DNA of 64,000 bases, from NCBI RefSeq assembly GCF_900105055.1, contig NZ_FNTA01000004.1, forward strand, positions 310,001 through 374,000. The letters run 5' to 3'. Origin of the DNA: Amycolatopsis lurida. Its GTDB lineage: Bacteria; Actinomycetota; Actinomycetes; Mycobacteriales; Pseudonocardiaceae. The notes below the pieces were generated by a model. The model was not told the DNA's origin. It searched no databases and was given only the letters and a program-made list of their open reading frames with translations. Positions 1-64,000 of the stretch are shown here, one piece after another (the first letter of the stretch is position 1; every line of letters starts with the position of its first letter). The position numbers and the translations under genes are program-made.

Positions 1-285
1 CCAGGTGACCATGATCCGCGCGATCCAGATCCGGGCGCCGACCTTGTGCAGGATCACGTTGCTGGGCACTTCGAAGAAGAAGTACCCGACGAAGAACAGG
101 CCCGCGCCGAGTCCGTAGGCGGCCGAGCTGATGCCGAGGTCCGCGTTCATGGTGAGCGCCGCGAACCCGACGTTGACCCGGTCCAGATAGTTGAGCAGAT
201 AGAGCAGCCCGAGTAACGGGACCAGCCGGATCATCGCCTTGCGCACCGCCGGGGCGGTGGACACCTCTGCCGTCTGTTCGTCCAT
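1..285 (-). CDS. MFS transporter, N-terminal part (cut by window edge)
   Basis: The reading frame opens at an ATG ending at 285 and runs off the left edge, giving about 95 residues. After a short polar N-terminus (MDEQTAEVST) comes a first membrane segment with YLLNYLDRVNVGFAAL. The D-R-x-N-V-G-F-A pattern after TM1 is typical of the anion:cation symporter (ACS) branch of the major facilitator superfamily, which takes up organic acids and related carboxylates. Two further hydrophobic stretches follow (AYGLGAGLFFVGYFFFEVPSN region), including the FFEVPSN motif of TM2/TM3. Substrate cannot be told from this fragment. The next gene, on the same strand, ends 21 bases upstream of this start, so the two may be co-transcribed. 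Confidence 0.85.
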   Translation of the reverse strand, partial: MDEQTAEVSTAPAVRKAMIRLVPLLGLLYLLNYLDRVNVGFAALTMNADLGISSAAYGLGAGLFFVGYFFFEVPSNVILHKVGARIWIARIMVTW

Positions 286-306
286 CCGCGGGAGTGTAGA
301 GGGCGA

Positions 307-1152
307 TCAGAACAGCGGAGGCAGGAACGCACCGAAGTTTCCGCCGGCGGCCCGATCGGCCGGATCCGGGTCCACCTGAACCGAGTCGGGGTTCCGCGGG
401 TCGTAGGTGACCTTCACCGTCGAGCCGCGGGCGGGGGCCTGCAGCGGCGGAGTGATCATCGTCGTGATGACGGTCCGCTCGCCGTCGTCCGTGGGGAACC
501 GGACCTGCACGGTGAACCTGGGATTCCCCATCACCCAGATGTTCGTGAACTCGACGCCGAGCACCTCTCCGAGCACCTGCCTGCCGGTCTGAGCGAGTGC
601 CTGCGCGCGGTCGTCCGCCTCCGCCTTGGTGACGAACGCCCGTCCCAGCACCATGATCATGACCAGCGCGGTCACCCCGGCCACCGCCGGAACGAGGTAC
701 GGCTCGTAGTAGACGATCCAGTCCACCTCGGTCCACGGTTCGGACGGCAGCCGCTTCCCCACCGCCTCGGGCGGCGTCCAGGACGGGATCGCGACGCCGC
801 TGCCCAGCGCGATGCCGAGGGACGCGGCGAGACTGCTCGCCCGGAAGCCGATGCCCATCCCGCGCAACGACATCCCGCCGCCCCACAGCATCGCGAACCC
901 GAGTGACGAGGCCACCGTGATCGAGACGCTGAAGAACAGGACGAGCGAAACCGCCGGGCCCGCGTCGGGCCCCCACGCGTCGACGCGGTTCAGCGACATC
1001 AACCGGAAGCCGTCCAGCAGCCCGAGGGCGCCCGACCAGCCCACCGCCGCCCAGGCGAGCGTCGTCGGCACGCCGAGCAGCCAGAGCCGCAGACCGGGGC
1101 GGCGGGCCTGCCGGGGGTCTCCCGGCAGGCCGAACTCGAAGGTCCCGAACAT
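307..1152 (-). CDS. DUF3592-like four-TM envelope protein
   Basis: A 281-residue protein with four predicted membrane segments (about residues 23-50, 66-90, 105-125 and 150-172) and a C-terminal soluble domain of about 90 residues. That domain ends in the pattern GSTVKVTYDPRNPDSVQVDP, which is typical of DUF3592-type domains, small beta-rich modules attached to membrane anchors. An RBS-like GGCGGCAGG precedes the ATG. The upstream gene (1163-1690) ends only 10 bases away and its C-terminus resembles this one, so they form a transcription unit. No enzymatic motif is visible. Function unknown; a structural or sensing role at the membrane is only a guess. Confidence 0.75.
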   Translation of the reverse strand: MFGTFEFGLPGDPRQARRPGLRLWLLGVPTTLAWAAVGWSGALGLLDGFRLMSLNRVDAWGPDAGPAVSLVLFFSVSITVASSLGFAMLWGGGMSLRGMGIGFRASSLAASLGIALGSGVAIPSWTPPEAVGKRLPSEPWTEVDWIVYYEPYLVPAVAGVTALVMIMVLGRAFVTKAEADDRAQALAQTGRQVLGEVLGVEFTNIWVMGNPRFTVQVRFPTDDGERTVITTMITPPLQAPARGSTVKVTYDPRNPDSVQVDPDPADRAAGGNFGAFLPPLF

Positions 1153-1162
1153 CGCCTGCCGC

Positions 1163-1690
1163 CTAACCGATCGGGCCGAACACGGCGATCTTCGCCGGGT
1201 CGGCGGGGTCGACGCGGGCTTCGTGGCGGGTGCCCGGCGCGTACTGCTGAATCGTCGCCAGCGGCGCGATCAGCTGCGTCACCGTCCGGTAGGTGGTGCC
1301 GTCGGCGCGGGTGACCTCGAGCGTCGCGGTGTACTGCGCCTGCCCGGCGATCCTCCGGCCGGTCGGCTCCAGCTCGCGGACCACCAGGGTGGCGGGCTCG
1401 CAGGTGTCGTAGAGCCGCCGCAGTTCGGTGCCGTAGGCCTGGAGTTCCTGCTGCTGACGCAGTTGCTCGTCCATCGGCAGCGCCAGGAACGCCGCCATGT
1501 CCGGGTCGGCGTTGAGGCTCCGGAAGGCCTGCGCGGCCAGCTGCGGCGTCGGCAGCTGCGGGGTGATGTCGTGCCCCTGCGCGGCGGCGGCCTGCCGGAA
1601 CTGTTCCGCGTGGCGGTGGAAGTCCTGCTCACCCCGCGCCATGCCCTGCTGTGTCGCGTCGTTGATCTTGTCGCGGATCTTCTTGAACAT
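1163..1690 (-). CDS. Cytoplasmic hypothetical protein with DUF3592-like C-terminus
   Basis: 175 residues. The first half is charged and probably helical (MFKKIRDKINDATQQGMARG onward). The second half (about 95-175) is beta-rich and ends EARVDPADPAKIAVFGPIG, echoing the C-terminal YDPRNPDSVQVDP pattern of the following membrane protein. There is no signal peptide or membrane segment. AAAGGCGG lies just before the ATG. It sits 58 bases after the CHAT protease gene on the same strand, so read-through from that operon is possible. It may be a soluble partner of the DUF3592-like protein encoded next; this is inferred only from shared sequence style and proximity. Confidence 0.65.
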   Translation of the reverse strand: MFKKIRDKINDATQQGMARGEQDFHRHAEQFRQAAAAQGHDITPQLPTPQLAAQAFRSLNADPDMAAFLALPMDEQLRQQQELQAYGTELRRLYDTCEPATLVVRELEPTGRRIAGQAQYTATLEVTRADGTTYRTVTQLIAPLATIQQYAPGTRHEARVDPADPAKIAVFGPIG

Positions 1691-1748
1691 CGGGTGCCGC
1701 CTTTCGCCGTGTCGTTCGTGCTGGACACAGCTTCGGCGGGCCGTCCCG

Positions 1749-4700
1749 CTACCGAACCCAGGTTTTCCCGTCGTCGGTCGCGTCGAGGCAGGTCAGCGGC
1801 GCCCAGAAGACCGGTGAGGCCGCCGGTTCGGGCTGTTCGCGCCAGCGAGCGAGCCGGGTCCGCTGCCAGGCGCACAGTTCGGTGACCGGATCGTCCCCGG
1901 CGAGCGCGGTGTCGACGGCGATGACGAGTTCGGACATCGGGTCCGAACCGGGCACCGCGGCCGAAGTCGGCAACGCCCAGACCGTGGCGGCGACCAGTCC
2001 CGCTCCGGCCGCGACCGCGGCGAGCAGCACACCGAACGGTTCGGCGAGACCGAAATCGCTCGCGCTGGCGCAGCCGATCAGCGCCACCCGCGCGGGCATG
2101 CTGTCCATTTCGGACAGTGCGAGGTCGGCGGCGGTGAACGGCCGGTGCGTTCCGATCGGCGCGGCCGTGCCGGGAAGATCGGCGGAACAGGACAGATGCA
2201 GCGCGGTCTGCGCGCCGTACTCGTCGCGGACCCGGCTGACGTGCCCGACGAACACCAACCGGGAACAGGGGCCCGCGAGCAGTTCGGCGAGCAGACGGCG
2301 GTCGGTGTCGGTGCGGCGGACCAGCTCGAGCCCGGTGGCGGCGGCGGGCAGGACCGGGCCTTCGGCGAGCCGCTCGTCGAGATGGCGGATCAGCGGCGAC
2401 GACGGATCCTGTTTGCCCAGTACGGAACCCAGCTCGCCGAACGCGCTTTGACCCGGGATACGCGGGTCGAGCAGGTAGACGGGCGGGCCGTCGGCGGCGG
2501 GCGGACGGCGCGGGATCGCGGCCGGGGCGAGCAACGAGACGTCGGCGACATCGAGAACGCGCTCGTCACTGTCGAAACAGCTGCCGATCTCGTCGATCTC
2601 GAGGACGTGATCGGCCCGCCTGTCGGGCAGCGCCAGCAGTCCCCACGGAACACCGGCCAGGCTCGGGGACGGCTGGATCCGCAGGAGCGGGCGGGTTCCA
2701 TCGTCGGCGGCGCGCCGGAGCCGCTCGACCAGATCCGCGGGCAGGAGGTTGAGGGCGAGGACGCGGGCCAGGCGTTGTTCGCCATCGAAGCTGCCGAAGG
2801 CGTCCGCGCTCAGTGAGCGACGGACGGCGTCGGCCGCGCTCTCGCCTTCGCGTGGTGTGGGCGACGCGGCGTCCAAGAACTGGCGAGCGGTCCCGACCAG
2901 GGCGAATTCGATCGGATGGGTGTGGACGGTGTCGAGGTCCTCGGTGGTCCGCCAGGTGAGGAAGGTGTGGCCGGCGTCGGCGTAGCGCAGGAGGAACGTC
3001 TCGCGTCCGGGCTTCGCGGACGGCCAGGTCTCGACGGTTTCGGCGACCGTGCCGGGCAGCTGATACCGCTCGGCGGCGAGGCGGAGCCACGGGTCCAGCT
3101 CCATGGGCGACGAGGGTGACCAGCGCAGCGCGGGCGGCGGGGCGAGCCGCAGCGGAAGCGACGACGTCACGGAACCCAGCGCCGCCAACGGAAGCCCTTC
3201 GGCGACCGGACGCACTTCGAGGGTGGGCAGCGAGCCGGTGAGATCCAGCGAGCGCCCCTCCGCGCCCGTGTACGCCCCGACGGCGCAGGTGCGCTCGATC
3301 AGTTCCGCCGCCAGCCTCGGCTCTTGGAGCTGCCCCAGCAGCGCCATCAGCATTTCCGTCGCCGGACCGGCGACTTCGCGCGCCCAGGCCGTGCGTGCCT
3401 GCGGCGAAGTGAACTCGAACCGGTACTCCGCCGCCGCGAGGGCGAGCGGGAGCAGCAGATCCAGCACCGAGCGCAGATCTTCGCCGTGGGCGAAGCCGAT
3501 CGTGGCCGCCACGAAATCCGTGTGCAGACGGTCCGACCAATCCCCCGATGTCCGCGCCGACTCCCGGGCGCGGGTCACGTGGTCCCTCGCCGTCGCCCAG
3601 TCACCTTCGGCCATCGCGCACCGGGCCAGCGCCACGTCGAGACGCCGCAGGCCCGGAACGTCGGCGTTGGCCGTCCAGATCTTCCCCGCGTGCTCGAACT
3701 GGTCCCTCGCCTGCGCGACATCCCCCGCGAACAGCAGCAGGGTGCCCAGCGCGTGACTCGCCTCCGCGACATCGCCGTTCAGTCCCGCTTCGACGAGTTC
3801 GTCACGGGCGGCGACGATCGTGGCGACCGCACCGGGGAAGTCGCCGCCGAACGCCCGGTCCGCCGCCAGCTCGATGCTCGCCCAGGCGGCCAGTGGACGG
3901 CCTTCGTGCTGGGCGCTCAGCCGCAGCAGATCCGCGCGCGCGTCGGCGTCTTCACCACCCGTCTGGCGGACGCGGGCCCGCTCGGCGCGCGCCATCGCTT
4001 GCAGGGCCGCCACTTGCCCGCGGATCTCGTCGATCTCCGCGAGGGCGTCCAACGCCGTCAGGATCTCCTCGATCGCGGCCCGCGCGCCCGCCATGTCCCC
4101 GGCGGCGATCTGGACGCGCACGTCGAAGATCCGCAGTTCCAGCTCGTCCGCGCCGTACACGTCGAGCAGCTCGGGCGGGTACTGGTCCGGCCCCTCTTGC
4201 TTGCGCAGCGCCGCCCGGCGGCGTTGCCCGGCGATCAGCTCACGTGCCTTGGCGATGTCGCCTTCCTCCGTGTGCAAGGAGATGAGCACGCGCTCGGCGA
4301 CCTCCCGGGAGCCTTCGATCATCCGGATTTCGGTGTACTGTCCGTAGTGGACGATGGCGGCCGTGCTCACCTTGAAGGCCTGAAGCACGGCTTCGGCGCA
4401 TTGTCTCGCGTTGCGCAGATCGCCCGCGGAATAGCAGACGGTGGCCAGATCGCTGACCGCGGCGAGGTCCAGATCCGTCCGGTCGAGCCGCTGCGCGATC
4501 TCCCGCATCTTGCCGTACGTCCGATGCGCGCCGGCGACGTCCCGGGTGACGGCGAGCCGTTTGGCCTTGTCCTGGAGCTTGACCGCGTCGGCGAGCAGCT
4601 TCCGGTACTGGCGTTCGGACAGCGAGCACGCGTGCAGTTCGCCGTACGGCGCCGGATCGAGGCCGAAATACCGTGCGACACAACGACAGTTGTAACCATG

Positions 4701-4775
4701 CGAGGTCGCGGGCCCCAATTCGGGCGGAAGCGGCCGGTCCGGTCGATTCCGGGGCGGTGGCATGCCGACGAGCAC
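1749..4775 (-). CDS. TPR-rich CHAT-domain caspase-like protease
   Basis: 1008 residues from the GTG at 4775, chosen because GAGGAG lies 7 bases upstream and the previous gene stops 1 base before it. The middle (about 60-480) is alanine-rich helical and reads as tetratricopeptide-type repeats (for example YGKMREIAQRLDRTDLDLAA). The C-terminal third (about 720-1008) is a CHAT domain, the clan CD caspase-like peptidase fold. Both dyad residues are visible: His in FVGHVSRV (about 842) and Cys in ALIGCASA (about 901), followed by the glycine-rich GAGLVAATVWALP strand. CHAT proteases with TPRs are known from conflict and cell-death systems such as the TPR-CHAT subunit of type III-E CRISPR and gasdermin loci. 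Here it is the third gene of a coupled cassette. Its protein target is unknown; the two upstream products are the obvious candidates. Confidence 0.85.
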   Translation of the reverse strand: MLVGMPPPRNRPDRPLPPELGPATSHGYNCRCVARYFGLDPAPYGELHACSLSERQYRKLLADAVKLQDKAKRLAVTRDVAGAHRTYGKMREIAQRLDRTDLDLAAVSDLATVCYSAGDLRNARQCAEAVLQAFKVSTAAIVHYGQYTEIRMIEGSREVAERVLISLHTEEGDIAKARELIAGQRRRAALRKQEGPDQYPPELLDVYGADELELRIFDVRVQIAAGDMAGARAAIEEILTALDALAEIDEIRGQVAALQAMARAERARVRQTGGEDADARADLLRLSAQHEGRPLAAWASIELAADRAFGGDFPGAVATIVAARDELVEAGLNGDVAEASHALGTLLLFAGDVAQARDQFEHAGKIWTANADVPGLRRLDVALARCAMAEGDWATARDHVTRARESARTSGDWSDRLHTDFVAATIGFAHGEDLRSVLDLLLPLALAAAEYRFEFTSPQARTAWAREVAGPATEMLMALLGQLQEPRLAAELIERTCAVGAYTGAEGRSLDLTGSLPTLEVRPVAEGLPLAALGSVTSSLPLRLAPPPALRWSPSSPMELDPWLRLAAERYQLPGTVAETVETWPSAKPGRETFLLRYADAGHTFLTWRTTEDLDTVHTHPIEFALVGTARQFLDAASPTPREGESAADAVRRSLSADAFGSFDGEQRLARVLALNLLPADLVERLRRAADDGTRPLLRIQPSPSLAGVPWGLLALPDRRADHVLEIDEIGSCFDSDERVLDVADVSLLAPAAIPRRPPAADGPPVYLLDPRIPGQSAFGELGSVLGKQDPSSPLIRHLDERLAEGPVLPAAATGLELVRRTDTDRRLLAELLAGPCSRLVFVGHVSRVRDEYGAQTALHLSCSADLPGTAAPIGTHRPFTAADLALSEMDSMPARVALIGCASASDFGLAEPFGVLLAAVAAGAGLVAATVWALPTSAAVPGSDPMSELVIAVDTALAGDDPVTELCAWQRTRLARWREQPEPAASPVFWAPLTCLDATDDGKTWVR

Positions 4776-4776
4776 G

Positions 4777-5832
4777 TCAGAACTCCTCATCGGCGGAAGC
4801 GGCCGCCGCCCGTTCGGCGAGCGTCCTGGCCTCCGGCGGGCGGGCCCGCACGAGCGCGACCACTTCCGCCCGGTCTCCCGCCGTCGTGCCGGCGACGCCT
4901 TCCCCCGCAACGCCGACGACGACGGCTAGCTGTCCACTGTGGACACGAGCGGTGAGCCTGGTCGCGGTCTCGTCCAGCTCCGCCGTACCGGAGAACCGTC
5001 CGGCGCCCAGTTCGAGCGGCACCTCCGCGAACGGCTCGCCCGCGTGACTCGCGAACGCCGCGATGGCCGCGTCGGCGAACGCGCCCGCGACGACGACTTC
5101 GAGTCTCGTGGCGGCCGCGGCCGCGACGATCCGCCAGGTCACCGTGTCCTCACCGGCGTCCAGGATTCCCGGTGGCACGCGCGCCCAGTCGACACTCGCG
5201 CGTCCGGTCGCCAGTACGCCTTCGCCGGGTGCGAGCGGATCGAGGCCCGCGGCCAGCGCGTACTCACGTTGGCCGGGTGTCGCCATTTCAAGCCGTGCCG
5301 ACACTTCGGCCGCCGCCTCGGCGCGCACGACGTCGTCCTGATCGTCGAACCAAGCCGCGAGACGAGTGCACGATTCCCGGGCGTCGCCGGCGACCGGGAC
5401 CGCGGCCGCCAGAAGGGCGCCGTCCGCGATCGCCGCGTCGAACAGCTCGGCCGGGGAGGCTTCGAAACCGTCGAGAAGGCCTTCGGCCACGCTCTCGACA
5501 TCGGCCGTCGCGACCGCCGTTTCGAGGTCCAGCAACGCCGGATCCAGCGAAGGGATTCCGAGTGACGGGCCCGCGGGCCACCAGCGACGGAGCCACAGCA
5601 GCAAGGCGAGCCTGCCGAGTTCCGCCCGGGCGGCGACTTCCGCTTGGCCTTGGCCGAGTGCGAGGAGAGTGGCTTCCGCGCCGACGAGCCGGGTCAGCCA
5701 CGGTTCGGCGGCTCCGGCGTCGGTGAGTTCGATGTGCATCGTCGTCGTCCGGCCGGCGAGGAGATCGGCCAGGGCGAAGCGGACGAGCGCACCGTCGGCC
5801 GCGATGACGGGAGTGTGCACCGGATGCGTCAC
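4777..5832 (-). CDS. Unknown protein of the CHAT cassette (middle gene)
   Basis: 351 residues from a GTG at 5832 that overlaps the upstream stop by four bases (GTGA), which implies translational coupling. The first 200 residues are alpha-helical with LLLWLRRWWPAGPSLGIP near position 80. The last 130 residues look beta-rich (TVTWRIVAAAAATRLEVVVA onward) and finish in an acidic tail ending SADEEF. I recognise no family, signal peptide or catalytic motif. Position between a helical protein and a CHAT protease suggests an adaptor, sensor or substrate. A longer upstream frame exists but overlaps the first gene of the cassette and has the wrong composition, so the GTG start is preferred. Confidence 0.7.
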   Translation of the reverse strand: MTHPVHTPVIAADGALVRFALADLLAGRTTTMHIELTDAGAAEPWLTRLVGAEATLLALGQGQAEVAARAELGRLALLLWLRRWWPAGPSLGIPSLDPALLDLETAVATADVESVAEGLLDGFEASPAELFDAAIADGALLAAAVPVAGDARESCTRLAAWFDDQDDVVRAEAAAEVSARLEMATPGQREYALAAGLDPLAPGEGVLATGRASVDWARVPPGILDAGEDTVTWRIVAAAAATRLEVVVAGAFADAAIAAFASHAGEPFAEVPLELGAGRFSGTAELDETATRLTARVHSGQLAVVVGVAGEGVAGTTAGDRAEVVALVRARPPEARTLAERAAAASADEEF

Positions 5833-7142
5833 GACACGGCCTCCAGCTCCGGCAGACGGGCCACGAGCGCACGCCGCACCTTCGTCCTCAGGTCCAATGA
5901 GGTCGAACGGACCACCCCGGTGACGAGGTCGCGTACGTCGGCGGCGTCGGCGGGCAGATCGCCGCGGACGTCGAAGCCGTGCAGCCGGACCCACAGCCTG
6001 CTGAGGAAATGCTTGGCGAACTCTCGAAGATCGCGCAGGAGTTCGGCGTCGGGCCGCGGAGTGAGCGGCGTGGCACCGGCCAGGGCCCGGCGAGCGTGCA
6101 GGACGTAACCCTCGCGGGCGACCTGCGCGTTGAGCTGCCGCGCGAATTCGGGAACACCGGCGGGCGCCGCGCCGTCGAGTGGCCGCAGCGCGGGCGCGAG
6201 GACGACACCAAGCGCGAAACACGCGGCCAGCGCGGGCAGGCCGAGCCCGAAGCCGGCGGCGACCCGGGTCAGTTCGTCGTCGACGAGCTCGGCGACAGGA
6301 GTCCGCTCGTCCGGAGGCAGCCGGCGCAGGGTCGCGCGCACCCGCCGCTCGACACTGCGTTCGAGGAGTTCGGAACCCGTTTCGTCGCCCCGGTTCAGCG
6401 GCGGGACGGCGGTGCGATCCCCGCGCTGCAGGCCGAGATCCGGTGCGCGAAGCCCTGAAATCTCTCGGACGACTTCGCTCAAGGCTCGGGCCCCGCCAGG
6501 CTCTCGCAGCATCAGCCCGAGAGCGTGCCCGGTCGCCGAATCGGCGAGAGCTCGCCAAGTGGAATCGGAAAGGCCGTCGACGAACGCCCGGAGCGCGGTG
6601 ATGTCCTGCGATACGGCGGTTTCGGCGTGCCAGCGACGCCGCAATTCGGCGGTCAGCTCGGCCGAGTGCCGCGGATCCGAGAGATAGGAGGTGAGCTGAT
6701 CGACGCCCACCGCGCCGCCCTCACCGTGCAGCTCCCGCAACGCCGCCGCGGCCGCCTCCGCCGCGTCCGGACCTGGCGAGCCGAAACCCGTCGCCAACTC
6801 GTATGCCAGCGGGAAACACACGTCCTGGACGTTGCCCGCGGTGATACGCAGGGCGCGGCGCTGCCGTTTGAGGTGGGTGAACCACGCGGCCGTCGCGCGC
6901 AGCCTGTCGGCATCGGCCAGCAGCACTTCCGTCAACTCCACCGCCGTGACCGCGTCCAGCACGGGACGACCGAGCCGGGGGCGCGCCGCGGTGCGGACGA
7001 CCAGCGGGTCGATGATCTTCTTGATCGTCCGGGTCAGCGGGCCGCCGTCGGCCGAGGACAGGACTTCCACACCGGGGATGCTCGCCCATGCCTGCGCGAG
7101 AACGGCCGACCGCAGCCGGGACTCGCCCGATCCCCTCGTCAC
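5829..7142 (-). CDS. Unknown helical protein, first gene of the CHAT cassette
   Basis: 437 residues from a GTG at 7142. Almost entirely helical and arginine/alanine rich, with one clearly hydrophobic stretch at about 315-335 (GLPALAACFALGVVLAPAL) that could be a membrane segment or a buried hairpin. There is no signal peptide. I recognise no family. Because the other two genes follow with 4-base overlap and 1-base spacing, the three products are made together. In CHAT-protease loci the neighbour is sometimes an effector released by cleavage, and the hydrophobic stretch makes a membrane-acting role worth testing. That role is inference only. Confidence 0.7.
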   Translation of the reverse strand: MTRGSGESRLRSAVLAQAWASIPGVEVLSSADGGPLTRTIKKIIDPLVVRTAARPRLGRPVLDAVTAVELTEVLLADADRLRATAAWFTHLKRQRRALRITAGNVQDVCFPLAYELATGFGSPGPDAAEAAAAALRELHGEGGAVGVDQLTSYLSDPRHSAELTAELRRRWHAETAVSQDITALRAFVDGLSDSTWRALADSATGHALGLMLREPGGARALSEVVREISGLRAPDLGLQRGDRTAVPPLNRGDETGSELLERSVERRVRATLRRLPPDERTPVAELVDDELTRVAAGFGLGLPALAACFALGVVLAPALRPLDGAAPAGVPEFARQLNAQVAREGYVLHARRALAGATPLTPRPDAELLRDLREFAKHFLSRLWVRLHGFDVRGDLPADAADVRDLVTGVVRSTSLDLRTKVRRALVARLPELEAVS

Positions 7143-7214
7143 TCGCCCTCCCCGTCTCCGGCCGCAACTCTATCCGAGAGACCGTTCGGCCTAACTTTTG
7201 TCCATTCTGTACAT

Positions 7215-7250
7215 ACTTTCGTTGACTTCGTCCGAAAGTCCTCTTAGGTT
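7215..7250 (+). promoter_or_regulatory. Promoter with inverted-repeat operator for the 7296 secreted protein gene
   Basis: The 153-base divergent gap 7143-7295 contains TTGACT at 7222-7227 and TAGGTT at 7245-7250, spaced 17 bases, pointing rightwards. An inverted repeat ACTTTCG (7215-7221) / CGAAAGT (7233-7239) brackets the -35 box. Such half-sites resemble LacI-family operators in front of glycan-utilisation genes in actinomycetes (inference). A strong GAGGAG precedes the ATG at 7296. Confidence 0.5.
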
Positions 7251-7295
7251 CAGCGTCGTCACAGAGGTGCTCCGCCGCCGACCCGAGGAGCAACG

Positions 7296-10280
7296 ATGCT
7301 TCCGTCCGTCCGCAAGCGCTTCAACCGGACCATCGTCGCCTCGTTGGCGCTGGTCACGGCAGTGTCCGGGCTGGTCACAGCCCCGGCAGAAGCGGCCATT
7401 CCACCCCAGCAACCCGGTGTCACGCTCCGCACGTACGACCTGCAACGCGAGCTCACCAAGCTCTGCGCGATCAAATCCGGCCAGACTCCCAACGTCGACA
7501 AGCTGATGCCGACGATCAACTGGACCACCACCGCCGACTTCGGGCTCAACGAGCAGTTCGTCTCCGAGGTCATCGGCAACATCAACGTCACCACCGCCGG
7601 GCAGTACGAATTCCGGCTCACCAGCGACGACGGCTCCCGGCTCCGGATCGACGGCCAGACGGTGATCAACCACGACGGCTTGCACGGGGCGACTCCCGCG
7701 ACCGGTTCGGTCCAGTTGAGCACCGGCTATCACGCGCTGCGGATCGACCATTTCGACAATCTCCACGACCAGCAGGTCACCCTCGAATGGCGGCCGCCGG
7801 GCGCGACGGACTTCGCGCTCGTCCCGAATTCGGTGCTCAGCACCGACGCCGACGTCGTCCGGGTGACCTCGCCGGGGCGCAAGGATTGCGAGGGCGCCAC
7901 GGACTCGCCCGGTGACGGCTTGCCGCTCAACGGCGTCCACCCCGGCTTCACGCTGACGAACCTGCGTCCCGACGGATTCCAGCCGCAGGTCACCGGCATG
8001 GATTGGCTGCCGGGCGGACGGCTCGCCATCGCCACCTGGGGCGGTTCCGACAAGACTCTCGGCGAGGTCCACCTGCTGAGCAACGTCAGCGGGAACACCG
8101 ACCCGAGCAAGGTCCGCACCCAGCGCGTCGCCAGCGGGCTGAAGGAACCCATGGGCGTCAAGTACGTCGACGGCAAGCTGTACGTGTCGGAGAAGACGCG
8201 GCTCGTCGAACTGAACGACACCACCGGTGACGGCGTGACCGACGACTACCGCACCGTGGCCACGTGGCCGTTCGGCGGCAACTTCCACGAGTTCGCGTTC
8301 GGCCTGCTGTACAAGGACGGCTTCTTCTACGCCAACCTTTCCGTGTCCATCAACTACGGCGGCGCCACGACCGATCCGCAGCCCGCGCCGAACCGCGGCA
8401 CCACGATCAAGGTCGAAAAGGCCACCGGCAAGGTTTCCTACGTCGCCGGCGGGTTGCGCACCCCGCACGGCATCGGCTGGGGACCGGAAGGCGACGTCTT
8501 CGTCACGGACAACCAGGGCGGCTGGCTGCCGGCGAACAAGCTGGTGCGGGTCAAACAGGACCGGTTCTTCAATCACTACACCAATCCCCCGGGCCCGTTC
8601 GACTCGAAGCCCGTCACCGCGCCCGTGTTGTGGTTGCCGCACAACGAGATCGCGAACTCACCGAGCAATATGGTGATGCTGTCGCAGGGCCCGTTCGCCG
8701 GGCAGATGGTGTACGGCGACGTGACCTACGGCGGGCTTCAGCGAGCGTTCCTGGAGAAGGTCAACGGCGAGTACCAGGGCGCCGTTTTCCGCCTCACGCA
8801 AGGACTCGAGTCGGGTGTCAGCCGGATCAGCCTCGGCCCCGACGGCGCGATCTACACCGGCGGGATCGACGGCGGCGGGAACTGGGGCCAGCCCGGCAAA
8901 CTCGCCTACGGCCTCCAGAAGGTGACGCCCAACGGCACGAACGCCTTCGACATCCGGGCCATGCGGGCCGTCGCGGGCGGATTCGAGCTGGAGTACACCC
9001 AGCCGCTGTCGGCCGAGACCGCGCAGAACCTCGCGGCGAAGTACCAGGCTCAGCAGTGGCGCTACCAGCCGACTCCCGCGTACGGCGGACCGAAGATCGA
9101 CGAGCAGACCCTGTCCGTCACGTCCGCGAGCCTGTCGGCCGACCGCAAGAAGGTCACCCTGCAGGTGGCGGGGCTGAAGGCCGGGCACGTGGTCCACGTG
9201 CGGTCACCGCGGCCGTTCGCGGCGGAGTCCGGTGCGGCGCTGTGGAGCACCGAAGCCTGGTACACGTTGAACTCGCTGGTCGGTGGGCCTGCGGCGAGCA
9301 CCACCTACGAGGCCGAGCGGGCCGCGCTGACCGGTGGCGCCGGGACGAACGCGAACCACGCCGGCTACACGGGCACCGGGTTCGTCGACGGCTACTGGAA
9401 CCAGGGCGCCGCGACGACGTTCACCGTGAACGCGCCGAAGTCCGGCGCCTACAACGCGGCCTTGCGCTACTCGAACGGCCCGGATCCGGCGCCGGGGACC
9501 AAATCGGTGACCGTCTACGTCAACGGGACGAAGGTGAAACAGGTCCGGCTCGCCAGTACCGGCAACTGGGATACCTGGAACACTCAACCCGAGACGCTGA
9601 ACCTGAAAGCCGGGTCGAACACGATCTCCTACCGTTACGACACGGGCGACGCGGGCAACGTCAATCTCGACAGTCTCACCCTGACCGAGTCGAAGCGTGT
9701 CCAGTTGTTCAAGGGGACCGATCTGAACGCGTGGGAGAAACGCGCGGGCGGTGCGGCGACCTGGCCGGTGACCGGCGGTGCGATGGAGTCGAACGGCGGG
9801 GACATCCGCACGAAACAGCAGTTCGGTGATTTCCGGCTGCACGTCGAGTGGAACGAGCCGAACTATCCGCCCGAGGTCACCGGACAGGCCAGGGGCAACA
9901 GCGGCGTCTATCTCCAGGAACGCTACGAACTGCAGGTGCTCGAATCCTTCGGGGACACCACGCTCGCCGACAACGAAGCGGGCGCGATCTACTCGAAGAA
10001 GGCACCTGACCGGAACATGGCGACGGCTCCCGGCACCTGGCAGACCTACGACGTCACGTTCCGCGCGGCACGGTTCGACGGTGCCGGGAACAAGACCGAC
10101 AACGCCCGCGTGACCGTGGTCTGGAACGGCGTCGTCGTCCACAACGACGTCGCGATCGACGGCGGGACGGGCGACAGCATCCCGGAAAGCGCGGCGCCGG
10201 GCGCCATCCGGTTGCAGGACCACGGGGATCCCGGTGAGAACCCGCGGTTCCGCAACATCTGGATCGAGCCCATCGGCTAG
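7296..10280 (+). CDS. Secreted PA14 / beta-propeller / CBM / DUF1080 multidomain protein
   Basis: 994 residues with a Sec signal peptide (cleavage near AEA-AIPP, about residue 34). Domain order: PA14 (about 45-185, with SDDGSRLRIDGQTVINHDG); a six-bladed-propeller region like soluble glucose/sorbosone dehydrogenases (about 205-560, with LRTPHGIGWGPEGDVFVTDN and ISLGPDGAIYTGG); a CBM6/CBM35-type carbohydrate-binding module (about 668-795, TTYEAERAALTGG to VNLDSLTL); and a C-terminal DUF1080 / 3-keto-disaccharide hydrolase-like module (about 800-994, LFKGTDLNAWE, RGNSGVYLQERYELQVLES). DUF1080 members act on oxidised sugars. The combination suggests binding and processing of extracellular glycans outside the cell. 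The gene is monocistronic and followed by hairpin repeats. Confidence 0.85.
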   Translation: MLPSVRKRFNRTIVASLALVTAVSGLVTAPAEAAIPPQQPGVTLRTYDLQRELTKLCAIKSGQTPNVDKLMPTINWTTTADFGLNEQFVSEVIGNINVTTAGQYEFRLTSDDGSRLRIDGQTVINHDGLHGATPATGSVQLSTGYHALRIDHFDNLHDQQVTLEWRPPGATDFALVPNSVLSTDADVVRVTSPGRKDCEGATDSPGDGLPLNGVHPGFTLTNLRPDGFQPQVTGMDWLPGGRLAIATWGGSDKTLGEVHLLSNVSGNTDPSKVRTQRVASGLKEPMGVKYVDGKLYVSEKTRLVELNDTTGDGVTDDYRTVATWPFGGNFHEFAFGLLYKDGFFYANLSVSINYGGATTDPQPAPNRGTTIKVEKATGKVSYVAGGLRTPHGIGWGPEGDVFVTDNQGGWLPANKLVRVKQDRFFNHYTNPPGPFDSKPVTAPVLWLPHNEIANSPSNMVMLSQGPFAGQMVYGDVTYGGLQRAFLEKVNGEYQGAVFRLTQGLESGVSRISLGPDGAIYTGGIDGGGNWGQPGKLAYGLQKVTPNGTNAFDIRAMRAVAGGFELEYTQPLSAETAQNLAAKYQAQQWRYQPTPAYGGPKIDEQTLSVTSASLSADRKKVTLQVAGLKAGHVVHVRSPRPFAAESGAALWSTEAWYTLNSLVGGPAASTTYEAERAALTGGAGTNANHAGYTGTGFVDGYWNQGAATTFTVNAPKSGAYNAALRYSNGPDPAPGTKSVTVYVNGTKVKQVRLASTGNWDTWNTQPETLNLKAGSNTISYRYDTGDAGNVNLDSLTLTESKRVQLFKGTDLNAWEKRAGGAATWPVTGGAMESNGGDIRTKQQFGDFRLHVEWNEPNYPPEVTGQARGNSGVYLQERYELQVLESFGDTTLADNEAGAIYSKKAPDRNMATAPGTWQTYDVTFRAARFDGAGNKTDNARVTVVWNGVVVHNDVAIDGGTGDSIPESAAPGAIRLQDHGDPGENPRFRNIWIEPIG

Positions 10281-10300
10281 GACGGCGCTGTCCCGAGTAC

Positions 10301-10347
10301 ATGAAGGCCCCCTTCCTTGCGCCCAGGTACAGGAAGGGGGCCTTCAT
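10301..10347. repeat. Long hairpin, TGAAGGCCCCCTT family
   Basis: Perfect 17-bp stem: left arm 10301-10317 (ATGAAGGCCCCCTTCCT), right arm 10331-10347, loop of 13 bases. It lies 20 bases after the stop of the PA14 protein gene and can act as a terminator. An alternative pairing exists between CCCAGGTA in the loop and TACCTGGG just downstream. The same core returns in the hairpin at 58890-58950, so this is a dispersed element as well as a terminator. Confidence 0.75.
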
Positions 10348-10405
10348 ATACCTGGGTGGGCAAGGGGGTCTTAGGTACGTACTGCCGGTGCGCGAACGGC
10401 GGTTT

Positions 10406-10534
10406 CGCGTGATTGGACGGACGACACCCGTGTTGGGATGGACGACACGCGTGATTGGACGGACGACACGCGGCGGCGCCCGGCCGCGCGTCGTGTCGTC
10501 CGTCCAGTCACGCGTGTCGTCCGGTCGGTCACGG
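10406..10534. repeat. Clustered GGACGGACGACACG repeats, inverted
   Basis: Units of about 21 bases (CGTGATTGGACGGACGACAC type) occur as direct copies from 10406 and then in inverted orientation. The arms 10450-10470 and 10492-10512 pair with one mismatch around a GC-rich centre. The cluster lies between two convergent genes and 25 bases of it recur at 38096. Probably a bidirectional terminator or dispersed intergenic repeat. Confidence 0.65.
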
Positions 10535-10605
10535 GACAACGCCTGCTGGACTCGTGAGTGATCCGGGTCGTCGGAACGACCTGGATCGCTCACGATCAAC
10601 CTGCC

Positions 10606-12399
10606 TCAGCGGTGGCAGGGGCCGAGGTCCACTCCGCCGGTGGCCTGCCCGGTGGTGACCGGAATCGGTGTGGCGGAAGCGAAATCGGCCGCGTCGCGAT
10701 ACCAGCACTCGGAAGTGGTGTAGTACCTGATCTTGACTTTCCCCGTGGTGAGGCCGTTGACGGTGTACTGCCCGTTCGAGTCCGGCGTGGTCCAGTCGAC
10801 GATGTCTCCGGTGCGCGCGTTGTAGGTGTACACGTACCCGAAGGTGGGCCTGCCGTCCGCGCCGAGGATCCGTCCGGTGACCGAGCCGTTCGGCACGAGC
10901 GCGGCGTTCTCGGTCACCGTCGCGCCGGGCCGCACCCGCACCGGACGGGCGGCGAACCGGTCCGCGGCTCCTCCCGACCACTGCCACGCGTAGTCGCCTC
11001 GGGACGAGGCGAACTCGAGCGGCCACTGGTACGGACCGAGGCCCTTGATCGTGTAGGTGCCGTCGTTCCGGCTGCAGTTCACGTCGAAGCGGAAGCCGAT
11101 CCGGGGATCGACCGCGTACGGGTAGACGCAGACGCCGCCCACCGCGGCCGACGTGGCGCGATCGGTGACCTTGCCGGTGATCGTCCCGGCGGGATCCATC
11201 TTGATGTCCGGCGTCGTGACCACCTTGCCGAGTTCGGCGGTGACCGTGCGGGCCTGCCCGATGTCGCCGGTGCCGCCGTCCGGCCCGGCCCACTGCATGC
11301 CGTAACGCTCGTCCAACGACTTGACCAGCAGCTTGTACGCGCCGGGCTCGATCGGCCCGATCACCAGCTTCCCGTTCTCGTCACTGCAGTGGTACAGGTA
11401 GTCGGCGTCGAGGACACCGACGACCGGAAGGGCGTAGGTGTCGACGCAGACCCGCGCCAGCGGTGCCTTGGTCTTCGCGTCCCGCACGGTGGTCACGATC
11501 GAAGCGGCGGGTTTCATCGACGCCCGGAATTCGGTGGTCTCTCCCGGAGTCAGGTGCACCCGCTCCCAGTTCACCGGTCGATAGGAACCGTCCGGCCCCC
11601 AGACGCTCAACGAGTAGTAGCCGAACGGCGGCATGTCCTCGTAGAGCATGACGCCGTCCGCGCCGGCGCATTTCCGCAACTGCGGCGGATGCCCTTGCTC
11701 GACCTGCGAGCACGCACCCGCGACGGGCGCGCCGGTTTTCTCGTCCGTCGCGACCACCCGGAGCTTCCCGTACGGCGCGATGGCCTCGTCGACGACGGCG
11801 ACCTGCTCATCGGCGACGGCGAAGGTCTCCGCCTCCGGGAAGCTCGCCTTCTGCCGGATCCATTGCGTGCGATCGCCGTAGGTGATCGCCATCGTGTAGG
11901 TATCCGCTTTCACGCCGTCGAACGAGTAGGTGCCGTCCGCCGCGGTGAGGACCGTCGACCACCACCGCTGGTTCTGGTCGGTGAGGCTCACCGACGCCCC
12001 CGCGGCGGGTTTTCCCTGGTCGGTGATCTGCCCGCGGACGGTCGCCGTGCCGTTCCGCAACCCGAAGTCCAGTCCGTGCGGCAGGTCCACTACCTCGGCG
12101 GCGAGCGCGCTTCCCCTGTTGTACGCCCAAAGCTCGGCGTATCCGGCGGCGGTCGCGCGTGCCTTGTACTTGCCGGGCACGACGCCGGTGATCTCGTAGC
12201 GGCCGTTCGTGCCCGCGCACCCCGACCCCGTCTCCTTCAGGTCGAGATCGAACAGCGTCACGCACGCTCCGGCGATCGGCTCTCCGGAGTCCGCGGCTTT
12301 GACCACCCCGGACACGATTCCCTCGTCGGCGACCGCCGGTCCCGTCGTCAGCAGGGCCGCGATCGGTATGGCGGCGGCCAGGAACAGTGCTCTCTTCAT
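10606..12399 (-). CDS. Secreted protein with six carboxypeptidase-regulatory-like repeats
   Basis: 597 residues with a clear Sec signal peptide (MKRALFLAAAIPIAALLTTG, cleavage near AVA-DEG). The rest is six tandem beta-sandwich domains of the CarboxypepD_reg / Cna-B-like type. Each has a G-x-V-x-D start, a central cysteine-containing strand and the DGxYxIxGLxPGxYxL closure, for example TNGRYEITGVVPGKYKARA, ADGTYSFDGVKADTYTMA and SNGQYTVNGLTTGKVKIR. Paired cysteines in most repeats suggest disulfides outside the cell. There is no catalytic peptidase domain or cell-wall sorting motif, so it is probably a released or loosely bound structural or adhesive protein. Convergent with the PA14 protein gene; the gap is filled by repeats. 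Confidence 0.8.
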   Translation of the reverse strand: MKRALFLAAAIPIAALLTTGPAVADEGIVSGVVKAADSGEPIAGACVTLFDLDLKETGSGCAGTNGRYEITGVVPGKYKARATAAGYAELWAYNRGSALAAEVVDLPHGLDFGLRNGTATVRGQITDQGKPAAGASVSLTDQNQRWWSTVLTAADGTYSFDGVKADTYTMAITYGDRTQWIRQKASFPEAETFAVADEQVAVVDEAIAPYGKLRVVATDEKTGAPVAGACSQVEQGHPPQLRKCAGADGVMLYEDMPPFGYYSLSVWGPDGSYRPVNWERVHLTPGETTEFRASMKPAASIVTTVRDAKTKAPLARVCVDTYALPVVGVLDADYLYHCSDENGKLVIGPIEPGAYKLLVKSLDERYGMQWAGPDGGTGDIGQARTVTAELGKVVTTPDIKMDPAGTITGKVTDRATSAAVGGVCVYPYAVDPRIGFRFDVNCSRNDGTYTIKGLGPYQWPLEFASSRGDYAWQWSGGAADRFAARPVRVRPGATVTENAALVPNGSVTGRILGADGRPTFGYVYTYNARTGDIVDWTTPDSNGQYTVNGLTTGKVKIRYYTTSECWYRDAADFASATPIPVTTGQATGGVDLGPCHR

Positions 12400-12476
12400 C
12401 GGAAGCTCCCCTCAGTGTCGCGCCAACGATGGCGCCGGGGAGCCGCGGTGTCTGCGTCATCTGACACAGACGAAGC

Positions 12477-13223
12477 TCAGGCCGCCTCCGCCGCCAGGAC
12501 CTCGCGGGCGACGAGCACACCGCCGACGAAGCCCACCGGCATCACGATCAGCGCGGCGAACGGGATCAGGCACAGCAGCGACACGGGCAGCCCCAGCCCG
12601 AGGGCGAGCGCTCTGTGCCGGCGCAGCAGCGGCCGGCGCTGCTTCAAGCCCATCCCGCGCCGGTAGAACGGCACGGCGATCAGCTCCAGCGCCAGGAACC
12701 ACGCCGTCACCAAGGCCAGCAGGACCGGCACGACCGTTTGCCCCACCACCGGAATGAAGCCCGCGAACAGGAGCGGGATCGTGAACATCAGCGAACGGAA
12801 CACGAGAGCGAGACCGTCTTTCAGGCCCAGCACCAGCAACCGCCACGCCGAGAGGTCCACCGCTCCGGGCACGCCACCGAGGTCGTCCTCGACCTTCTCG
12901 GCGATGTGCTCGTAGAACGGCCCGCCGACGGCGAGGGTGATCGCCGTGAACCCGATCATCGCGATGGCCAGCGCGACCCCGAACACCGCGATACCGGCCG
13001 CCACCCGGGTCGTCGTCCGCCAGCCCGGCGACCAGTCGTCGGCGAACGGGGTGATCAGCAGCGAGAGATCATCGATCCAGAACGCCAGCGCGACGATGCC
13101 GCCGATCAGCAACAGCGTGGTCAGCAACGCGGGCAGCGCGCCGATCAGCAGCAGTCTCGGCGACCGCAGAAGGATGCCCAGGCCTTGCCCGAACATCCGG
13201 AAACCCTTGAAGAAATCCCGCAT
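12477..13223 (-). CDS. EI24 / CysZ-like membrane protein
   Basis: 248 residues with five to six membrane segments: about 25-50 (LIGALPALLTTLLLIGGIVALAF), 75-105, 145-185 as a long pair, and 205-240. Start MRDFFKGFRMFGQGLGILLRSPRL and the internal GGPFYEHIAEKVEDD after a hydrophobic pair match the EI24 domain family. That family includes the sulfate permease-like CysZ of proteobacteria and widespread actinobacterial proteins of unknown role. No sulfur-assimilation gene is nearby, so a sulfate role is not supported here. A gap of 28 bases separates it from the upstream FAD enzyme on the same strand, so co-transcription is plausible. Confidence 0.75.
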   Translation of the reverse strand: MRDFFKGFRMFGQGLGILLRSPRLLLIGALPALLTTLLLIGGIVALAFWIDDLSLLITPFADDWSPGWRTTTRVAAGIAVFGVALAIAMIGFTAITLAVGGPFYEHIAEKVEDDLGGVPGAVDLSAWRLLVLGLKDGLALVFRSLMFTIPLLFAGFIPVVGQTVVPVLLALVTAWFLALELIAVPFYRRGMGLKQRRPLLRRHRALALGLGLPVSLLCLIPFAALIVMPVGFVGGVLVAREVLAAEAA

Positions 13224-13251
13224 CGGACATTTCTACCAGTGGCCCCGGCCC

Positions 13252-14595
13252 TCAGGGCACCCGCAGGCACTGGCCGGGGTTGAGCAGGTTCCCCGGCGCG
13301 TACCGGGCCTTGGCGTCGGCGAGTTTCGGCCAGGCGTCGCCGAAGTGCGCGCGCCAGTCCTCTGTGGACATCGGCAGCGCGTTCGACGGGTAGACCTTTC
13401 CGTCCAGCTCGCGTGCCTTCCGGTAGAGGTCCACATTGAGCTCCAGCAGGCGGGCGTTGTGCAGCGGATCGCGGGGCGAACCGACGCGCAGCGGCGAGAA
13501 CAGCCAGGAGATCTCCCCCGGCGGCACGGTGAACAGCGGAGTCTTCAGTCGGTCGTTGCGCACCGGGTAGAGCAGCACCAGCCCCGTGGCACCCAGTTCG
13601 GGTTCGCCGGTGGCGGCGAGGGTTTCGGCGACGAACCGCTCGACCGTGTCGTCGGTGAGGAACACGTTCAGCCACGGATGCGGATGGAACCAGCTTCCTT
13701 CCGCCCGCAGGGCCGCCTCCCCGTCGGCCATCCGGTTCAGGAAGTCGAAATACCCCGTGTCCTCGTCTTCGGACTCGCCGAAACCGAGCGAGTCCAGCAA
13801 CGCGTCCTCGTCCGGCCCGGCGGGCGGCGAGTAGTAGGCCACCGCCTCCAGCATGTACCTCCACCCGTCGCCGACGGGGATCAGCTGACCCTCCACGTAG
13901 TCGAAACGGCCGTCACGGACAACGGCGCGCTGGTCCGCCAAGAACGCCGGAAGCGAGTCGTAGTAAAGCTTCCACCGCCGGGCGCGTGCCGGGGCCGGGC
14001 TCAGCCGCAGCGTCGCGCGAGTGATCACCGCGCATTGCCCCAGGCCGCCGAGGACGGCGTCGAACAGGTCCTCTTCGTTCTCGCGTGAGCAGGTGAGCAC
14101 CTCTCCGGCACCGGTGACGACCTCCAGTTCCACCACGCCGTCGGTCTGCGTGCCGTGGTGGTGAGTGGCGCCGCCGATCCCGCCGACCACCAGGGTGCCG
14201 GCGACGGTCAGCTCGAGATAGTCGGTGAGCACCGGAGGCGCCAGCCCGTGCGGCAAGGTCGTCTCCAGCACCTCCCGCCAGCGGGCGCCCGCGTCCACCG
14301 ACACCACGTCACCGGTGACCACCCTGCGCGGCGGCAGTGAGGTCATGTCCAGCAGGATCCCGCCCTCGACCTGCCCCTGCCCGTACGGCGAATGCCCGGC
14401 CCCGCGGGCGGCGACCGGCAGTTCTCGCGCGGCGGCGAACCTGAGCACAACGGCGACGTCGGTCACCGAGGCCGGCCTCACGACCAGCCCCGGCCTGGTG
14501 TGGATCAGGTTCCCCCAGTCCTTTCCCGCGACGGACAAGGCGGCTTCTCCGGTGAGGATCTCTCCGGCGATGGCGGGCAGGATCTCGTCGGTCAT
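13252..14595 (-). CDS. FAD-linked oxidase, cytokinin-dehydrogenase-like
   Basis: 447 residues of the VAO/PCMH flavoprotein superfamily. The FAD-binding domain (about 30-210) has VRPASVTDVAVVLRFA, then RGAGHSPYGQGQ, where the histidine of GHS is the covalent flavin attachment site in plant cytokinin dehydrogenases, and later TVAGTLVVGGIGGATHHHG and QTDGVVELEVVTG, all close to the cytokinin dehydrogenase pattern. The C-terminal half is the substrate-binding cap, ending YAPGNLLNPGQCLRVP as in berberine-bridge and related oxidases. No signal peptide. The likely reaction is oxidative C-N or C-O bond cleavage of a small molecule. The cytokinin substrate is inferred from resemblance only. Divergent from an MFS exporter gene 81 bases away. 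Confidence 0.8.
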   Translation of the reverse strand: MTDEILPAIAGEILTGEAALSVAGKDWGNLIHTRPGLVVRPASVTDVAVVLRFAAARELPVAARGAGHSPYGQGQVEGGILLDMTSLPPRRVVTGDVVSVDAGARWREVLETTLPHGLAPPVLTDYLELTVAGTLVVGGIGGATHHHGTQTDGVVELEVVTGAGEVLTCSRENEEDLFDAVLGGLGQCAVITRATLRLSPAPARARRWKLYYDSLPAFLADQRAVVRDGRFDYVEGQLIPVGDGWRYMLEAVAYYSPPAGPDEDALLDSLGFGESEDEDTGYFDFLNRMADGEAALRAEGSWFHPHPWLNVFLTDDTVERFVAETLAATGEPELGATGLVLLYPVRNDRLKTPLFTVPPGEISWLFSPLRVGSPRDPLHNARLLELNVDLYRKARELDGKVYPSNALPMSTEDWRAHFGDAWPKLADAKARYAPGNLLNPGQCLRVP

Positions 14596-14676
14596 GCCCG
14601 CACGCTACCGAGCGCGGGCGGACATAGGCGATTTTCACCGACGCGAACCCCGGTGTCCCGCTGCGAGATTGGTGGC

Positions 14677-15849
14677 GTGACGAACACCTTGGCACCGACG
14701 CGGCGAGCCCGCGGCACCGTGCTGGCCGCGGCACCGCTGACCATCATGGCCGCGGCGATCATCGCGCCCAGCCTGCCCGCGATGCGGGAGGTCTTCTCCG
14801 GTACACCCGGCTCCGATCTTCTCGTGCGGCTGACGCTGACCGTGACCTCCCTCGCGATCGCGATCAGCGCGCCGCTGTCCGGCATCGTCGCCGACCGCGC
14901 CGGACGCCGCCCTCTGCTCTTGACGGGCCTCGGCCTCTACGCGATTTCGGGTACGGCCGGATTCTTCGTCGACGACCTCTTTCTGCTGTTGGTCACCCGG
15001 GTGGGGCTCGGCTTCGCCGTCGGCGGGATCATGACGGCGGTCAGCACCCTGATCACCGACTGGTTCTCCGGCGAGCGCCGCGCCTCGTTCCTCGGGTTGC
15101 AGCAGGCTTTCGCGAGTCTCGGCGGGGTCGTCTTCCTCCCCTTGGCGGGAGTGCTGGCCACCGTGAGCTGGCAGGCGCCGTTCTGGATCTATTCGGTCTC
15201 GGTGATCGTGGCGATCTTCGCGATCACGTCCCTTCGAGAGCCGGTCCGGAGCAGTCCAGCGGCCGGTGAGAGCGAGCGGACCCGGCTGCCCGCTCGCGTC
15301 GTCGGCGTCTACGTCCTCGCGTTGGTGGTGACGCTCGCCTTCTACATGGCGCCGACGCAGTTGCCCTTCCTGCTGGAGGGGTTCGGCAGCGGTCCCGCGG
15401 TCGTCGGGGCCGTGGTCGCCGGGAGCACGCTGACCAGCGTCGCCGGTGCGCTGGTGTTCCCCCGCCTGCGTGAGCGCTTGAGCCCCACGGCGATCACCAC
15501 CGCGAGCGTCGCGCTCATGGGCGCGGGCTGGCTGGTGATCGGCACGGCGGGCACCGTCGCCCAGGTCGTGGCCGGGTTGCTCGTCGGAGGATTCGGGGTC
15601 GGCCTCGTCGTCCCGAACCTCAACCTGCGCCTGGCCGACCTCGCCCATCCCGCGCATCGCGGCCGCGTGCTCAGCGGCCTGGTCGCCGGGATCTTCCTCG
15701 GGCAGTTCCTGTCCCCTCTCGTCGTCCAGCCACTCGTCCAGGGCATCGGCATCGCCGGCGCGTTCACCTGGACCGGTGTCGCCCTGGGCGCTGGAGCGGC
15801 ACTCGCCGCTCTCCTCCCGAACCGGAACAACGGAAAGGAATCACGATGA
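14677..15849 (+). CDS. MFS transporter (DHA1-like)
   Basis: 390 residues from a GTG at 14677; the frame continues upstream, but that part overlaps the divergent gene and is not membrane-like. Twelve hydrophobic segments are visible, beginning VLAAAPLTIMAAAIIAPSLP. The cytoplasmic loop 2-3 motif reads GIVADRAGRRPLLLTG, the classical MFS signature G-x-x-x-D-R-x-G-R-R. This pattern fits drug/metabolite exporters using the proton gradient. A 4-base ATGA overlap links it to the Dabb-domain gene that follows, so the pair is an operon. The substrate is unknown; the divergent FAD oxidase gene may act in the same pathway. Confidence 0.8.
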   Translation: MTNTLAPTRRARGTVLAAAPLTIMAAAIIAPSLPAMREVFSGTPGSDLLVRLTLTVTSLAIAISAPLSGIVADRAGRRPLLLTGLGLYAISGTAGFFVDDLFLLLVTRVGLGFAVGGIMTAVSTLITDWFSGERRASFLGLQQAFASLGGVVFLPLAGVLATVSWQAPFWIYSVSVIVAIFAITSLREPVRSSPAAGESERTRLPARVVGVYVLALVVTLAFYMAPTQLPFLLEGFGSGPAVVGAVVAGSTLTSVAGALVFPRLRERLSPTAITTASVALMGAGWLVIGTAGTVAQVVAGLLVGGFGVGLVVPNLNLRLADLAHPAHRGRVLSGLVAGIFLGQFLSPLVVQPLVQGIGIAGAFTWTGVALGAGAALAALLPNRNNGKESR

Positions 15850-16283
15850 TCTACCACGGCAACCGTTTCACTCTGCGCCCCGAAGCCTCCCCGGAGCAGG
15901 TCGAAGAAGCCTTGGAAAGCCTCCGCAACCAGGGCCGGGTCATCCCGTCGGTGAAGTCCTTCGTCGTCGGCCGCGATTTCGGCGGTGACTACGAATGGGG
16001 CGCCGTCTTCGCGATCGAAGACCTCGACGGGTACTGGGAGTACCTCATGCACCCGGCGCACCGGAACACCGACCGGGTCGGGCTGCCGCTGGTCGACCGG
16101 TTCGCGTCCTTCGACGTCACCGACGACCCGGATCCCGAGATGGGCGCGAAGATCGCCGAACTGCACCAGCGTCGCTACGACAACGACGCCGAACTCACCT
16201 CGCTGATCTCCGATCTCGGCGAGTACTCGGGCAGCGCGGCGCCGGGAAAGCACGGATCGGCTTCAGCCACCGTCCGCGAGTGA
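15846..16283 (+). CDS. Dabb-domain (stress-responsive alpha/beta-barrel) protein
   Basis: 145 residues. The first 100 (MIYHGNRFTLRPEASPEQVE onward) form a dimeric alpha-beta barrel of the Dabb family: an initial beta strand, a helix with EEALESL, then YEWGAVFAIEDLDGYWEYLMHPAH, where the Y-L-x-H-P-x-H stretch is a recurrent family signature. Members range from stress proteins to small cyclases and decarboxylases in natural-product pathways. The start ATG overlaps the stop of the MFS gene. Its last 21 bases overlap the end of the convergent gene at 16263. A role in handling the compound moved by the transporter is a reasonable inference. Confidence 0.75.
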   Translation: MIYHGNRFTLRPEASPEQVEEALESLRNQGRVIPSVKSFVVGRDFGGDYEWGAVFAIEDLDGYWEYLMHPAHRNTDRVGLPLVDRFASFDVTDDPDPEMGAKIAELHQRRYDNDAELTSLISDLGEYSGSAAPGKHGSASATVRE

Positions 16284-17258
16284 GCCACTGCCGTCGGGGC
16301 CGGTCACGATCACCCGGGTGCTCACAGCGGTGCCGAACGGGACGATCGTGACCTGCCACGTCTGCGGTTCCCCGACTTCGATGGTCGCCTTCGCCCGCCG
16401 CACCAGGGCGGGGACGCGGTCGACCTCCAGCGCGCGGAGGTCGAACCGCGGCACCTGGGCGCCCGTCGGCGCGAAGACCACGGTCAACCGCCGGTCCTCG
16501 ACGACCACGGTGATCACCTGCGAAACGTCCGCGGCCTGCGCCAGTGAGTCGATCGCCCGGCGCAACTCCCCTTCGCCCAGCAGGGATCTGTCGACGTCGA
16601 CGGTCGCGGAGCCCGAGGAGGACGTGGTCACGCTGGACTGGGTCTCTTCCGTCCGGGCAGGTGCTTCGGGCGCGAACAGTTCCGCGCGGAACAGGAACAG
16701 CACGAGCCCCGCGCCGAGCAGGAACCCGAGGACGGCGAGCGCGGAGAACCCGCAGCCCTCCGGCGGTTCCTGCACCAGGCTGGACTCCGGAGCGGAGTCG
16801 ATCGTGGCTTCGGCCGCGCGGCGTTCCCACGACGGCGGCGGCCGGTCCACGACCTCCGCCTTCCACGGCCGGTCCGGCGGGTACCGGACGACGAGGACGT
16901 CGCCCGGCCGGTAGTTCGGGATGTCGACCAGGTTGATGTGGTGGGCGACCTTCAGCCGGAACGTGGCCATACCGTCGGGGGCGACGGTGAAGACGAAGTC
17001 GACCGGGATGTCCCCGGTCTCGGTTCCCCCGGCGCGAAGGCTTTCGATCTTGGCGAGCGCGGCCACCGGAACGATCTTCGCCTCACCGGCACGTCGCGGT
17101 GCCCCGGCGAGGTGGAGCAGGATCCCGTAGACGATCGGGAGCCCGACACCGGTGACGATCAGCGGGACGTACTCGATGACGATGCCGGTGATGAACGCGC
17201 ACAAGGTCGTCCCGCTGATGATCCCGGTCAGGAACCCGCGGACAAGGGTGAGCGGCAT
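16263..17258 (-). CDS. Membrane protein with DUF3592-like and extracytoplasmic domains
   Basis: 331 residues from the ATG at 17258; GGAG lies 5 bases upstream, while a GTG two codons earlier would overlap that site. Two membrane segments at the N-terminus (about 6-52) are followed by a beta-rich domain (about 60-130, IPNYRPGDVLVVRYPPDRPWKAEVVD), a third membrane segment (about 172-195, FSALAVLGFLLGAGLVLFLF), a serine/threonine linker and a C-terminal soluble domain. The domain around YRPGDVLVVRYPP resembles the DUF3592-like domains encoded at 307-1690. It lies 14 bases downstream of a similar gene, so the two are one unit. Function unknown. Confidence 0.7.
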   Translation of the reverse strand: MPLTLVRGFLTGIISGTTLCAFITGIVIEYVPLIVTGVGLPIVYGILLHLAGAPRRAGEAKIVPVAALAKIESLRAGGTETGDIPVDFVFTVAPDGMATFRLKVAHHINLVDIPNYRPGDVLVVRYPPDRPWKAEVVDRPPPSWERRAAEATIDSAPESSLVQEPPEGCGFSALAVLGFLLGAGLVLFLFRAELFAPEAPARTEETQSSVTTSSSGSATVDVDRSLLGEGELRRAIDSLAQAADVSQVITVVVEDRRLTVVFAPTGAQVPRFDLRALEVDRVPALVRRAKATIEVGEPQTWQVTIVPFGTAVSTRVIVTGPDGSGSLADGG

Positions 17259-17272
17259 GGACACTCCAGAGC

Positions 17273-18121
17273 TCAGTTCGCGGACAGCCAGTCGCTGAGG
17301 GCGGGATGACGCCGCAGCGCCACGAAGATCTTCTTGTCATCGGCGGGTGAAGCCGGGTCGAACAGCACTTCCGCGCCGGCGATCGCGGTGTCGCCGGTGC
17401 GGCGGGTCACCCAGTGCCGGACGCCCGAGAGGTCGACGAAGGACACCGTCACATCCGCGCCGACGACCCGGGTGCCCGACTCGTCCCCGCCCATGCGCAC
17501 CTTCACTTCGACGAGCTCGGCGGGCACCCGGCGGCCGTGCCGCAGCAACTGGTCCCTGGTGCGCGCCAGTTCGGCTTGGTGCCGGGAAACTCCGACGGCG
17601 TACCACAGGGCCAGCACCGTCAGGACGAGCAGGAACGCGGGCGCCCACAGGTCGGCGTAGTACAGGAACCACCCCCAGAACCCCCACTTTTCGTCCTCGT
17701 GGAAGACGGGGTCGACCGCCGTGCCGACGGCGAGCGGCGGAAGCCACGCTCGTGACGATTCCCAGAGGCCGAGCGTACTGGCCGCGAAAGCCAGCACGAC
17801 CGGGAACGCCGGTCCCGGCCGCCGTCCTTGGTAGCGCCGCATCGCGGCTCGCGCGAGGTTGCCCGCGGCAAGACATCCGAGGAAGCCGAAAGTCCCCCAG
17901 ACCGAGCTGTACGGCGGCTCGCCGTCACCGCGGTCGTCGAAAATACTGTCGATCGCCATCGTGCGGAACTCCTCGAGGAGTGCGCCGAATCCGTACCCGG
18001 TCAGGAAGCCGCAGACCAGGGTGACCAGCGAAGCCAGGATCGCGACCGCGAGCAGGCGGCGATCTCCGCGCCACCGCTCGATCCGGTCGTGCCGGGCCTT
18101 GGCCGGGTCCACCGTGTTCAT
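17273..18121 (-). CDS. Four-TM membrane protein with DUF3592-like C-terminus
   Basis: 282 residues from the ATG at 18121; a GGAGGTGG sits 8 bases upstream, which favours it over GTG codons at 18124 and 18130. Four hydrophobic segments (about 22-47, 72-90, 100-120 and 155-178) precede a charged linker and a soluble domain (about 190-280) containing VRMGGDESGTRVVGADVTVSFVD-type strands and ending LFDPASPADDKKIFVALR. The organisation matches the protein at 307-1152, so the window holds two related clusters of these envelope proteins. No catalytic motif is visible. Confidence 0.7.
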   Translation of the reverse strand: MNTVDPAKARHDRIERWRGDRRLLAVAILASLVTLVCGFLTGYGFGALLEEFRTMAIDSIFDDRGDGEPPYSSVWGTFGFLGCLAAGNLARAAMRRYQGRRPGPAFPVVLAFAASTLGLWESSRAWLPPLAVGTAVDPVFHEDEKWGFWGWFLYYADLWAPAFLLVLTVLALWYAVGVSRHQAELARTRDQLLRHGRRVPAELVEVKVRMGGDESGTRVVGADVTVSFVDLSGVRHWVTRRTGDTAIAGAEVLFDPASPADDKKIFVALRRHPALSDWLSAN

Positions 18122-18192
18122 CACGTCCACCTCCGTTCGTACCGCGCCCAGCCTCCGCCGGGCCCAGCGCTACCGAACCCAGGTTTCGACTT

Positions 18193-18229
18193 CCTAATCT
18201 CATTAGGCAATTTCCAAATGGACTATGGT
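18193..18229 (+). promoter_or_regulatory. Operator and promoter of the TetR-SGNH operon
   Basis: A perfect inverted repeat CCTAAT-CTC-ATTAGG spans 18193-18207, followed by a TATGGT -10-like box at 18224-18229, only 13 bases before the TetR ATG at 18242. This local AT-rich island in a GC-rich region is the likely binding site of the adjacent TetR regulator. Confidence 0.6.
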
Positions 18230-18241
18230 ACGGTGGCGACC

Positions 18242-18814
18242 ATGGTGCGAGCGGGGCTGACGACGGAACGGGTGATCCGGGCGGGCGCGGAGCTTGCCGA
18301 TGAGATCGGCTTCGAGCACGTGACCCCGACCGAGCTCGCGAAACGGTGCGGCGTCAAGACCGCGAGCTTGTACTCGCACGTGAAGAACGCCCACGAACTG
18401 AAGACCGAGATCGCCCTGCTGGCCTTGGCCGAACTCGCCGACCTCGCCGCCACCGCGGTGGCGGGCCTGGCGGGCAAGGACGCGCTGATCGCCTTGGCGA
18501 ACGTCCACCGCGACTACGCCCTCGAACACCCGGGCCGGTTCACGGCAGCGAGGTTCCGGCTCGCCCCGGACAAGGCGGTCACCAGCGCCGGCGTCCGCCA
18601 CGCCGAACTGACACGGGCGATCCTGCGTGGCTACGACCTCGCCGAACCGCATCAGACACACGCGGTCCGGCTGCTGGGCAGTGTGTTCAGCGGTTTCGTC
18701 GGCCTGGAGGCCGCCGGAGGTTTCAGCCACAGCACCCCCGGCTCACAGGAGAGCTGGACCGAAATCCTCGACGCGCTCGACGTCCTGCTGCGCGCCTGGC
18801 CCCGAACGAAATGA
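18242..18814 (+). CDS. TetR-family regulator with WHG-type C-terminal domain
   Basis: 190 residues. The N-terminal helix-turn-helix runs from about 10 to 55 (TERVIRAGAELADEIGFEHV, then LAKRCGVKTASLYSHVKNAH). The C-terminal ligand domain has the pattern HPGRFTA and RLLGSVFSGFVGLEAAGGF, fitting the WHG-type TetR subgroup. The ATG at 18242 is used rather than an in-frame ATG at 18218, because the latter falls upstream of the -10 box. It lies behind its own palindromic operator and overlaps the next gene by four bases (ATGA). Expected to be an autorepressor controlling the hydrolase that follows. Confidence 0.8.
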   Translation: MVRAGLTTERVIRAGAELADEIGFEHVTPTELAKRCGVKTASLYSHVKNAHELKTEIALLALAELADLAATAVAGLAGKDALIALANVHRDYALEHPGRFTAARFRLAPDKAVTSAGVRHAELTRAILRGYDLAEPHQTHAVRLLGSVFSGFVGLEAAGGFSHSTPGSQESWTEILDALDVLLRAWPRTK

Positions 18815-19971
18815 ACGGAAGAATGCTCACGACCCCGATCACCGCCGGCCTCGTCCGCGGCGCGCTCGACCTCGAGTCCACCGAGCGCGGTGTACTCCCC
18901 CACCGGCTGCCCGCGCGGGCCAGGCGGCAGATCCCCGACGGCCAGCTGACCATGGCGGAATCACAGCCGTCCGGCGTGCGGCTGGTCTTCCGCACCGCGG
19001 CATCCTTCGTCGAACTCGACGTCCTGGCCACCAAACGGGTCTTCGTCGGCACCCCGCCTCGGCCCGACGGCGTCTACGAACTGTTCGTCGACGGCAGGCG
19101 CTCAGGGCAGGCGAGCGTGCCCGACGGCGACACGATCAGCGTCGACCTGGCGACCGGTGCCGCCCGGCACGAGCCCGGCCCCGTGCGCACCCTGCGGTTC
19201 GACGGCCTGCCCGGCCACGAGAAGACCGTCGAAATCTGGCTGCCGCACAACGAGACGACCCGCCTGGTCGCCCTGCGCACCGACGAGTCCGTCCACAGTG
19301 CACAGTCGAGCGACCGGAAGACCTGGCTGCACCACGGCAGCTCGATCAGTCACGGCTCCAACGCGACGACCCCGACCGGCACGTGGCCTGCCACGGCCGC
19401 GGCCCTCGCCGGGGTGGACCTGGTCAACCTGGGCTTCAGCGGCAGCGCGCTGCTCGACCCGTTCACCGCCCGCGCGATGCGGGACACGGCCGCCGACGTC
19501 ATCAGCGTCAAGATCGGCATCAACGTCGTCAACGCCGACCTGATGCGGCTGCGCGCGTTCGGGCCGGCGGTGCACGGTTTCCTCGACACGATCAGGGAAG
19601 GCCATCCCGCCACGCCGCTGCTGGTCGTCTCGCCGATCCATTGCCCCATCCACGAACACACGCCGGGGCCGGGCGAGTTCGACCCGGACGCCCTGCGCGA
19701 GGGGAAAGTGCGCTTCAGGGCCACCGGTGATCCCGCGGAAACCGCCTCGGGAAAGCTGACCCTCACCGTGATCCGCGACGAACTCGCCCGCATCGTCAAG
19801 GAACGGAGCGTGACCGATCCGAACCTGCGCTACCTCGACGGCCTGGAACTGTACGGCGAGGCGGACCACGCCGAACTGCCGCTGCCCGACGCCCTCCACC
19901 CGGACGCGGCCACGCACCGGCTCATCGGAGAGCGCTTCGCGCGCCTGGCCTTCGACGCCGCGCTCACGTGA
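18811..19971 (+). CDS. SGNH/GDSL hydrolase with N-terminal beta-sandwich
   Basis: 386 residues from the ATG overlapping the TetR stop; an alternative ATG lies at 18823. The N-terminal half (about 20-165) is a beta-sandwich of the kind found in SsfX3-like GDSL acyltransferases. The SGNH domain follows, with block I as LHHGSSISHGSN (nucleophile Ser about 176), block II as NLGFSGSALLDPF, block III as KIGINVVN (oxyanion Asn), and block V as DALHPDAATH (Asp/His about 358-361). No signal peptide, so it acts in the cytoplasm on an ester or acyl group. Pairing with TetR suggests induction by its own substrate. Confidence 0.8.
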   Translation: MNGRMLTTPITAGLVRGALDLESTERGVLPHRLPARARRQIPDGQLTMAESQPSGVRLVFRTAASFVELDVLATKRVFVGTPPRPDGVYELFVDGRRSGQASVPDGDTISVDLATGAARHEPGPVRTLRFDGLPGHEKTVEIWLPHNETTRLVALRTDESVHSAQSSDRKTWLHHGSSISHGSNATTPTGTWPATAAALAGVDLVNLGFSGSALLDPFTARAMRDTAADVISVKIGINVVNADLMRLRAFGPAVHGFLDTIREGHPATPLLVVSPIHCPIHEHTPGPGEFDPDALREGKVRFRATGDPAETASGKLTLTVIRDELARIVKERSVTDPNLRYLDGLELYGEADHAELPLPDALHPDAATHRLIGERFARLAFDAALT

Positions 19972-20082
19972 TCACCGTTTGCTGTGCGCGTATCCGTCGG
20001 TAGCCCGAACGGCGGGTACCTATTTTTCTTCCTGTCCAACGAAAGTCGGTATCCGCCCCCGGTGCGGCGGATCACCATGATC

Positions 20083-20102
20083 GGCACCGGATCACCGGTG
20101 CC
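20083..20102. terminator. Hairpin in the 221-base gap before the protease gene
   Basis: GGCACCGG-ATCA-CCGGTGCC is a perfect 8-bp stem. The gap 19972-20192 holds no gene. It also has GGCGGGTACC at 20011-20020 against GGTATCCGCC at 20048-20057 (one mismatch), flanking a T-rich stretch that probably contains the promoter of the downstream protease gene. Confidence 0.4.
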
Positions 20103-20192
20103 GGGTCACCTTGGCCGTGCCCGGCTACCCCACCGTGTCCAGTGCGGCCACCCCTCGCGCTGGATGTCCCCTCGCGAAAGTGAGACACCGGT

Positions 20193-21287
20193 ATGCGCAC
20201 AAACCCCTTAGCCCGTACCGCCACGACACTGGTGGCCGCGGCCGCGGTCGTCGGCTTCCTCGCCCCGTCCACGGCCACCGCCACCACCATCGCGGGCTAC
20301 TCCCCCACGGTGCAGCACGAGGCGGTGACGTCCCTCGCCGCCGAAGCCGGGATCAGCCAGGCCGCCGCCGTCGAGTTCCTCCGGACGCAGACGGCGAGCG
20401 TCGAGAAGCTGCAGCAGGTCACCGCGTCGCTCGGCGCGCGTGCCGCCGACGGGTATCTCGACGACGCCGCCAAGCCGGTCGTGAACGTGCTCGACCAGGC
20501 CGCCGCGGACCAGGTGACCGCGACCGGGGCGCAGGCCCGGATCGTCAAGCACTCCAGTGCCGCGCTGGCGGGGGCGCAGAACGCCCTGCAGGCGCTGCCG
20601 TCGGTCACGCACACCTCGATCGGTCTCGACCCGAAGGCCAACCAGGTCGTGCTGACCATCTCCGACGCGGCGAAGGGCACCGAAGCCCTTGTGAAGGCCG
20701 CCGAAGCGCTCGGCGACCGCGTCCGCGTGGAGCGGACCACCGGCGAGATGCACACCGCGATCTACAACGGCGAGGCCATCACCGGCGGCGGCACCCGGTG
20801 CTCGGTCGGGTTCAACACCAACCGCGGCGGCCAGAACTACATCCTCGACGCCGGCCACTGCACCCGTGCGGTGTCGCAGTGGAACGTCGGGCCGTCGCAG
20901 GGCGCCAGCTTCCCGACCAACGACTACGGCCTGATCCGCAACACCACCGGCAGCGCGCCCGGCGCGGTCACCCTGTGGAACGGCTCCACTCAGCGGATCG
21001 CCTCCGCCGGTACCGCCACCGTCGGGCAGCGGATCAGCAAGAGCGGCAGCACCACCCGCCTCACCTCGGGTTCGGTGCAGCGGCTGAACGTCACGGTGAA
21101 CTACGCCGAAGGCGCGGTGCACCAGCTGATCCAGACCAACGCGCTGGCCAACCCCGGCGACTCGGGCGGCTGCCTGTTCTCCGGCAGCGTCGGCCTCGGC
21201 ATCACCTCCGGCAAGGGCAGTGGTACTTCGTACTACCAGCCGATCGGCGAGGCACTGAGCGCCTACAGCGTCACGCTCAACCCGTAA
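20193..21287 (+). CDS. Secreted S1 protease of the streptogrisin / alpha-lytic type
   Basis: 364 residues: signal peptide (about 1-30, cleavage near ATA-TTI), a pro-region of the alpha-lytic type (about 40-190) needed for folding, and a mature chymotrypsin-like domain beginning near AIYNGEAITGG. The catalytic triad is visible as His in LDAGHCTR (about 222), Asp in TNDYGLIRN (about 244) and Ser in NPGDSGGCLF (about 324). Cysteines around GTRCSVGF/AGHC and GGCLF give the usual disulfide. It cleaves proteins outside the cell after autoprocessing. Monocistronic, with a perfect-stem hairpin upstream. Confidence 0.9.
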   Translation: MRTNPLARTATTLVAAAAVVGFLAPSTATATTIAGYSPTVQHEAVTSLAAEAGISQAAAVEFLRTQTASVEKLQQVTASLGARAADGYLDDAAKPVVNVLDQAAADQVTATGAQARIVKHSSAALAGAQNALQALPSVTHTSIGLDPKANQVVLTISDAAKGTEALVKAAEALGDRVRVERTTGEMHTAIYNGEAITGGGTRCSVGFNTNRGGQNYILDAGHCTRAVSQWNVGPSQGASFPTNDYGLIRNTTGSAPGAVTLWNGSTQRIASAGTATVGQRISKSGSTTRLTSGSVQRLNVTVNYAEGAVHQLIQTNALANPGDSGGCLFSGSVGLGITSGKGSGTSYYQPIGEALSAYSVTLNP

Positions 21288-21308
21288 GCGCCTCCCGCCG
21301 GGCCCCGG

Positions 21309-22205
21309 TCACCCCGACCGGGGCTCGGCCCGCGCGTGGAAGTGGCCGACCAGATGGTCGCGAAATCTTTGGGCGGCAACGGAAAGGTACGTATCCTCGC
21401 GCCACGCGACGCTGAGCACGCGCCGGCATTCGGGGTCGTCGACGTCGAGCCAGACCACCGCCGAACCGGTGACGGCGCGCAGCCCCAGAGCAGGCACCAA
21501 CGCGATGCCGAGACCCGCGTCGATGAGCTGAAAGAGCACCGCGGCTTCGTCTCCCTCGCAGACGACGTGCAGATCGAGCCCGGCTTTCGCGAAAAGACGA
21601 TCGACGAGCGCACGCTGCCAGTAACCGGGGCGCGTGGTGAGGAACGGCTCACCCTCGAGATCCGCCAGGCCGACCCTGCCGCGCCCGGCGAGCCGGTGCC
21701 CGGCGGGCACGCAGAGCATCACCGCTTCGTCGAGGAGCACGCGACTACGGATGTCGTCGCCCGTCAAGGGTTGCGACGTGACGCACAGGTCGACGTCGCC
21801 GGCTTTCAGCTTCTCCGCCATCCCCTCCCCAGACGCCTGGGAAAGCCGTAGGTCCACCAGCGGGTGACCGGGGACGAAGGTGCGAAGCGGTTCGGTGAGG
21901 ACGAGCAGGCTTTCGGCCGCGACGGCGACGGTGCCGCGTTCCAGCCCGGCGGCATCGTCGAGTTCCTGACGGGCGTCGTCGAGTTCGGCCAGCGCCCGGT
22001 CGACGCGGCGGAGGAACGCGGTGCCGAACCGGTTGAGCCGGATCCGGCGGCCGTGCCGGTCGAACAGCGGTACGCCGAGGTCGTTCTCCAGCCTGGCCAA
22101 GGTCCGGCTGAGCGAGGGTTGCGCGACACGCAGCTTTTCGGCGGCGCGGCCGACGTGTTCGAGCCGGGCGACCGTCTGGAAGTACCGGAGCGCCAGAAGA
22201 TCCAC
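21309..22205 (-). CDS. LysR-type regulator
   Basis: 298 residues. The N-terminal winged helix (about 1-60) reads LRYFQTVARLEHVGRAAEKL then QPSLSRTLARLENDLGVPLF, the canonical LysR pattern. The rest is the periplasmic-binding-like effector domain. It is divergent from a membrane protein / multicopper oxidase operon, with 80 bases between starts. LysR proteins usually control the divergent operon, so metal or redox-dependent control of the oxidase is a testable inference. It is convergent with the streptogrisin-like protease, with a 21-base gap. Confidence 0.85.
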   Translation of the reverse strand: MDLLALRYFQTVARLEHVGRAAEKLRVAQPSLSRTLARLENDLGVPLFDRHGRRIRLNRFGTAFLRRVDRALAELDDARQELDDAAGLERGTVAVAAESLLVLTEPLRTFVPGHPLVDLRLSQASGEGMAEKLKAGDVDLCVTSQPLTGDDIRSRVLLDEAVMLCVPAGHRLAGRGRVGLADLEGEPFLTTRPGYWQRALVDRLFAKAGLDLHVVCEGDEAAVLFQLIDAGLGIALVPALGLRAVTGSAVVWLDVDDPECRRVLSVAWREDTYLSVAAQRFRDHLVGHFHARAEPRSG

Positions 22206-22243
22206 TGCTGATACCTCGCCTGTTATGAGCAGATAACCGATCT

Positions 22244-22258
22244 TGTCTTGGACAGCAT
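22244..22258. promoter_or_regulatory. 15-base motif shared with the beta-lactamase promoter region
   Basis: TGTCTTGGACAGCAT lies in the LysR / membrane-protein divergent gap. The identical 15 bases occur at 44600-44614, in the other LysR divergent gap of the window. The core TGTC-TTG-GACA is an inverted repeat and includes TTGGAC, a possible -35 box for the rightward gene. Upstream TTATGAGCAGATAAC adds a second imperfect palindrome in this gap. Confidence 0.5.
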
Positions 22259-22285
22259 AAGGCGTCGGCTCCTACGTTCGAGCAC

Positions 22286-22693
22286 GTGAGTGAAACCCTG
22301 ACCAGCCCGAGCCGGACGGCGCACGGCACGCTGGTGGTGAACCGGGTGCTGGTGAGCGCCCACGCCGTCGCGATCATCGGCCAGCCGGTGTTCGCCGGCG
22401 GCTATCTCGGCGGTGACTACGACATGCTCTGGCTGCACCGCTGGGGCGCCGACGCCGTTTCGTACCTGGCGTACGCGCAGATCCTCGCGGCACTGGTCCT
22501 GTGGCTGGTCCGCGGACCGCGCTGGCTGTTCTGGATCAGCCTGCTGCTCGCGCTGGGCGAGACCGGGCAGTATCTCGCCGGAATGAAGGGCGCGCTCGAT
22601 CTGCACGTCCCGCTCGGCGTCGCTCTCGTCACCGCGACGGTGCTGACGACCGTCGCCGTCTGGCGGCCGCAGACCTGGCGGGCCGACCGATGA
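22286..22693 (+). CDS. Four-TM membrane protein paired with multicopper oxidase
   Basis: 135 residues from a GTG. Four hydrophobic segments (about 18-42, 58-77, 80-100 and 107-128) with few charged residues between them; LHRWGADAVSYLAYAQ precedes TM2. No known domain. It overlaps the oxidase gene by four bases (ATGA), so they are translationally coupled. A role as membrane anchor, electron donor contact or copper-handling partner of the oxidase is inferred only from this coupling. Confidence 0.75.
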   Translation: MSETLTSPSRTAHGTLVVNRVLVSAHAVAIIGQPVFAGGYLGGDYDMLWLHRWGADAVSYLAYAQILAALVLWLVRGPRWLFWISLLLALGETGQYLAGMKGALDLHVPLGVALVTATVLTTVAVWRPQTWRADR

Positions 22694-24258
22694 CTCGGCG
22701 ACTGCCCCGCAGGGCCTTCCTCGGGCTCGCCGGCGGGGCCGGTGTCCTCGTCGCCGCGGGGATCACGGCTCCCCGCCTGCTCGCGCAGGGCGCTCCGGGG
22801 ACCGGCGAGTTGCTGCGCAGCGGCCTCCCGTTGCCAGAGCCCTTCCGTGTTCCGCTGCCGATCCCGCCGGTCCTGCGTCCACAAAGGACCGCCGACGCCG
22901 ATCACTACACGATCACCCAGCGGGCGGCGACGGCCGAGATCCTGCCCGGCGTCCGGACACCGATCTGGGGCTACGACGGGATCTTTCCCGGCCCGACGAT
23001 CGAGTCGCGGCGGGGCCGGACGGTGGTGGCGCGCCACCGCAACGAACTTCCCGTGCCGACCGTGGTCCATCTGCACGGCGGGCACACCCCCGCCGACTCC
23101 GACGGCTATCCGACCGATCTCGTCCTGCCGCGATCCGGCTGGAGCATCGCGCATACCGGGCACGGAATGGCCGACGCTCGCGCCCGGATCTCGAACGGGG
23201 AGCGTGACTACGTCTTCCCGCTGCGGCAACGGGCCGCGACCCTCTGGTACCACGACCATCGCATGGATTTCACCGGTCCGGCCGTGTACCGGGGCCTGGC
23301 CGGCTTCCATCTGGTCCGCGACGACGAGGAAGACTCGCTGGGGCTCCCGTCCGGAGACCGCGAGCTGCCACTGATGATCGCCGATCGGTCTTTCGACGAG
23401 GACGGCGCCTTCGCCTATCCCTCGCTCGACCGGTCGCTGCGGACCACACCGGGCGTCGAAAGTGCTTATGTGGAAGGCGTTTTCGGTGACGTCATCCTGG
23501 TCAACGGCGCGCCTTGGCCAGTGCACGAGGTGGCGGCCGTCAAGTACCGCCTGCGTGTCCTCAACGGCTCCAACGCCCGGCGCTACGACCTGGCGCTGGA
23601 CCCGCCGCCGCCCGGCGGAGGCGGTTTCGTGCAGATCGGCGCCGACCAAGGCCTCCTGGACGCGCCGCGCGAACACGACCACCTCCCCATCGCGCCGGCG
23701 GAACGGTACGACCTCGTCGTCGACTTCGGCCGGTATCCGGTCGGCACCGAGGTCACCCTCGTGAACCGGCTCGGCACCGGTTCGACCGCCAAGGTCATGC
23801 GGTTCGTCGTCGCACGCCGCGCGGCGGACGACAGCCGCGTTCCGGCGAAACTCGGCGAAATCCCGCCGCTCGGTCGCGACCAGGCCACGACCACGCGGGA
23901 TTTCTCGTTCCGGGCGGGCACCGTCCACGGCCGCGCGGGCTGGGTGATCGGCGGAGAACCGTTCTCGCCGGACGTGATGTCGGCGAGCCCGCGCCTCGGC
24001 GACACGGAGATCTGGCGGTTCGTCGCCGACATCCACCATCCCGTGCACCTGCACCTGGTGGGCTTCCGGATCCTCTCGCGGGGCGGGCGGCCACCGGGGC
24101 CGTTCGACGGCGGTATCAAGGACACCGTGGACCTGGCCCCTGGCGAGTCGGTCGAGGTCATCGCGCGGTTCGACGGCTATCGCGGCCGCTACGTCTTCCA
24201 TTGCCACAACGCCGAACACGAGGACATGGCGATGATGGCGAACTTCGAGGTGGTCTGA
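22690..24258 (+). CDS. Tat-exported multicopper oxidase (laccase / CotA / bilirubin-oxidase-like)
   Basis: 522 residues. The N-terminus has a twin-arginine signal (LPRRAFLGLAGG, then a hydrophobic stretch ending LLAQ), so it is exported folded with copper. Three cupredoxin domains are implied by all four copper-ligand motifs: HLHGGH (about 125-130), WYHDHRM (about 186), HPVHLHLVGF (about 450) and HCHNAEHEDMAMM (about 503), the last giving the type 1 copper Cys, His and an axial Met. The enzyme couples one-electron oxidation of phenols or metal ions to reduction of oxygen to water. A strong terminator follows at once. Confidence 0.9.
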   Translation: MTRRLPRRAFLGLAGGAGVLVAAGITAPRLLAQGAPGTGELLRSGLPLPEPFRVPLPIPPVLRPQRTADADHYTITQRAATAEILPGVRTPIWGYDGIFPGPTIESRRGRTVVARHRNELPVPTVVHLHGGHTPADSDGYPTDLVLPRSGWSIAHTGHGMADARARISNGERDYVFPLRQRAATLWYHDHRMDFTGPAVYRGLAGFHLVRDDEEDSLGLPSGDRELPLMIADRSFDEDGAFAYPSLDRSLRTTPGVESAYVEGVFGDVILVNGAPWPVHEVAAVKYRLRVLNGSNARRYDLALDPPPPGGGGFVQIGADQGLLDAPREHDHLPIAPAERYDLVVDFGRYPVGTEVTLVNRLGTGSTAKVMRFVVARRAADDSRVPAKLGEIPPLGRDQATTTRDFSFRAGTVHGRAGWVIGGEPFSPDVMSASPRLGDTEIWRFVADIHHPVHLHLVGFRILSRGGRPPGPFDGGIKDTVDLAPGESVEVIARFDGYRGRYVFHCHNAEHEDMAMMANFEVV

Positions 24259-24260
24259 GG

Positions 24261-24305
24261 GTGCCGGGAAAGGGTCGCTCAGGACGAACGACCCTTTCCC
24301 GGCAC
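24261..24305. terminator. Terminator after the multicopper oxidase
   Basis: Perfect 17-bp stem, 24261-24277 with 24289-24305 (GTGCCGGGAAAGGGTCG and its complement), 11-base loop, starting 2 bases after the oxidase stop. It also ends 13 bases from the stop of the convergent small gene and can serve both directions. Confidence 0.85.
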
Positions 24306-24318
24306 ATCCGGCCAGGGC

Positions 24319-24522
24319 TCAGCTCACGCCGAGCAAGGCCGCGAGTGCCTGGACCAAGGACGCGGACAGCCCCGCGATCGTGCTGTCGAGGTATTCGGCG
24401 ATCGGGGTCAGTTCCGCCGCGGAGGCCGAGCCGCCGAAGACGGCCAGCATCGGCACCGCCAGCAGGCCGGCGGCCAGGCCGCGTTTCGCCCACCGGCGGG
24501 TGGTGCTCCGGGTGTCGCTCAT
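24319..24522 (-). CDS. Tiny secreted amphipathic peptide precursor
   Basis: 67 residues from the ATG at 24522, preceded by GAGAGGAC. The N-terminus is RSTTRRWAKRGLAAGLLAV, a classical Sec signal with a basic n-region and hydrophobic core, with a likely cleavage in SASA-AELT. The mature part would be about 32 residues: AELTPIAEYLDSTIAGLSAS followed by LVQALAALLGVS. It is acidic, cysteine-free and looks like an amphipathic helix. No family is recognised. Candidates are a surface-active peptide, a signal or a small membrane-interacting protein. A longer in-frame start at 24615 would put the signal peptide in the middle and is rejected. Confidence 0.6.
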   Translation of the reverse strand: MSDTRSTTRRWAKRGLAAGLLAVPMLAVFGGSASAAELTPIAEYLDSTIAGLSASLVQALAALLGVS

Positions 24523-24584
24523 GGTGTTCGTCCTCTCGACTGGTGAGTGCGCGGACAGGGGACCGCACGCCGAGGAGGATGGCT

Positions 24585-24631
24585 TGATCATCGAAGGCCG
24601 GACAAGGCGTTTCACCTCCCTTTGATGATCA
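24585..24631. promoter_or_regulatory. Long imperfect inverted repeat upstream of the small secreted peptide
   Basis: TGATCATCGAAGG (24585-24597) and CCTTTGATGATCA (24619-24631) pair over 13 bases with one mismatch, 21 bases apart. It lies 60-110 bases upstream of the peptide start, in its promoter or leader. It could be an operator for a dimer or an RNA hairpin. The rest of the gap to 24733 shows nothing further. Confidence 0.45.
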
Positions 24632-24733
24632 GGAAACAGCCGTCGCTCGTTCGAGTGAAACCCGTTAACACAGCCGCCTACCGGCGAGTAACACGCCGTT
24701 CACCCCCGTGAGCGGCAGGTCACTTCTTATTCT

Positions 24734-24761
24734 GTTGGACTTTTCGTCCAACACTTATACA
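24734..24761 (+). promoter_or_regulatory. Promoter and palindromic operator of the RidA operon, probably leaderless
   Basis: GTTGGAC-TTTTC-GTCCAAC (24734-24752) is a perfect 7-bp inverted repeat covering a TTGGAC -35-like box. TATACA at 24756-24761 is a -10 box placing the transcript start about 7-10 bases later, at or next to the GTG at 24771. No Shine-Dalgarno precedes that GTG, so a leaderless message is likely. The YheO-type regulator encoded in the operon is the natural binder. Confidence 0.65.
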
Positions 24762-24770
24762 GTCAGTCTC

Positions 24771-25124
24771 GTGACCAACGAGCATCCGTACCCGCCCGCC
24801 TTCCGCAGCGGCGATCTGGTTTCCGTGTCCGGGCGGCTCGGCGTGACCGAGACCGGCGCACTGGTACCCGGCGGATTCGACGCCGAATGCCCGCAGGCCT
24901 TCGCCAACCTCGACGCCGCGCTGCGTTCGGTGGACGCGACCCGGGCCGACGTGGTGAAGGTCGTCGTGTACCTGACCGACATCACCGACCGCGACGGCCT
25001 CAACCGGGTCTACGAAGAGTTCTTCGCCGAACCCCGGCCCGCTCGGACCTGCGTCGGGGTCGCGTCCCTGCCCTACGGCGGCGTCGTCGAGGTCGAGGCC
25101 CTCGCCCGAGTACGCGATGTCTGA
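24771..25124 (+). CDS. RidA-family enamine/imine deaminase
   Basis: 117 residues from GTG 24771. The RidA (YjgF/YER057c/UK114) trimeric fold is shown by SGDLVSVSGRLGVTETG, AFANLDAALRSVDATRADVV, VVYLTDITDRDGLNRVYEEF and the C-terminal PARTCVGVASLPYGGVVEVE with the substrate-carboxylate arginine. RidA hydrolyses reactive enamine/imine intermediates released by PLP dehydratases. Here it is in the same operon as such an enzyme (25758-26717), which fits exactly. It overlaps the next gene by 8 bases. Confidence 0.9.
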   Translation: MTNEHPYPPAFRSGDLVSVSGRLGVTETGALVPGGFDAECPQAFANLDAALRSVDATRADVVKVVVYLTDITDRDGLNRVYEEFFAEPRPARTCVGVASLPYGGVVEVEALARVRDV

Positions 25125-25761
25125 GCAGGACGCGATCCTCGACGCGCTCGCCCCGGTCGCCGACGGCATCGCCGCGACACTCGGCTCGTTCTGCGAAGTC
25201 GTGGTGCACGACTTCCGCCGTCCGGAGAAATCGGTGGTCGCGATCGCCGGCTCGGTCACCGACCGCACCGTGGGCGGGTCGATGAGCGAGATCGGCATGG
25301 GCCTGCTCGCCCGCGGAGACGACGCCGAAGACCAGCTGAACTACGTGACCAGGACAGCGTCCGGGAAGCTCGTGAAGTCGTCGACCATGCTGCTGCGCGA
25401 CAGCGGCGGCTCGGTGTTCGGCGCCTTGTGCGTGAATCTCGACGTCACCGCGCTGAGCCAGCTCAAGACCCTGGTCGGCGAACTCGCCGACGTCGGTGCC
25501 GTCACCGAAACGCCGACCACCACCTTCGGCGACGACGTCGACGCCGTGGTGGACGCGATCGTCGACGAGCACCAACTCCGGCTGAACAAACCCTGGACCG
25601 CGCTCAGCCGCGAAGAACGCCTCGACCTGTTCCGCAGCCTCCACGCGCGCGGCGTCTTCGCGGTGCGGCGGGCCGTGCCCCAGGTCGCCTCCCGCATCGG
25701 GATCTCCCGTGCCTCCGCTTACAACTATCTCGCCGAAATCCGTGATCAAGGAGCATCATGA
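25117..25761 (+). CDS. YheO-type PAS / HTH transcriptional regulator
   Basis: 214 residues. The N-terminal PAS-like YheO domain (about 5-125) has GSFCEVVVHDF, SVTDRTVGGSMSEIG and GGSVFGALCVNLDVT. The C-terminal HTH_22-type helix-turn-helix (about 155-210) has ERLDLFRSLHARGVFAVRRA and ASRIGISRASAYNYLAEIR. Relatives such as DauR sense D-amino acids or similar metabolites and control their degradation. Overlaps of 8 bases with RidA and 4 bases (ATGA) with the dehydratase make this a tightly coupled operon, probably self-controlled through the palindrome at 24734-24752. Confidence 0.85.
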   Translation: MSEQDAILDALAPVADGIAATLGSFCEVVVHDFRRPEKSVVAIAGSVTDRTVGGSMSEIGMGLLARGDDAEDQLNYVTRTASGKLVKSSTMLLRDSGGSVFGALCVNLDVTALSQLKTLVGELADVGAVTETPTTTFGDDVDAVVDAIVDEHQLRLNKPWTALSREERLDLFRSLHARGVFAVRRAVPQVASRIGISRASAYNYLAEIRDQGAS

Positions 25762-26717
25762 CCACCCCCGTGACCATCGACGACATCCGTGACGCCGCCG
25801 CCCGTCTGGCCGGTGTCGCGCACCGGACCCCGGTCGTGCGTTCCCGGACCCTCGACGACCTCGTCGGCGCCGAGGTCTTCATCAAGTGCGAAAACCTCCA
25901 GCGCGTCGGGGCCTTCAAGTTCCGTGGCGCGTACAACGCCGCTTCGCGACTTTCGCCGGAACAGCTGGCCAAGGGCATCGCCGCCTACTCGTCGGGGAAC
26001 CACGCCCAGGCCGTCGCGCTCGCCGCGCGGGAACTCGGGAGCAGCGCGGTCATCCTGATCCCGGAGGACACCCCGCAGTCCAAAAAGGACGCCACCGCGG
26101 GCTACGGCGCCGAGATCGTCACCTACGACCGGTACACCGGCGACCGCGTCGCGATCGGCGAGGCGCTGGCGGCCGACCGCGGTCTCGCGCTCATCCCGCC
26201 GTACGAACACCCGCACGTGATCGCCGGCCAGGGCACCGCGGCGCTGGAACTGCTGGAGGACACCGAATCACTGGACACGCTCGTCGTCCCCGTCGGCGGT
26301 GGCGGTCTGATCGCGGGCAGTTCGACCGCCGCGAAGGCGGTGCGGCCCGGTATCCGGGTCGTCGGTGTCGAACCTGCCGCGGGCGACGACACCAAACGCT
26401 CACTGGAGGCCGGGGAGCGCGTGTCGATCCCGGTGCCGCGGACCATCGCCGACGGCCAGGCCGCCTCCATTCCCGGTGAACTGACCTTCTCGATCAACCA
26501 GCGGCTCGTCGACGACATCGCGCTGGTCACCGACGACCAGGTCCGGGACGCGATGCGGTTCGCGTTCGAACGGCTGAAGCTCGTCATCGAGCCGAGCGGG
26601 GCGACCGGGCTCGCGGCGCTCCTCAGTGGCCAGGTGCCCGCCTCGGGCCGGGTCGGGGTGATCCTCAGCGGCGGGAACGTGAGCCCGGAACGCTTCGCCG
26701 AACTGATCGCCGGCTGA
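25758..26717 (+). CDS. PLP-dependent threonine/serine or hydroxyaspartate dehydratase (racemase-like, short form)
   Basis: 319 residues, fold type II PLP enzyme without the C-terminal ACT regulatory domain. Key features are the Schiff-base lysine in AFKFRGAYNA (about 54), SSGNHAQAVALAAR binding the substrate carboxylate, and the PLP phosphate loop VGGGGLIAGSS. The length and lack of ACT domain match serine racemase, catabolic threonine dehydratase and threo-3-hydroxyaspartate ammonia-lyase rather than biosynthetic IlvA. The product of dehydration is an enamine that the operon's RidA would clear. Which hydroxy-amino acid is used cannot be told; the YheO-type regulator hints at an unusual or D-configured one. 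Confidence 0.85.
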   Translation: MTTPVTIDDIRDAAARLAGVAHRTPVVRSRTLDDLVGAEVFIKCENLQRVGAFKFRGAYNAASRLSPEQLAKGIAAYSSGNHAQAVALAARELGSSAVILIPEDTPQSKKDATAGYGAEIVTYDRYTGDRVAIGEALAADRGLALIPPYEHPHVIAGQGTAALELLEDTESLDTLVVPVGGGGLIAGSSTAAKAVRPGIRVVGVEPAAGDDTKRSLEAGERVSIPVPRTIADGQAASIPGELTFSINQRLVDDIALVTDDQVRDAMRFAFERLKLVIEPSGATGLAALLSGQVPASGRVGVILSGGNVSPERFAELIAG

Positions 26718-26771
26718 CCCTTCGCAATTAGTCCTCTCAATGCGAGCGCTCGTGAACGACCTGCGGTGTGC

Positions 26772-26832
26772 ATGCGTCGCGAAAGCCACTTTCGGGACGT
26801 CTGATGTCCCGAAAGTGGCTTTCGCGACGCAT
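26772..26832. repeat. GCGAAAGCCACTTTCG hairpin, copy 1
   Basis: Perfect 27-bp stem: arms 26772-26798 and 26806-26832, 7-base loop. Each arm contains the self-complementary CGAAAG-CCA-CTTTCG, so alternative cruciforms are possible. It lies 55 bases after the dehydratase stop in a gene-free stretch (26718-27107). Confidence 0.85.
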
Positions 26833-26878
26833 CCGGCAGGCGCTGACATCTCGTTTCACCGCCGCGCCCACCGGCCGA

Positions 26879-26933
26879 CGTTGCGAAAGCCACTTTCGCA
26901 ACGTTGAAGGTTGCGAAAGTGGCTTTCGCAACG
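26879..26933. repeat. GCGAAAGCCACTTTCG hairpin, copy 2
   Basis: Perfect 24-bp stem: arms 26879-26902 and 26910-26933, 7-base loop GTTGAAG. The core is the same as copy 1 (GCGAAAGCCACTTTCG) with different flanks. Two such stems 50 bases apart form a double terminator or a repeat array between convergent genes. Confidence 0.85.
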
Positions 26934-26950
26934 CCTTGACTAGGGTCTAG

Positions 26951-27104
26951 CGCGTGACTCGCGTGATCGGACACGGCACTCACGTGATTGAACGCGTATC
27001 TCACGTGATTGGAGGCGTAACTCGATGTGCGGCCGCTGATCACGCGAGTTACGCCTTCAATCACGCGAGATACGGGTCTGATCACGCGAGTTCGGCGTTC
27101 GGTC
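26951..27104. repeat. CTCGCGTGATC repeat cluster, copy 1
   Basis: Three loose units of about 20-24 bases with the core CTCGCGTGATC / CTCACGTGATTG run rightwards, then three run in reverse (GATCACGCGAGTTACGCC type). The whole can fold into one large imperfect hairpin. It reaches to within a few bases of the stop of the convergent acyltransferase gene. A second cluster of the same family is at 41153-41252. Confidence 0.7.
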
Positions 27105-27107
27105 ACA

Positions 27108-28085
27108 TCACAGGCCGAGCCCACCCGCCAGCACCGGCCAGGAGTTCCGCAGCGCCCGTTGCCAGTACGGCCAGCTGTGCGTGCCGTCGCCGTAGTAGTC
27201 GACGGTCGCCGGAATCCCCTTGGCCTTCAACCGGTCCGTGAAGCTCACCGAGGAAGCCAGCGCCTGCGGTTCGAAGATGTCGGACTGCCCCGGCGGGTCG
27301 AGCGGACCGGTCTTCCCGTTCCCGCAGGAGATGTACAGCGCCGTGCCGCGCAGGCCGTCGACGTTGTCGTACGGGTTGTTCGCCGTCCAGAGCGGCCGCA
27401 TCCCCCAGGAGTCGCCCCAGAGTTCGAGGTAGTTGAAGATCCCCGCGCGCGCCAGGATCCCCTGGATGAACAGCGGGGCTCCCTGGTTGAGAGTGTTCGG
27501 CACCCCGCTGTAGGACGCCGCCGCGGCGAACATCCCCTTGTGCTTGTACGAGTACGCGAGCGCGCCGTAGCCGCCGATCGACAGTCCGGCGATCGCCCGG
27601 CGCGGACCCGCCCGGTAGCCGCGTTCGACGATCTGCCGCACCTCCAGGGTGTGGAAGGTGTCCCAGTCGGGAGTGCTCCGGAGCCCGAAGTTCCACCACT
27701 TGGTGTACATCCCGGCGGGCCCGCCGGTCGGCATGACGACGAGGGCGTCCTTGTCCGCCATGAACGCCTTGACGTCGGTGAACTGGTCCCACGAGCGGTA
27801 GTCGACCGGTTCGCAGCAGCCGTGCAGCAGGAACAACGTCGGCCAGGTCCGCGTGGGTTGCGCGGCCCAGCCCGCCGGGACCAGCAGGCGGACCATGCCG
27901 GTGGTGCCGAGCGCGGGCGAACTGATCTTCAGGTCGACGGTGCGCGCGTCCAGCCAGGTCTCCTCGACGAGCTTCGCGCCGTTGTCGGCGGTGACCGGCG
28001 CGGGCGCCGCGCTCGCGGGGACCGGGCTTCCGAGCAGGGTCGCCATGGCCAGTGCCAGCAGACCCCACCGCCGGGTTCGCTTCAT
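27108..28085 (-). CDS. Secreted antigen-85-type acyltransferase/esterase
   Basis: 325 residues with a Sec signal peptide (MKRTRRWGLLALAMATLLG, cleavage near ASA-APA). The mature part is an alpha/beta hydrolase of the esterase D / antigen 85 family. The nucleophile elbow is AIAGLSIGGYGALAYSY. LWGDSWGMRPLWTANNPYDN and LYISCGNG match the Ag85 sequence order. The catalytic histidine is in DGTHSWPYWQRAL, almost the Ag85 motif GTHSWEYW. In mycobacteria Ag85 transfers mycolic acids to trehalose and arabinogalactan outside the membrane. A start site with AAGGAG lies 13 bases after the carboxylase gene, so it is the last gene of the FAAL-PKS-carboxylase operon. It is the probable exporter-side acyltransferase for that product (inference). 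Confidence 0.85.
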   Translation of the reverse strand: MKRTRRWGLLALAMATLLGSPVPASAAPAPVTADNGAKLVEETWLDARTVDLKISSPALGTTGMVRLLVPAGWAAQPTRTWPTLFLLHGCCEPVDYRSWDQFTDVKAFMADKDALVVMPTGGPAGMYTKWWNFGLRSTPDWDTFHTLEVRQIVERGYRAGPRRAIAGLSIGGYGALAYSYKHKGMFAAAASYSGVPNTLNQGAPLFIQGILARAGIFNYLELWGDSWGMRPLWTANNPYDNVDGLRGTALYISCGNGKTGPLDPPGQSDIFEPQALASSVSFTDRLKAKGIPATVDYYGDGTHSWPYWQRALRNSWPVLAGGLGL

Positions 28086-28098
28086 CGTTTCTCCTTGC

Positions 28099-29664
28099 TC
28101 ACAACGGGATGTTTCCGTGCTTCTTGGCCGGAAGGGTCTGCCGTTTGGTCCGCAGCGCGTGCAGCGCCCTCGCCACCTGAAGGCGGGTTTGCGACGGCGC
28201 GATGACCTGGTCGACGTAGCCGCGTTCGGCCGCCAGGTAAGGGTTCGAATGCCGCTCGCGGTACGCGTCGGTGAGCCGTCGCTGTTCGGCCGACCGTCGT
28301 TCCGACGGCAGGGCCGCCAGTTCGTGCCGGTGCAGCACCCGCACCGCGCCCTCGGCGCCCATCACCGCTATCTCCGCGGTGGGCCAGGCCAGGTTGACGT
28401 CCGCACCGAGATGTTTCGACCCCATCACCGCGTAGCCGCCGCCGTAGGCCTTGCGGATCACCACGGTCACCTTCGGCACCGTCGCTTCGGCGTAGGCGTA
28501 AATGAGTTTGGCGCCGCGCCGAATGATCCCGTGCCGTTCCTGCGCCTCGCCGGGCAGATAGCCGGGCACGTCGGCGAGGGTGAGGATCGGGATGCCGAAG
28601 GCGTCACAGAACCGGACGAACCGCGCGGCCTTCTCCGAGGCGTCGATGTCGATCACGCCCGCTCGATGGCGTGGCTGGTTCGCCACGACACCGACCGTGC
28701 GGCCCCGGATCCGGCCGAACGCGCAGATCATGTTCGGCGCGAAGCCGCTGTGCACCTCCATGAAGTCGCCGTCGTCGACGAGACGCGAGATCACCTCGGC
28801 CATGTCGTACGCCTGGTTCAGCGAATCGGGCACCAGCCGGTCGAGTTCGAGGTCGGCGGCGGTGAGTTCGGGCGCGGTCTCGTCGGCGTATTCCGGGACG
28901 GCGTCGAGGTTGTTGGACGGCAGGTACCCGAGCAGAGTCCGCACCCAGTCGATGGCGTCGTGCTCGTCGGCGGCACGGTGGTGGGCGTTCCCGGAGACCT
29001 CGCTGTTCACCGCGGCGCCGCCGAGGCGCTGGGCGGTGACCCGTTCACCGCTGACGGCGTGGACGACGTCCGGCCCGGTGACGAACATGTGCGCGGTCTC
29101 GTCGACCATCACGGTGAAGTCGGTGATCGCCGGCGAGTAGACCGCCCCGCCCGCGCAGGGGCCCATGATCAGCGAGATCTGCGGGATCACACCGGACGCC
29201 AGCGTGTTGCGCCTGCCGAGTTCGGCGTAATAGGCGAGCGAGACGACGCCTTCCTGGATGCGGGCGCCGCCGGAGTCGTTGATCCCGACCACGGGACAGC
29301 CCAGCGTCATCGCCAGGTCCATCACCTTGAGGACCTTCTCGCCGAAGACCTCGCCCATGCTGCCGCCGAAGATGGTGAAATCCTGGGAGAACACGCAGAT
29401 CTGCCTGCCGTCGACGGTGCCGTGCCCGGTCACCACGCCATCGCCGTAGGGCCGGTTGGCGTCCATCCCGAATTCGGTGCACCGGTGCCGGGCGAACTGG
29501 TCGAGTTCGACGAAGGAACCCTGGTCCAGCAACAACTCGACACGTTCGCGTGCGGTCAGCTTGCCCTTGGCGTGCTGCCGGTCGACGGCCCGCTTCTCCG
29601 CGGTCCGCAGATCCTCCCGGCGGGCGGCGAGGTCGGCGATCCGGAACGCCGTCGTGTCGGTCAT
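28099..29664 (-). CDS. Acyl-CoA carboxylase beta subunit (PccB/AccD-like)
   Basis: 521 residues with the two crotonase-like halves of the carboxyltransferase subunit. The N-half has [40 protein letters not shown], then [21 protein letters not shown] (acyl-CoA oxyanion loop) and [12 protein letters not shown]. The C-half has [21 protein letters not shown] and [18 protein letters not shown]. It carboxylates a short- or long-chain acyl-CoA using biotin from an alpha subunit encoded elsewhere. The ATG overlaps the PKS stop by four bases (ATGA), so its likely job is to supply the extender unit for that synthase, as AccD4 does for Pks13 in mycobacteria. Chain-length preference cannot be read reliably here. 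Confidence 0.9.
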
Positions 29665-32600
29665 GGCCGCGCCGCCTTGGGTGCCCCGAGCCGGGCCGCG
29701 AGGGCCGCGGCGACCGTCTCGACATGCGGCGGGTCGATCATCGAAAGGTGGTCACCCGGCACCCGCACGACCTCCAGATCGGGGCAGAAGGTGTCCCAGC
29801 CCAGAGCGTCGTCGGTGCGCAGGTACCGCGGATCGAGGGAGGTGGTCAGCGGATGCGGCTCCTGCGCGCGCAGCAGCAATACCGGCCCGGCATAGGATTC
29901 CGGCTCGTACCGTTCGGCGACCCGTGCGTCCATATAGGACTCGTACTGATGCCGCAGCACGCCGTGTCCCAGCTCGGGCACCTGAGCGGCCAGCCTGCCG
30001 ATCACCAGCCGGATCTGTTCCTCGTCGCCGAGCCGGGCGAGCTCTTCACGCGGGATGTCCAGCGGGACACCGTAGGTGCGCTCGATATGCTCCGCAAACC
30101 GCTCGAACCGGTCCAGCAGAATCTCCTGAGCCGGTTTCCCCGGCGCGGGCAGCGGCAGGATGCTGTCGATCAGGAACACGAGAGCGACCCGCTCCCCTGC
30201 CGCGGTCAGCCGCCGAGCGGTCTCGTAGGCGAGGCAGCCGCCGAACGACCACCCGCCCAGCCGGTACGGGCCCTGCGGCTGGATTTCCCGGATCAGCTCG
30301 ACGTAGCACTCGGCTTTGTCCTCGACGGTGTCTTCGTCGTCGATCCGTTCGAGCCCGTAGACGGCTCTGTCCTCGGGCAGCAGGCGGACCAGCCCCTCGT
30401 AGACGCTCGTCGGACCGCCCGCCGGATGGAACAGGAACACCGGATCCGTACCGCCTTCGCGCAGCGGCCGGACAGGACAGCCTCCGCGTCCTTCGATCTC
30501 GTCGCGCAGCAGGTCGGCCATCGCGGCGATCGTCGGTGTGGCGAAGAGCCGCTCGGGAACGGCTCCCAGCCGCCCGGCGATCACATCCCGCAGCCGCTCC
30601 GCCGCTTCGGCGTCGCCACCGGCGGCGAAGAAGTCCTCGTGGACGCCGGGCTCCGCGCCACCGAGTTCGGCCTGCCAGTGCCGGGCGATCCAGCGTTCGG
30701 CCGGATCGCGTGGCCCGACGGCCGTGACCGGGCCGGCGGGCCGGGTGCCTGTCTCACCGAACCCCGCCTGATCGGCGAGATGGCCGGCGACCTCGGCGAG
30801 GCCCGCACCCCGCAGCAGCAGCGGGATCGGCAGTTCCAGGCCGAAGTCTCGTTCCACGACTCCCTTGGCACGCAGGGCGGCGAGCGAGTCCAAGCCGAGC
30901 CGGGTGAGCGGCGTCCGCCGGTCGATCTCGTCCGCGGCGAGGCCGAGCATCCCGCCGACGAGCCCGGCGAGGTAATCGGCCAGCATCTCGCGGGCGGCTT
31001 CCGGGAGGACCGCCCGCAGCGCGTCCAGCCCGTCCCAAGTGGACGGTCCGGCGGCCTGCTCCTCCCCCGGTACCAACATCTCGAAGAACGGCCGTCCGGC
31101 CAGCCGGGGGAACAGGGCGAGCACGGTCCCGGCATCGACCCTGGCGATCCCGGTCGACGCGCGGTCACGGCGCAGCACGGCCTCCATCGCCGCCAGCGCC
31201 TCCTCGGTGCCGAGCGGCTCGAGCACGGGGTTGCGGCTGCCGACGGCCGCTCCGGCTTCGCCCCACGCTCCCCAGCCGATGGTCGCCGCCGGCAATCCCG
31301 CGGCGCGGCGCCACGCGACGAGCGCGTCCACCCACGCGTTCGCGGTGGCGTAGGCGGTCTGTCCCGGTGACCCGAACAACGCCGCGGCCGACGAATACGT
31401 CAGCCACCAGTCGAGTTCGTGTCCGGCTGTCGCCTCGTGCACTCGCCACGCCCCCAGCGCTTTCGCGCGCCAGACAGCCTCGACGGCGTCGGCGTCGAGG
31501 CTGACGGCGGCGCCGTCGGACAGCACACCGGCCGCGTGAAGCACCCCGCGCAACGGCAGGCCGCCTTCGGTCGCGGCCGCGACCAGCGCTTCGGCCGTAC
31601 CCGGCTCGGCGATGTCACCCGTCACCACGCGGACGTCGACGCCCTGATCTCGCAGATCCGCCAGAAGCGGCTCGACGGAAGGGCGCGCACCACGCCGTCC
31701 GGAAAGGACGAGCCTGGTCGCGCCGCGCGCCGCCAACCAGTCCGCCGCGACCAGGCCGAGGCCGCCGAGACCACCGGTGATGACGTAAGCGCCGTCGCAC
31801 ACCACGGTTTCGTGGCGAGGTTCGCCGAGTGTCGGGCGGGCCAGCGACCGCGTGTACCGGACGCCCTCGCGCCAGGCGATCTCGTCGTCCGGCGCGTCCG
31901 CGCGGATCTCCGCCACCAGCCTGCCGACCCACAGGTGGGCGGGGTCCGGCTCGGCATCGAAGTCGATCTGGCTCGCCCGCAGTTCGGGGTGTTCGAAGGC
32001 GAGGACGCGGACCAGCCCACGCAGCCAGGCCTGACCGGGGTCGCCGCGCTCGCCGGGTTCGATGGCCCAGGCACCCGTGCTGACGAGCCACAACCGCGGC
32101 GCGGCTTCGGCCAGTTCGGCGAGGACGCCGGAGAACTCGGCGACCCTCGCCGCCGCGCTCATCGGATCGGGCCCGTCCGAAATCCCGGCGCAGACGAGGA
32201 CTCCCGCCACCTCGCGGGATCTCAGGACTTCCGCGAGCGCCTTCCGGTCCCCCGGCCGGACCGTCACCAGCTCGTCCCCGGCTTCGGTGAGCCGCTCGCG
32301 CAACGCCGTCAGCCACGGCGCGTCTTCGTGCAGCACGGCCCAGCGGCGCGAGCCCGGCGCCGCCACCGGCAGGTCCGCCTCCCGCCAGACCGTTTCGAAC
32401 AGCAGCTCCGCCATGGGCACCGGAAGCGCCGAACGCTGGAACCGGCGGCAGTAGACCTCGCGGAACTCGACCAGCACGACATCGTCGGCGTCGACCAGCT
32501 GGACACCGCCCACCAGGCCGTCGCCGGCCGGATCAACCGACTCGAGGACCGCGTCGACCCGGACACCGCGGCGCGGATCACCGGCGAGGACGACCTCGCC

Positions 32601-35600
32601 CAAGGTCAGCGGCAGGAACACGCCGTCGGCTTCGCGCAGCGCGTCCCCGGCCGCGGCGGCCAGCGCGTGCAGGCAGGCGTCGGCGATCACCGGATGCAGG
32701 ATGAAGGCCGGATCGTCGGCGGGCAGGGTGATCGACGCCGAGGCACGGCCCGGCGCCGCCAGAACGTCGCGTAGCCCACGGAAAGCGGGACCGTAGCTCT
32801 GCCCGGCCCTGGCCAGCGACTGGTAGAGGTCGACCGGCCGGGCGTCGTCGCCGACCGGGCCGAACGGCACCACCGGGGTGACCCCGTCGCGGACGCGGGC
32901 GGTGGCATGCCGCACCCAGCCGCCGTCCGCGGACCGCGCGTAGACGTCCACGCTTCCGTCGCTCAGGCTGGTCGTCACCTCGGTGTGGGCGGCGAGTGGA
33001 AGGACCCGGTGCAGTTCGAGACCGCCGATGCGCACTCGCCCGGCGGGACGCAGGACCGTTTTCGCCGCCGCGAGCGCGAGTTCGAGGAATCCGGCGGCGG
33101 GGAACAGCGGGACACCCATCGCCGCGTGGTCGGCCAGCCACGGCAGCACCTCGGTCCCCACGTCCGCGCGCCACAGGTGCCCGCCGGTCGGCTGTTCGAT
33201 GTGGACACCCAGCAACGGATGCGCGCCGGCGGCCCGGGCCGCCGGGCGCCGCGGCCAGAACCGCCGGTGCCGCCAGCGCGGACCCGGCAGTTCCACCGGA
33301 AGCGGACGGGGGCCGCCGTCGTCGAGCACGACGGGCTGCCCGAGAGTGTGGAGCCGGGCGAGCGTGGTCAGGAACGCCAGTCGCTCGTCGCCCTTGCGGC
33401 TCGCCGTCGGAAACGCGACCGCGCCGGTGCTCTGCTCGATCGCGGCCAGTGCCACCGGATGCGGCGAGATCTCGACGAACACGCCGTATCCGTCGGCGGT
33501 CGCCGCCGCCAGCGCCTGGCTGAAGCGCACGGGACGGCGCAGATTCGCCGCCCAGTACTCGACGTCGAACACCACTGACCTTTGTGGATCATCGAGAACG
33601 CTGCTGTAACAGGGAATCCGCACCGGTCGCGGGGGCAGGCCGCCGAGTTCGGCGCGGAGCCTGCCGAGAACCGCGTCAACGGCTTCCGAATGGCCCGCAC
33701 CCCCGACCGGCAGCCGCTTCGCGAGCCTGCCGAGGCTCTCGACGTGCGAGACCAGCGCCTCGACCTGTTCGGCGCCGCCGCTGACGGTGCACTGGACCGG
33801 CGAGGCGTAGACCGCGACGGTGATCCCGGGGAAGTCCGTTTCCAGGTCGGCGAGTTCGGCCGCGGACAGTTCGACCACCGCCATCGCGCCGTCGCCGGAC
33901 GCGTCGACCTCGGCCAGCAGCCGGGAGCGGATGGCCATCACGCGAAGGCCGTCGGCGACGTCCAGCGCCCCCGCGACGACGGCGGCCGCGACCTCGCCCA
34001 TCGAATGCCCGAGCACCGCGGCCGGGACGACGCCGTGCGCGCGCCAGAGCCCGGCGAGGGCCAGCTGCATGCCGAACAACGCGAGCTGTGTCGCCGCGAG
34101 ATCCGGCAGGTCCCGCGCGCCGGAGAACACCTCGCTCAGGGTGAAGCCCGCTTCGGCACGGAACACCGGATCGAGTGCCTCCACCTCGGCCCGGAACGCG
34201 GGCTCGGTGCGCAGCAGGAGGCGGCCCATCCCAGGCCACTGGGAGCCGTAGCCGGAGAAGACGAACACGACGCCCGGCACAGGTCCGGCCTCGCCGAAGA
34301 CGACGTCACCGCTCGCGCTTCCGGCGGCCAGTTCCCGCAACGCGGAGGCCACCCGTTCGCGTCCCTCCGCGACCACCGCGCCCCGGAGGGGTAAATGGTC
34401 ACGGCTCCGGGCCAGTGTCGCGGCGACCGTGTCCAGCGGGATCGAGCGGTGGGCGGGATCCTCCAGCCAGTCCGCCAGATCGGCCGCCCGCGCCCGGAGC
34501 ACCTCGGCCGACCGCGCGGACAGCGCGAAGATCCGCGGGCGCCCGGTCTCCGTCCCGCGAGCGGCGAACGACGCGGCAGGCCATTCTTCGAGGACCACAT
34601 GGGCGTTGGTGCCACCGAAGCCGAACGCGGAGACCCCGGCGCGCACGACGTCGGTGTAGCGCGGCCAGTCCGTCGCGGTGTCCACCACCCGGAGGCCGAG
34701 ACCGGTGAAATCGACATGCGGGCTGGGTTCGTGATGACGCGGGGTCGGCGGCAGCCGCCGGTGGACCAGCGCGAGGACGACCTTGATCAGCCCGGCCATC
34801 CCGGCCGCGCCCTCCAGATGGCCCAGGTTCCCCTTCACCGAGCCGATCAGGAGCGGGCGGGCGGGTTCGCGTCCGGCTCCGAGCACCTCGCCGAGCGCGC
34901 CCGCCTCGATCGGATCCCCCACCTCGGTCCCGGTCCCGTGCGCCTCCACGTAGTCCACAGAGGACGGTTCGACACCCGCCGCCGCGTACGCGTCCCGCAA
35001 CAGGTCGGCCTGCGCGCCGGGACTGGGCGCGACGAGACCATTGGACCGGCCGTCGGAGTTGACCGCGCTGCCGCGGATCACCGCGAGCACGCGGTCCCCC
35101 GCACGACGGGCGGCCTTCAGCGATCTGAGCACGATCACGCCGCAGCCTTCACCTCGGGCGATGCCGTCGGCGGCGGCGTCGAACGGTTTGCAGTACCCGT
35201 CCGGGGCCAGTACCCCGGCCCGCTGGAAGGACGCGGTGACCACCGGCGAGAGCAGCAGGTTCACCCCGGCGGCGAGCGCCGTCCCGCATTCGCCGCGGCG
35301 CAGGCTCTGCACCGCTTGATGCACCGCGACCAGCGACGACGAGCACGCGGTGTCGACGGTGAGACTCGGCCCGCGCAGATCGAAAAAGTACGACAGCCGG
35401 TTGGCGGCGATACTCGTCGCGGCACCGGTGGCGGACCAGACGTCGACGGTGGAGGGATCGGCCATCGTCAGGTGGCCGTACTCGCCCGCCGAAAGCCCGA
35501 CGAACACCCCGGTCCGGCTTCCCCGCAACGTGGACGGCGGGATCCCGGCGTGCTCCAGCGCCGCCCACGCCACTTCGAGCAGCATCCGCTGCTGGGGATC

Positions 35601-36080
35601 CATCGCTTCGGCCTCGCCCGGGGTGATGCCGAAGAACTCGGCGTCGAAACCGGCGATGTCGCCGAGGAACCCGCCGCGCGAGGGGATCTCCCAGCGGTCC
35701 TCCGGAACGTCGCGGATGCCGTCGCGGCCGGCCTCCAGGAGACGCCAATAGCGCTCCGGGGAGTCCGCGCCGCCCGGCAGGCGACAGCCGACGCCGACGA
35801 TTGCGATCGGTTCCTCTTCACGGCCTTCACCGCGCGCGAGCGTGGAGTCATCCACAGTGGACAGACGCGCGGCGAGGGCGGTGATCGTCGGGTACTGCCA
35901 CACCAGGGTCGGCGGCAACGGACGGCCGAGATGCCGTCCCAGCTCCGCCGCCAGTTCCATCGACTCCCGCGAGGAAAGCCCGCTCTCGTGCAGCGGCCGG
36001 TCCGGATCGACATGCTCCGCGGGCGACCCGGTCCGCTTCGCCACCCGCGCGATGAGCCAGGCACGGATCTCCGCGGTCAC
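29661..36080 (-). CDS. Type I polyketide synthase, Pks13-like layout with extra DH and KR
   Basis: 2139 residues from a GTG at 36080 that overlaps the ligase stop (GTGA). Domain order with approximate residues: N-terminal ACP (1-75, [15 protein letters not shown], serine present); KS (88-510, Cys in VDTACSSSL about 245, His in EAHGTGT and KGNLGHLEG); AT (590-880, GHSMGE about 692); DH (940-1215, [10 protein letters not shown] and DACLHAL); KR (1400-1620, TGGLGGLG about 1437, Tyr in QTAYATANA about 1575); ACP (1690-1770, GLDSLAAL about 1731); NRPS-style carrier (1790-1860) reading [14 protein letters not shown], where the phosphopantetheine serine is replaced by alanine; and TE (1870-2120, [11 protein letters not shown] about 1946, His in GDHLSM about 2111). 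No ER. One extension cycle is expected: a ligase-loaded acyl chain condensed with a carboxylated unit, reduced and dehydrated, then released. The specificity motif of the AT reads GAGHS, neither YASH nor HAFH. Confidence 0.9.
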
Positions 36081-37837
36081 CCGAGCCGCCGCGCGGTCAG
36101 CGAACCGTCCAGATAGGACTGCCGGCACCGGGCACGACTGATCTTGCCGCTGGAGGTGCGCGGCACCTCGCCCGGGGCGAGGAAGACCACGTCGTGCGGC
36201 CGCAGACCGTGCACGGCCGAGACCGCCCTCCGGATCTCCGTGGTCGCCACGGCGAGGTCGGCCCCGGTCTCCTTGGCACGCTCCACCAGCACCACCGCCG
36301 CTTCACCGTCTTCGCGCTCGATCGCGAAAGCCGCGGCGGAATGCGGCCGGACCGCGGGATGCGTCTCCACGGTCTGTTCGATGTCCTGCGGGTAGTGGTT
36401 CCGGCCGTCGACGATGACGAGATCCTTGAGTCTGCCGGTCATGAACAGTTCGCCCTCGTACCGCACGCCGAGATCGCCGGTCGCGAGCCAGCCCGCGCCG
36501 GACTCCGGATCGATGGGTGGCAGGCCGAACACGCCCTCGGAAGCGGCGGGCCGCCCCCAGTAGCCCACGCCGACGTTCGGGCCGTTGACCTGGATCTCCC
36601 CCACCCTGCCCGGTTCGACCAGCGCGCCGGTGACCGGATCGGCGATGCGGACCCGTTGTCCCACCGGGAATCCGCAGGAGACGAGCGTGGTGGCCGCCGC
36701 GCCGGGCAGTGCGGGCGTCGCGAGTCCGGCGGCGAGCCGGTCGCGGTCGAAGGCGACTTGCCGTGGTGCCTTGCCCGCTTCGGTGACGGAGACGAGCACT
36801 GTGGCCTCGGCCAGTCCGTAGGAGGACCGGTGCACCTCTGGGCGCAGCCCGCATTCCTCGAAAGCGCCGTGGAACTTCGCGATGGTCGAAGGAAGGACCG
36901 GCTCGCTGCCGTTGATCAGTGAGACGACCCGGCTCAGTTCGAGGTAGCTCTTCTCGTCCTCGGTGACCCGGGAAGCGGCATAGGAGTACGCGAAGTTCGG
37001 TGCCGCGCTGATCGCGCCGGGGCTGGCCGAGAGGGCGCGCAGCCACCGTGACGGACGTTCCAGGAAGGCGCGCGGATCCATCAGGACCGACGCCGCCCCC
37101 GCCGCCAGTGGCGCGCCGATCCCGAGGATCAGGCCCATGTCGTGGAAGAGCGGCAGCCAGCTGACGGTGGAGGTCGTCCCGGTTTCGATCGCGTAGGCGT
37201 CACAAGCCTGACGGGCGTTGGTGAGCGCGTTGCGGTGGGTCAGCATCACGCCCGCCGGCGTCCGCGTGGAACCGGACGTGTACTGCAGGTACGCCACTCC
37301 GTCCGGTTCCGGTCGCGGCCAGGAGCGATCACCGGCCGCGACCGGAGCTGTGGTGTCGACGGCGAGCACGGCGGGCCGCTCGAAATCCGTCGAGGCGAGG
37401 AAACCGGCGGCTTCGCCGAGTCCGTCGGTGGTCGTGAGCACGACCCTCGGGGCGCAGTCGGCGAGCACGGCGGCCAGCCTGCCCGCGTGCCCGGGGAGGC
37501 CCGGGGAAAACAGCGGGACCGCGACCAGCCCTGCTCGGATCGCGCCGAGGAAGGCGACGACGTAATCGACGGACTGCCCGGCCAGGATCGCGGCCCGGTC
37601 ACCCGGACCGGTGAACCCGGTCAGCCGGATGGCGAGCGCGTCGACCCGGTCGTCGAGTTCGCGCCAGGACAGGGTGATCGCCCGGCCGTCCGCCCCGGCT
37701 CGATGGTCGAGGTAGGTCACCGCGACGTCGTCGCCGAGCCGCCACGCCCAGTACCTCAGCAGCGTCGCGAACGACTCCCCGCCGCGTGCGTCGTCCGGCG
37801 CGTGGGCGGCGACGACCGATTCCGAAATGGTTTCCAT
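36077..37837 (-). CDS. Fatty-acyl-AMP ligase (FAAL, FadD32-like)
   Basis: 586 residues from the ATG at 37837; the frame extends further upstream but through the promoter. The adenylation signature is YLQYTSGSTRTPAGVMLTHRN (about 170-190), followed by SWLPLFHDMGLILGI, the S-W-L-P-x-x-H-D-M-G-L motif characteristic of FAALs, then the C-terminal GDLGVRYEGELFMTGRLKDL and GRNHYPQDIE. FAALs activate long-chain fatty acids as adenylates and pass them straight to an ACP instead of CoA. The next gene, overlapping by four bases, begins with an ACP, which fits FadD32 feeding the N-terminal carrier of Pks13. First gene of the lipid operon. Confidence 0.92.
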   Translation of the reverse strand: METISESVVAAHAPDDARGGESFATLLRYWAWRLGDDVAVTYLDHRAGADGRAITLSWRELDDRVDALAIRLTGFTGPGDRAAILAGQSVDYVVAFLGAIRAGLVAVPLFSPGLPGHAGRLAAVLADCAPRVVLTTTDGLGEAAGFLASTDFERPAVLAVDTTAPVAAGDRSWPRPEPDGVAYLQYTSGSTRTPAGVMLTHRNALTNARQACDAYAIETGTTSTVSWLPLFHDMGLILGIGAPLAAGAASVLMDPRAFLERPSRWLRALSASPGAISAAPNFAYSYAASRVTEDEKSYLELSRVVSLINGSEPVLPSTIAKFHGAFEECGLRPEVHRSSYGLAEATVLVSVTEAGKAPRQVAFDRDRLAAGLATPALPGAAATTLVSCGFPVGQRVRIADPVTGALVEPGRVGEIQVNGPNVGVGYWGRPAASEGVFGLPPIDPESGAGWLATGDLGVRYEGELFMTGRLKDLVIVDGRNHYPQDIEQTVETHPAVRPHSAAAFAIEREDGEAAVVLVERAKETGADLAVATTEIRRAVSAVHGLRPHDVVFLAPGEVPRTSSGKISRARCRQSYLDGSLTARRLG

Positions 37838-37939
37838 GGCCCCTCGTCGTGACGATTCGTGCAGGAGCGGGTGAATTCGGAACGGCGCCGTTGCCGAAAG
37901 CGGATTCCATTCCGGAGACCGTTCTTTTATCTGCCCGGA

Positions 37940-37969
37940 ACTGTATTGACGTCCCGGGAAGAGTGTCAA
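37940..37969 (-). promoter_or_regulatory. Promoter and operator of the FAAL-PKS-carboxylase-Ag85 operon
   Basis: On the minus strand, TTGACA (37969-37964) and TACAGT (37945-37940) are spaced 18 bases, a near-consensus promoter rare in such GC-rich DNA. An inverted repeat TTGAC...GTCAA (37946-37950 and 37965-37969) brackets a CCCGGG centre and covers the -35 region. A leader of about 95 bases reaches the ligase ATG. The adjacent LuxR-type protein is a candidate regulator. Confidence 0.6.
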
Positions 37970-38095
37970 TGAAAGGATGATGGAACGCCGGCGAAAGCGC
38001 GGACGTGCTCACGGGGACGTGAGAAAGGGGGCACTCCGCTTGTCACTTCGGCACGAACTTCGGCGCGGGCGGATCGGCAGAACCCCGGCCACGCC

Positions 38096-38121
38096 CGTGT
38101 CGTCCGTCCAGTCACGCGTGA
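38096..38121. repeat. Solo copy of the GGACGGACGACACG repeat
   Basis: At least 25 bases starting CGTGTCGTCCGTCCAGTCAC are identical to part of the cluster at 10406-10534 (there at 10492). It lies 23 bases past the stop of the LuxR-type gene. The rest of 37970-38143 holds no gene. Confidence 0.7.
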
Positions 38122-38143
38122 TCGCCACTCGAGCACCGGCGAT

Positions 38144-39061
38144 TCAGAGCCACCCCTGGCGCGAAGCCTGCGCTCCGAGCTGGAACCGGGTCCGCGCGCC
38201 GAGCAGTTCCTGCAACCGGCTGATCCGCCGGAGCACCGTTCGCTCACTGATGCCGAGCTCGCGCGCGATCGCCTCGTCGGTCAGGCCCCCGCTCAGCAGC
38301 GCGAGCAGGCGGCGCGTGGCGACGGTCGGTTCCTGCGCCGCTTCCGCCTCGTCCGGACCGCCCGCCCGCACCGGCACGGCCATCCGCCAGAACGATGCGA
38401 ACAACTCGATCAGCGCGCTCAGCAGCATCGACGGATGGATCAGCAGGGCGAGCACGTCACCGGCGTCGGAATTCGGGACGGCGATCAGCGCCCGGTTGCC
38501 GTCGGCGATCACCAGCTTCAGCGGCAGCCCGGGGAACACCCTGGCCTGCTCCCCCAGGGCGATACTCGACTGCACCTGGGCGAACCCGTCGTCGTGCTGC
38601 AGCACGGACGAGTCGTAGACGACGCGGTACGCGATGCCGCGCGCCATCGAACCGGGCTGCACCGTGCTCACTTCGGCCTTCGGACTCATGTACGACCCCG
38701 GGTCCAGCGCGACGATGTCGACGGCCGCCTGGGTCTGCATGGCTTCGAAGGTGGCGATCACCTCGTCCCGGCTGCGCAGCACTTCGACGAAGTCCGCGTC
38801 CCGGCCCGTCCGCAGCGAGTAGGCGGCGCCGAGCACCTCGGCCGCTTCCCGCGCACGGATCGCCGCGGCCTCGTGCTGCGCCGCGAACGCCGACAGCGCC
38901 GCACGCGGCGGGCACACCTCGACCCCGGACGCACCCGCCCGGACCAGGCCGAACCGCTCCAGCTCCGCCAGCTCGGCGCCGGGCGTGATCGGACGCCCGT
39001 CCAGCAGGGCGCGGTACAACTGCTCGGCCTCCATCGACAGGCCCCGCGACTCGGCGAGCAT
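38144..39061 (-). CDS. LuxR-type regulator with TrmB-like N-terminus, beside lipid operon
   Basis: 305 residues from the ATG at 39061, which has GGAGGAGA 6 bases upstream; an earlier GTG overlaps the operator and is rejected. The N-terminus (about 1-60) resembles a TrmB-type winged helix (AEQLYRALLDGRPITPGAEL). The middle is a ligand or phosphatidyl-like domain (YRVVYDSSVL, LPLKLVIADGNRALIAVP). The C-terminal LuxR-type helix-turn-helix (about 245-300) reads LLALLSGGLTDEAIARELGI then SERTVLRRISRLQELLGART. The protein encoded at 59909-60907 shares the same order and many motifs. Same strand as the FAAL operon and directly upstream of it, so it is the likely pathway regulator. Confidence 0.85.
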   Translation of the reverse strand: MLAESRGLSMEAEQLYRALLDGRPITPGAELAELERFGLVRAGASGVEVCPPRAALSAFAAQHEAAAIRAREAAEVLGAAYSLRTGRDADFVEVLRSRDEVIATFEAMQTQAAVDIVALDPGSYMSPKAEVSTVQPGSMARGIAYRVVYDSSVLQHDDGFAQVQSSIALGEQARVFPGLPLKLVIADGNRALIAVPNSDAGDVLALLIHPSMLLSALIELFASFWRMAVPVRAGGPDEAEAAQEPTVATRRLLALLSGGLTDEAIARELGISERTVLRRISRLQELLGARTRFQLGAQASRQGWL

Positions 39062-39095
39062 GACGCTTCTCCTCCCCACCCCGGGATCGATCGAC

Positions 39096-39111
39096 GTGAC
39101 ATCGATGTCAC
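39096..39111. promoter_or_regulatory. Perfect 16-bp palindrome upstream of the LuxR-type gene
   Basis: GTGACATCGATGTCAC is a perfect palindrome 35 bases upstream of the regulator's ATG, with a nearby second palindrome ATCGAT at 39087-39092. Position and symmetry suit an operator for autoregulation. Confidence 0.55.
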
Positions 39112-39187
39112 GATTCACCGTTCTTGAGGGGGAAAACGGCCGGATCGTGCGCCTGGACCGATAACGAAAGCGTCACAGATCATGACG

Positions 39188-39218
39188 GAGAGGCTCCCGC
39201 GAACCGCGGGAGCCTCTC
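39188..39218. terminator. Terminator of the S33 peptidase gene
   Basis: Perfect 14-bp stem GAGAGGCTCCCGCG / CGCGGGAGCCTCTC (39188-39201, 39205-39218) with a 3-base loop, 18 bases after the stop of the minus-strand peptidase gene. Confidence 0.8.
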
Positions 39219-39235
39219 GTCGACACCGTCCGAGA

Positions 39236-41044
39236 TCAGGCGTTGGCGGGCATGCCCTTCTCGTCGGCTTCCGGCGTAGCGGTGCCTTCCAGCAGCTCAC
39301 GGACGATCTCGTTCGCCTTGCGCACCTGGGGCGTGATCATCTTGATCTTGATCTTCCCGTCGTGCCCGAGGTGACCGCCGACCTCGACCGTCTTGTCCTC
39401 ACCCGGCAGCGGCAGGCCCTGGCAGCCGGTGAACTTCTTCTTGGGCGTGAGCCCGGTCTGGAAGTAGGCGACGATCGGGTCGTCGACGCAGTCGGTGTTG
39501 TACGGGAAGATCCCGTGACTGCCTTCGTTGTCGACGCTGATCATCTTGGCGCCCGGCAGGCCCTTCGCGGTGGCGAGCGCGCCCTCGTACGGCGTGGCCG
39601 CGTCGAGTTCGGTCTGCGCGATCAGCAGCTTCGGGAACGTCTTGGCGTCCGGCGCCGGCTTGGCGTTGGCGGTCGGCCAGAACGCGCACAGCGGCGCGCC
39701 CGACAGGGCCATGATCGGCGCGATGAACGGCGCGTTCACGGTCAGATCGGCCTGCCAGAAGTTCCAGTAGTGCAGGTTCTGGTTCCACTGGCCGTCCTGG
39801 CAGCGGATCGCCTCGAACGCGGCGTCCCAGGTCTCGACCTCGGCACCACCCTGGTAGGAGGCCTTGCGCTCGACCGAATCCTTCTTCGCGATGGCCTCCA
39901 GCGCGTTGCCCTTGGCCTTGGTCAGGAACGCCTTGTTCGCGTCGGTCAGCCCGGGAGTGGCGAGCGCCTTCGCGACGACCTGCTCCAGCTTCTCCGCGTC
40001 GGTCCCGGCAGGCGCCGGTCCCTTCGCCAGCGCGGCCACCATCGAGGCCGCGGACGGGTACTGAGACGTGTCGTACATCGCCGGGATGATGAACCACGCG
40101 GCGTAGAGCATGCCCGCGAATTCCCGGGTGCCGCCCGCCTTCTCCCAGTTGCGGCGGATCTCGAGCGGGTCGGTGCCCACCTTGTACTTGGCGTCGTTGC
40201 GCGCGACGTAGGGCAGCAGCGCCTCCTGGAACTGGCGATCACGGCTGCGCGGCTGCAGGTCCCAGGTCTTCTCCAGCGTCGAGCGGCTCGCGTCGGTCGA
40301 CGAGTCGAGCAGGAACCGGTGCGCCTTGGACGGGAACGTGGTGGCGTACCAGGTGCCGAGCCACGTGCCGTACGAGTAACCGATGTAGCTGGTCTTCTTC
40401 TCCCCGAGCAGCACCCGGATGAAGTCCATGTCGTACGCGGTCTGCTCGGTGGTGATGAACTTCGTCAGCGGGTTCTTGAGGCAGCCCTCGACCTTCGCCC
40501 GGCTGATCACGTTCTGGTCCGTGCTGTCCGGGACGGTGTAGCTACAGGTCAGCGGGGTGCTCTGGCCGACGCCGCGGGGGTCGAAACCGACGAAGTCGTA
40601 CTGCGAGGCCAGCACGGGGCTGCGCATCGCCATCGCGGCGCCCCACGGGAGGCCTTCGCCGCCGGGGCCGCCGGGGTTGACCAGCGCGATGCCCTGCCTG
40701 CCGGTGCCGGGGTAGGCGGTCGCGGTCTTGGAGACGCGGACGCCGATGGTGTTGCCGTCCTGCGGGTTGTGCCAGTCACGCGGCACCTGGACGGTGGCGC
40801 AGGCGAGACCCTTGACCTTCTTCAGCTCGGCTTCCGTCGCCGGCGCGACCGAGGGGAACGAGCACTCGCCCCAGGCCACGGCCTGTTTGGCCAGCGCGCC
40901 GGCGAGCGCCGCGGTGTCCGGCTCGGCCTTGACCGCGGGTGCCGCACCCGCTGCCGGGGCCAGCACCAGGCCGGAGGCCAGGAACGCGCCGGCGACCACG
41001 GCCACCGTGCCCCTCCGCGTCTTTCTCGTACTACTGATCACCAT
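39236..41044 (-). CDS. Secreted alpha/beta-hydrolase peptidase, S33 tripeptidyl-aminopeptidase type
   Basis: 602 residues from the ATG at 41044, which has AAAGGG before it; the longer frame upstream runs through repeats. Signal peptide about 1-33 (TVAVVAGAFLASGLVLAPAA). The first half carries WHNPQDGNTIGVRVSKTAT, ALVNPGGPGGEG (oxyanion region), FDPRGVGQSTPLTC and the nucleophile elbow YIGYSYGTWLG (about 223). The C-terminal TAP-like domain has PKLLIAQTELDAATPYEGAL (catalytic Asp) and NEGSHGIF (catalytic His), as in Streptomyces SlpD/SlpE and mycelium-associated tripeptidyl aminopeptidases. It trims peptides outside the cell. Monocistronic. Confidence 0.88.
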   Translation of the reverse strand: MVISSTRKTRRGTVAVVAGAFLASGLVLAPAAGAAPAVKAEPDTAALAGALAKQAVAWGECSFPSVAPATEAELKKVKGLACATVQVPRDWHNPQDGNTIGVRVSKTATAYPGTGRQGIALVNPGGPGGEGLPWGAAMAMRSPVLASQYDFVGFDPRGVGQSTPLTCSYTVPDSTDQNVISRAKVEGCLKNPLTKFITTEQTAYDMDFIRVLLGEKKTSYIGYSYGTWLGTWYATTFPSKAHRFLLDSSTDASRSTLEKTWDLQPRSRDRQFQEALLPYVARNDAKYKVGTDPLEIRRNWEKAGGTREFAGMLYAAWFIIPAMYDTSQYPSAASMVAALAKGPAPAGTDAEKLEQVVAKALATPGLTDANKAFLTKAKGNALEAIAKKDSVERKASYQGGAEVETWDAAFEAIRCQDGQWNQNLHYWNFWQADLTVNAPFIAPIMALSGAPLCAFWPTANAKPAPDAKTFPKLLIAQTELDAATPYEGALATAKGLPGAKMISVDNEGSHGIFPYNTDCVDDPIVAYFQTGLTPKKKFTGCQGLPLPGEDKTVEVGGHLGHDGKIKIKMITPQVRKANEIVRELLEGTATPEADEKGMPANA

Positions 41045-41152
41045 GATCCCTTTCGACAGGAGCCCCCGACGTCCGTACGTGAAGTAAAGACGGGTGATCA
41101 GGTTTCCCACACGGCCGGTAGATGGCGGATACCCGACATGGCAGGATCTCGA

Positions 41153-41252
41153 CACTCGCGTGATCAGACCCGTAACTCGCGTGATCAGAGGCGTAACTCG
41201 CGTGTTCCGCATTCAAGCACGCGAGTTACGTCCCTGATCACGCGAGTTACGC
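41153..41252. repeat. CTCGCGTGATC repeat cluster, copy 2
   Basis: Three rightward units (CTCGCGTGATCAGA, CTCGCGTGATCAGAGG, CTCGCGTGTTCC) are followed by two reversed ones (CACGCGAGTTACGTCC, GATCACGCGAGTTACGCC). Arms are near-perfect complements. It lies just past the stop of the polyphosphate kinase gene, in the same position relative to its neighbour as copy 1 at 26951-27104. The remainder of the 214-base gap holds the promoter and RBS of the S33 gene. Confidence 0.75.
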
Positions 41253-41258
41253 CTTCCC

Positions 41259-42272
41259 TCACGGATGCAGGCCGGGTCCGTGATCGGGGTCGGTCGACGG
41301 CGCGATCGGGGTCGGGCTGAGCGACGCCTCGTCCTCCCCCTCCTCCAGCAGGGTCGCCGCAGCGCCGACCACTTTCAGATCCGGGTCACCGACGGCGTCC
41401 TCGTCCTTGTCCGCGTAGTCCACGCGGGCGAGGACGCTGCGCATCGCCTCGATACGCGCACGCTTCTTGTCGTTGCTCTTGACCACCGTCCACGGCGCGA
41501 TCTCCGTGTCGGTGGACCGGAACATCGCGACCTTCGCCTCGGTGTAGGCGTCCCAGCGGTCGAGCGACTTGATGTCGTTGGGACTCAGCTTCCATTGCCG
41601 CACCGGGTCGACCTGCCGGATGAGGAACCGGGTGCGCTGCTCGGATCTCGACACCGAGAACCAGAGTTTGACGAGCACGATCCCGTCGTCGACGAGCATC
41701 TCCTCGAACGTCGGCGCCTGCCGCATGAAGCGCTCGTACTGCTCGTCCGTGCAGTACCCCATCACCCGTTCGACGCCGGCCCGGTTGTACCAGGATCGGT
41801 CGAACAGCACGAGCTCGCCCTCGGTGGGCAGGTGGTTCACGTAGCGCTGGAAGTACCACTCCCCCTGCTCGCGTTCGGTGGGCTTGCTCAGCGCCACCAC
41901 TCGCGCGCCACGCGGGTTGAGGTGTTCGGTGAACCGTTTGATGGTGCCACCCTTGCCCGCCGCGTCGCGTCCCTCGAACAGAATCACCATCCGGCCGCCG
42001 GTGTCCTTGATCCAGTACTGCAGTTTCAGCAGTTCGATCTGCAGCGACCGTTTCACGACGTCGTATTCCTCACGCGACATTCGCGTCGTGTACGGGTAGT
42101 TCTCCCGCCAGGTGTCGATCGGCGAGCCGTCGGGGCGGAGCAGGACCGGATCGTCGGCGTCGTCGTAGTCGACGACGAGACGCTGGTCCCTCAGTTCCGG
42201 GAAGTACGAGTGATCGAGCACGCGCCGCTGATACCCACGCCGGACGGCGCGCAAACGCGGCGCGTCAACCAC
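41259..42272 (-). CDS. ppk2: Polyphosphate kinase 2
   Basis: 337 residues from a GTG. The P-loop kinase core has Walker A FEGRDAAGKGGTIKRF, then PRGARVVALSKPTEREQGEW, Walker B with ELVLFDRSWYNRAGVERVMG, and the lid region RSEQRTRFLIRQVDP. The order WKLSPNDIKSLDRWDAYTEA is a hallmark of class I PPK2. The enzyme transfers phosphate between polyphosphate and nucleoside diphosphates, mostly making ATP or GTP from polyphosphate. It overlaps the upstream flavodoxin gene by 8 bases, so the two are co-translated. Confidence 0.93.
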   Translation of the reverse strand: MVDAPRLRAVRRGYQRRVLDHSYFPELRDQRLVVDYDDADDPVLLRPDGSPIDTWRENYPYTTRMSREEYDVVKRSLQIELLKLQYWIKDTGGRMVILFEGRDAAGKGGTIKRFTEHLNPRGARVVALSKPTEREQGEWYFQRYVNHLPTEGELVLFDRSWYNRAGVERVMGYCTDEQYERFMRQAPTFEEMLVDDGIVLVKLWFSVSRSEQRTRFLIRQVDPVRQWKLSPNDIKSLDRWDAYTEAKVAMFRSTDTEIAPWTVVKSNDKKRARIEAMRSVLARVDYADKDEDAVGDPDLKVVGAAATLLEEGEDEASLSPTPIAPSTDPDHGPGLHP

Positions 42273-42720
42273 CGAGCCCTTCGGCGAACCGTCGCGCCGC
42301 TTCGAGATCGACCGTACCGGGTCGGTTCTTGCCGATCCCGCCGACGAGCCTGAATGGCAGCCAGGTGTCGAAACCCCGGCACGAGAACGCGCCCACCACG
42401 TCGAAGCCTTTACGGCCTAGCGTCCGTGCCAGACGACGGGTGTAGCGCCGGAATCGCGGTTCCGGCAACCCGCTGGCGCTGAACACGAACGCCTTCCTTC
42501 GCTGCTTCGGCGGCATCTCCTCGGCGAGACGCCGCAGGCGGGGATGGAAGTCCATGCCGAAGATCCCCGAGCCGAAACCCACAAGGTCACAGGAATCGAG
42601 CTCGGCGGGGTCGATCTCCTCGGGGCTGACGACGCGGGCGCCGAGAACCCCGGCCAGCACTTCGGCGACCCTCGCCGTGTTGCCGTGGGACACCGAAACG
42701 CACACGATGACGACCTTCAT
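42265..42720 (-). CDS. Flavodoxin-like protein
   Basis: 151 residues. The N-terminus MKVVIVCVSVSHGNTARVAE has the FMN phosphate loop SxSHGNT of flavodoxins. DLVGFGSGIFGMDFHPRLRR and KAFVFSASGLPEP supply the two isoalloxazine loops. It carries electrons or binds FMN in the cytosol; the partner is unknown. Overlap with ppk2 by 8 bases indicates an operon, although no functional link between the two is obvious. Confidence 0.85.
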   Translation of the reverse strand: MKVVIVCVSVSHGNTARVAEVLAGVLGARVVSPEEIDPAELDSCDLVGFGSGIFGMDFHPRLRRLAEEMPPKQRRKAFVFSASGLPEPRFRRYTRRLARTLGRKGFDVVGAFSCRGFDTWLPFRLVGGIGKNRPGTVDLEAARRFAEGLGG

Positions 42721-42783
42721 GCCGATCCTCCACTTCGCCGGTTCTTTCCCCTTGAGAACCGGGCAGCGGCGTAGAACGTGACG

Positions 42784-43686
42784 TCACCCTTCGCGCAGGT
42801 GATCCCGCAGCGCCCGCGCCACGCGGGCCATCAGCACTTCGGCCTCCGGCTGGATCGCGGCGGGCACCCGGGATCCGGTCAGCGCGGCGATCGCGTACAG
42901 CCCGCCGTCGGCGTGTTCGACCACCCCGACCTCGTGCCGCAGGTTGAGCACCGTGCCGGTCTTGGACGACCATTTCGCGGCGTCGGAGACGAAATCCGGG
43001 CTCAGCCGCTGACGCAGCAGGTTCAGCCCCATGAGTTCACGCACCCGCGCCGCCACTTCCGCGTCTACTTTGGACGGCTTCCACAGCGCTTCGAGCAGGT
43101 TCACGAACGCGCGGGCCGAACCGGAACTCGCCCGGGTGACGTCGAGCTGCGGAACGGGATGGCCTTGCCCGGCGGTGCCCGCGTTGATCGCGAGCGCGTG
43201 CGCGAGGTGGACGTCGGCCGGGGCGAACCGTTCGGCGGGCGTGTCGCTGAGGTCTGCGGCCGGATGCCGTGCGGTGATCCCCGAAACGCCCCATTCGCGC
43301 GTCATCCTGGTGACCTCGGCGGGAGGTGTCAGCGCGAAGAGCGCGTCCGCGGCAGTCTCGTCGCTGATGGCCATCGTCAGGTAGAGCAGGTCGTCGATCG
43401 CCACCCTGGCCGGATGCCGGAACCGCGTCAGCCCGGTCGGTCCGGGGGCGGTGGCCCGCCCCGGCTCGACGTCGATCGGCGCGGAGCCGTCCAGCTCGCC
43501 CCGGCGGATCCGCTCCAGGGTCGCCGCGGCGAGCGGGATCTTCACCAGCGAGGCGCTCGGGAACTCCAGGTCCGGGTCGATGCCGACTTCGTATCCGGTC
43601 CGCAGATCGCGCACGAGGAACGAACCCCGCAGGCCGCCGTCGTCCAGCTCGGCGCGCAGCCCGAGGAGCAGGGTCTCCGTGTTCAT
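42784..43686 (-). CDS. blaB: BlaB-like cytoplasmic penicillin-recognising-type protein
   Basis: 300 residues from the ATG at 43686, overlapping the LysR stop by four bases. It has a class A beta-lactamase-type fold with SASLVKIP (Ser/Lys tetrad, Ser about 48), AISDETAAD at the SDN position (Glu instead of Asn) and WSSKTGTVLN (KTG). No signal peptide or membrane anchor, unlike a working beta-lactamase. In Streptomyces cacaoi a LysR regulator (BlaA) and a penicillin-recognising-type protein (BlaB) together control a divergent beta-lactamase gene; gene order and features here match. A regulatory rather than hydrolytic role is therefore likely, by analogy. Confidence 0.75.
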   Translation of the reverse strand: MNTETLLLGLRAELDDGGLRGSFLVRDLRTGYEVGIDPDLEFPSASLVKIPLAAATLERIRRGELDGSAPIDVEPGRATAPGPTGLTRFRHPARVAIDDLLYLTMAISDETAADALFALTPPAEVTRMTREWGVSGITARHPAADLSDTPAERFAPADVHLAHALAINAGTAGQGHPVPQLDVTRASSGSARAFVNLLEALWKPSKVDAEVAARVRELMGLNLLRQRLSPDFVSDAAKWSSKTGTVLNLRHEVGVVEHADGGLYAIAALTGSRVPAAIQPEAEVLMARVARALRDHLREG

Positions 43687-44564
43687 GTCGTCTCCTCCGC
43701 GCCGAGACACCGGGCGATGTCCGGCCACAATCGTGCCCGGAGCCGCTGCGCGTCCTCGCCGGGCCCCGCCGTGATCTCGAAGCCGCGCGCGAGCCGGACC
43801 TCGCCGATCGGCCGCCAGTTCAGGCCGAGGTCGGTCGCCTGGGCCGTCGAACACAGCAGCAGATCGTCCGAACCGAACACCGCCGCGGCGGCCGCGGTGA
43901 GGGCATCGGCGACGGTCACCTGCGCGGGTCGCAAGCCCACCGAGTCACGGATGCGGAAGAGGCGATCCCGGATATGCGGCACGTCGTCCTCCGGCTGGAT
44001 CCAGACCCGGCGAGGCACCCGGCCGGACCGGCCGACCCGCAGCGTTTCCAGGTGGAGCGCGCCCGCTCGCGACCTTCCCCCGCCCGCCAGCCCGAGTGGC
44101 ACCGTCCAGCTGCCCTCTTCGGCGGGAACGGCCGTGAGCGCCGCGCGGACCTCCTGTGTGCGCACGAGTTCCGCCCGCTCCCCCGGCGGCGCCTGCCGGA
44201 ACTCCAGGAAGACGTCCAGCGCTCGCGCCGCCGCGTCGAGTTCGGCGAGCTCACGGACGGTGCAGGTGCCCGGCATCGCCAGCCGCATCGGGCGCAGTTT
44301 GGCGCGCTGCGCGTCGTGCTCGAGGGCGTCGGCCAGTGACACCAGCCGTTTCGCCGACGGCAGCATGTCGCGGCCGAACGGCGTGAGCACGGCGCGGCGA
44401 GTGGAGCGGTCGAACAGCCGCTCGCCGAAATGCCGTTCCAGCGCGGCGATCCGGCGGCTCGCCACCGGCTGCGGGATGCGCGCGATCGCGGCTCCCGCGG
44501 TGAAGGTCCCGGCTTCGCTCACGCTCACGAACGCCCGGCAGCTCCCGATCAGGTCCACGACCAC
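43683..44564 (-). CDS. blaA: LysR-type regulator of the beta-lactamase (BlaA-like)
   Basis: 293 residues. Helix-turn-helix at about 1-60 (FVSVSEAGTFTAGAAIARI, then QPVASRRIAALERHFGERLF). The rest is a LysR effector domain ending in LRLWPDIARCLGAEETT-like sequence. Divergent from the class A beta-lactamase with 75 bases between starts, and followed by the BlaB-like gene with a 4-base overlap. This is the arrangement of the Streptomyces cacaoi blaA-blaB regulators, which activate beta-lactamase production on exposure to beta-lactams. Confidence 0.82.
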   Translation of the reverse strand: MVVDLIGSCRAFVSVSEAGTFTAGAAIARIPQPVASRRIAALERHFGERLFDRSTRRAVLTPFGRDMLPSAKRLVSLADALEHDAQRAKLRPMRLAMPGTCTVRELAELDAAARALDVFLEFRQAPPGERAELVRTQEVRAALTAVPAEEGSWTVPLGLAGGGRSRAGALHLETLRVGRSGRVPRRVWIQPEDDVPHIRDRLFRIRDSVGLRPAQVTVADALTAAAAAVFGSDDLLLCSTAQATDLGLNWRPIGEVRLARGFEITAGPGEDAQRLRARLWPDIARCLGAEETT

Positions 44565-44614
44565 ATGCTATGCCGATAATGCATGAAAGAGGTCGTTGGT
44601 GTCTTGGACAGCAT
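44564..44614. promoter_or_regulatory. LysR box and shared 15-mer in the beta-lactamase divergent promoter
   Basis: CATGC (44564-44568) and GCATG (44581-44585), 12 bases apart, form a dyad fitting the LysR T-N11-A site. TGTCTTGGACAGCAT at 44600-44614 is identical to 22244-22258 in the other LysR divergent region. TTGGAC inside it may be the -35 of the beta-lactamase gene. Confidence 0.55.
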
Positions 44615-44639
44615 GACCGGCGCTGGACAGACTGCGTGC

Positions 44640-45533
44640 ATGTCCGTCACTTCTCGCCGCTGGGCCGCCCTGCTGGCGCTCTCGGTCGCGTCACTCGCCG
44701 CATGTTCCACACCCGCCCCCGCACCGCCGCCCACGGCCGCCACACCGGTCGCGGCGTCCGGGCGTGCCGACTTCGAACAGCTCGAACGCGCCTACCGCGC
44801 CCGGCTCGGGGTGTACGCGGTGGACACCGCGACAGGCCGAGAGGTCGCCTTCCGAGCCGACGAACGCTTCGCCTACGCCTCGACGCACAAGGTGTTCAGC
44901 GCCGGTGGCGTCCTGCAGCGGACGCCGGTCGCCGACCTGGACCGCACGGTGACCTACGAACGCAAGGACCTGGTCGTGAATTCGCCGGTCACGGAGAAAC
45001 ACGTGGCGACGGGGATGCCGCTGCGCGCCGTCATGGACGCGACCCTCCGGTACAGCGACAACACCGGCGGAAACCTGCTCTTCCGCGAACTCGGCGGCCC
45101 CGCAGGGCTCAACGCGGTCCTGCGCGCGATCGGCGACACCACGAGCCACGCCGACCGGATCGAACCGGAACTCAACGACACCGCGCCCGGCGACACCCGG
45201 GACACCAGCACACCGCGTGCGCTCGCCGTGAGCCTGCGCGCCTTCGCCCTCGGCGACGCCCTCCCCGAGGACAAACGCAAGATCCTGGTCGACATGATGC
45301 GGGCCAGCACCACCGGCGACCAGAACATCCGCGCCGGGGTGCCCGGCTGGCCGGTCGCCGACAAGACCGGAACGGCGTCCTACGGCACGCGCAACGACAT
45401 CGGGGTCGTGTGGCCGCCGGGCCGCGCGCCGATCGTCGTCTCGGTACTGACCGACCGGTCGGAGAAGGACGCCGGGATCGACAACAAGCTCCTGGCCGAC
45501 GCCACCGCGGCCGCGGTGAAAGCCCTCCCCTGA
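44640..45533 (+). CDS. bla: Class A beta-lactamase, predicted lipoprotein
   Basis: 297 residues from the ATG at 44640. The N-terminus [20 protein letters not shown] has a lipobox (LAAC), so the enzyme is probably lipid-anchored on the outer face of the membrane. All class A motifs are present: STHK (Ser about 80), SDN in RYSDNTGGN (about 139), EPELN of the omega loop (about 175) and KTGTASYGT (about 242). It opens beta-lactam rings through an acyl-serine intermediate with water activated by the omega-loop Glu. Control by the divergent BlaA/BlaB-like pair is expected. A terminator follows. Confidence 0.93.
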
Positions 45534-45538
45534 GCGAA

Positions 45539-45570
45539 CCGCCGGGACGGACGAGGTTCCGTCCCGGCGG
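45539..45570. terminator. Terminator between beta-lactamase and VWA gene
   Basis: Perfect 13-bp stem CCGCCGGGACGGA / TCCGTCCCGGCGG (45539-45551, 45558-45570), 6-base loop, between the ends of two convergent genes; bidirectional. Confidence 0.85.
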
Positions 45571-45581
45571 GATTCAGCGGC

Positions 45582-47456
45582 TCAGCGACGGCAGGGGTTG
45601 CCCGCCGGATGTGCCGGGGTTCCGTGCACGTCGGCCTGGGACTCCGCGAGCACGATCTTCGCGAGCGCGGTGTCCAGCGCGACGGCCTGCTGCTTCACCA
45701 CGCCGTTCGCCACGGTCTGGCCGTTGAGCTTCAGCGAACCGATGACCAGCGGGATGGTCAGCGGCGCCGACCCGACGGTGATCGACTCGCCGTTGATCTT
45801 CAGCGAGGCGACGTGCGAACTGCCCGCCAGCACCGGCGCGAGCCCGCCCGGCGACGGCTGACAGGTCGCGGTCGCCTGTGACTGGATCACGCCGAGTTCG
45901 ACGGTCAGCCCGAGCGTGCTGATCACCGTCTTGTCGATCTTGGCCGACGCCAGCGCGCGATCGCCCGCGGCCGGAGCCGCCGACTGGTCGTCCGGCGTGA
46001 GATCGGTCGACGCGGTCAGCACCTTGGTGTCGACCTTGATCAGGCCGGCGTTGAGCGTCGCGGCGGCGACGGTGCTGCTGTCGTCGGCACAGGGCAGGTT
46101 CGCCGGGTTGGCCCGCGCCGCGGTCACCCCGAGGACGTTCGCCGCGGTGCCGGTGCAGGAGAAGACGCCGTCACGGTCGTCGTCGACGATCGTGCCGACG
46201 CCGGTCGCGTCGATGAGGCCGGCGCCCGACGGGGCCGAGAGGTTCACCGTGAACGTCTCGTTCGGCTCGTCGACGGTGTCCGGGTTGACCAGGACGGTCA
46301 CCGGTCTGGCCGTCTGGCCGGGAGCGAACGTGACCATCCCGCTCGCCGCCGTGTAGTCGGCGGGCGCGGACGCGGTGCCGTTGGCGGTCGCGTACTGGAC
46401 CGTCACCGGATTCGGGCTGGGGCCGCCGAGCAGCGACACCGTGAACGTCGCCGGCACCTGCGCGCCACCGGAGCCTTCGCCGACGGTCACGTCGTCGATG
46501 CTCAAGCCGAGCACGCGCACGGTCGTGGTCTCGATGTACCCTCGCGAAACCCCGTCGACCTGGTAGTCGACGACGCATTGGTAGGTACCGGGAGCGGCAC
46601 CGGCGGCGGCTTTGATCGTCTCGGTGAACGTGGCCACCCCGCCGCTGGTCACCTTGACGCTGCCCGGATCGTTCGTGGCGGTGAGCTGCGGGTCGCAACT
46701 GGTCACCTTCGGGGTCACCGTGACCTCGATGGACTTGATACCGTCCAAAATGGCCTGGGAGACCTGACCGGCCGGGACGTTGTTCAGCAGCACGCCACCC
46801 GTGGCCGAGGTGATGGCGGAAGCCTGCCCCGTGGCGTCGAGCGCGCCGACGTTGACGGCGACCACGCGGATCTTCGCCGCCTGCAACGCCGCGATGGTCT
46901 GGGCCAGGGTGTGCCCGCCGCTCGGGTCGTGCGACGGCGCGTCGCCGAACCACGCGATGATGCGGGTGCCGTCCGGCCGGAAGGCGACCGCCCCGGTGGC
47001 GAGCTGGTAGAGCGCGTTCAAGTTCGCCTCCGGCGTGTCCCCGCCGCCCGAGGCCGCCCATTGGTTGATCCCCGTCTGGACGGCGGTCGTGTCCCCGGTG
47101 ATGCCCTGATTGACCTTGAACGGCACCGAGTCGGTGAAGTCCTTGTACTCGGCGACACCGAACTGCGCGGTCGGCTGCGCGGCGAGGACGTCGGCGGTGA
47201 TGGCGCCGGCGTTCGTCCGCACGTTGCCGATCGGCCCGCCCATGCTGCCCGTGGTGTCCGCGAGCAGGACGAGGTCGGGATTCGGCGGCACGGCCGAGGT
47301 CGTCACGTTCTTGGTCACGGTCGTGCTCTGCCCCGCGTTCAGGGTGAGATCGAGCGTGGCCGGGTCCACTCCCGGTGGAGCCGCGGCGGCGACCGCGGTG
47401 GAGGCGAGCATCGACGAAACGGCGGCCAGGACGGCGAGCAATGGTCTTCGTGACAT
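45582..47456 (-). CDS. Secreted VWA / Calx-beta / choice-of-anchor P protein
   Basis: 624 residues from the ATG at 47456, with AAAGGGAAG upstream. Signal peptide about 1-25 (LLAVLAAVSSMLASTAVAAA). A von Willebrand A domain (about 50-250) has the metal site LLADTTGSMGG (DxTxS variant) and AWFGDAPSHDPSGGHTL. A Calx-beta domain (about 335-445) has TFTVSLLGGPSPNPVTVQY and NPDTVDEPNETFTVNL. The C-terminal 160 residues match the choice-of-anchor P type (STVAAATLNAGLIKVDTKVL, SLKINGESITVGSAPLTIPL). It is a calcium or metal-dependent adhesion-like surface protein; its ligand is unknown. Confidence 0.82.
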   Translation of the reverse strand: MSRRPLLAVLAAVSSMLASTAVAAAAPPGVDPATLDLTLNAGQSTTVTKNVTTSAVPPNPDLVLLADTTGSMGGPIGNVRTNAGAITADVLAAQPTAQFGVAEYKDFTDSVPFKVNQGITGDTTAVQTGINQWAASGGGDTPEANLNALYQLATGAVAFRPDGTRIIAWFGDAPSHDPSGGHTLAQTIAALQAAKIRVVAVNVGALDATGQASAITSATGGVLLNNVPAGQVSQAILDGIKSIEVTVTPKVTSCDPQLTATNDPGSVKVTSGGVATFTETIKAAAGAAPGTYQCVVDYQVDGVSRGYIETTTVRVLGLSIDDVTVGEGSGGAQVPATFTVSLLGGPSPNPVTVQYATANGTASAPADYTAASGMVTFAPGQTARPVTVLVNPDTVDEPNETFTVNLSAPSGAGLIDATGVGTIVDDDRDGVFSCTGTAANVLGVTAARANPANLPCADDSSTVAAATLNAGLIKVDTKVLTASTDLTPDDQSAAPAAGDRALASAKIDKTVISTLGLTVELGVIQSQATATCQPSPGGLAPVLAGSSHVASLKINGESITVGSAPLTIPLVIGSLKLNGQTVANGVVKQQAVALDTALAKIVLAESQADVHGTPAHPAGNPCRR

Positions 47457-47649
47457 GGACTTCCCTTTCGAGACCCGGCCGGAGCCGGAATACCTGTGGG
47501 CTCCTGAAGAAGACGGAATTTTTCGCATTTCGTTAGCGCGAGAACCGGGCTTCACCCGGAGCGCCCTGTGTCAAGGTTCCCAACGGGGCTGTTACCGAGG
47601 GTCCGGGCTACGCGGACCAGGTGCGCATTGCACCGTCCAGCCGAAGGCG

Positions 47650-47689
47650 CTTCGGCACCTCTCACTCTTCAGTGTGAGAGGTGCCGAAG
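47650..47689. terminator. Terminator of the 180-residue secreted protein gene
   Basis: Perfect 16-bp stem CTTCGGCACCTCTCAC / GTGAGAGGTGCCGAAG (47650-47665, 47674-47689), 8-base loop, 100 bases past the minus-strand gene at 47791. The remainder of 47457-47790 shows no gene. Confidence 0.75.
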
Positions 47690-47790
47690 ATTTCGGCGTT
47701 TTCCGTGGTCACCGCGCCGGGCAAAAATCCGAATTCACCGGCGAATACTCACCGAATGTCGCAACGGTCGATACCTCGGCGAGACCTCGA

Positions 47791-48333
47791 TCAGTAGACG
47801 CACTGGATGATCGCGTCGTCCAAGCGGATGTACTTCGCCGGCCCGCCGTTGTTGCCGTAGATCGGCTGGAGATAGACGGTACCCACGCCGTTCAGATTGA
47901 GATTGTTCAGCGTGATGATCTGATAACCCGCCCGGTCGTCGATCCACTTCACCGTGTGGGAGATTTTCCGCCAGCCGACGGGGTCCCAGATCTCGAGGCC
48001 GATGTTCGCCCCGCCGCCGACCGGGTCGGCGTGGATCGCGGCGGCGCAATTCGATCGATTCGCCGGGAAACTCGCGAGCGACTTCGCGGTCCTCATCGCC
48101 GACCAGCCGTTGTCGGCGAAGAGCCAGCCGTTGTTGTTGCCGGTCCGCGCCACGCCCATGCCGATGTCGAACCACGAATGCCCGTCACCGCCTTGGATTC
48201 CCCGCTCCCATACGCCATGGGGATTCGATTCGTAACCGTCGGACCACTGCACGATCCCGGCGTGTGCCGTCCCCGCGACACCCACGAGTGCCATCAAAAA
48301 CACCGACACGACGGCGAATATCTTCTTGAACAC
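47791..48333 (-). CDS. Secreted protein of unknown fold
   Basis: 180 residues from the GTG at 48333, preceded by GAGGGGGAA. The signal peptide reads VFKKIFAVVSVFLMALVGVA with cleavage near AHA-GIV. The mature part is aromatic- and Asn/Gly-rich (GGDGHSWFDIGMGVARTGNN, IGLEIWDPVGWRKISHTVKW, YLQPIYGNNGGPAKYIRLDD) and has two cysteines that could form a disulfide. The pattern suggests a beta-sandwich, like carbohydrate-binding modules, but no family is certain. Base composition is less GC-rich than its neighbours. Divergent from nothing; the MarR gene starts upstream on the same strand. Confidence 0.65.
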   Translation of the reverse strand: MFKKIFAVVSVFLMALVGVAGTAHAGIVQWSDGYESNPHGVWERGIQGGDGHSWFDIGMGVARTGNNNGWLFADNGWSAMRTAKSLASFPANRSNCAAAIHADPVGGGANIGLEIWDPVGWRKISHTVKWIDDRAGYQIITLNNLNLNGVGTVYLQPIYGNNGGPAKYIRLDDAIIQCVY

Positions 48334-48441
48334 GAGAGTTCCCCCTCTTCGCGTGAATTGAACCCTGCCAGGGGAACAGAGTCCGGAACGCGTGCACAAG
48401 GGCCCTTCGCGCGCACAATCGACTGCCTCTCAGGACAGTGC

Positions 48442-48918
48442 CTAAGCGAGGTCGGCGGGCCGCGTCCGCAGTTTGGCGGCGATCCGCGCCAGCGCATGCT
48501 GATCCTCCGCGGTCAACGGGTCGAGAACGAGCTCCCGCACCGAACGGACGTGCGCGGGAGCGGCCGCGACGACCACGTCGTAGCCGTCGTCGGTGAGCAC
48601 GGCGAGCGTGTACCGGCCGTCTCCGGGATCCGGCGTCCGCTCCACCCAGCCCCGCTGCTCGAAGCGTTTGACCACATTGGACAGACGCGAGAGCGAGCCG
48701 TTGGCGAGGTAGGCCAGCTCGCTCATCCGCAGCCGCCGGTCCGGGGCCTCCGAAATATGACTGAGGGTCAGGTACTCGAACAGCGTCAGCCCGGCGTCCT
48801 GCTGCAGCGGCGACTCGAGCCGCCCCGGCAGCAAGAGGACCAGGGAGACCAGCCCGGTCCAGGCCTCCTTTTCGGCAGGGGTCAGCCACAACGCGTCGTC
48901 GGGGTCCGGGGTGGCCAT
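48442..48918 (-). CDS. MarR-family regulator
   Basis: 158 residues. The winged helix (about 45-110) reads LTLFEYLTLSHISEAPDRRL, ELAYLANGSLSRLSNVVKRF, and the wing TPDPGDGRYTLAVLTDDGYD, the standard MarR D-x-R-x-x-x-V/L-x-L-T pattern. Divergent from a RidA-type gene across a 92-base gap that contains two tandem 22-base operators. MarR proteins release DNA on binding small phenolic or oxidising ligands. It probably represses both itself and the RidA-type gene. Confidence 0.88.
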   Translation of the reverse strand: MATPDPDDALWLTPAEKEAWTGLVSLVLLLPGRLESPLQQDAGLTLFEYLTLSHISEAPDRRLRMSELAYLANGSLSRLSNVVKRFEQRGWVERTPDPGDGRYTLAVLTDDGYDVVVAAAPAHVRSVRELVLDPLTAEDQHALARIAAKLRTRPADLA

Positions 48919-48941
48919 GGCGGAACCTTACCCAGAGCTCG

Positions 48942-48996
48942 ATCACTTCACACGTAAAGTCAAATCGTGCTACTTTGACTTCAAGCATGAAGTCAA
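48942..48996. promoter_or_regulatory. Two tandem MarR operators
   Basis: Site 1 (48975-48996) is TTGACTTCA-AGCA-TGAAGTCAA, a perfect 9-bp inverted repeat. Site 2 (48942-48963) is ATCACTTCA-CACG-TAAAGTCAA, the same layout with changes in the outer bases. Centres are 33 bases apart, about three helical turns, so two dimers would sit on the same face. Site 1 lies 15 bases before the RidA-type ATG. Confidence 0.75.
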
Positions 48997-49010
48997 CGAG
49001 GGGATTCACC

Positions 49011-49436
49011 ATGACCCAGCCGGAGTTCTTCGCCACACCCGGCTACGGCGACCGGCAACTGAAGGTGATGCGCTACAGCCAGGCGGTGCGCGTCGGCGAT
49101 CGCGTCGAGATCTCGGGGCAGGGCGGCTGGGACGACGACTTGAACTTCCCCGAATCGCTCGAAGAGGAGATCGTCAAGGCCTTCGAGAACGTCGGGCGGA
49201 CCCTCGCCACGGCGGGCGCCACCTGGCGTGACGTCATCGCCGTGAACTCGTACCACGTCCCGGAAACTCCCGGTTTCCTCGGCGAGACCCACAACCGCGT
49301 GATGGTCGAGCAGTTCCGCGAGCACATGGGCGACCGCGCGCCGATCTGGACGGAGATCGGCGTCCCGGCCCTCGGCGCGCCGAAGATGCGGGTCGAGATC
49401 AGGGTCACCGCGATCACCGGACGCGCCCACGTGTGA
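49011..49436 (+). CDS. RidA-like protein (YjgF superfamily)
   Basis: 141 residues from the ATG at 49011, with GAGGGG upstream; an in-frame ATG inside the operator is rejected. RidA-fold features are AVRVGDRVEISGQGGWDDDL, IVKAFENVGRTLATAGATWR, IAVNSYHVPETPGF and the C-terminal APIWTEIGVPALGAPKMRVE. The usual carboxylate-binding R-T/S-C motif is replaced by IWTEIGV, so it may not be an imine deaminase of the RidA type. MarR-controlled relatives are often linked to stress or detoxification. Confidence 0.82.
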   Translation: MTQPEFFATPGYGDRQLKVMRYSQAVRVGDRVEISGQGGWDDDLNFPESLEEEIVKAFENVGRTLATAGATWRDVIAVNSYHVPETPGFLGETHNRVMVEQFREHMGDRAPIWTEIGVPALGAPKMRVEIRVTAITGRAHV

Positions 49437-49511
49437 ACCCCGCACCCCTTGGGTACTCCCTCACTGCGCCCATGCTCTTGGCCAAGCTGGGAAACCCGCT
49501 AAGGAGAACGC

Positions 49512-49907
49512 GTGGGTATGACGAGAACACGACAGGCTTACGAATTCCCCACCGGCATCGCCCCGCCGCTGGGAGAGGTCCGGGCCTGGCTGCGAGAGCG
49601 GCTGAGCGAGGTCGGCCGCGCCACCATCGCGGACACCGAGCTGCTGACCACGGAACTGGTCACCAACGCGCACGAACACGCGGACGGCGTCGCCGAGCTC
49701 AGGGTCTCCGTACCCTCGGGCCGGGACGTCGTCCGCGTCGAAGTCGACGACCGCCGACCTCGGCTCCGGCCGTACCGCGTGGCCAAAGCGGATCCGACGA
49801 GCCCCCACGGGCGAGGGCTGGCACTGGTCGAGGCGATCAGCGACCGTTGGGGTGTGATCGCCCGCGCGGGACGCAAAACGGTGTGGGCGGAGATCCCGGT
49901 GCTCTGA
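49512..49907 (+). CDS. RsbW-like ATP-binding anti-sigma-type protein
   Basis: 131 residues from a GTG with AGGAGA 5 bases upstream. A HATPase_c_2 domain is shown by LLTTELVTNAHEHADG (N box), VRVEVDDRRPRLRP (G1-like D-x-R) and SPHGRGLALVEAISDRWGVI (G2). These single-domain GHKL proteins are abundant in Streptomyces and Amycolatopsis and act as serine kinases or anti-sigma factors in partner switching. No sigma factor or anti-sigma antagonist is encoded next to it. Gap of 12 bases to the S66 peptidase gene. Confidence 0.85.
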   Translation: MGMTRTRQAYEFPTGIAPPLGEVRAWLRERLSEVGRATIADTELLTTELVTNAHEHADGVAELRVSVPSGRDVVRVEVDDRRPRLRPYRVAKADPTSPHGRGLALVEAISDRWGVIARAGRKTVWAEIPVL

Positions 49908-49919
49908 CACGATCATCCG

Positions 49920-50888
49920 GTGACAGCCTCGCGCAGCACCCTGATCGCGCCGATCCCGCGACCGGGTGATCACGTTCGCCTCGTCTCCCCCGCCAGCTTT
50001 CCCACCCGCGAGCAGGTCGCCGAAACCGCGGCCGTCCTGGAAAGCTGGGGGCTGGTCGTCGAAATCGGGACGCACGCGCTCGATCGCCGGGGTTACCTGG
50101 CAGGCCGGGATGAAGACCGGTTGGCCGATCTCGACGACGCGTTCCGCGATCCGGCCGTCCGCGCCGTGATCGCCACCCGCGGCGGTGCGGGCGCGTACCG
50201 CATCGCCGACGATCTCGACTTCGACGCGGTCCGGGCCGACCCCAAGCCGCTGGTCGGCTTCAGCGACATCACCGCCCTCCATCTCGCGCTCTGGCGGCAC
50301 TGCGGGCTGGCGGGGATCCACGGTTTCGTGGCGGGTTCCCGTTCCGCGGCCGCGACCCGGCGGCTGCTGATGGACGGCGAGCCCGCCATCCTCCACCGCG
50401 ATCCGCAGGCCATGACCGTCGCGGCCGAAGTGCCCGGCACCGCCACAGGTGACCTCGTCGGCGGGAATCTCGGCACCGTCGCCCACGCGGTCGGCGTCGG
50501 CCTGCCTTCGCTGGCAGGCGCCATCCTGTTCCTCGAAGCCGAGCGGACGATCGGCCTCGGGCAGGTCGACCGCCAGCTGACCCAGCTCATCCGGTCCGGC
50601 GCGCTCCACGGCGTACGAGGGATCGCGCTCGGCCGGTTTCCCGGCTTCGAGGACTACACCGATCGCGGCTGGACCCTCGTCGACGTCCTCAAGGACCGGG
50701 TGGGCGCGCTGGGCGTGCCGGTCCTCGGCGGAATCGACGTCGGACACGGCGCGGACCCGCTTTCCGTTCCGCTGGGACCGCTGGCCGTACTGGACACCGC
50801 CGCGGGCACGCTCACCGTCGCCCCGGCGGTCAGCTCACAAGACGCGGATCCACGGCTCCCCCGAGCCAAGCGCGAAGGACTCCGTTGA
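49920..50888 (+). CDS. S66 LD-carboxypeptidase / MccF-like peptidase
   Basis: 322 residues from a GTG. Family S66 features: IPRPGDHVRLVSPASFPTRE at the start, VIATRGGAGAYRIADDLDFD, the nucleophile in LVGFSDITALHLALW, ILFLEAERTIG (catalytic Glu) and GIDVGHGADPLSVPLG (catalytic His). Members either remove D-Ala from peptidoglycan tetrapeptides (LdcA) or cleave microcin C-type aminoacyl nucleotides (MccF). No signal peptide, so a cytosolic recycling or self-protection role is expected. Its last 59 bases overlap the end of the convergent hydrolase gene. Confidence 0.88.
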   Translation: MTASRSTLIAPIPRPGDHVRLVSPASFPTREQVAETAAVLESWGLVVEIGTHALDRRGYLAGRDEDRLADLDDAFRDPAVRAVIATRGGAGAYRIADDLDFDAVRADPKPLVGFSDITALHLALWRHCGLAGIHGFVAGSRSAAATRRLLMDGEPAILHRDPQAMTVAAEVPGTATGDLVGGNLGTVAHAVGVGLPSLAGAILFLEAERTIGLGQVDRQLTQLIRSGALHGVRGIALGRFPGFEDYTDRGWTLVDVLKDRVGALGVPVLGGIDVGHGADPLSVPLGPLAVLDTAAGTLTVAPAVSSQDADPRLPRAKREGLR

Positions 50889-51600
50889 ACAGCTCGGGAT
50901 CCTCCACATTCCAGATGTGGTGCCTCCCCGGCACGAGCCGCGACCGCGTCTGGGGCGCGGCCCGCGCGATTGCCGCGAGGGATCGTCGCACCGCCGCGGA
51001 ATCCTTCTCCCCCGCTGTCGCGAGCAGTGGCCCGGTATAGCGGCCCACCTCGGCGGGCACCCCGCCCGCGCACACCTCGGCGGCCATCGCGGACGCGGTT
51101 TCGCGGCGCACCGAGAGACCGTGTTCGACATACCGGGCGCGTGCATCTTCGGGAAGCCCGAAGACGGCGGCTTGGGCGCGCCAGTACCAGCGGGCTCGCG
51201 AGAATGCCGACTGCACCGCGCAGTACAAGCGCATCCCGGCGCCGGCGGGCGTGAGCGGCGCGCTGGTCAGGAACGCCGAACTCACCCGGTCCGGGTGCCG
51301 CGCCAGCACGCGCAAAGCCGTGAGTGCTCCGAGGGAGAGGCCGACGAGATCGAACGGACCGTCGACGCCGTACCCGGTCACTCTCGCGACGACGTCGTCC
51401 GCCACCGCGTCCAGGCCCGGCCAGCGCTCGCCGACCCGTTCGCCGAAGCCCGGCAAGTCCGGCGTGAGCACCGTCCGATCGCCGAACGCGGGCAGCTGCG
51501 CCTCCCACATCCAGTTCGCGACGTTGCCGCCGTGCAGCAGCACCACCGGCCGCTCCGTCGTGGCCGTCCCGGCGGAATGCACTTCGGGGAACGTGTTCAC
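50830..51600 (-). CDS. Alpha/beta hydrolase
   Basis: 256 residues from the GTG at 51600, overlapping the PadR stop by four bases. Features: VVLLHGGNVANWMWEAQLPA (oxyanion HGG), LTPDLPGFGERVGERWPG, the nucleophile elbow FDLVGLSLGALTALRV, and the C-terminal LVPGRHHIWNVEDPELF with the catalytic His. It is a small-molecule esterase or C-C hydrolase of the alpha/beta fold. Pairing with PadR suggests induction by a phenolic or antibiotic-like compound (inference). The 3' end overlaps the S66 gene on the other strand. Confidence 0.82.
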   Translation of the reverse strand: MNTFPEVHSAGTATTERPVVLLHGGNVANWMWEAQLPAFGDRTVLTPDLPGFGERVGERWPGLDAVADDVVARVTGYGVDGPFDLVGLSLGALTALRVLARHPDRVSSAFLTSAPLTPAGAGMRLYCAVQSAFSRARWYWRAQAAVFGLPEDARARYVEHGLSVRRETASAMAAEVCAGGVPAEVGRYTGPLLATAGEKDSAAVRRSLAAIARAAPQTRSRLVPGRHHIWNVEDPELFNGVLRAWLGGAVDPRLVS

Positions 51601-52115
51601 GCGAGCTCCTTCGCGAGCGCGTCGAGCCAGTCCAGTTCGACGCGCAGGTTCGCGATTCCGTAGTCCAGTGTGGACAGTCGCAGCCTGGCCGCCCGGTCGG
51701 GCGCGTCGGCGTCCGCCCGCGTCCGTTCGAATCGCTCCAGCCGCGCCCGGGTCGCCTCGCGGCGGGCAGTCAGGAGGGAGCGGAAGGCGTCGTCGTCGAG
51801 ATCCGCACCGAAGAACACCCGCGCGAGGAACGGATCGCGTTCGACGTGCCGCTCGGGTTCGCTCGCCAGCCATTCGGCGAGCGCCGTCCGCCCCGCGACG
51901 GTGATGCGGTGTTCTTGCCGGTCCGGCGCCCCGGCGCCGGCGACGGTCTCGACCTCGGCGAGCCCGTCCGCGACGAGCCGGGCGAGGGTGCGATAGATCT
52001 GCGCCTTGTCCGCCACCCAGAAGTGCCCGACGGTCGATTCGAAATGACGTTTGAGGTCGTAGCCGGTCATGGGCGCGAGAGCGAGCAACCCCAGGATGAG
52101 GCGGGAAAGAACCAT
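51597..52115 (-). CDS. PadR-family regulator
   Basis: 172 residues. The winged helix is LGLLALAPMTGYDLKRHFES, FWVADKAQIYRTLARLVADG and the wing EHRITVAGRTALAEWLA. The long C-terminal helical domain (about 90-172) is of the PadR-s2 / Vir type used for dimerisation. The ATG lies only 3 bases from an ACTAGT-AG-ACTAGT repeat, so the message is probably short-leadered and self-repressed. It precedes and overlaps the hydrolase gene. Confidence 0.88.
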   Translation of the reverse strand: MVLSRLILGLLALAPMTGYDLKRHFESTVGHFWVADKAQIYRTLARLVADGLAEVETVAGAGAPDRQEHRITVAGRTALAEWLASEPERHVERDPFLARVFFGADLDDDAFRSLLTARREATRARLERFERTRADADAPDRAARLRLSTLDYGIANLRVELDWLDALAKELA

Positions 52116-52118
52116 GTC

Positions 52119-52151
52119 ACTAGTAGACTAGTCACCTATGGGACTTGTCAA
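52119..52151 (-). promoter_or_regulatory. PadR operon promoter and operator
   Basis: On the minus strand a consensus TTGACA (52151-52146) faces a -10 region that overlaps two ACTAGT boxes (52119-52124 and 52127-52132). Because ACTAGT is self-complementary, the pair forms a symmetric site over the -10 and the start of transcription, immediately before the PadR ATG. Confidence 0.6.
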
Positions 52152-52204
52152 CTAGGCTAGGCCGAGCGCTGTTCCACAAACAGACGGAGCATCGTTCCGC
52201 TTTG

Positions 52205-52954
52205 TCAAACCCCCTTCGCCCGGGCCGCGAGCGCACGTGCGAGCGAGACCACCTCGGCCGAAAGTCCGGTCCAGTCATCGGAAGCCGTACCGAGGTAGCC
52301 CGCTCGCGCCCGCTGGAGCAGCGCGCGGCCGTCGCCGTCGAGCGTCGGCGCGACGGCCGCCGCCGCGGCGTCCTTCGAGACGATCCCGCCCGTCTCGACG
52401 GTCACGACGATGCGCGCGAGCGTGAGCAGGACATTGCGTTCGTCGCCTTCGATCTCGGCCAACAGACCGGGAACGACGCCGAGCGCCGAGTGACGGAGCA
52501 GCTCCCGCGGCACCGGATCGAGGAGTTCGGCGAGCGCGGGGCCGCGCAGAACGCGATGCGCCGCATGGGCGGTGGCCGCGAGGATCACGACGTCGGGATC
52601 CTCCACAGGCCGGGGAAGACGACCTCGCACGAGGTCTTCCCGAAGCCATTCCCCGTACTGGAAATCACGGCGCGACGGCTTGTCCCCGGCGACGATCCCC
52701 GTCAGTTCGATCGGACGGCGGTCCGCCGCGTCCGGGAATCGGGCGGCGTGGCCACGCCAACCCGAAAGCCGCACCAGCAGGGACACCAGCGCGGCGCGTT
52801 CCGATGCGCCGAGCGAGCGGCGGGTGACCAGCAGCAGATCGATGTCGCTGTCCGGTTTGAGCCCACCCGCCGCGGCGGAACCGTAGAGGTACAACCCGAG
52901 GACGCCGCCGGGATCTTCCCGGTCGAGATGGTCCAGCAGAGGCTCGATGCGCAT
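52205..52954 (-). CDS. Aminoglycoside-nucleotidyltransferase-like protein (AadA/ANT family)
   Basis: 249 residues. The N-terminal nucleotidyltransferase fold has LYLYGSAAAGGLKPDSDIDL, the GS-x9-SDxD metal/nucleotide motif. The C-terminal helical DUF4111-type domain has the pattern DERNVLLTLARIVVTVETGG then IVSKDAAAAAVAPTL, as in AadA and ANT(9). Such enzymes adenylylate spectinomycin or streptomycin. Substrate cannot be assigned from sequence alone, and many chromosomal actinomycete copies have unknown substrates. It follows the NmrA-type gene by 17 bases on the same strand. Confidence 0.82.
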   Translation of the reverse strand: MRIEPLLDHLDREDPGGVLGLYLYGSAAAGGLKPDSDIDLLLVTRRSLGASERAALVSLLVRLSGWRGHAARFPDAADRRPIELTGIVAGDKPSRRDFQYGEWLREDLVRGRLPRPVEDPDVVILAATAHAAHRVLRGPALAELLDPVPRELLRHSALGVVPGLLAEIEGDERNVLLTLARIVVTVETGGIVSKDAAAAAVAPTLDGDGRALLQRARAGYLGTASDDWTGLSAEVVSLARALAARAKGV

Positions 52955-52971
52955 GCCTCAACGATCACGCA

Positions 52972-53874
52972 CTACGCAAGATATTTCCGCGCCCAGTCGG
53001 CGAATCCGGTGAGCGGGAGGCCGAGTTCCCGCGCGTATTCCGGACGTCCGGGCTGGCCGACCACGTTCAGCCACTCGTGCGAGGCGCCCATCGGCGGCAT
53101 CCCGGCGGCGACCGCCTGCTCGACGGTCATGTCCGGTGCCGCCAGCGGGGTGCCCAGCACGCAGGAAAGGACCTCGGCGATCTCCGCCATGGTCAGGAAG
53201 TCGCTCGCCAACTCCAGTTCGACCCCGGTGAACCGCTCCGGTTCGGCGATGACCGCGGCGGCCGCGGTGCCGATGTCGTCGACGGCGGCCAGCGACAGTG
53301 ACGTCGACGGCTTGATGACGCTCACCAGACCGCCGTCCACCCCGCGCGGGAAGAGGAACTTCATGTCGGGCAGGAAGTTCTCCATGAAGAAACCCGGCTT
53401 CAGCAGGGTCCACTGAGGAAATCCGGCTTCGCGGAGATGGTCTTGGATCGCGGCTTTGGCATCCAGCGTCGGCTCCATCGACGCCCAGCGCCCCTCGGCC
53501 CATCCCTCCGCCTCGACGTGCTGACCGGCGCCCGAAACGGAGGTGTGCACGAACTGCGGCACCCCGGCCGCCTTCGCGCCCTCGATGAGATTGACGCCTT
53601 GAGCCACCTCGCCGGCGAAATCGAATCCGTCGGCGTTCATGCCCGGCATCTGTACCGAGAAGACGGCGCGGGCGCCCTTGGCCGCCCGGATCACGGAATC
53701 GACGTCGCGGAGGTCGCCGACGACGAGTTCGGCGCCGAGCGCTTCGGCGGCTTTCGCCCTGGCCGGGTCGCGCACCAGCGCTCGGACGGGAACACCGGCC
53801 GCGAGCAGGGCACGAGCGGTCGCACCGCCCTGCCTGCCGGTGGCGCCGGTGACCAAAACGGGCGATGGGGACAT
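52972..53874 (-). CDS. NmrA-like NAD(P)-binding protein
   Basis: 300 residues of the atypical short-chain dehydrogenase class. The Rossmann start is VLVTGATGRQGGATARALLA. Later signs are ELVVGDLRDVDSVIRAAKGA, FVHTSVSGAG and WTLLKPGFFMENFL, typical of NmrA/HSCARG redox sensors and quinone reductase-like proteins. The active-site YxxxK of classical reductases is absent, so it may sense or bind NADP(H). Divergent from a TetR gene, with two operators between them. Confidence 0.85.
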   Translation of the reverse strand: MSPSPVLVTGATGRQGGATARALLAAGVPVRALVRDPARAKAAEALGAELVVGDLRDVDSVIRAAKGARAVFSVQMPGMNADGFDFAGEVAQGVNLIEGAKAAGVPQFVHTSVSGAGQHVEAEGWAEGRWASMEPTLDAKAAIQDHLREAGFPQWTLLKPGFFMENFLPDMKFLFPRGVDGGLVSVIKPSTSLSLAAVDDIGTAAAAVIAEPERFTGVELELASDFLTMAEIAEVLSCVLGTPLAAPDMTVEQAVAAGMPPMGASHEWLNVVGQPGRPEYARELGLPLTGFADWARKYLA

Positions 53875-53893
53875 GGTGACTCCTTCGGTCGAC

Positions 53894-53950
53894 TAAGTGG
53901 CGGGGCCCGCCACTTATCGTCCGCTACGATATGGCGGGGCCCACCACTTA
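53894..53950. promoter_or_regulatory. Two tandem TetR operators
   Basis: Site 1 (53894-53916) is TAAGTGGCGG-GGC-CCGCCACTTA, a perfect 10-bp inverted repeat. Site 2 (53928-53950) is GATATGGCGG-GGC-CCACCACTTA, same layout with four changes. Start-to-start spacing is 34 bases. They fill the gap between the NmrA and TetR starts, so one regulator would control both directions. Confidence 0.78.
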
Positions 53951-53971
53951 CGCAAACTCCGAGGTGAAGAC

Positions 53972-54523
53972 ATGTCCGACGGCCGGCGTGCCGACGCACG
54001 GCGCAACTACGCGCGCATCCTCGCGGTCGCCGAGGAGGAGGTCGCGGCCCACGGCTCCGGCGCCTCCCTGGAGCAGATCGCGCGGACCGCCAACGTCGGC
54101 TCGGCGACCGTCCGGCGCCACTTCCCCACCCGGCGGGCACTGCTGGAGGCGGTCTCCGCGAACCGGATCGCGGCGTTGTGCGCCCGCGCCGTCGAACTGA
54201 CCGGAAAGGACGACAGCCGGAAGGCGCTCCTGACCTGGCTCGACGAGGTCGTCACCTATTGCGTCTCCGCCCGCGGTTTGGCGGCCGCGCTCGCTTACGA
54301 CGGTCCCCTGGAACACGAGAACTCTTGTTCCGCCGCCATCGAGGAAGCCGGGGATCCGCTCGTGCGACGGGCCGCACAGGACGGCGTGGTGTCTCCGGAC
54401 GTCACGGTCGCCGATCTGATCACCCTGATCGTCGGCATCGTCCTGGCCACCGAGCACTACCCGGATCCCGCCGCGCAGGCGGACCGCCTGTTCCGGTTGG
54501 CCGTCGCGGGTCTGAGCCCCTAG
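53972..54523 (+). CDS. TetR-family regulator
   Basis: 183 residues from the ATG at 53972 with GAGGTGAAG upstream; an upstream in-frame start overlaps the operators. Helix-turn-helix (about 10-55) reads RNYARILAVAEEEVAAHGSG, then EQIARTANVGSATVRRHFPT. The C-terminal ligand domain matches the SCO1712/KstR2-like group (LVRRAAQDGVVSPDVTVADL). It presumably controls the divergent NmrA-nucleotidyltransferase operon and itself. A bidirectional terminator follows. Confidence 0.87.
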   Translation: MSDGRRADARRNYARILAVAEEEVAAHGSGASLEQIARTANVGSATVRRHFPTRRALLEAVSANRIAALCARAVELTGKDDSRKALLTWLDEVVTYCVSARGLAAALAYDGPLEHENSCSAAIEEAGDPLVRRAAQDGVVSPDVTVADLITLIVGIVLATEHYPDPAAQADRLFRLAVAGLSP

Positions 54524-54533
54524 GCATGACAAA

Positions 54534-54561
54534 GGGCCGGAGCGGTCTCCCGCTCCGGCCC
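54534..54561. terminator. Bidirectional terminator between TetR and GH87 genes
   Basis: Perfect 12-bp stem GGGCCGGAGCGG-TCTC-CCGCTCCGGCCC, placed between two convergent stops. Confidence 0.85.
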
Positions 54562-54576
54562 CGAATCACTTCCGGC

Positions 54577-57500
54577 CTACCGCGTGCGGCGGCCCGACGA
54601 GACCACCGCGGGCACCGGCCCGCCGGTGATCACGAACTGCGACCCCGGCTCACGGACGATGTCGCCGTTCGCGGAGTTCGTGATCGTCACTTTCGTCAAG
54701 GTCGCACTACCGCGGGCGCCGCTCATCGCGAGGATGCCCGCTCCGTTGTTCGACTTGTCGATCTTGACGCCGCTGAGGGCCGCGGTCACGACGCCGCCGC
54801 CGGTCTTGAACTGGACACCGTCGTAGGTCGAATCGTGGATCTCCGTGTCCCGCAGGACCACCCCGGGGATGTCCTTGCCCTGCGCGAAGAACGTGATCGC
54901 GCCGAACTCCTGCTGTTCGCCCCAGAACACACCACCGCAGCGGTACAGGGCGTTGTTCGCGATGAGCGTCTCCCCGGAGAACGGCAGCGGGTCGTGATCC
55001 GTCGCCAGCATGATGCCCGGGTAGTTCATCGTGTCGTGGACGACGTTGTTCTCGATCTTGTTGCCGTAGCCGCCGTAGATCGCGATCCCGTTGGCACGCC
55101 ACGGGAGCTGGATCGTGTTGTTGGCGAACACGTTGTCGTGCGCGATGTCCTGCGACGGATCCTTCACGTACTGGTTCGCCCACACCGCGAGCGAATCGTC
55201 ACCGGTGGTGCGGAACGACGAGTTGAACACCTTCGAGTTCCGGGTGCCGTTGGTGAAGTTGATGCCGTCGGCGTAGGTGTTCCGGATCCGCATGCCGCTG
55301 AACTCGAGGCCGTCACCGGGGCCCCAGAGCGCAGGCAGGTTGCTGTAGTCCCGGCCGACCCACACACCGACGTTGGCGTGCTCGATCCACACGTTGGAGA
55401 TCTTCGTGCCGGTACCGAAGCGGCCGTTGAGACCGACACCGCCTTCCGCGCCGCCGTCGCCGCCGCGGATCCGGCCGGAACCGAAGATGGCGATATCGGA
55501 GATCTGCGTGTTCTTGTCGATGTCGAACCCGAAATTGCCCTCGTGCGGATGGTTGATGCCGCCCGCGTTCTGCGGCTCGATCTGCGAGTACAGCTGCGAA
55601 TGCCACATGCCCGCACCGCGGATCGTCACGTGGGAGATACCGATCTGGTTGTACTGGCCGCCGCCGTTGGGCACGTTCGGGTCGTCGGTCAGGATCTTCT
55701 TCTCCTGCCGCCATTGCCCCGCCGGGATCCAGACACAGCCGATCACGCCGTTCTGGTCGTCGGTCACCGCGCGCTGGATCGCCGCCGAGTCGTCGTTCCC
55801 GTCGTTCGGCACGGCGCCGTACTCCGTGATCGACACGCAGTTCGCGGGCTTCTCCGACGCGGGAGCGACCTGTTCCAGATCGATGAGGTCGACGATGTAG
55901 AACGTCGCGTTGTCACCGCTGTCCCGTTGCAGCTTGAACTTCGTGCCCGGTGGATACGACTGCGCCAGCAGCGCGTGCGACTCGTCGAACAACCGGCGCG
56001 CGTTGGCCTGCGGGGTGTTGGTCAGGCCTTCGGGATCGTCGGTGCTGCCATAGAGCCAGCTGTGCTTCGACGACAGCGTCAGCTTCTGCGCGAAAGTCCC
56101 GTTGACGTACAGGCTGAGTGTCGCGTCCTGCCCACCACCACCGGGGGCGTCGGGAATGGAGTTGCGCACGACGATCGAGTTCGCCTGGTTCGCCGACGTG
56201 AACTCCACGTACTGGCCCTGATTCGCCAGCCGCACGGACTTGCGGCCCGAGGATTCGGTCGCGAAGTTCGTGTGGCCGAAGGTGCGAAGCGGGTCGGCTT
56301 CCAGCAGCTGTCCTTGGTACTGCGCGGCTTCCGCCTCGTATTCGACATACGGGACCGCCGCGCCGCGGCCCACGACGATGGCCCGCGAGAGGCTGTTGTT
56401 GGACTCGTTGGTCTCCGTCACCGTACCGTTCGCGTCGGCCGTCGCGGTGAGGGTCGCCCCACCGTCGACGGCGGTCCACGTGCCCGAGATCGCGACGTTC
56501 ACGGTGGCGCCCGCCTCGATCGCCCCGGTGGTGCCGGTCAGCGTGGTGCCGCCGACCGCCAGCCGGGTCACCGAAGCGCCCGCGCCGCTCGTGCCGCGGT
56601 TGCGCACCGCGACGGTGAAGGACACCGCGGCACCGGCCGCCGGATTGGGTGGGTTCGAGGTGACGCCGGTGACCTCGAGGTCGGGCCCCGGCGACTGGGC
56701 GATCACCAGCGGCATCGGTGAGGTGTAGGTGTTGTTCGTTTCGTCCTGCTCGGCCACCTTGCCCGCCGGGTCGGCGGTGGCGGCCACGGTGTACGTGCCC
56801 TGCGGACGCGTTCCCGCGTCGACGGTGACCGTGGCGGACTCGCCGGCGGCGAGCGCCCCGACCGGTGCGTCACCGGCGACGGTGCCGCCGAGGCTGACGT
56901 TCACGGTGGTGGCGGCCGCGTTCGCGGTGCCGGTGTTCTTCACCGTCGCCGACACGGCGAGCCTGCTGGTCTCCGTCGGGTTCGACGGCGTCCAGGTCGT
57001 GCCGGTGACGACGAGGTCCGGGTTCGGCGCGGGAGTGCCGATCACCTGGAATTCCGCGACCTGACCGCCGGGGGCACCCGAGTTGGCGAAGAACTGCAGG
57101 CGTACCTCCGCGGCGCGTCCGCTGACCGGGATGACCACCGAATTCCGGTGGCCGGCCGGGTCGAAGCGGTGGTCCGCTCGCGGCGACAGCGCGGTGAACG
57201 CGGTGGACCCCTGCGGACGACCGAGGACCTCGAAGTTCTGTGTCCGCGCGCCCCAGATCGCGTCCGGGTTGAGCTTCACCACGACCGAGTCGACGTCCGC
57301 GTCGACCCCGAGCTTCACCGTCAGCGCGTTCGGGTAGCCCGCGGCGGATTCCCAGTACGTGGCGGTGTTGTTGTCGTTGGCGTTGGCCGCGACGAACGCA
57401 TGCACCGTCGACGTGGCCTCGATCGGTTTGCCCGCAGCCAGGTTCGCGCCCGCGCTCGTCCCGGAGCGCACGACGTGGTTGCTGTCGCCGGATTCGTTGC

Positions 57501-58257
57501 CCGCCACGTCCTTGGCGCGCACGAAGTACTCGACCCGGGTCCCCGTGGGCCTGGACTCGGTGAAGGTGGTGCCGGTGATCGTGGTGACCGGCGTCCCGTC
57601 GCGATAGACGGTGTAGCCGGAGACACCGACGTTGTCCGCCGAGGGCGACCACGTCAACCGGATCTGGCCGGCGGTGGGCTCGGTCAGCGCGAGATTCGCC
57701 GGCGCGCTCGGGGCCTGCGTGTCGCCGGTGTCCGGCCCGTACAGCTCGAATTCCGCGAGCTGCGCGGCGGGCCACCTCGAGTTCGCGGTGACCTGCAGCC
57801 GCACGTAGCGGGCCGACGCGGTCATCGGGATGGTGACGGTGTTGGTTCCGGGAGCGAACGCGTAACCGGTCGGCGCGGCGAGGTCGGTGAACGCCGTGCC
57901 GTCGGTGCTTCCGCGCACGGCCAGCGTCTGGGTGCGGGATTCCCAGCCCGCGGGCAGTTTCAGCATGATCCGCGAGAGGGATTTCGCCGTGCCGAGGTCG
58001 GCCTGGATCCACTGCGGGAACGCGTTGCCGGCCGATTCCCAGTAGCTCTCCTGATTCCCGTCGACGGCGTTCGCGACGGGATAACCGGGCAGCGCGCTGC
58101 TCGCCGACACCGTGCGGGTCAATGGCACTTCGGCGAGCGCCGCCGGAACAGGGTCGGGAGGTGGCCCGCTCGCGGCGGAAGCGAGGGAGAGTCCGGCGAC
58201 GGAAAGCCCCGAGACCAGGAGACCGGCGATGAGCCGGGACAGGCGCATACGTGTCAT
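54577..58257 (-). CDS. Secreted GH87 alpha-1,3-glucanase (mycodextranase-like), multimodular
   Basis: 1226 residues from the ATG at 58257; the longer frame reads into the promoter. Layout with approximate residues: signal peptide 1-31; discoidin/F5-8C domain 40-170 (PVANAVDGNQESYWES); fibronectin III 180-265; second discoidin 275-415 (DNNTATYWESAAGYPNALTV); two CARDB domains 420-515 and 530-625; a CBM 640-800 (EYEAEAAQYQGQLLEAD, GRKSVRLANQGQYVEFT); and a right-handed beta-helix catalytic domain 810-1226 (CVSITEYGAVPNDGNDDSAA). Asp in YADGINF (about 997) and the pair in TGDDSLAVW (about 1020-1021) are spaced 23 and 24 residues, as in the catalytic aspartates described for GH87. It degrades alpha-1,3-glucan of fungal walls or dental-type mutan outside the cell. 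Confidence 0.88.
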   Translation of the reverse strand: MTRMRLSRLIAGLLVSGLSVAGLSLASAASGPPPDPVPAALAEVPLTRTVSASSALPGYPVANAVDGNQESYWESAGNAFPQWIQADLGTAKSLSRIMLKLPAGWESRTQTLAVRGSTDGTAFTDLAAPTGYAFAPGTNTVTIPMTASARYVRLQVTANSRWPAAQLAEFELYGPDTGDTQAPSAPANLALTEPTAGQIRLTWSPSADNVGVSGYTVYRDGTPVTTITGTTFTESRPTGTRVEYFVRAKDVAGNESGDSNHVVRSGTSAGANLAAGKPIEATSTVHAFVAANANDNNTATYWESAAGYPNALTVKLGVDADVDSVVVKLNPDAIWGARTQNFEVLGRPQGSTAFTALSPRADHRFDPAGHRNSVVIPVSGRAAEVRLQFFANSGAPGGQVAEFQVIGTPAPNPDLVVTGTTWTPSNPTETSRLAVSATVKNTGTANAAATTVNVSLGGTVAGDAPVGALAAGESATVTVDAGTRPQGTYTVAATADPAGKVAEQDETNNTYTSPMPLVIAQSPGPDLEVTGVTSNPPNPAAGAAVSFTVAVRNRGTSGAGASVTRLAVGGTTLTGTTGAIEAGATVNVAISGTWTAVDGGATLTATADANGTVTETNESNNSLSRAIVVGRGAAVPYVEYEAEAAQYQGQLLEADPLRTFGHTNFATESSGRKSVRLANQGQYVEFTSANQANSIVVRNSIPDAPGGGGQDATLSLYVNGTFAQKLTLSSKHSWLYGSTDDPEGLTNTPQANARRLFDESHALLAQSYPPGTKFKLQRDSGDNATFYIVDLIDLEQVAPASEKPANCVSITEYGAVPNDGNDDSAAIQRAVTDDQNGVIGCVWIPAGQWRQEKKILTDDPNVPNGGGQYNQIGISHVTIRGAGMWHSQLYSQIEPQNAGGINHPHEGNFGFDIDKNTQISDIAIFGSGRIRGGDGGAEGGVGLNGRFGTGTKISNVWIEHANVGVWVGRDYSNLPALWGPGDGLEFSGMRIRNTYADGINFTNGTRNSKVFNSSFRTTGDDSLAVWANQYVKDPSQDIAHDNVFANNTIQLPWRANGIAIYGGYGNKIENNVVHDTMNYPGIMLATDHDPLPFSGETLIANNALYRCGGVFWGEQQEFGAITFFAQGKDIPGVVLRDTEIHDSTYDGVQFKTGGGVVTAALSGVKIDKSNNGAGILAMSGARGSATLTKVTITNSANGDIVREPGSQFVITGGPVPAVVSSGRRTR

Positions 58258-58460
58258 GGCGTCTTCTCTTCTTTGAGACGGCGGGGAGGGAGCCAGAGCC
58301 GTACGAGCATGCAACAACCCGGAGACAAAACGCAAGAAGTTGACATCTTTCAGAAATTTCTCGACTGCCATCTGCGAGCGCCCGGCCTGGCAGCGACTGC
58401 GCTTACGCACGTACGCCCAGTTTCACCGCTTTTGTTTCCTGCGAACGAATACAAGATCGA

Positions 58461-58490
58461 GTATTCCGTGAATACGGAGTACAGCTGTAC
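58461..58490. promoter_or_regulatory. Palindromes in the GH87 divergent region
   Basis: The AT-richer gap 58258-58528 contains GTATTC-CGT-GAATAC (58461-58475) and the perfect palindrome GTACAGCTGTAC (58479-58490), close to the start of the plus-strand gene. Further left lies TTTCAGAAATTTC near 58350, on the GH87 side. These are candidate operators; no RNA structure was seen. Confidence 0.5.
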
Positions 58491-58528
58491 ACTCAAATCC
58501 AGGCTAGCCGCGTGGAGGTCGATCCCTG

Positions 58529-58873
58529 ATGGACGTTACGAAAACCCTGAGGTCCGCACTCACCGGGACGACGAACGAGTCGAGGTCCGCGGTCCGGGAG
58601 CTGCGACGGGAGACCGAAGACCTCGTGGCGCGCCGCGCCGGCCGGGCGGCGAACCGGCTGACCGAACTGGGCGAGCGGCTCGCCGATCTCGTCCTGATCT
58701 CCGGCAGCAGGCTCGCGGGCCTCGCCGAGCGGCACAACGTGGCCGCGGGTGAGGGAGTGCGCCGGGAGGCGGACCGGATCGGCGAGTCGGTCGAGCGTTT
58801 GTCCGCCACGCTTTCGGAGCGGACGATCCTGCTCGCCGAGGAACTGCTCGACGCCAGGCCCCGTCGTCGATGA
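58529..58873 (+). CDS. Small coiled-coil protein of unknown function
   Basis: 114 residues, almost wholly helical and strongly charged (RSAVRELRRETEDLVARRAG, ANRLTELGERLADLVLISGS, READRIGESVERLSATLSER), with heptad-like leucine spacing. There is no signal peptide, membrane segment or cysteine. It resembles small phasin-like or nucleoid-type helical proteins in style only. Divergent from the GH87 gene and followed 16 bases later by a 28-bp hairpin. Confidence 0.65.
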   Translation: MDVTKTLRSALTGTTNESRSAVRELRRETEDLVARRAGRAANRLTELGERLADLVLISGSRLAGLAERHNVAAGEGVRREADRIGESVERLSATLSERTILLAEELLDARPRRR

Positions 58874-58889
58874 CCGCGAGATAACTTCC

Positions 58890-58950
58890 GAAGTACGTGA
58901 AGGCCCCCTTCATTGCGTCTAGCGCAGTGAAGGGGGCCTTCACGTACTTC
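58890..58950. repeat. Long hairpin, TGAAGGCCCCCTT family, copy 2
   Basis: A 28-bp stem with a single T-G wobble: arms 58890-58917 and 58923-58950, loop TCTAG. It shares TGAAGGCCCCCTT and AAGGGGGCCTTCA with the hairpin at 10301-10347. It sits after the coiled-coil gene, so it also serves as terminator. The remaining bases to 59187 hold no gene. Confidence 0.85.
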
Positions 58951-59187
58951 AGGGGCTCCCCCGTGACACATCGGTGCCATCGGCACTCTCGTGCCGAAAG
59001 TGCAGGTCCGGTGCCGCCCGGCGCGGTCTTCTCCCGTCTTTAGTCGCTATCTACCGCCGTATCCGCCTGCCTAGCATGGGAAACCGATTTCGGATCCGGC
59101 CGGGCGATCCCTGGCGATCCGTCACGGCCGCAAAACGGGTGACCCGTCGATTTCCTTTCCCCGATTTCCCTGCATTGGAAGGCACCC

Positions 59188-59841
59188 ATGCGCATCCGAG
59201 GTCTCCTCACCGCCCTGCTGTGCGCGGCCGGGCTCACGACGGTCGCTCCCGCCGCCGTCGCGGCCCCCATCATCGACGGCGAATACGCCCAGTCCGGCCC
59301 GTGGGCCGCCATGATCGAACAGAACGGCAGCCAGTGGTGCTCCGGTTCGATCATCAGCGCCCACTGGGTGCTCACGGCCGAGCACTGCGTCGACGAACCC
59401 GGCGCCGATTACTCCGTCCGGGTGGGCGACGTCGATCATCGGGCCGGAACGTACGCCGTGGTGACCGACATCCACACGCCCTCCAACGGCGCCGACATCG
59501 CGCTGCTGAGGCTCGACCGTTCGGTGAGCACGACGTACGCGTCCCTCGGTACTTCGGTCGCCGTCGGCGACACCGAACACGTTTACGGCTGGGGCTACAA
59601 CGAAGACGGTGACCTGCAGCGCTACCTGAAGGTCGCCCGGATGACGGTGACCAGTGTCGGAAGTGGACTGATCAAGGCCCGCCGGGGCGACGGGCTGACC
59701 AACGGCGGCGACTCGGGCGGTCCGGTCTTCGTCGGCGGCAAGCAGGTCGGCGTGCACATCGCCGGCAACAAGGTGGACACCTCGACGCACACCAGCATCT
59801 CGGCGAACCGCACCTGGATCCGCGACACGTCGGGCGTCTAG
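59188..59841 (+). CDS. Secreted trypsin-like S1 protease
   Basis: 217 residues with signal peptide (RGLLTALLCAAGLTTVAPAA, cleavage near VAA-PII). The mature chymotrypsin fold starts IIDGEYAQSGPW. The triad is His in HWVLTAEHCV (about 64), Asp in NGADIALLRL (about 102) and Ser in NGGDSGGPVF (about 178). It is shorter than usual and lacks a long pro-region, unlike the streptogrisin-type gene at 20193. Cysteines occur only around WCSG/EHC. Followed by a perfect 36-bp palindrome. Confidence 0.88.
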   Translation: MRIRGLLTALLCAAGLTTVAPAAVAAPIIDGEYAQSGPWAAMIEQNGSQWCSGSIISAHWVLTAEHCVDEPGADYSVRVGDVDHRAGTYAVVTDIHTPSNGADIALLRLDRSVSTTYASLGTSVAVGDTEHVYGWGYNEDGDLQRYLKVARMTVTSVGSGLIKARRGDGLTNGGDSGGPVFVGGKQVGVHIAGNKVDTSTHTSISANRTWIRDTSGV

Positions 59842-59853
59842 GTTTCGGCGAAC

Positions 59854-59889
59854 CGGTCCGGGAGTGGTGGCGCCACCACTCCCGGACCG
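59854..59889. terminator. 36-bp perfect palindrome after the S1 protease
   Basis: Two 18-base arms meeting with no spacer (arms 59854-59871 and 59872-59889, core GGTGGC-GCCACC). It lies 12 bases after the protease stop and 19 bases before the next start, so it can be both terminator and operator for the following regulator gene. Confidence 0.75.
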
Positions 59890-59908
59890 CTGAGAAGGCA
59901 GGTGGAAA

Positions 59909-60907
59909 GTGGGATCGACGACTTCTCCGGATGGGCTCGGCGCGCAGCTGGCCAGACTGGGTCTCGGCGAGACCGCCGCCCGGATCTACCGGCGGATGCT
60001 CGAAAGCGCGCCCGTCACCGCCGACGAGCTGGCCTGGCGGGAGGACGACGCGGAGACCGTCCAGCTGGCACTGAAGGAGCTGGCCGACGCCGGGCTCGCG
60101 GTGTCGGCCGGAGTGGACGGGGCCGAATACCTCCCGGCGAATCCCAGCGAAGCGCTCACCGCGCTGACCACTCGACGGCAGGCCGAACTCCACGACGCGC
60201 GGCTCGCGGTCCAGACCGCGTACCGTGCCTTCCGTCGGGCGCATTCGGGGATGCCGAACGCGCAGGACCTGCTCGAAGTGGTCACCGGCGACGCCATCAT
60301 CCCGCGGCTTCAGCACCTCGCGACCACGGTGCGGCATCAGGTGCGCCGCCTCGACTCCCCGCCCTACTTCACCGGCGGCCGCAGGAATCTGCTGGAGGAG
60401 GACCAACTACGGCGCGGGATCACCTACCGTTGTGTCTACAGTGGAGCTTCGCTCGGCGATCCCGGCTATCTCGCCGCGAACATCCTGCCGTGCCTGCGCG
60501 CCGGCGAACAGGCCCGCCTCCTGCCCGAGCTCCCGGTGAAACTCACGCTGTTCGACGACCGTGCGGCGACCATCGCGCTGACCATCCGCGAGGCGGATCG
60601 CAACCAGTCCATCGTCATCGTGCGCCCGTGCAGCCTTTTCTCCGCGCTGGAGGGACTGTTCGAAACCTCCTGGGCGGCCGCGCTTCCGCTCGACCGGTAT
60701 GGACGGACTTCCGAGCAGCCGATCCGGCCGGCCGAACGGGAACTGCTGCTCCTGCTCGCCGCCGGGCGCAAGGACGACGAGATCGCCGCCGAACTCGGCG
60801 TCAGCAGGCGAACCCTGTTCCGCTATCTCGAAAACCTGATGGACCGCGCGGGTGTTTCCAGCCGGTTCCAGCTGGGGATCTTCGCCGCGCACAACGACTG
60901 GCTCTGA
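59909..60907 (+). CDS. LuxR-type regulator with TrmB-like N-terminus
   Basis: 332 residues from a GTG with AGGTGGAAA upstream. The TrmB-like winged helix (about 10-70) reads LARLGLGETAARIYRRMLES and ADELAWREDDAETVQLALKE. The middle domain has GITYRCVYSGASLGDPGYLA and LPVKLTLFDDRAATIALTIR. The C-terminal LuxR-type HTH (about 275-330) reads ELLLLLAAGRKDDEIAAELG then VSRRTLFRYLENLMDRAGVS. Order and motifs closely follow the regulator at 38144-39061. Targets are unknown; the S1 protease or small genes nearby are candidates. Confidence 0.85.
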   Translation: MGSTTSPDGLGAQLARLGLGETAARIYRRMLESAPVTADELAWREDDAETVQLALKELADAGLAVSAGVDGAEYLPANPSEALTALTTRRQAELHDARLAVQTAYRAFRRAHSGMPNAQDLLEVVTGDAIIPRLQHLATTVRHQVRRLDSPPYFTGGRRNLLEEDQLRRGITYRCVYSGASLGDPGYLAANILPCLRAGEQARLLPELPVKLTLFDDRAATIALTIREADRNQSIVIVRPCSLFSALEGLFETSWAAALPLDRYGRTSEQPIRPAERELLLLLAAGRKDDEIAAELGVSRRTLFRYLENLMDRAGVSSRFQLGIFAAHNDWL

Positions 60908-60992
60908 GTGCGGGGGCTCACCCGGACGGGGTCACCCAGGTGGCGGCGAAGGCACCGAAAGCGGATGGTGATCTTGGAAGGAGGGCGGAATC

Positions 60993-61124
60993 ATGGGGAA
61001 TCACCGACACCACACCGGCACCACGTCGCTCCGGATCGCCACCGCCGGCCTGCGGGTGGTCGCCGTCGCGGTCGCGGTCGCGGCCTGCGCCTGGCTCGCG
61101 CTCTGGCTCGCGTTCACCCTCTGA
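60993..61124 (+). CDS. 43-residue single-TM protein
   Basis: From the ATG at 60993, with GGAGGG 7 bases upstream, the frame gives MGNHRHHTGTTSLRIATAGL followed by RVVAVAVAVAACAWLALWLA and FTL. It has a histidine-rich N-terminus and one hydrophobic segment of about 22 residues. No family is known. A good RBS and a membrane-type composition support it, but size makes it uncertain. Confidence 0.5.
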   Translation: MGNHRHHTGTTSLRIATAGLRVVAVAVAVAACAWLALWLAFTL

Positions 61125-61344
61125 GTCCCGCCGGTCCCGGCTGGGCTTCCGGCGGGCTCTCGGGTTCCGGAACCGGGCGGTCCGGCCCCGGATCGGGGAC
61201 CCGTTCGGGCACCCCGGGATCCGGGACCGGCTCCGGCCTGCCAGGGTCCGGGACCGGCTCGGGGATCCCGGGGTCGGGTACACCGGGGTCCGGCGGCATG
61301 GGGTTCGGCGGCGCCGGAGGCGCGGTCATTCGAGCATTCGTCAT
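61114..61344 (-). CDS. Proline-rich PDPG-repeat small protein
   Basis: 76 residues from the ATG at 61344 with a textbook AGGAGGT 6 bases upstream. After MTNARMTAPP the chain is built of P-D-P-G-x-P-x-P-V units (PDPGVPDPGIPEPVPDPG, then GRPEPVPDPGVPERVPDP), ending EAQPGPAGLRG. No signal peptide. It is extended, acidic and probably disordered, perhaps a spacer or wall-interacting peptide. Convergent with and overlapping the 43-residue gene by 11 bases. Confidence 0.55.
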   Translation of the reverse strand: MTNARMTAPPAPPNPMPPDPGVPDPGIPEPVPDPGRPEPVPDPGVPERVPDPGPDRPVPEPESPPEAQPGPAGLRG

Positions 61345-61399
61345 CGCACTACCTCCTGCTCACGCCACTACCCTGTCCGCCACCGGACGAAACGGCCCG

Positions 61400-62152
61400 T
61401 TAGCCCGTCCGGGTGGCGATCCAGTCCGCGATGACGTCCGCGCGCGAGGTCGTCTCGATCCCGGCGTGCGGGCACTCCGGCCCGGTGGCCTCCAGCGAGA
61501 CCAAGGTGCCGCTGGTGCCTCCCGGGACGAAGTACGGCGCGCCGGAGTCGTAGGTGCAGGCACTGGTCGTGATCGAGGGTGCCGCGCCGCGGACACCGAT
61601 CGTCGTCGGGGCCACCGTCGCCACCTGGACCGTGCCTTGCTGCATCCGGGTGGCCGGAGCGGGGTTCTTGGCGGTCAGGCTGCCCCACCCCGCCAGCGTC
61701 AGCTGCTGGCCGATCTTCGGGAGAACGCGGTTCACCGTCAGCGGGGTCACCGTGGTCACCGGGGTGTCCAGTTTGATGAGCGCGACGTCGTTTTCCTTCG
61801 CCTGCAGCACTTCGGTCGCCTTGCGGGCCACGCCTGACTCGATCGTCTCGTCGACGAGGCCCAGCGTCACCAAGGTGGGATACGGCACCTTGCCCGCGAC
61901 GCGCTTGCGGTGCGCGTCGTGGAAGCAGTGCCCGGTGGTGACGACCCAGCCGGGCGCGACCAGCGCACCCGTGCAGTAACTGCTGTAGGTCGAGCCGTCC
62001 GGGCGGGGGATCTTCGTCATCGCGATCTTCGCGACGAACCCGAACTGCCCTGGTGGGACATCGGTGCCGTGGGCGACGTCCGGCGCGGCGAACGCGGCCG
62101 GAGCGGTGGTGATGGTCAGGACAGCAGCGGCCAGCAGGGCGCGCAGACGCAA
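61400..62152 (-). CDS. Secreted trypsin-like S1 protease with DSGAP active site
   Basis: 250 residues with signal peptide (LRALLAAAVLTITTAPAAFA). Chymotrypsin fold: CTGALVAPGWVVTTGHCFHD (His about 74), AKENDVALIKLDTP (Asp about 121) and the serine loop ACTYDSGAPYFVPGG (Ser about 201). The usual GDSGGP is replaced by YDSGAP, as in a subset of actinobacterial trypsin-like proteins; activity is likely but substrate choice may differ. Disulfide cysteines flank His and Ser. A 12-bp palindrome GGGGAATTCCCC (62206-62217) lies upstream. Confidence 0.85.
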   Translation of the reverse strand: MRLRALLAAAVLTITTAPAAFAAPDVAHGTDVPPGQFGFVAKIAMTKIPRPDGSTYSSYCTGALVAPGWVVTTGHCFHDAHRKRVAGKVPYPTLVTLGLVDETIESGVARKATEVLQAKENDVALIKLDTPVTTVTPLTVNRVLPKIGQQLTLAGWGSLTAKNPAPATRMQQGTVQVATVAPTTIGVRGAAPSITTSACTYDSGAPYFVPGGTSGTLVSLEATGPECPHAGIETTSRADVIADWIATRTG

Positions 62153-62226
62153 TTTCTTACCCTTCGTCGATGAGGTGATCCGAGGCTAAGACCACTGCGC
62201 GACAAGGGGAATTCCCCGACCAGGTG

Positions 62227-63195
62227 TCACCCGATGGCACGCCGGGCGGGTTGTTCGCGACGTTCGAGCCAACGCCGGTAGGGGTGACTGCTTTCGGTGT
62301 CGGACCGGTAGGCCGCTTCGGCCGCGGCGATCAAGACATCGCTTTCCGCGCCGAACGCGCCTTCCGTGCTCCAGGCGATCAGATACCGCATCCACAGCGG
62401 ATCGTCCGCGAGGGGCCGGATCGCTATCCCGGGTGAGGTGGGAAAGGTGACTTGGCACGGGGAAATCGCCCGGCCGGCGGCGATCAGGCGTTGCAGGGGC
62501 CGCAACTCGGTGCTCCGGTGCGCGACCAGCGGCCGGAATCCCGCCTGGGCACAGGCTTCCTCGAAGCACTCCGGCCAGCCGGCACCGTCGGACGGCCCGA
62601 GCACCCACCGCTCCGCGGCCAGGTCGGCGAGGTCGATCTCGGCGCGGCGGGCGGCCGGATGGTCCGCGGCGATCGCCACGAACACCGGTTGCGTGGCCAA
62701 GGGCCGCGACGCCACCCCGGGGGCCGACGGCAGCCTGTGCCCGGGATAGTCGGCGACCACGGCGGCGTCGAGTTGCCCGCCTGCCACGAGATCCAGCAAC
62801 CGCAACGGCGAGAACTCGGTGGTCACCGAAACCGCTTGCCCCCGGCCGGAATCACCGAGCCGGTCCGCCAGCTCGACGACCATCGAACCGCCGATCCCAC
62901 CCAGCGCGACCGGACGCTTCTCGCCTTCCGCCAGGAAACGCGCCGCGTCCCGGTGCATCGTGTCCGCCGCGGCGAGGACGGCGCGGGCACGGACGAGCAC
63001 ACATTCACCGAACGCCGTTGGGAAGACCCCGTCCCGGCCTCGGACGAACAAGGTTCCCCCGAACGCGCGCTCGATCCGCTGCACGGCGGCGGTCAACGCG
63101 GGCTGGGTGCTCCCGAGCCCGATCGCCGCGCGCGTGATGCTGCCGGCGTCGGCGACGGCGCACACCACGCGAAGGTGACGTAACTCGACGTCCAT
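62227..63195 (-). CDS. LysR-type regulator
   Basis: 322 residues from the ATG at 63195; a GTG lies just before it at 63198. Helix-turn-helix about 1-60: LRHLRVVCAVADAGSITRAA then QPALTAAVQRIERAFGGTLF. The remainder is the effector-binding domain (FVAIAADHPAARRAEIDLAD). Divergent from the M64 peptidase gene across 93 bases, so that gene is its likely target; ligand unknown. Confidence 0.85.
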   Translation of the reverse strand: MDVELRHLRVVCAVADAGSITRAAIGLGSTQPALTAAVQRIERAFGGTLFVRGRDGVFPTAFGECVLVRARAVLAAADTMHRDAARFLAEGEKRPVALGGIGGSMVVELADRLGDSGRGQAVSVTTEFSPLRLLDLVAGGQLDAAVVADYPGHRLPSAPGVASRPLATQPVFVAIAADHPAARRAEIDLADLAAERWVLGPSDGAGWPECFEEACAQAGFRPLVAHRSTELRPLQRLIAAGRAISPCQVTFPTSPGIAIRPLADDPLWMRYLIAWSTEGAFGAESDVLIAAAEAAYRSDTESSHPYRRWLERREQPARRAIG

Positions 63196-63288
63196 CACGC
63201 GGACCTTATGGCCACTTGGGATGTGCCGGAAGCCGTCGAAAGTCGGGATCGTTTTTCGTACTCCCCCTCGTCCCCGCAAGGAGTACGC

Positions 63289-64000
63289 ATGCGACGCGCC
63301 TGCCTGATGGTCGCGCTGACCGCCACCCTCGTCGCCGGGCTCGTTCCCGCGACGGCGTCGGCGGCGCCCGGATTCACGACGTCGATGGAGGCCTTCGAAC
63401 CAGGAGGGACCATCACCCGGGTGGACGTCACCCGGCCCGCTTCGGACAGATCCGCCGCGCCGCGGCAGATCGCGAGCGCCGCCGCGGTGACCCCGATCGA
63501 AACCAACGGCCCCAGCGAGACCACCTTCGACCTGGTCTTCGTCGGTGACGGCTACACCTCGACGCAGCTGGGCACCTACTCGCAGCACGTCCGCAACAGC
63601 GTCGCGGCGCTGTTCGCCATCGAGCCGTACAAGAGCCACCGCAAGCAGTTCAACCTCTGGCAGGTCGACGTGGTGTCACCGCAGTCCGGCATCACCAACG
63701 ACCCGACCCAGGGGGTGCGGCGCAACACCGCACTGGGCTCCTACTTCTGGTGCGGCGGCATCGAACGGCTGTTGTGCGTCAACGAAACCAAGGCGAACCA
63801 GTACGCCGCGGCCGCGCCGGACGTCGATCAGGTCATCATGCTGGCGAACACGACGAAGTACGGCGGCGCCGGCGGCGGGGTCGCGACCTCCTCGGGCGGC
63901 AACCTCCAGGCCAGCCAGATCGTCGCCCACGAACTCGGGCACTCCATCGGCGGGCTCGCCGACGAATACGATTACGGCACCTGCGACACCCGCGAGCCCC
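63289..64000 (+). CDS. Secreted M64 metallopeptidase, N-terminal part (cut by window edge)
   Basis: At least 237 residues from the ATG at 63289 (AAGGAG 5 bases upstream); the frame is open at the right edge. Signal peptide about 1-26 (RRACLMVALTATLVAGLVPA). The peptidase M64 (IgA-type) domain shows FDLVFVGDGYTSTQLGTYSQ, EPYKSHRKQFNLWQVDVVSP and the zinc motif in IVAHELGHSIGGLADEYDYG (HELGH about 214, with the downstream Asp/Glu region). Members cleave secreted proteins; some prefer immunoglobulin hinges but soil homologues have unknown targets. Confidence 0.88.
   Translation, partial: MRRACLMVALTATLVAGLVPATASAAPGFTTSMEAFEPGGTITRVDVTRPASDRSAAPRQIASAAAVTPIETNGPSETTFDLVFVGDGYTSTQLGTYSQHVRNSVAALFAIEPYKSHRKQFNLWQVDVVSPQSGITNDPTQGVRRNTALGSYFWCGGIERLLCVNETKANQYAAAAPDVDQVIMLANTTKYGGAGGGVATSSGGNLQASQIVAHELGHSIGGLADEYDYGTCDTREP

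Follow-up and report, generated by a model that had tools for sequence, protein, structure and literature searches.

An Amycolatopsis operon best read as sister to the cassette for mycolic-acid condensation

Based on gene order, domain content and phylogeny, a four-gene operon in the 64,000-nucleotide stretch of Amycolatopsis lurida DNA analysed here (the window) is best read as sister to the cassette that carries out mycolic-acid condensation, fadD32-pks13-accD4 (genes named as in the mycolate locus of M. tuberculosis) together with an Ag85-type enzyme. Mycolic acids are waxy lipids of the tuberculosis group, and Amycolatopsis are soil bacteria. The operon probably joins two fatty chains to give a 2-alkyl-2-enoic (or 3-hydroxy) acid, which a secreted enzyme would put on a surface acceptor; judged from the sequences, bacteria beyond the mycolate group may synthesise a related branched lipid and attach it on the outside of the cell. 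The observation on which the original prediction was built was confirmed, and its interpretation was supported in part; a 98% match of the Ag85-like protein to A. roodepoortensis agreed with its suggestion of Amycolatopsis or a relative as the host.

The four genes, all on the minus strand, encode a fatty-acyl-AMP ligase (FAAL; 36077..37837, ATG at 37837 and stop at 36077), a type I PKS (29661..36080), an acyl-CoA carboxylase beta subunit (AccD; 28099..29664) and a secreted acyltransferase of the Ag85/mycoloyltransferase fold (27108..28085). The coordinates bore out four tightly joined genes with 4-, 4- and 13-base junctions: FAAL and PKS overlap by 4 bases if the PKS starts at GTG 36080 (the mechanical ORF start is 36128, from which PKS residues are numbered here), AccD overlaps the end of the PKS by 4 bases, and the Ag85-like gene starts 13 bases past AccD. 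The FAAL frame stays open upstream as far as 37969. A promoter-like site, TTGACA-18-TACAGT (37940..37969, minus strand), was located upstream of FAAL as a sequence match; it was the single match across 26600-39300, against 0.4 expected from shuffles, which is not evidence of function. Directly upstream of FAAL on the same strand is a gene for an HTH protein (38144..39118), a possible regulator, which was present only in L043 and L045 among loci L041-L060 and was set aside as a member of the unit since it lies outside the conserved four-gene set. A dedicated MmpL exporter was also set aside, as a search within 0.8 Mb of the operon on the same contig found no MMPL-family gene. The claim that the pathway is complete from activation to transfer was thus too strong, because the operon shows no exporter, acceptor or product.

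Pfam analysis revealed two PP-binding stretches and KS, AT, DH, KR and thioesterase domains in the PKS, which, as predicted, starts with an ACP and ends with a thioesterase; KS, AT, DH and KR lie between, and the full order is ACP-KS-AT-DH-KR-ACP-(carrier-like stretch without Ser)-TE. The N-terminal ACP (35862..36059; Pfam stretch 24-89) contains Ser53, a serine that all 72 distinct PKS rows share, and is followed on the minus strand by the ketosynthase (34740..35813; Cys262, His397 and His437), the acyltransferase (33339..34268; Ser709, selectivity motif GAGHS at 810-814), the dehydratase (32427..33221; His1001 and Asp1150) and the ketoreductase (31260..31793; Ser1580, Tyr1593 and Asn1597, with an LSD motif). 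LDD-type KR motifs, and HAFH/YASH beyond the cited passage, are read here in their usual sense. Downstream are the second ACP (approximately 30819..31088; Ser1748), a carrier-like stretch (approximately 30489..30818) reading GGDAEA with the phosphopantetheine serine absent, and the thioesterase (29664..30443; Ser1961, Asp1988 and His2127). The core of the bare Pks13 order, ACP-KS-AT-ACP-TE, is therefore present with DH and KR inserted. Against the Pks13 equivalog (NCBIfam NF040607, cut-off 2100), the window PKS scored 1331 bits, below the cut-off, and two PKS paralogs in the same genome scored 1281 and 1196 bits; the cut-off was passed in 29 of 200 genomes sampled from the order.

Rather than falling into an antibiotic or siderophore family, the KS and FAAL joined mycolate enzymes in the trees, and AccD did likewise. 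The best solved structure per KS domain was Pks13 (492 bits), followed by CurL (450 by whole score); 7zma was rejected as the nearest PDB KS since its score adds two KS domains (298 and 288 bits). In the KS tree the operon and Pks13 grouped at 98/78, below the starred level, with the branch order inside without resolution and a Pks13 stem of 0.63; a wider clade with five more rows (36 in total) excluded modular KS rows at 100/99. A modular antibiotic or siderophore PKS was set aside, the KS lying outside the modular rows in a comparison whose controls came from two genomes plus a handful of plasmid records. Pfam identified AMP-binding and DIP2-like AMP domains in the FAAL, whose best solved structure was FadD32 (5ey9, 420 bits) and whose score of 503 bits did not reach the NCBIfam FadD32 cut-off of 975. 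The FAAL grouped with FadD32 at 96/85, apart from other FAALs, in a clade that also includes two other FAALs of the same genome (L279 and L282) and the mycobacterial L271 and L277. In the AccD tree, operon rows shared one side with the AccD4 clade (stem 0.71), a split supported at 100/99 that separates them from rows of the PccB-, AccD5- and AccB-like types; placing the AccD4 clade with the PccB/AccD5-like rows gave a p-AU of 0.017. The names AccD4, AccD5 and AccB are those that these carboxylases presumably bear. With FAAL, KS and AccD each sister to a mycolate counterpart, common descent is a better fit than convergence; the system originally proposed does lie outside the mycolate bacteria, and "parallel" is too weak a word for its kinship with theirs. 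For all trees, rows were thinned by k-mer similarity (KS, 127 to 77 and 132 to 58; FAAL, 86 to 54; Ag85, 122 to 59; AccD, 121 to 37, with another tree of 40 rows). Twelve loci of distant KS were removed before the 58-row KS tree, in which one very long row (L227_165) was kept, and distant carboxylases L227-L240 before the 40-row AccD tree; the p-AU analysis left out L180, L181, L262 and L257, and the AccD tree placing MccB left out L262 and L257.

Two specificity signatures are common to both cassettes. All 31 Pks13 rows and 51 of the 72 operon-type rows carry the AT motif GA[GS]H, which none of 29 other AT rows has, and the chain-length positions of AccD, here Gly150 and Ala412, were Gly/Ala/Ser plus Ala in 70/70 operon rows and 36/36 AccD4 rows, Phe occupying the first position in 20 of the remaining rows; residue and motif counts are per row, and those for the AT motif and AccD pocket take in extra copies of some loci. 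The cited passage of the primycin paper (PMC7522111) reads GAGH as specificity for butyl- to hexylmalonyl units, and that of PMC5187497 links the same two pocket positions of MccB to longer chains. Carboxylation of long-chain acyl-CoA by AccD is therefore predicted from pocket residues that agree with it. An ordinary propionyl-CoA carboxylase was rejected, since AccD lacks the Phe/Asp signature and a further, PccB-like copy (L224) is present in the genome.

The predicted secreted Ag85-family acyltransferase with a GTHSWPYW motif was likewise confirmed: its N-terminus is signal-peptide-like, Ser169 lies in GLSIGGYG and His303 in GTHSWPYW, and the Ag85/mycoloyltransferase fold is accompanied by both catalytic residues. 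An AlphaFold2 model (mean pLDDT 78.5) had mycoloyltransferases as its first 18 fold matches, and among solved structures the protein scored 164 bits with C. glutamicum PS1 and 82 bits with Ag85A. The Ag85 tree placed Ag85s of mycolate loci on one side at 100/100 and the operon Ag85-like rows on the other, outside that clade; rows L001, L247 and L255 adjoin a PKS of operon type.

Of 18 family loci (L043-L060), 16 contain the complete set of four genes arranged as in the window; the exceptions are L048, where the stretch starts within AT, and L060, which has PKS-Ag85-FAAL without AccD. An alignment search with the Ag85-like protein confirmed at least 589 matches, of which the best 80 gave 79 named loci; within this best-80 set, 46 loci had an operon-type KS, of which 40 also had FAAL and 24 both FAAL and AccD, the four genes being co-directional in 23, and 33 of the 79 had no such KS at the thresholds used, one of them (L148) being a 3.4-kb contig that carries a KS fragment. 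FAAL-PKS-AccD was found without Ag85 in the stretches examined of L181, L182, L187 and L306, and L189 had neither AccD nor Ag85 in the stretch examined. These Ag85-less loci, together with the 33 loci without the KS, indicate that the cassette halves can separate. Within the genus, an ortholog (at least 61% identity) was present in 19 of the 26 Amycolatopsis genomes listed and missing or weak in 7; A. keratiniphila DSM 44409 (L092) is among the type strains that carry the operon. Related cassettes were found in Streptosporangiaceae, Frankiaceae, one Streptomyces and one Solirubrobacteraceae MAG, and the same genome carries two further cassettes. The Ag85-like gene is thus conserved beside the PKS in related genomes, as the original prediction demanded, and the system is present in Amycolatopsis but not confined to it.

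By analogy with the mycolate pathway, a route can be proposed. AccD, with housekeeping biotin-carboxylase partners, would convert a medium- or long-chain acyl-CoA to alkylmalonyl-CoA, while FAAL would make acyl-AMP from a second fatty acid and charge the N-terminal ACP with this chain. The AT would place the alkylmalonyl unit on the second ACP, the KS would condense the loaded fatty chain with it, and the in-line KR would reduce the 3-keto group; DH would then most likely eliminate water to leave a 2-alkyl-2-enoic acid, i.e., a dehydrated short mycolate, and relatives with a dead or absent DH would make a 3-hydroxy or 3-keto acid instead. TE would pass this product to a carrier, for example trehalose, for export, after which the Ser-His site of the Ag85-like protein could move it to a surface acceptor, possibly arabinogalactan, another glycolipid or a protein. 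The sister-cassette reading draws on the AccD, FAAL and KS trees, the AT motif, the AccD pocket, the DH/KR residues, the Ag85 fold and linkage; counted against it are the Pks13 and FadD32 scores below cut-off, the Ag85-like protein outside the mycolate-locus clade, the lack of an operon exporter, the separable halves, the patchiness in the genus, the KS-Pks13 grouping of only 98/78 and the FAAL clade shared with other FAALs of its own genome. In the literature examined, no lipid of the predicted kind has been reported from Amycolatopsis.

Much less probable, although the strongest of the alternatives, is a silent DH and, as the product, a genuine short mycolic acid (2-alkyl-3-hydroxy acid) that routine tests miss. 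Ten Streptosporangiaceae rows have lost the DH His and Asp with the KR residues kept wholly or partly, DH reads Tyr/Glu in L060 and L107, and neither DH nor KR was found by tblastn in the C2 locus of the same genome, L121 and four f33 loci, which leaves a bare Pks13-like order. Against this, DH and KR catalytic residues, including the DH His and Asp, are retained in 35 of 36 group-A PKSs, the group of the window PKS, and DH dN/dS (0.18-0.26 across six ortholog pairs) is as low as that of AT. The cited part of PMC8930869 moreover describes A. camponoti A23 as without mycolic acid, in wording that seems to cover A. pretoriensis DSM 44654, an operon carrier (L099); the test described there matched known mycolic acid masses only. 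A little less likely again is a secondary-metabolite cluster, in which TE would release a branched acid or a small lipid to be secreted, and the role of the Ag85-like protein would be that of a tailoring esterase instead of an acyltransferase of the envelope. The patchy distribution of the ortholog would suit it, as would the listing of a single-module Amycolatopsis cluster under polyketide clusters in the part of PMC5187497 cited, and stambomycin MccB sits within the operon AccD clade, so one member of that clade has entered an antibiotic cluster. However, none of five flanking genes tested (about 5 kb per side) co-occurs with the four-gene unit outside L043-L045, and the Ag85-like fold best matches mycoloyltransferases. 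Convergence, with FAAL-ACP-KS modules and long-chain carboxylases joined twice, would account for the long AccD4 and Pks13 stems and for cassettes without AccD or Ag85, but is very improbable given that three separate proteins each pair with a mycolate counterpart and that both chain-length signatures are shared.

Amycolatopsis was taken in the original prediction to lack mycolates, and the cited parts of PMC8930869 and PMC11004387 agree; the predicted surface lipid would escape the usual mycolate tests described in them, which rely on known masses or a TLC spot. As far as the cited part of PMC6194230 goes, the origin of the mycomembrane is debated among rival theories, one termed an open question, and mycolate-positive species are the only ones with Ag85 genes at the similarity cut-off used. 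No mycolate-like pathway outside the mycolate group was found in the literature covered (top-listed matches and cited papers, with few subscription titles). We tentatively suggest, as a possibility short of an even chance, that an older actinobacterial cassette, for envelope acids with two chains and an alpha branch, gave rise to the mycolate cassette as one of its branches, and that bacteria regarded as mycolate-free (Amycolatopsis, other Pseudonocardiaceae, Streptosporangiaceae, Frankiaceae and some Streptomyces) make short or dehydrated mycolate analogues and acylate their surface with them. If so, the mycomembrane would have grown out of an existing pathway instead of being an innovation of the mycolate group. 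Since mycolate-free genera possess a sister cassette that shares the carboxylase pocket and AT motif and has an Ag85-fold enzyme, chemistry offers a test of how the mycomembrane arose.

Among known systems, the best solved structure for AccD was stambomycin MccB (SamR0483, 5inf/5ini; 812 bits), which carries Gly and Ala at the same two positions, falls within the clade of operon AccDs (8-row set at 96/91) and, to our knowledge, has no Ag85 partner; the AccD tree suggests the source of this medium-chain carboxylase. Unlike the operon AccD, MccB serves a single module within a large macrolide PKS, according to the cited part of PMC5187497. That paper, published in 2016, also notes a cryptic cluster that has one PKS module and homologues of MccB and SamR0482 and is widely conserved among Amycolatopsis; sharing genus, single PKS module, MccB-type carboxylase and acyl ligase, it is probably the operon described here, and the main text of that paper, which gave no match to Pks13, Ag85, antigen 85 or esterase, does not make the mycolate link. 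The nearest solved relative of the Ag85-like protein by both sequence and fold is C. glutamicum PS1, or mycoloyltransferase A (6sx4), with 31-32% identity in the fold match and a chain about twice as long. The mycolic-acid cassette of Mycobacteriaceae shares with the operon the FAAL, the ACP-KS-AT-ACP-TE core, the order FAAL-PKS-AccD, the Ag85-fold secreted enzyme, the small-residue-plus-Ala pocket of AccD and the AT motif GA[GS]H, whereas the Amycolatopsis PKS has an in-line KR and DH, both absent from Pks13, and its Ag85 gene directly follows AccD in a genus described as mycolate-free.

The operon lies on the minus strand of the window, and the coordinates and four-gene description of the original prediction were found to be correct: the genes for the FAAL (37837-36077), the PKS (from a GTG at 36080 to 29661), the acyl-CoA carboxylase beta subunit AccD (29664-28099) and a secreted Ag85-like protein (28085-27108) follow one another with two 4-base overlaps and then a 13-base gap, and a single promoter-like site was located upstream of the FAAL gene. 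The description of the PKS, which had been said to start with an ACP and to end with a thioesterase, was right but incomplete, since the domains identified by Pfam were ACP, KS, AT, DH, KR and TE; a carrier-like stretch ahead of the TE lacked its serine. It was also noticed that the minus strand of the window encodes a protein with FAD-binding and cytokinin-dehydrogenase domains (13252-14595; Pfam), one with VWA and Calx-beta domains (45582-47555) and a large protein resembling alpha-1,3-glucanases that carries CARDB and F5/8 type C domains (54577-58410).

The Ag85-like protein was 98% identical to its counterpart in Amycolatopsis roodepoortensis. Among the 26 genus members listed, 19 had an ortholog at 61% identity or more, two had a distant match only and five had none at E 1e-30. 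The four genes were present in all 10 genus members fetched around the ortholog, including one (L048) whose stretch starts at the AT, so that the set is visible there only from that domain on; across the family, 16 of 18 stretches contained all four in order. Five flanking genes, sought about 5 kb to either side in L041-L060, were seen in L043-L045 only, and thus the conserved unit is the four genes.

A KS of the operon type was found in 46 of 79 named Ag85-like loci, which were taken from the best 80 of at least 589 matches, with a FAAL in 40 of these 46 and AccD as well in 24; the other 33 had no such KS. The PKS-bearing loci included ones from Actinokineospora, Saccharopolyspora, Streptoalloteichus, Herbihabitans, Nonomuraea, Streptosporangium, Planomonospora, Pseudofrankia and Frankia, together with one Streptomyces and one metagenome-assembled genome binned as Solirubrobacteraceae. 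Ag85-like genes with no operon-type PKS in the stretch examined were noticed in Micromonospora, Streptomyces, Actinomadura and others (L120, L126, L127, L129 and L131 among them). A FAAL-PKS-AccD trio had no Ag85 gene in the stretch read at L181, L182, L187 and L306, and L189 had neither AccD nor Ag85. In 28 of 394 genomes sampled from the class, an ACP-KS was matched at an E-value of 1e-165 or less; eight of these genomes were Mycobacteriaceae, one of which matched at a true Pks13 locus. All four genomes fetched from one genus (f33 g114, L299-L302) had AccD-FAAL-PKS-Ag85 with a bare ACP-KS-AT-ACP-TE PKS; these cassettes, compact and devoid of DH and KR, lie outside the window's order.

The 9.05-Mb genome of A. 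lurida itself contains 1) a second cassette (L041, C4:449700-467700) with FAAL, a PKS having DH and KR, and Ag85 but no AccD, in which a His occupies the KR tyrosine column, and 2) a third (L042, C2:24001-44000) with FAAL, a 1398-aa ACP-KS-AT-ACP-TE PKS lacking DH and KR, and a divergent Ag85-like gene. A GAF-LuxR protein is encoded downstream of the second; a glycosyltransferase gene is close to the third, whose KS has KTNIAH in place of KxNxGH.

Amycolatopsis is said in the literature to have no mycolic acids (PMC8930869, PMC11004387). The test in PMC8930869, which matched known mycolic-acid masses, reads as including A. pretoriensis DSM 44654, and the genome of this strain contains the operon (L099). 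A cryptic cluster with a single PKS module and homologues of stambomycin MccB and of SamR0482 has been reported as widely conserved in Amycolatopsis (PMC5187497) and is very probably the operon in the window; the main text of that paper gave no match to Pks13, Ag85, antigen 85 or esterase. Ag85 genes are treated in PMC6194230 as limited to mycolate-positive species, and no mycolate-like pathway outside the mycolate group was found among the top literature matches listed.

The AT motif GA[GS]H was present in 51 of 72 operon-type rows, 31 of 31 Pks13 rows and none of 29 others, which had HAFH, YASH and similar sequences at the site, one row being gapped there; GAGH is read as specifying butyl-, pentyl- or hexylmalonyl units in the primycin paper (PMC7522111). 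The positions linked to chain length in MccB, a medium-chain acyl-CoA carboxylase, are Gly161 replacing Phe and Ala replacing Asp421 (PMC5187497), and at these two positions Gly/Ala/Ser plus Ala occurred in 70/70 operon AccD rows and 36/36 AccD4 rows. Phe occupied the first position in 20 of the 30 rows labelled other, the remainder being the operon itself repeated (L003), two AccD4-clade paralogs (L261, L264) and seven too distant for meaningful alignment. The carboxylase would make an alkylmalonyl-CoA, the FAAL would load the other chain, the KS and AT would join the two, and reduction by the KR would be followed by dehydration by the DH. The DH residues His1001 and Asp1150 (counted from 36128) were conserved in 35 of 36 related PKSs, the exception (L121) having neither DH nor KR, and dN/dS in six ortholog pairs was 0.18-0.26 for DH, 0.17-0.26 for AT and 0.11-0.21 for KR. 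Based on this conservation and on a DH dN/dS close to that of AT, our first guess at the product is an alpha-branched 2-enoic acid. Ten Streptosporangiaceae rows had lost the DH residues and retained all or part of the KR residues; these PKSs are therefore predicted to make 3-hydroxy acids, which would be mycolates by structure.

The operon PKS and FAAL did not reach the curated cut-offs for Pks13 and FadD32, respectively. In the Ag85 tree, the mycolate-locus rows fell on one side (100/100) and the operon rows opposite, so the operon proteins form a sister family of mycolate-locus Ag85; mycoloyltransferases were the nearest solved relatives both by sequence and by fold. By the tests applied, the operon falls outside Pks13, FadD32 and mycolate-locus Ag85. 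In the KS tree, operon and Pks13 grouped together (98/78) within a wider clade (100/99) that included L177-L179, L185 and L199 and excluded modular KS rows from the A. lurida genome, one Mycobacteriaceae genome and plasmid records; scored per domain, the closest solved KS was Pks13 (492 bits). Three Mycobacteriaceae genomes (L177-L179) were seen to have, besides true Pks13, a second ACP-KS PKS with a KS near the Pks13 group, adjoining a FAAL in L177 and L178, L179 being a short contig. The operon FAAL and FadD32 shared a clade (96/85) that took in two other A. lurida FAALs and two mycobacterial ones, and excluded the mycobacterial FAALs L268, L269, L177 and L178 and more distant FAALs. The FAALs of L271 and L277 (Mycobacteriaceae) grouped with FadD32, and their match contained one stop. 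The AccD tree placed the operon rows with the AccD4 clade (100/99), opposite PccB-, AccD5- and AccB-like rows, and forcing the AccD4 clade with PccB/AccD5-like rows gave a p-AU of 0.017; MccB was nested among the operon AccDs in an eight-row set (96/91).

The core of the original prediction, a mycolate-like pathway, is supported, with corrections on three points. The claim that it is complete from activation to transfer was too strong, no MMPL-family gene having been found within 0.8 Mb on the same contig; the PKS differs from the mycolate enzyme in having KR and DH in-line; and the system is a sister of the mycolate cassette (fadD32-pks13-accD4 with an Ag85-type enzyme) rather than merely parallel. 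As far as sequence can tell, the operon works like that cassette.
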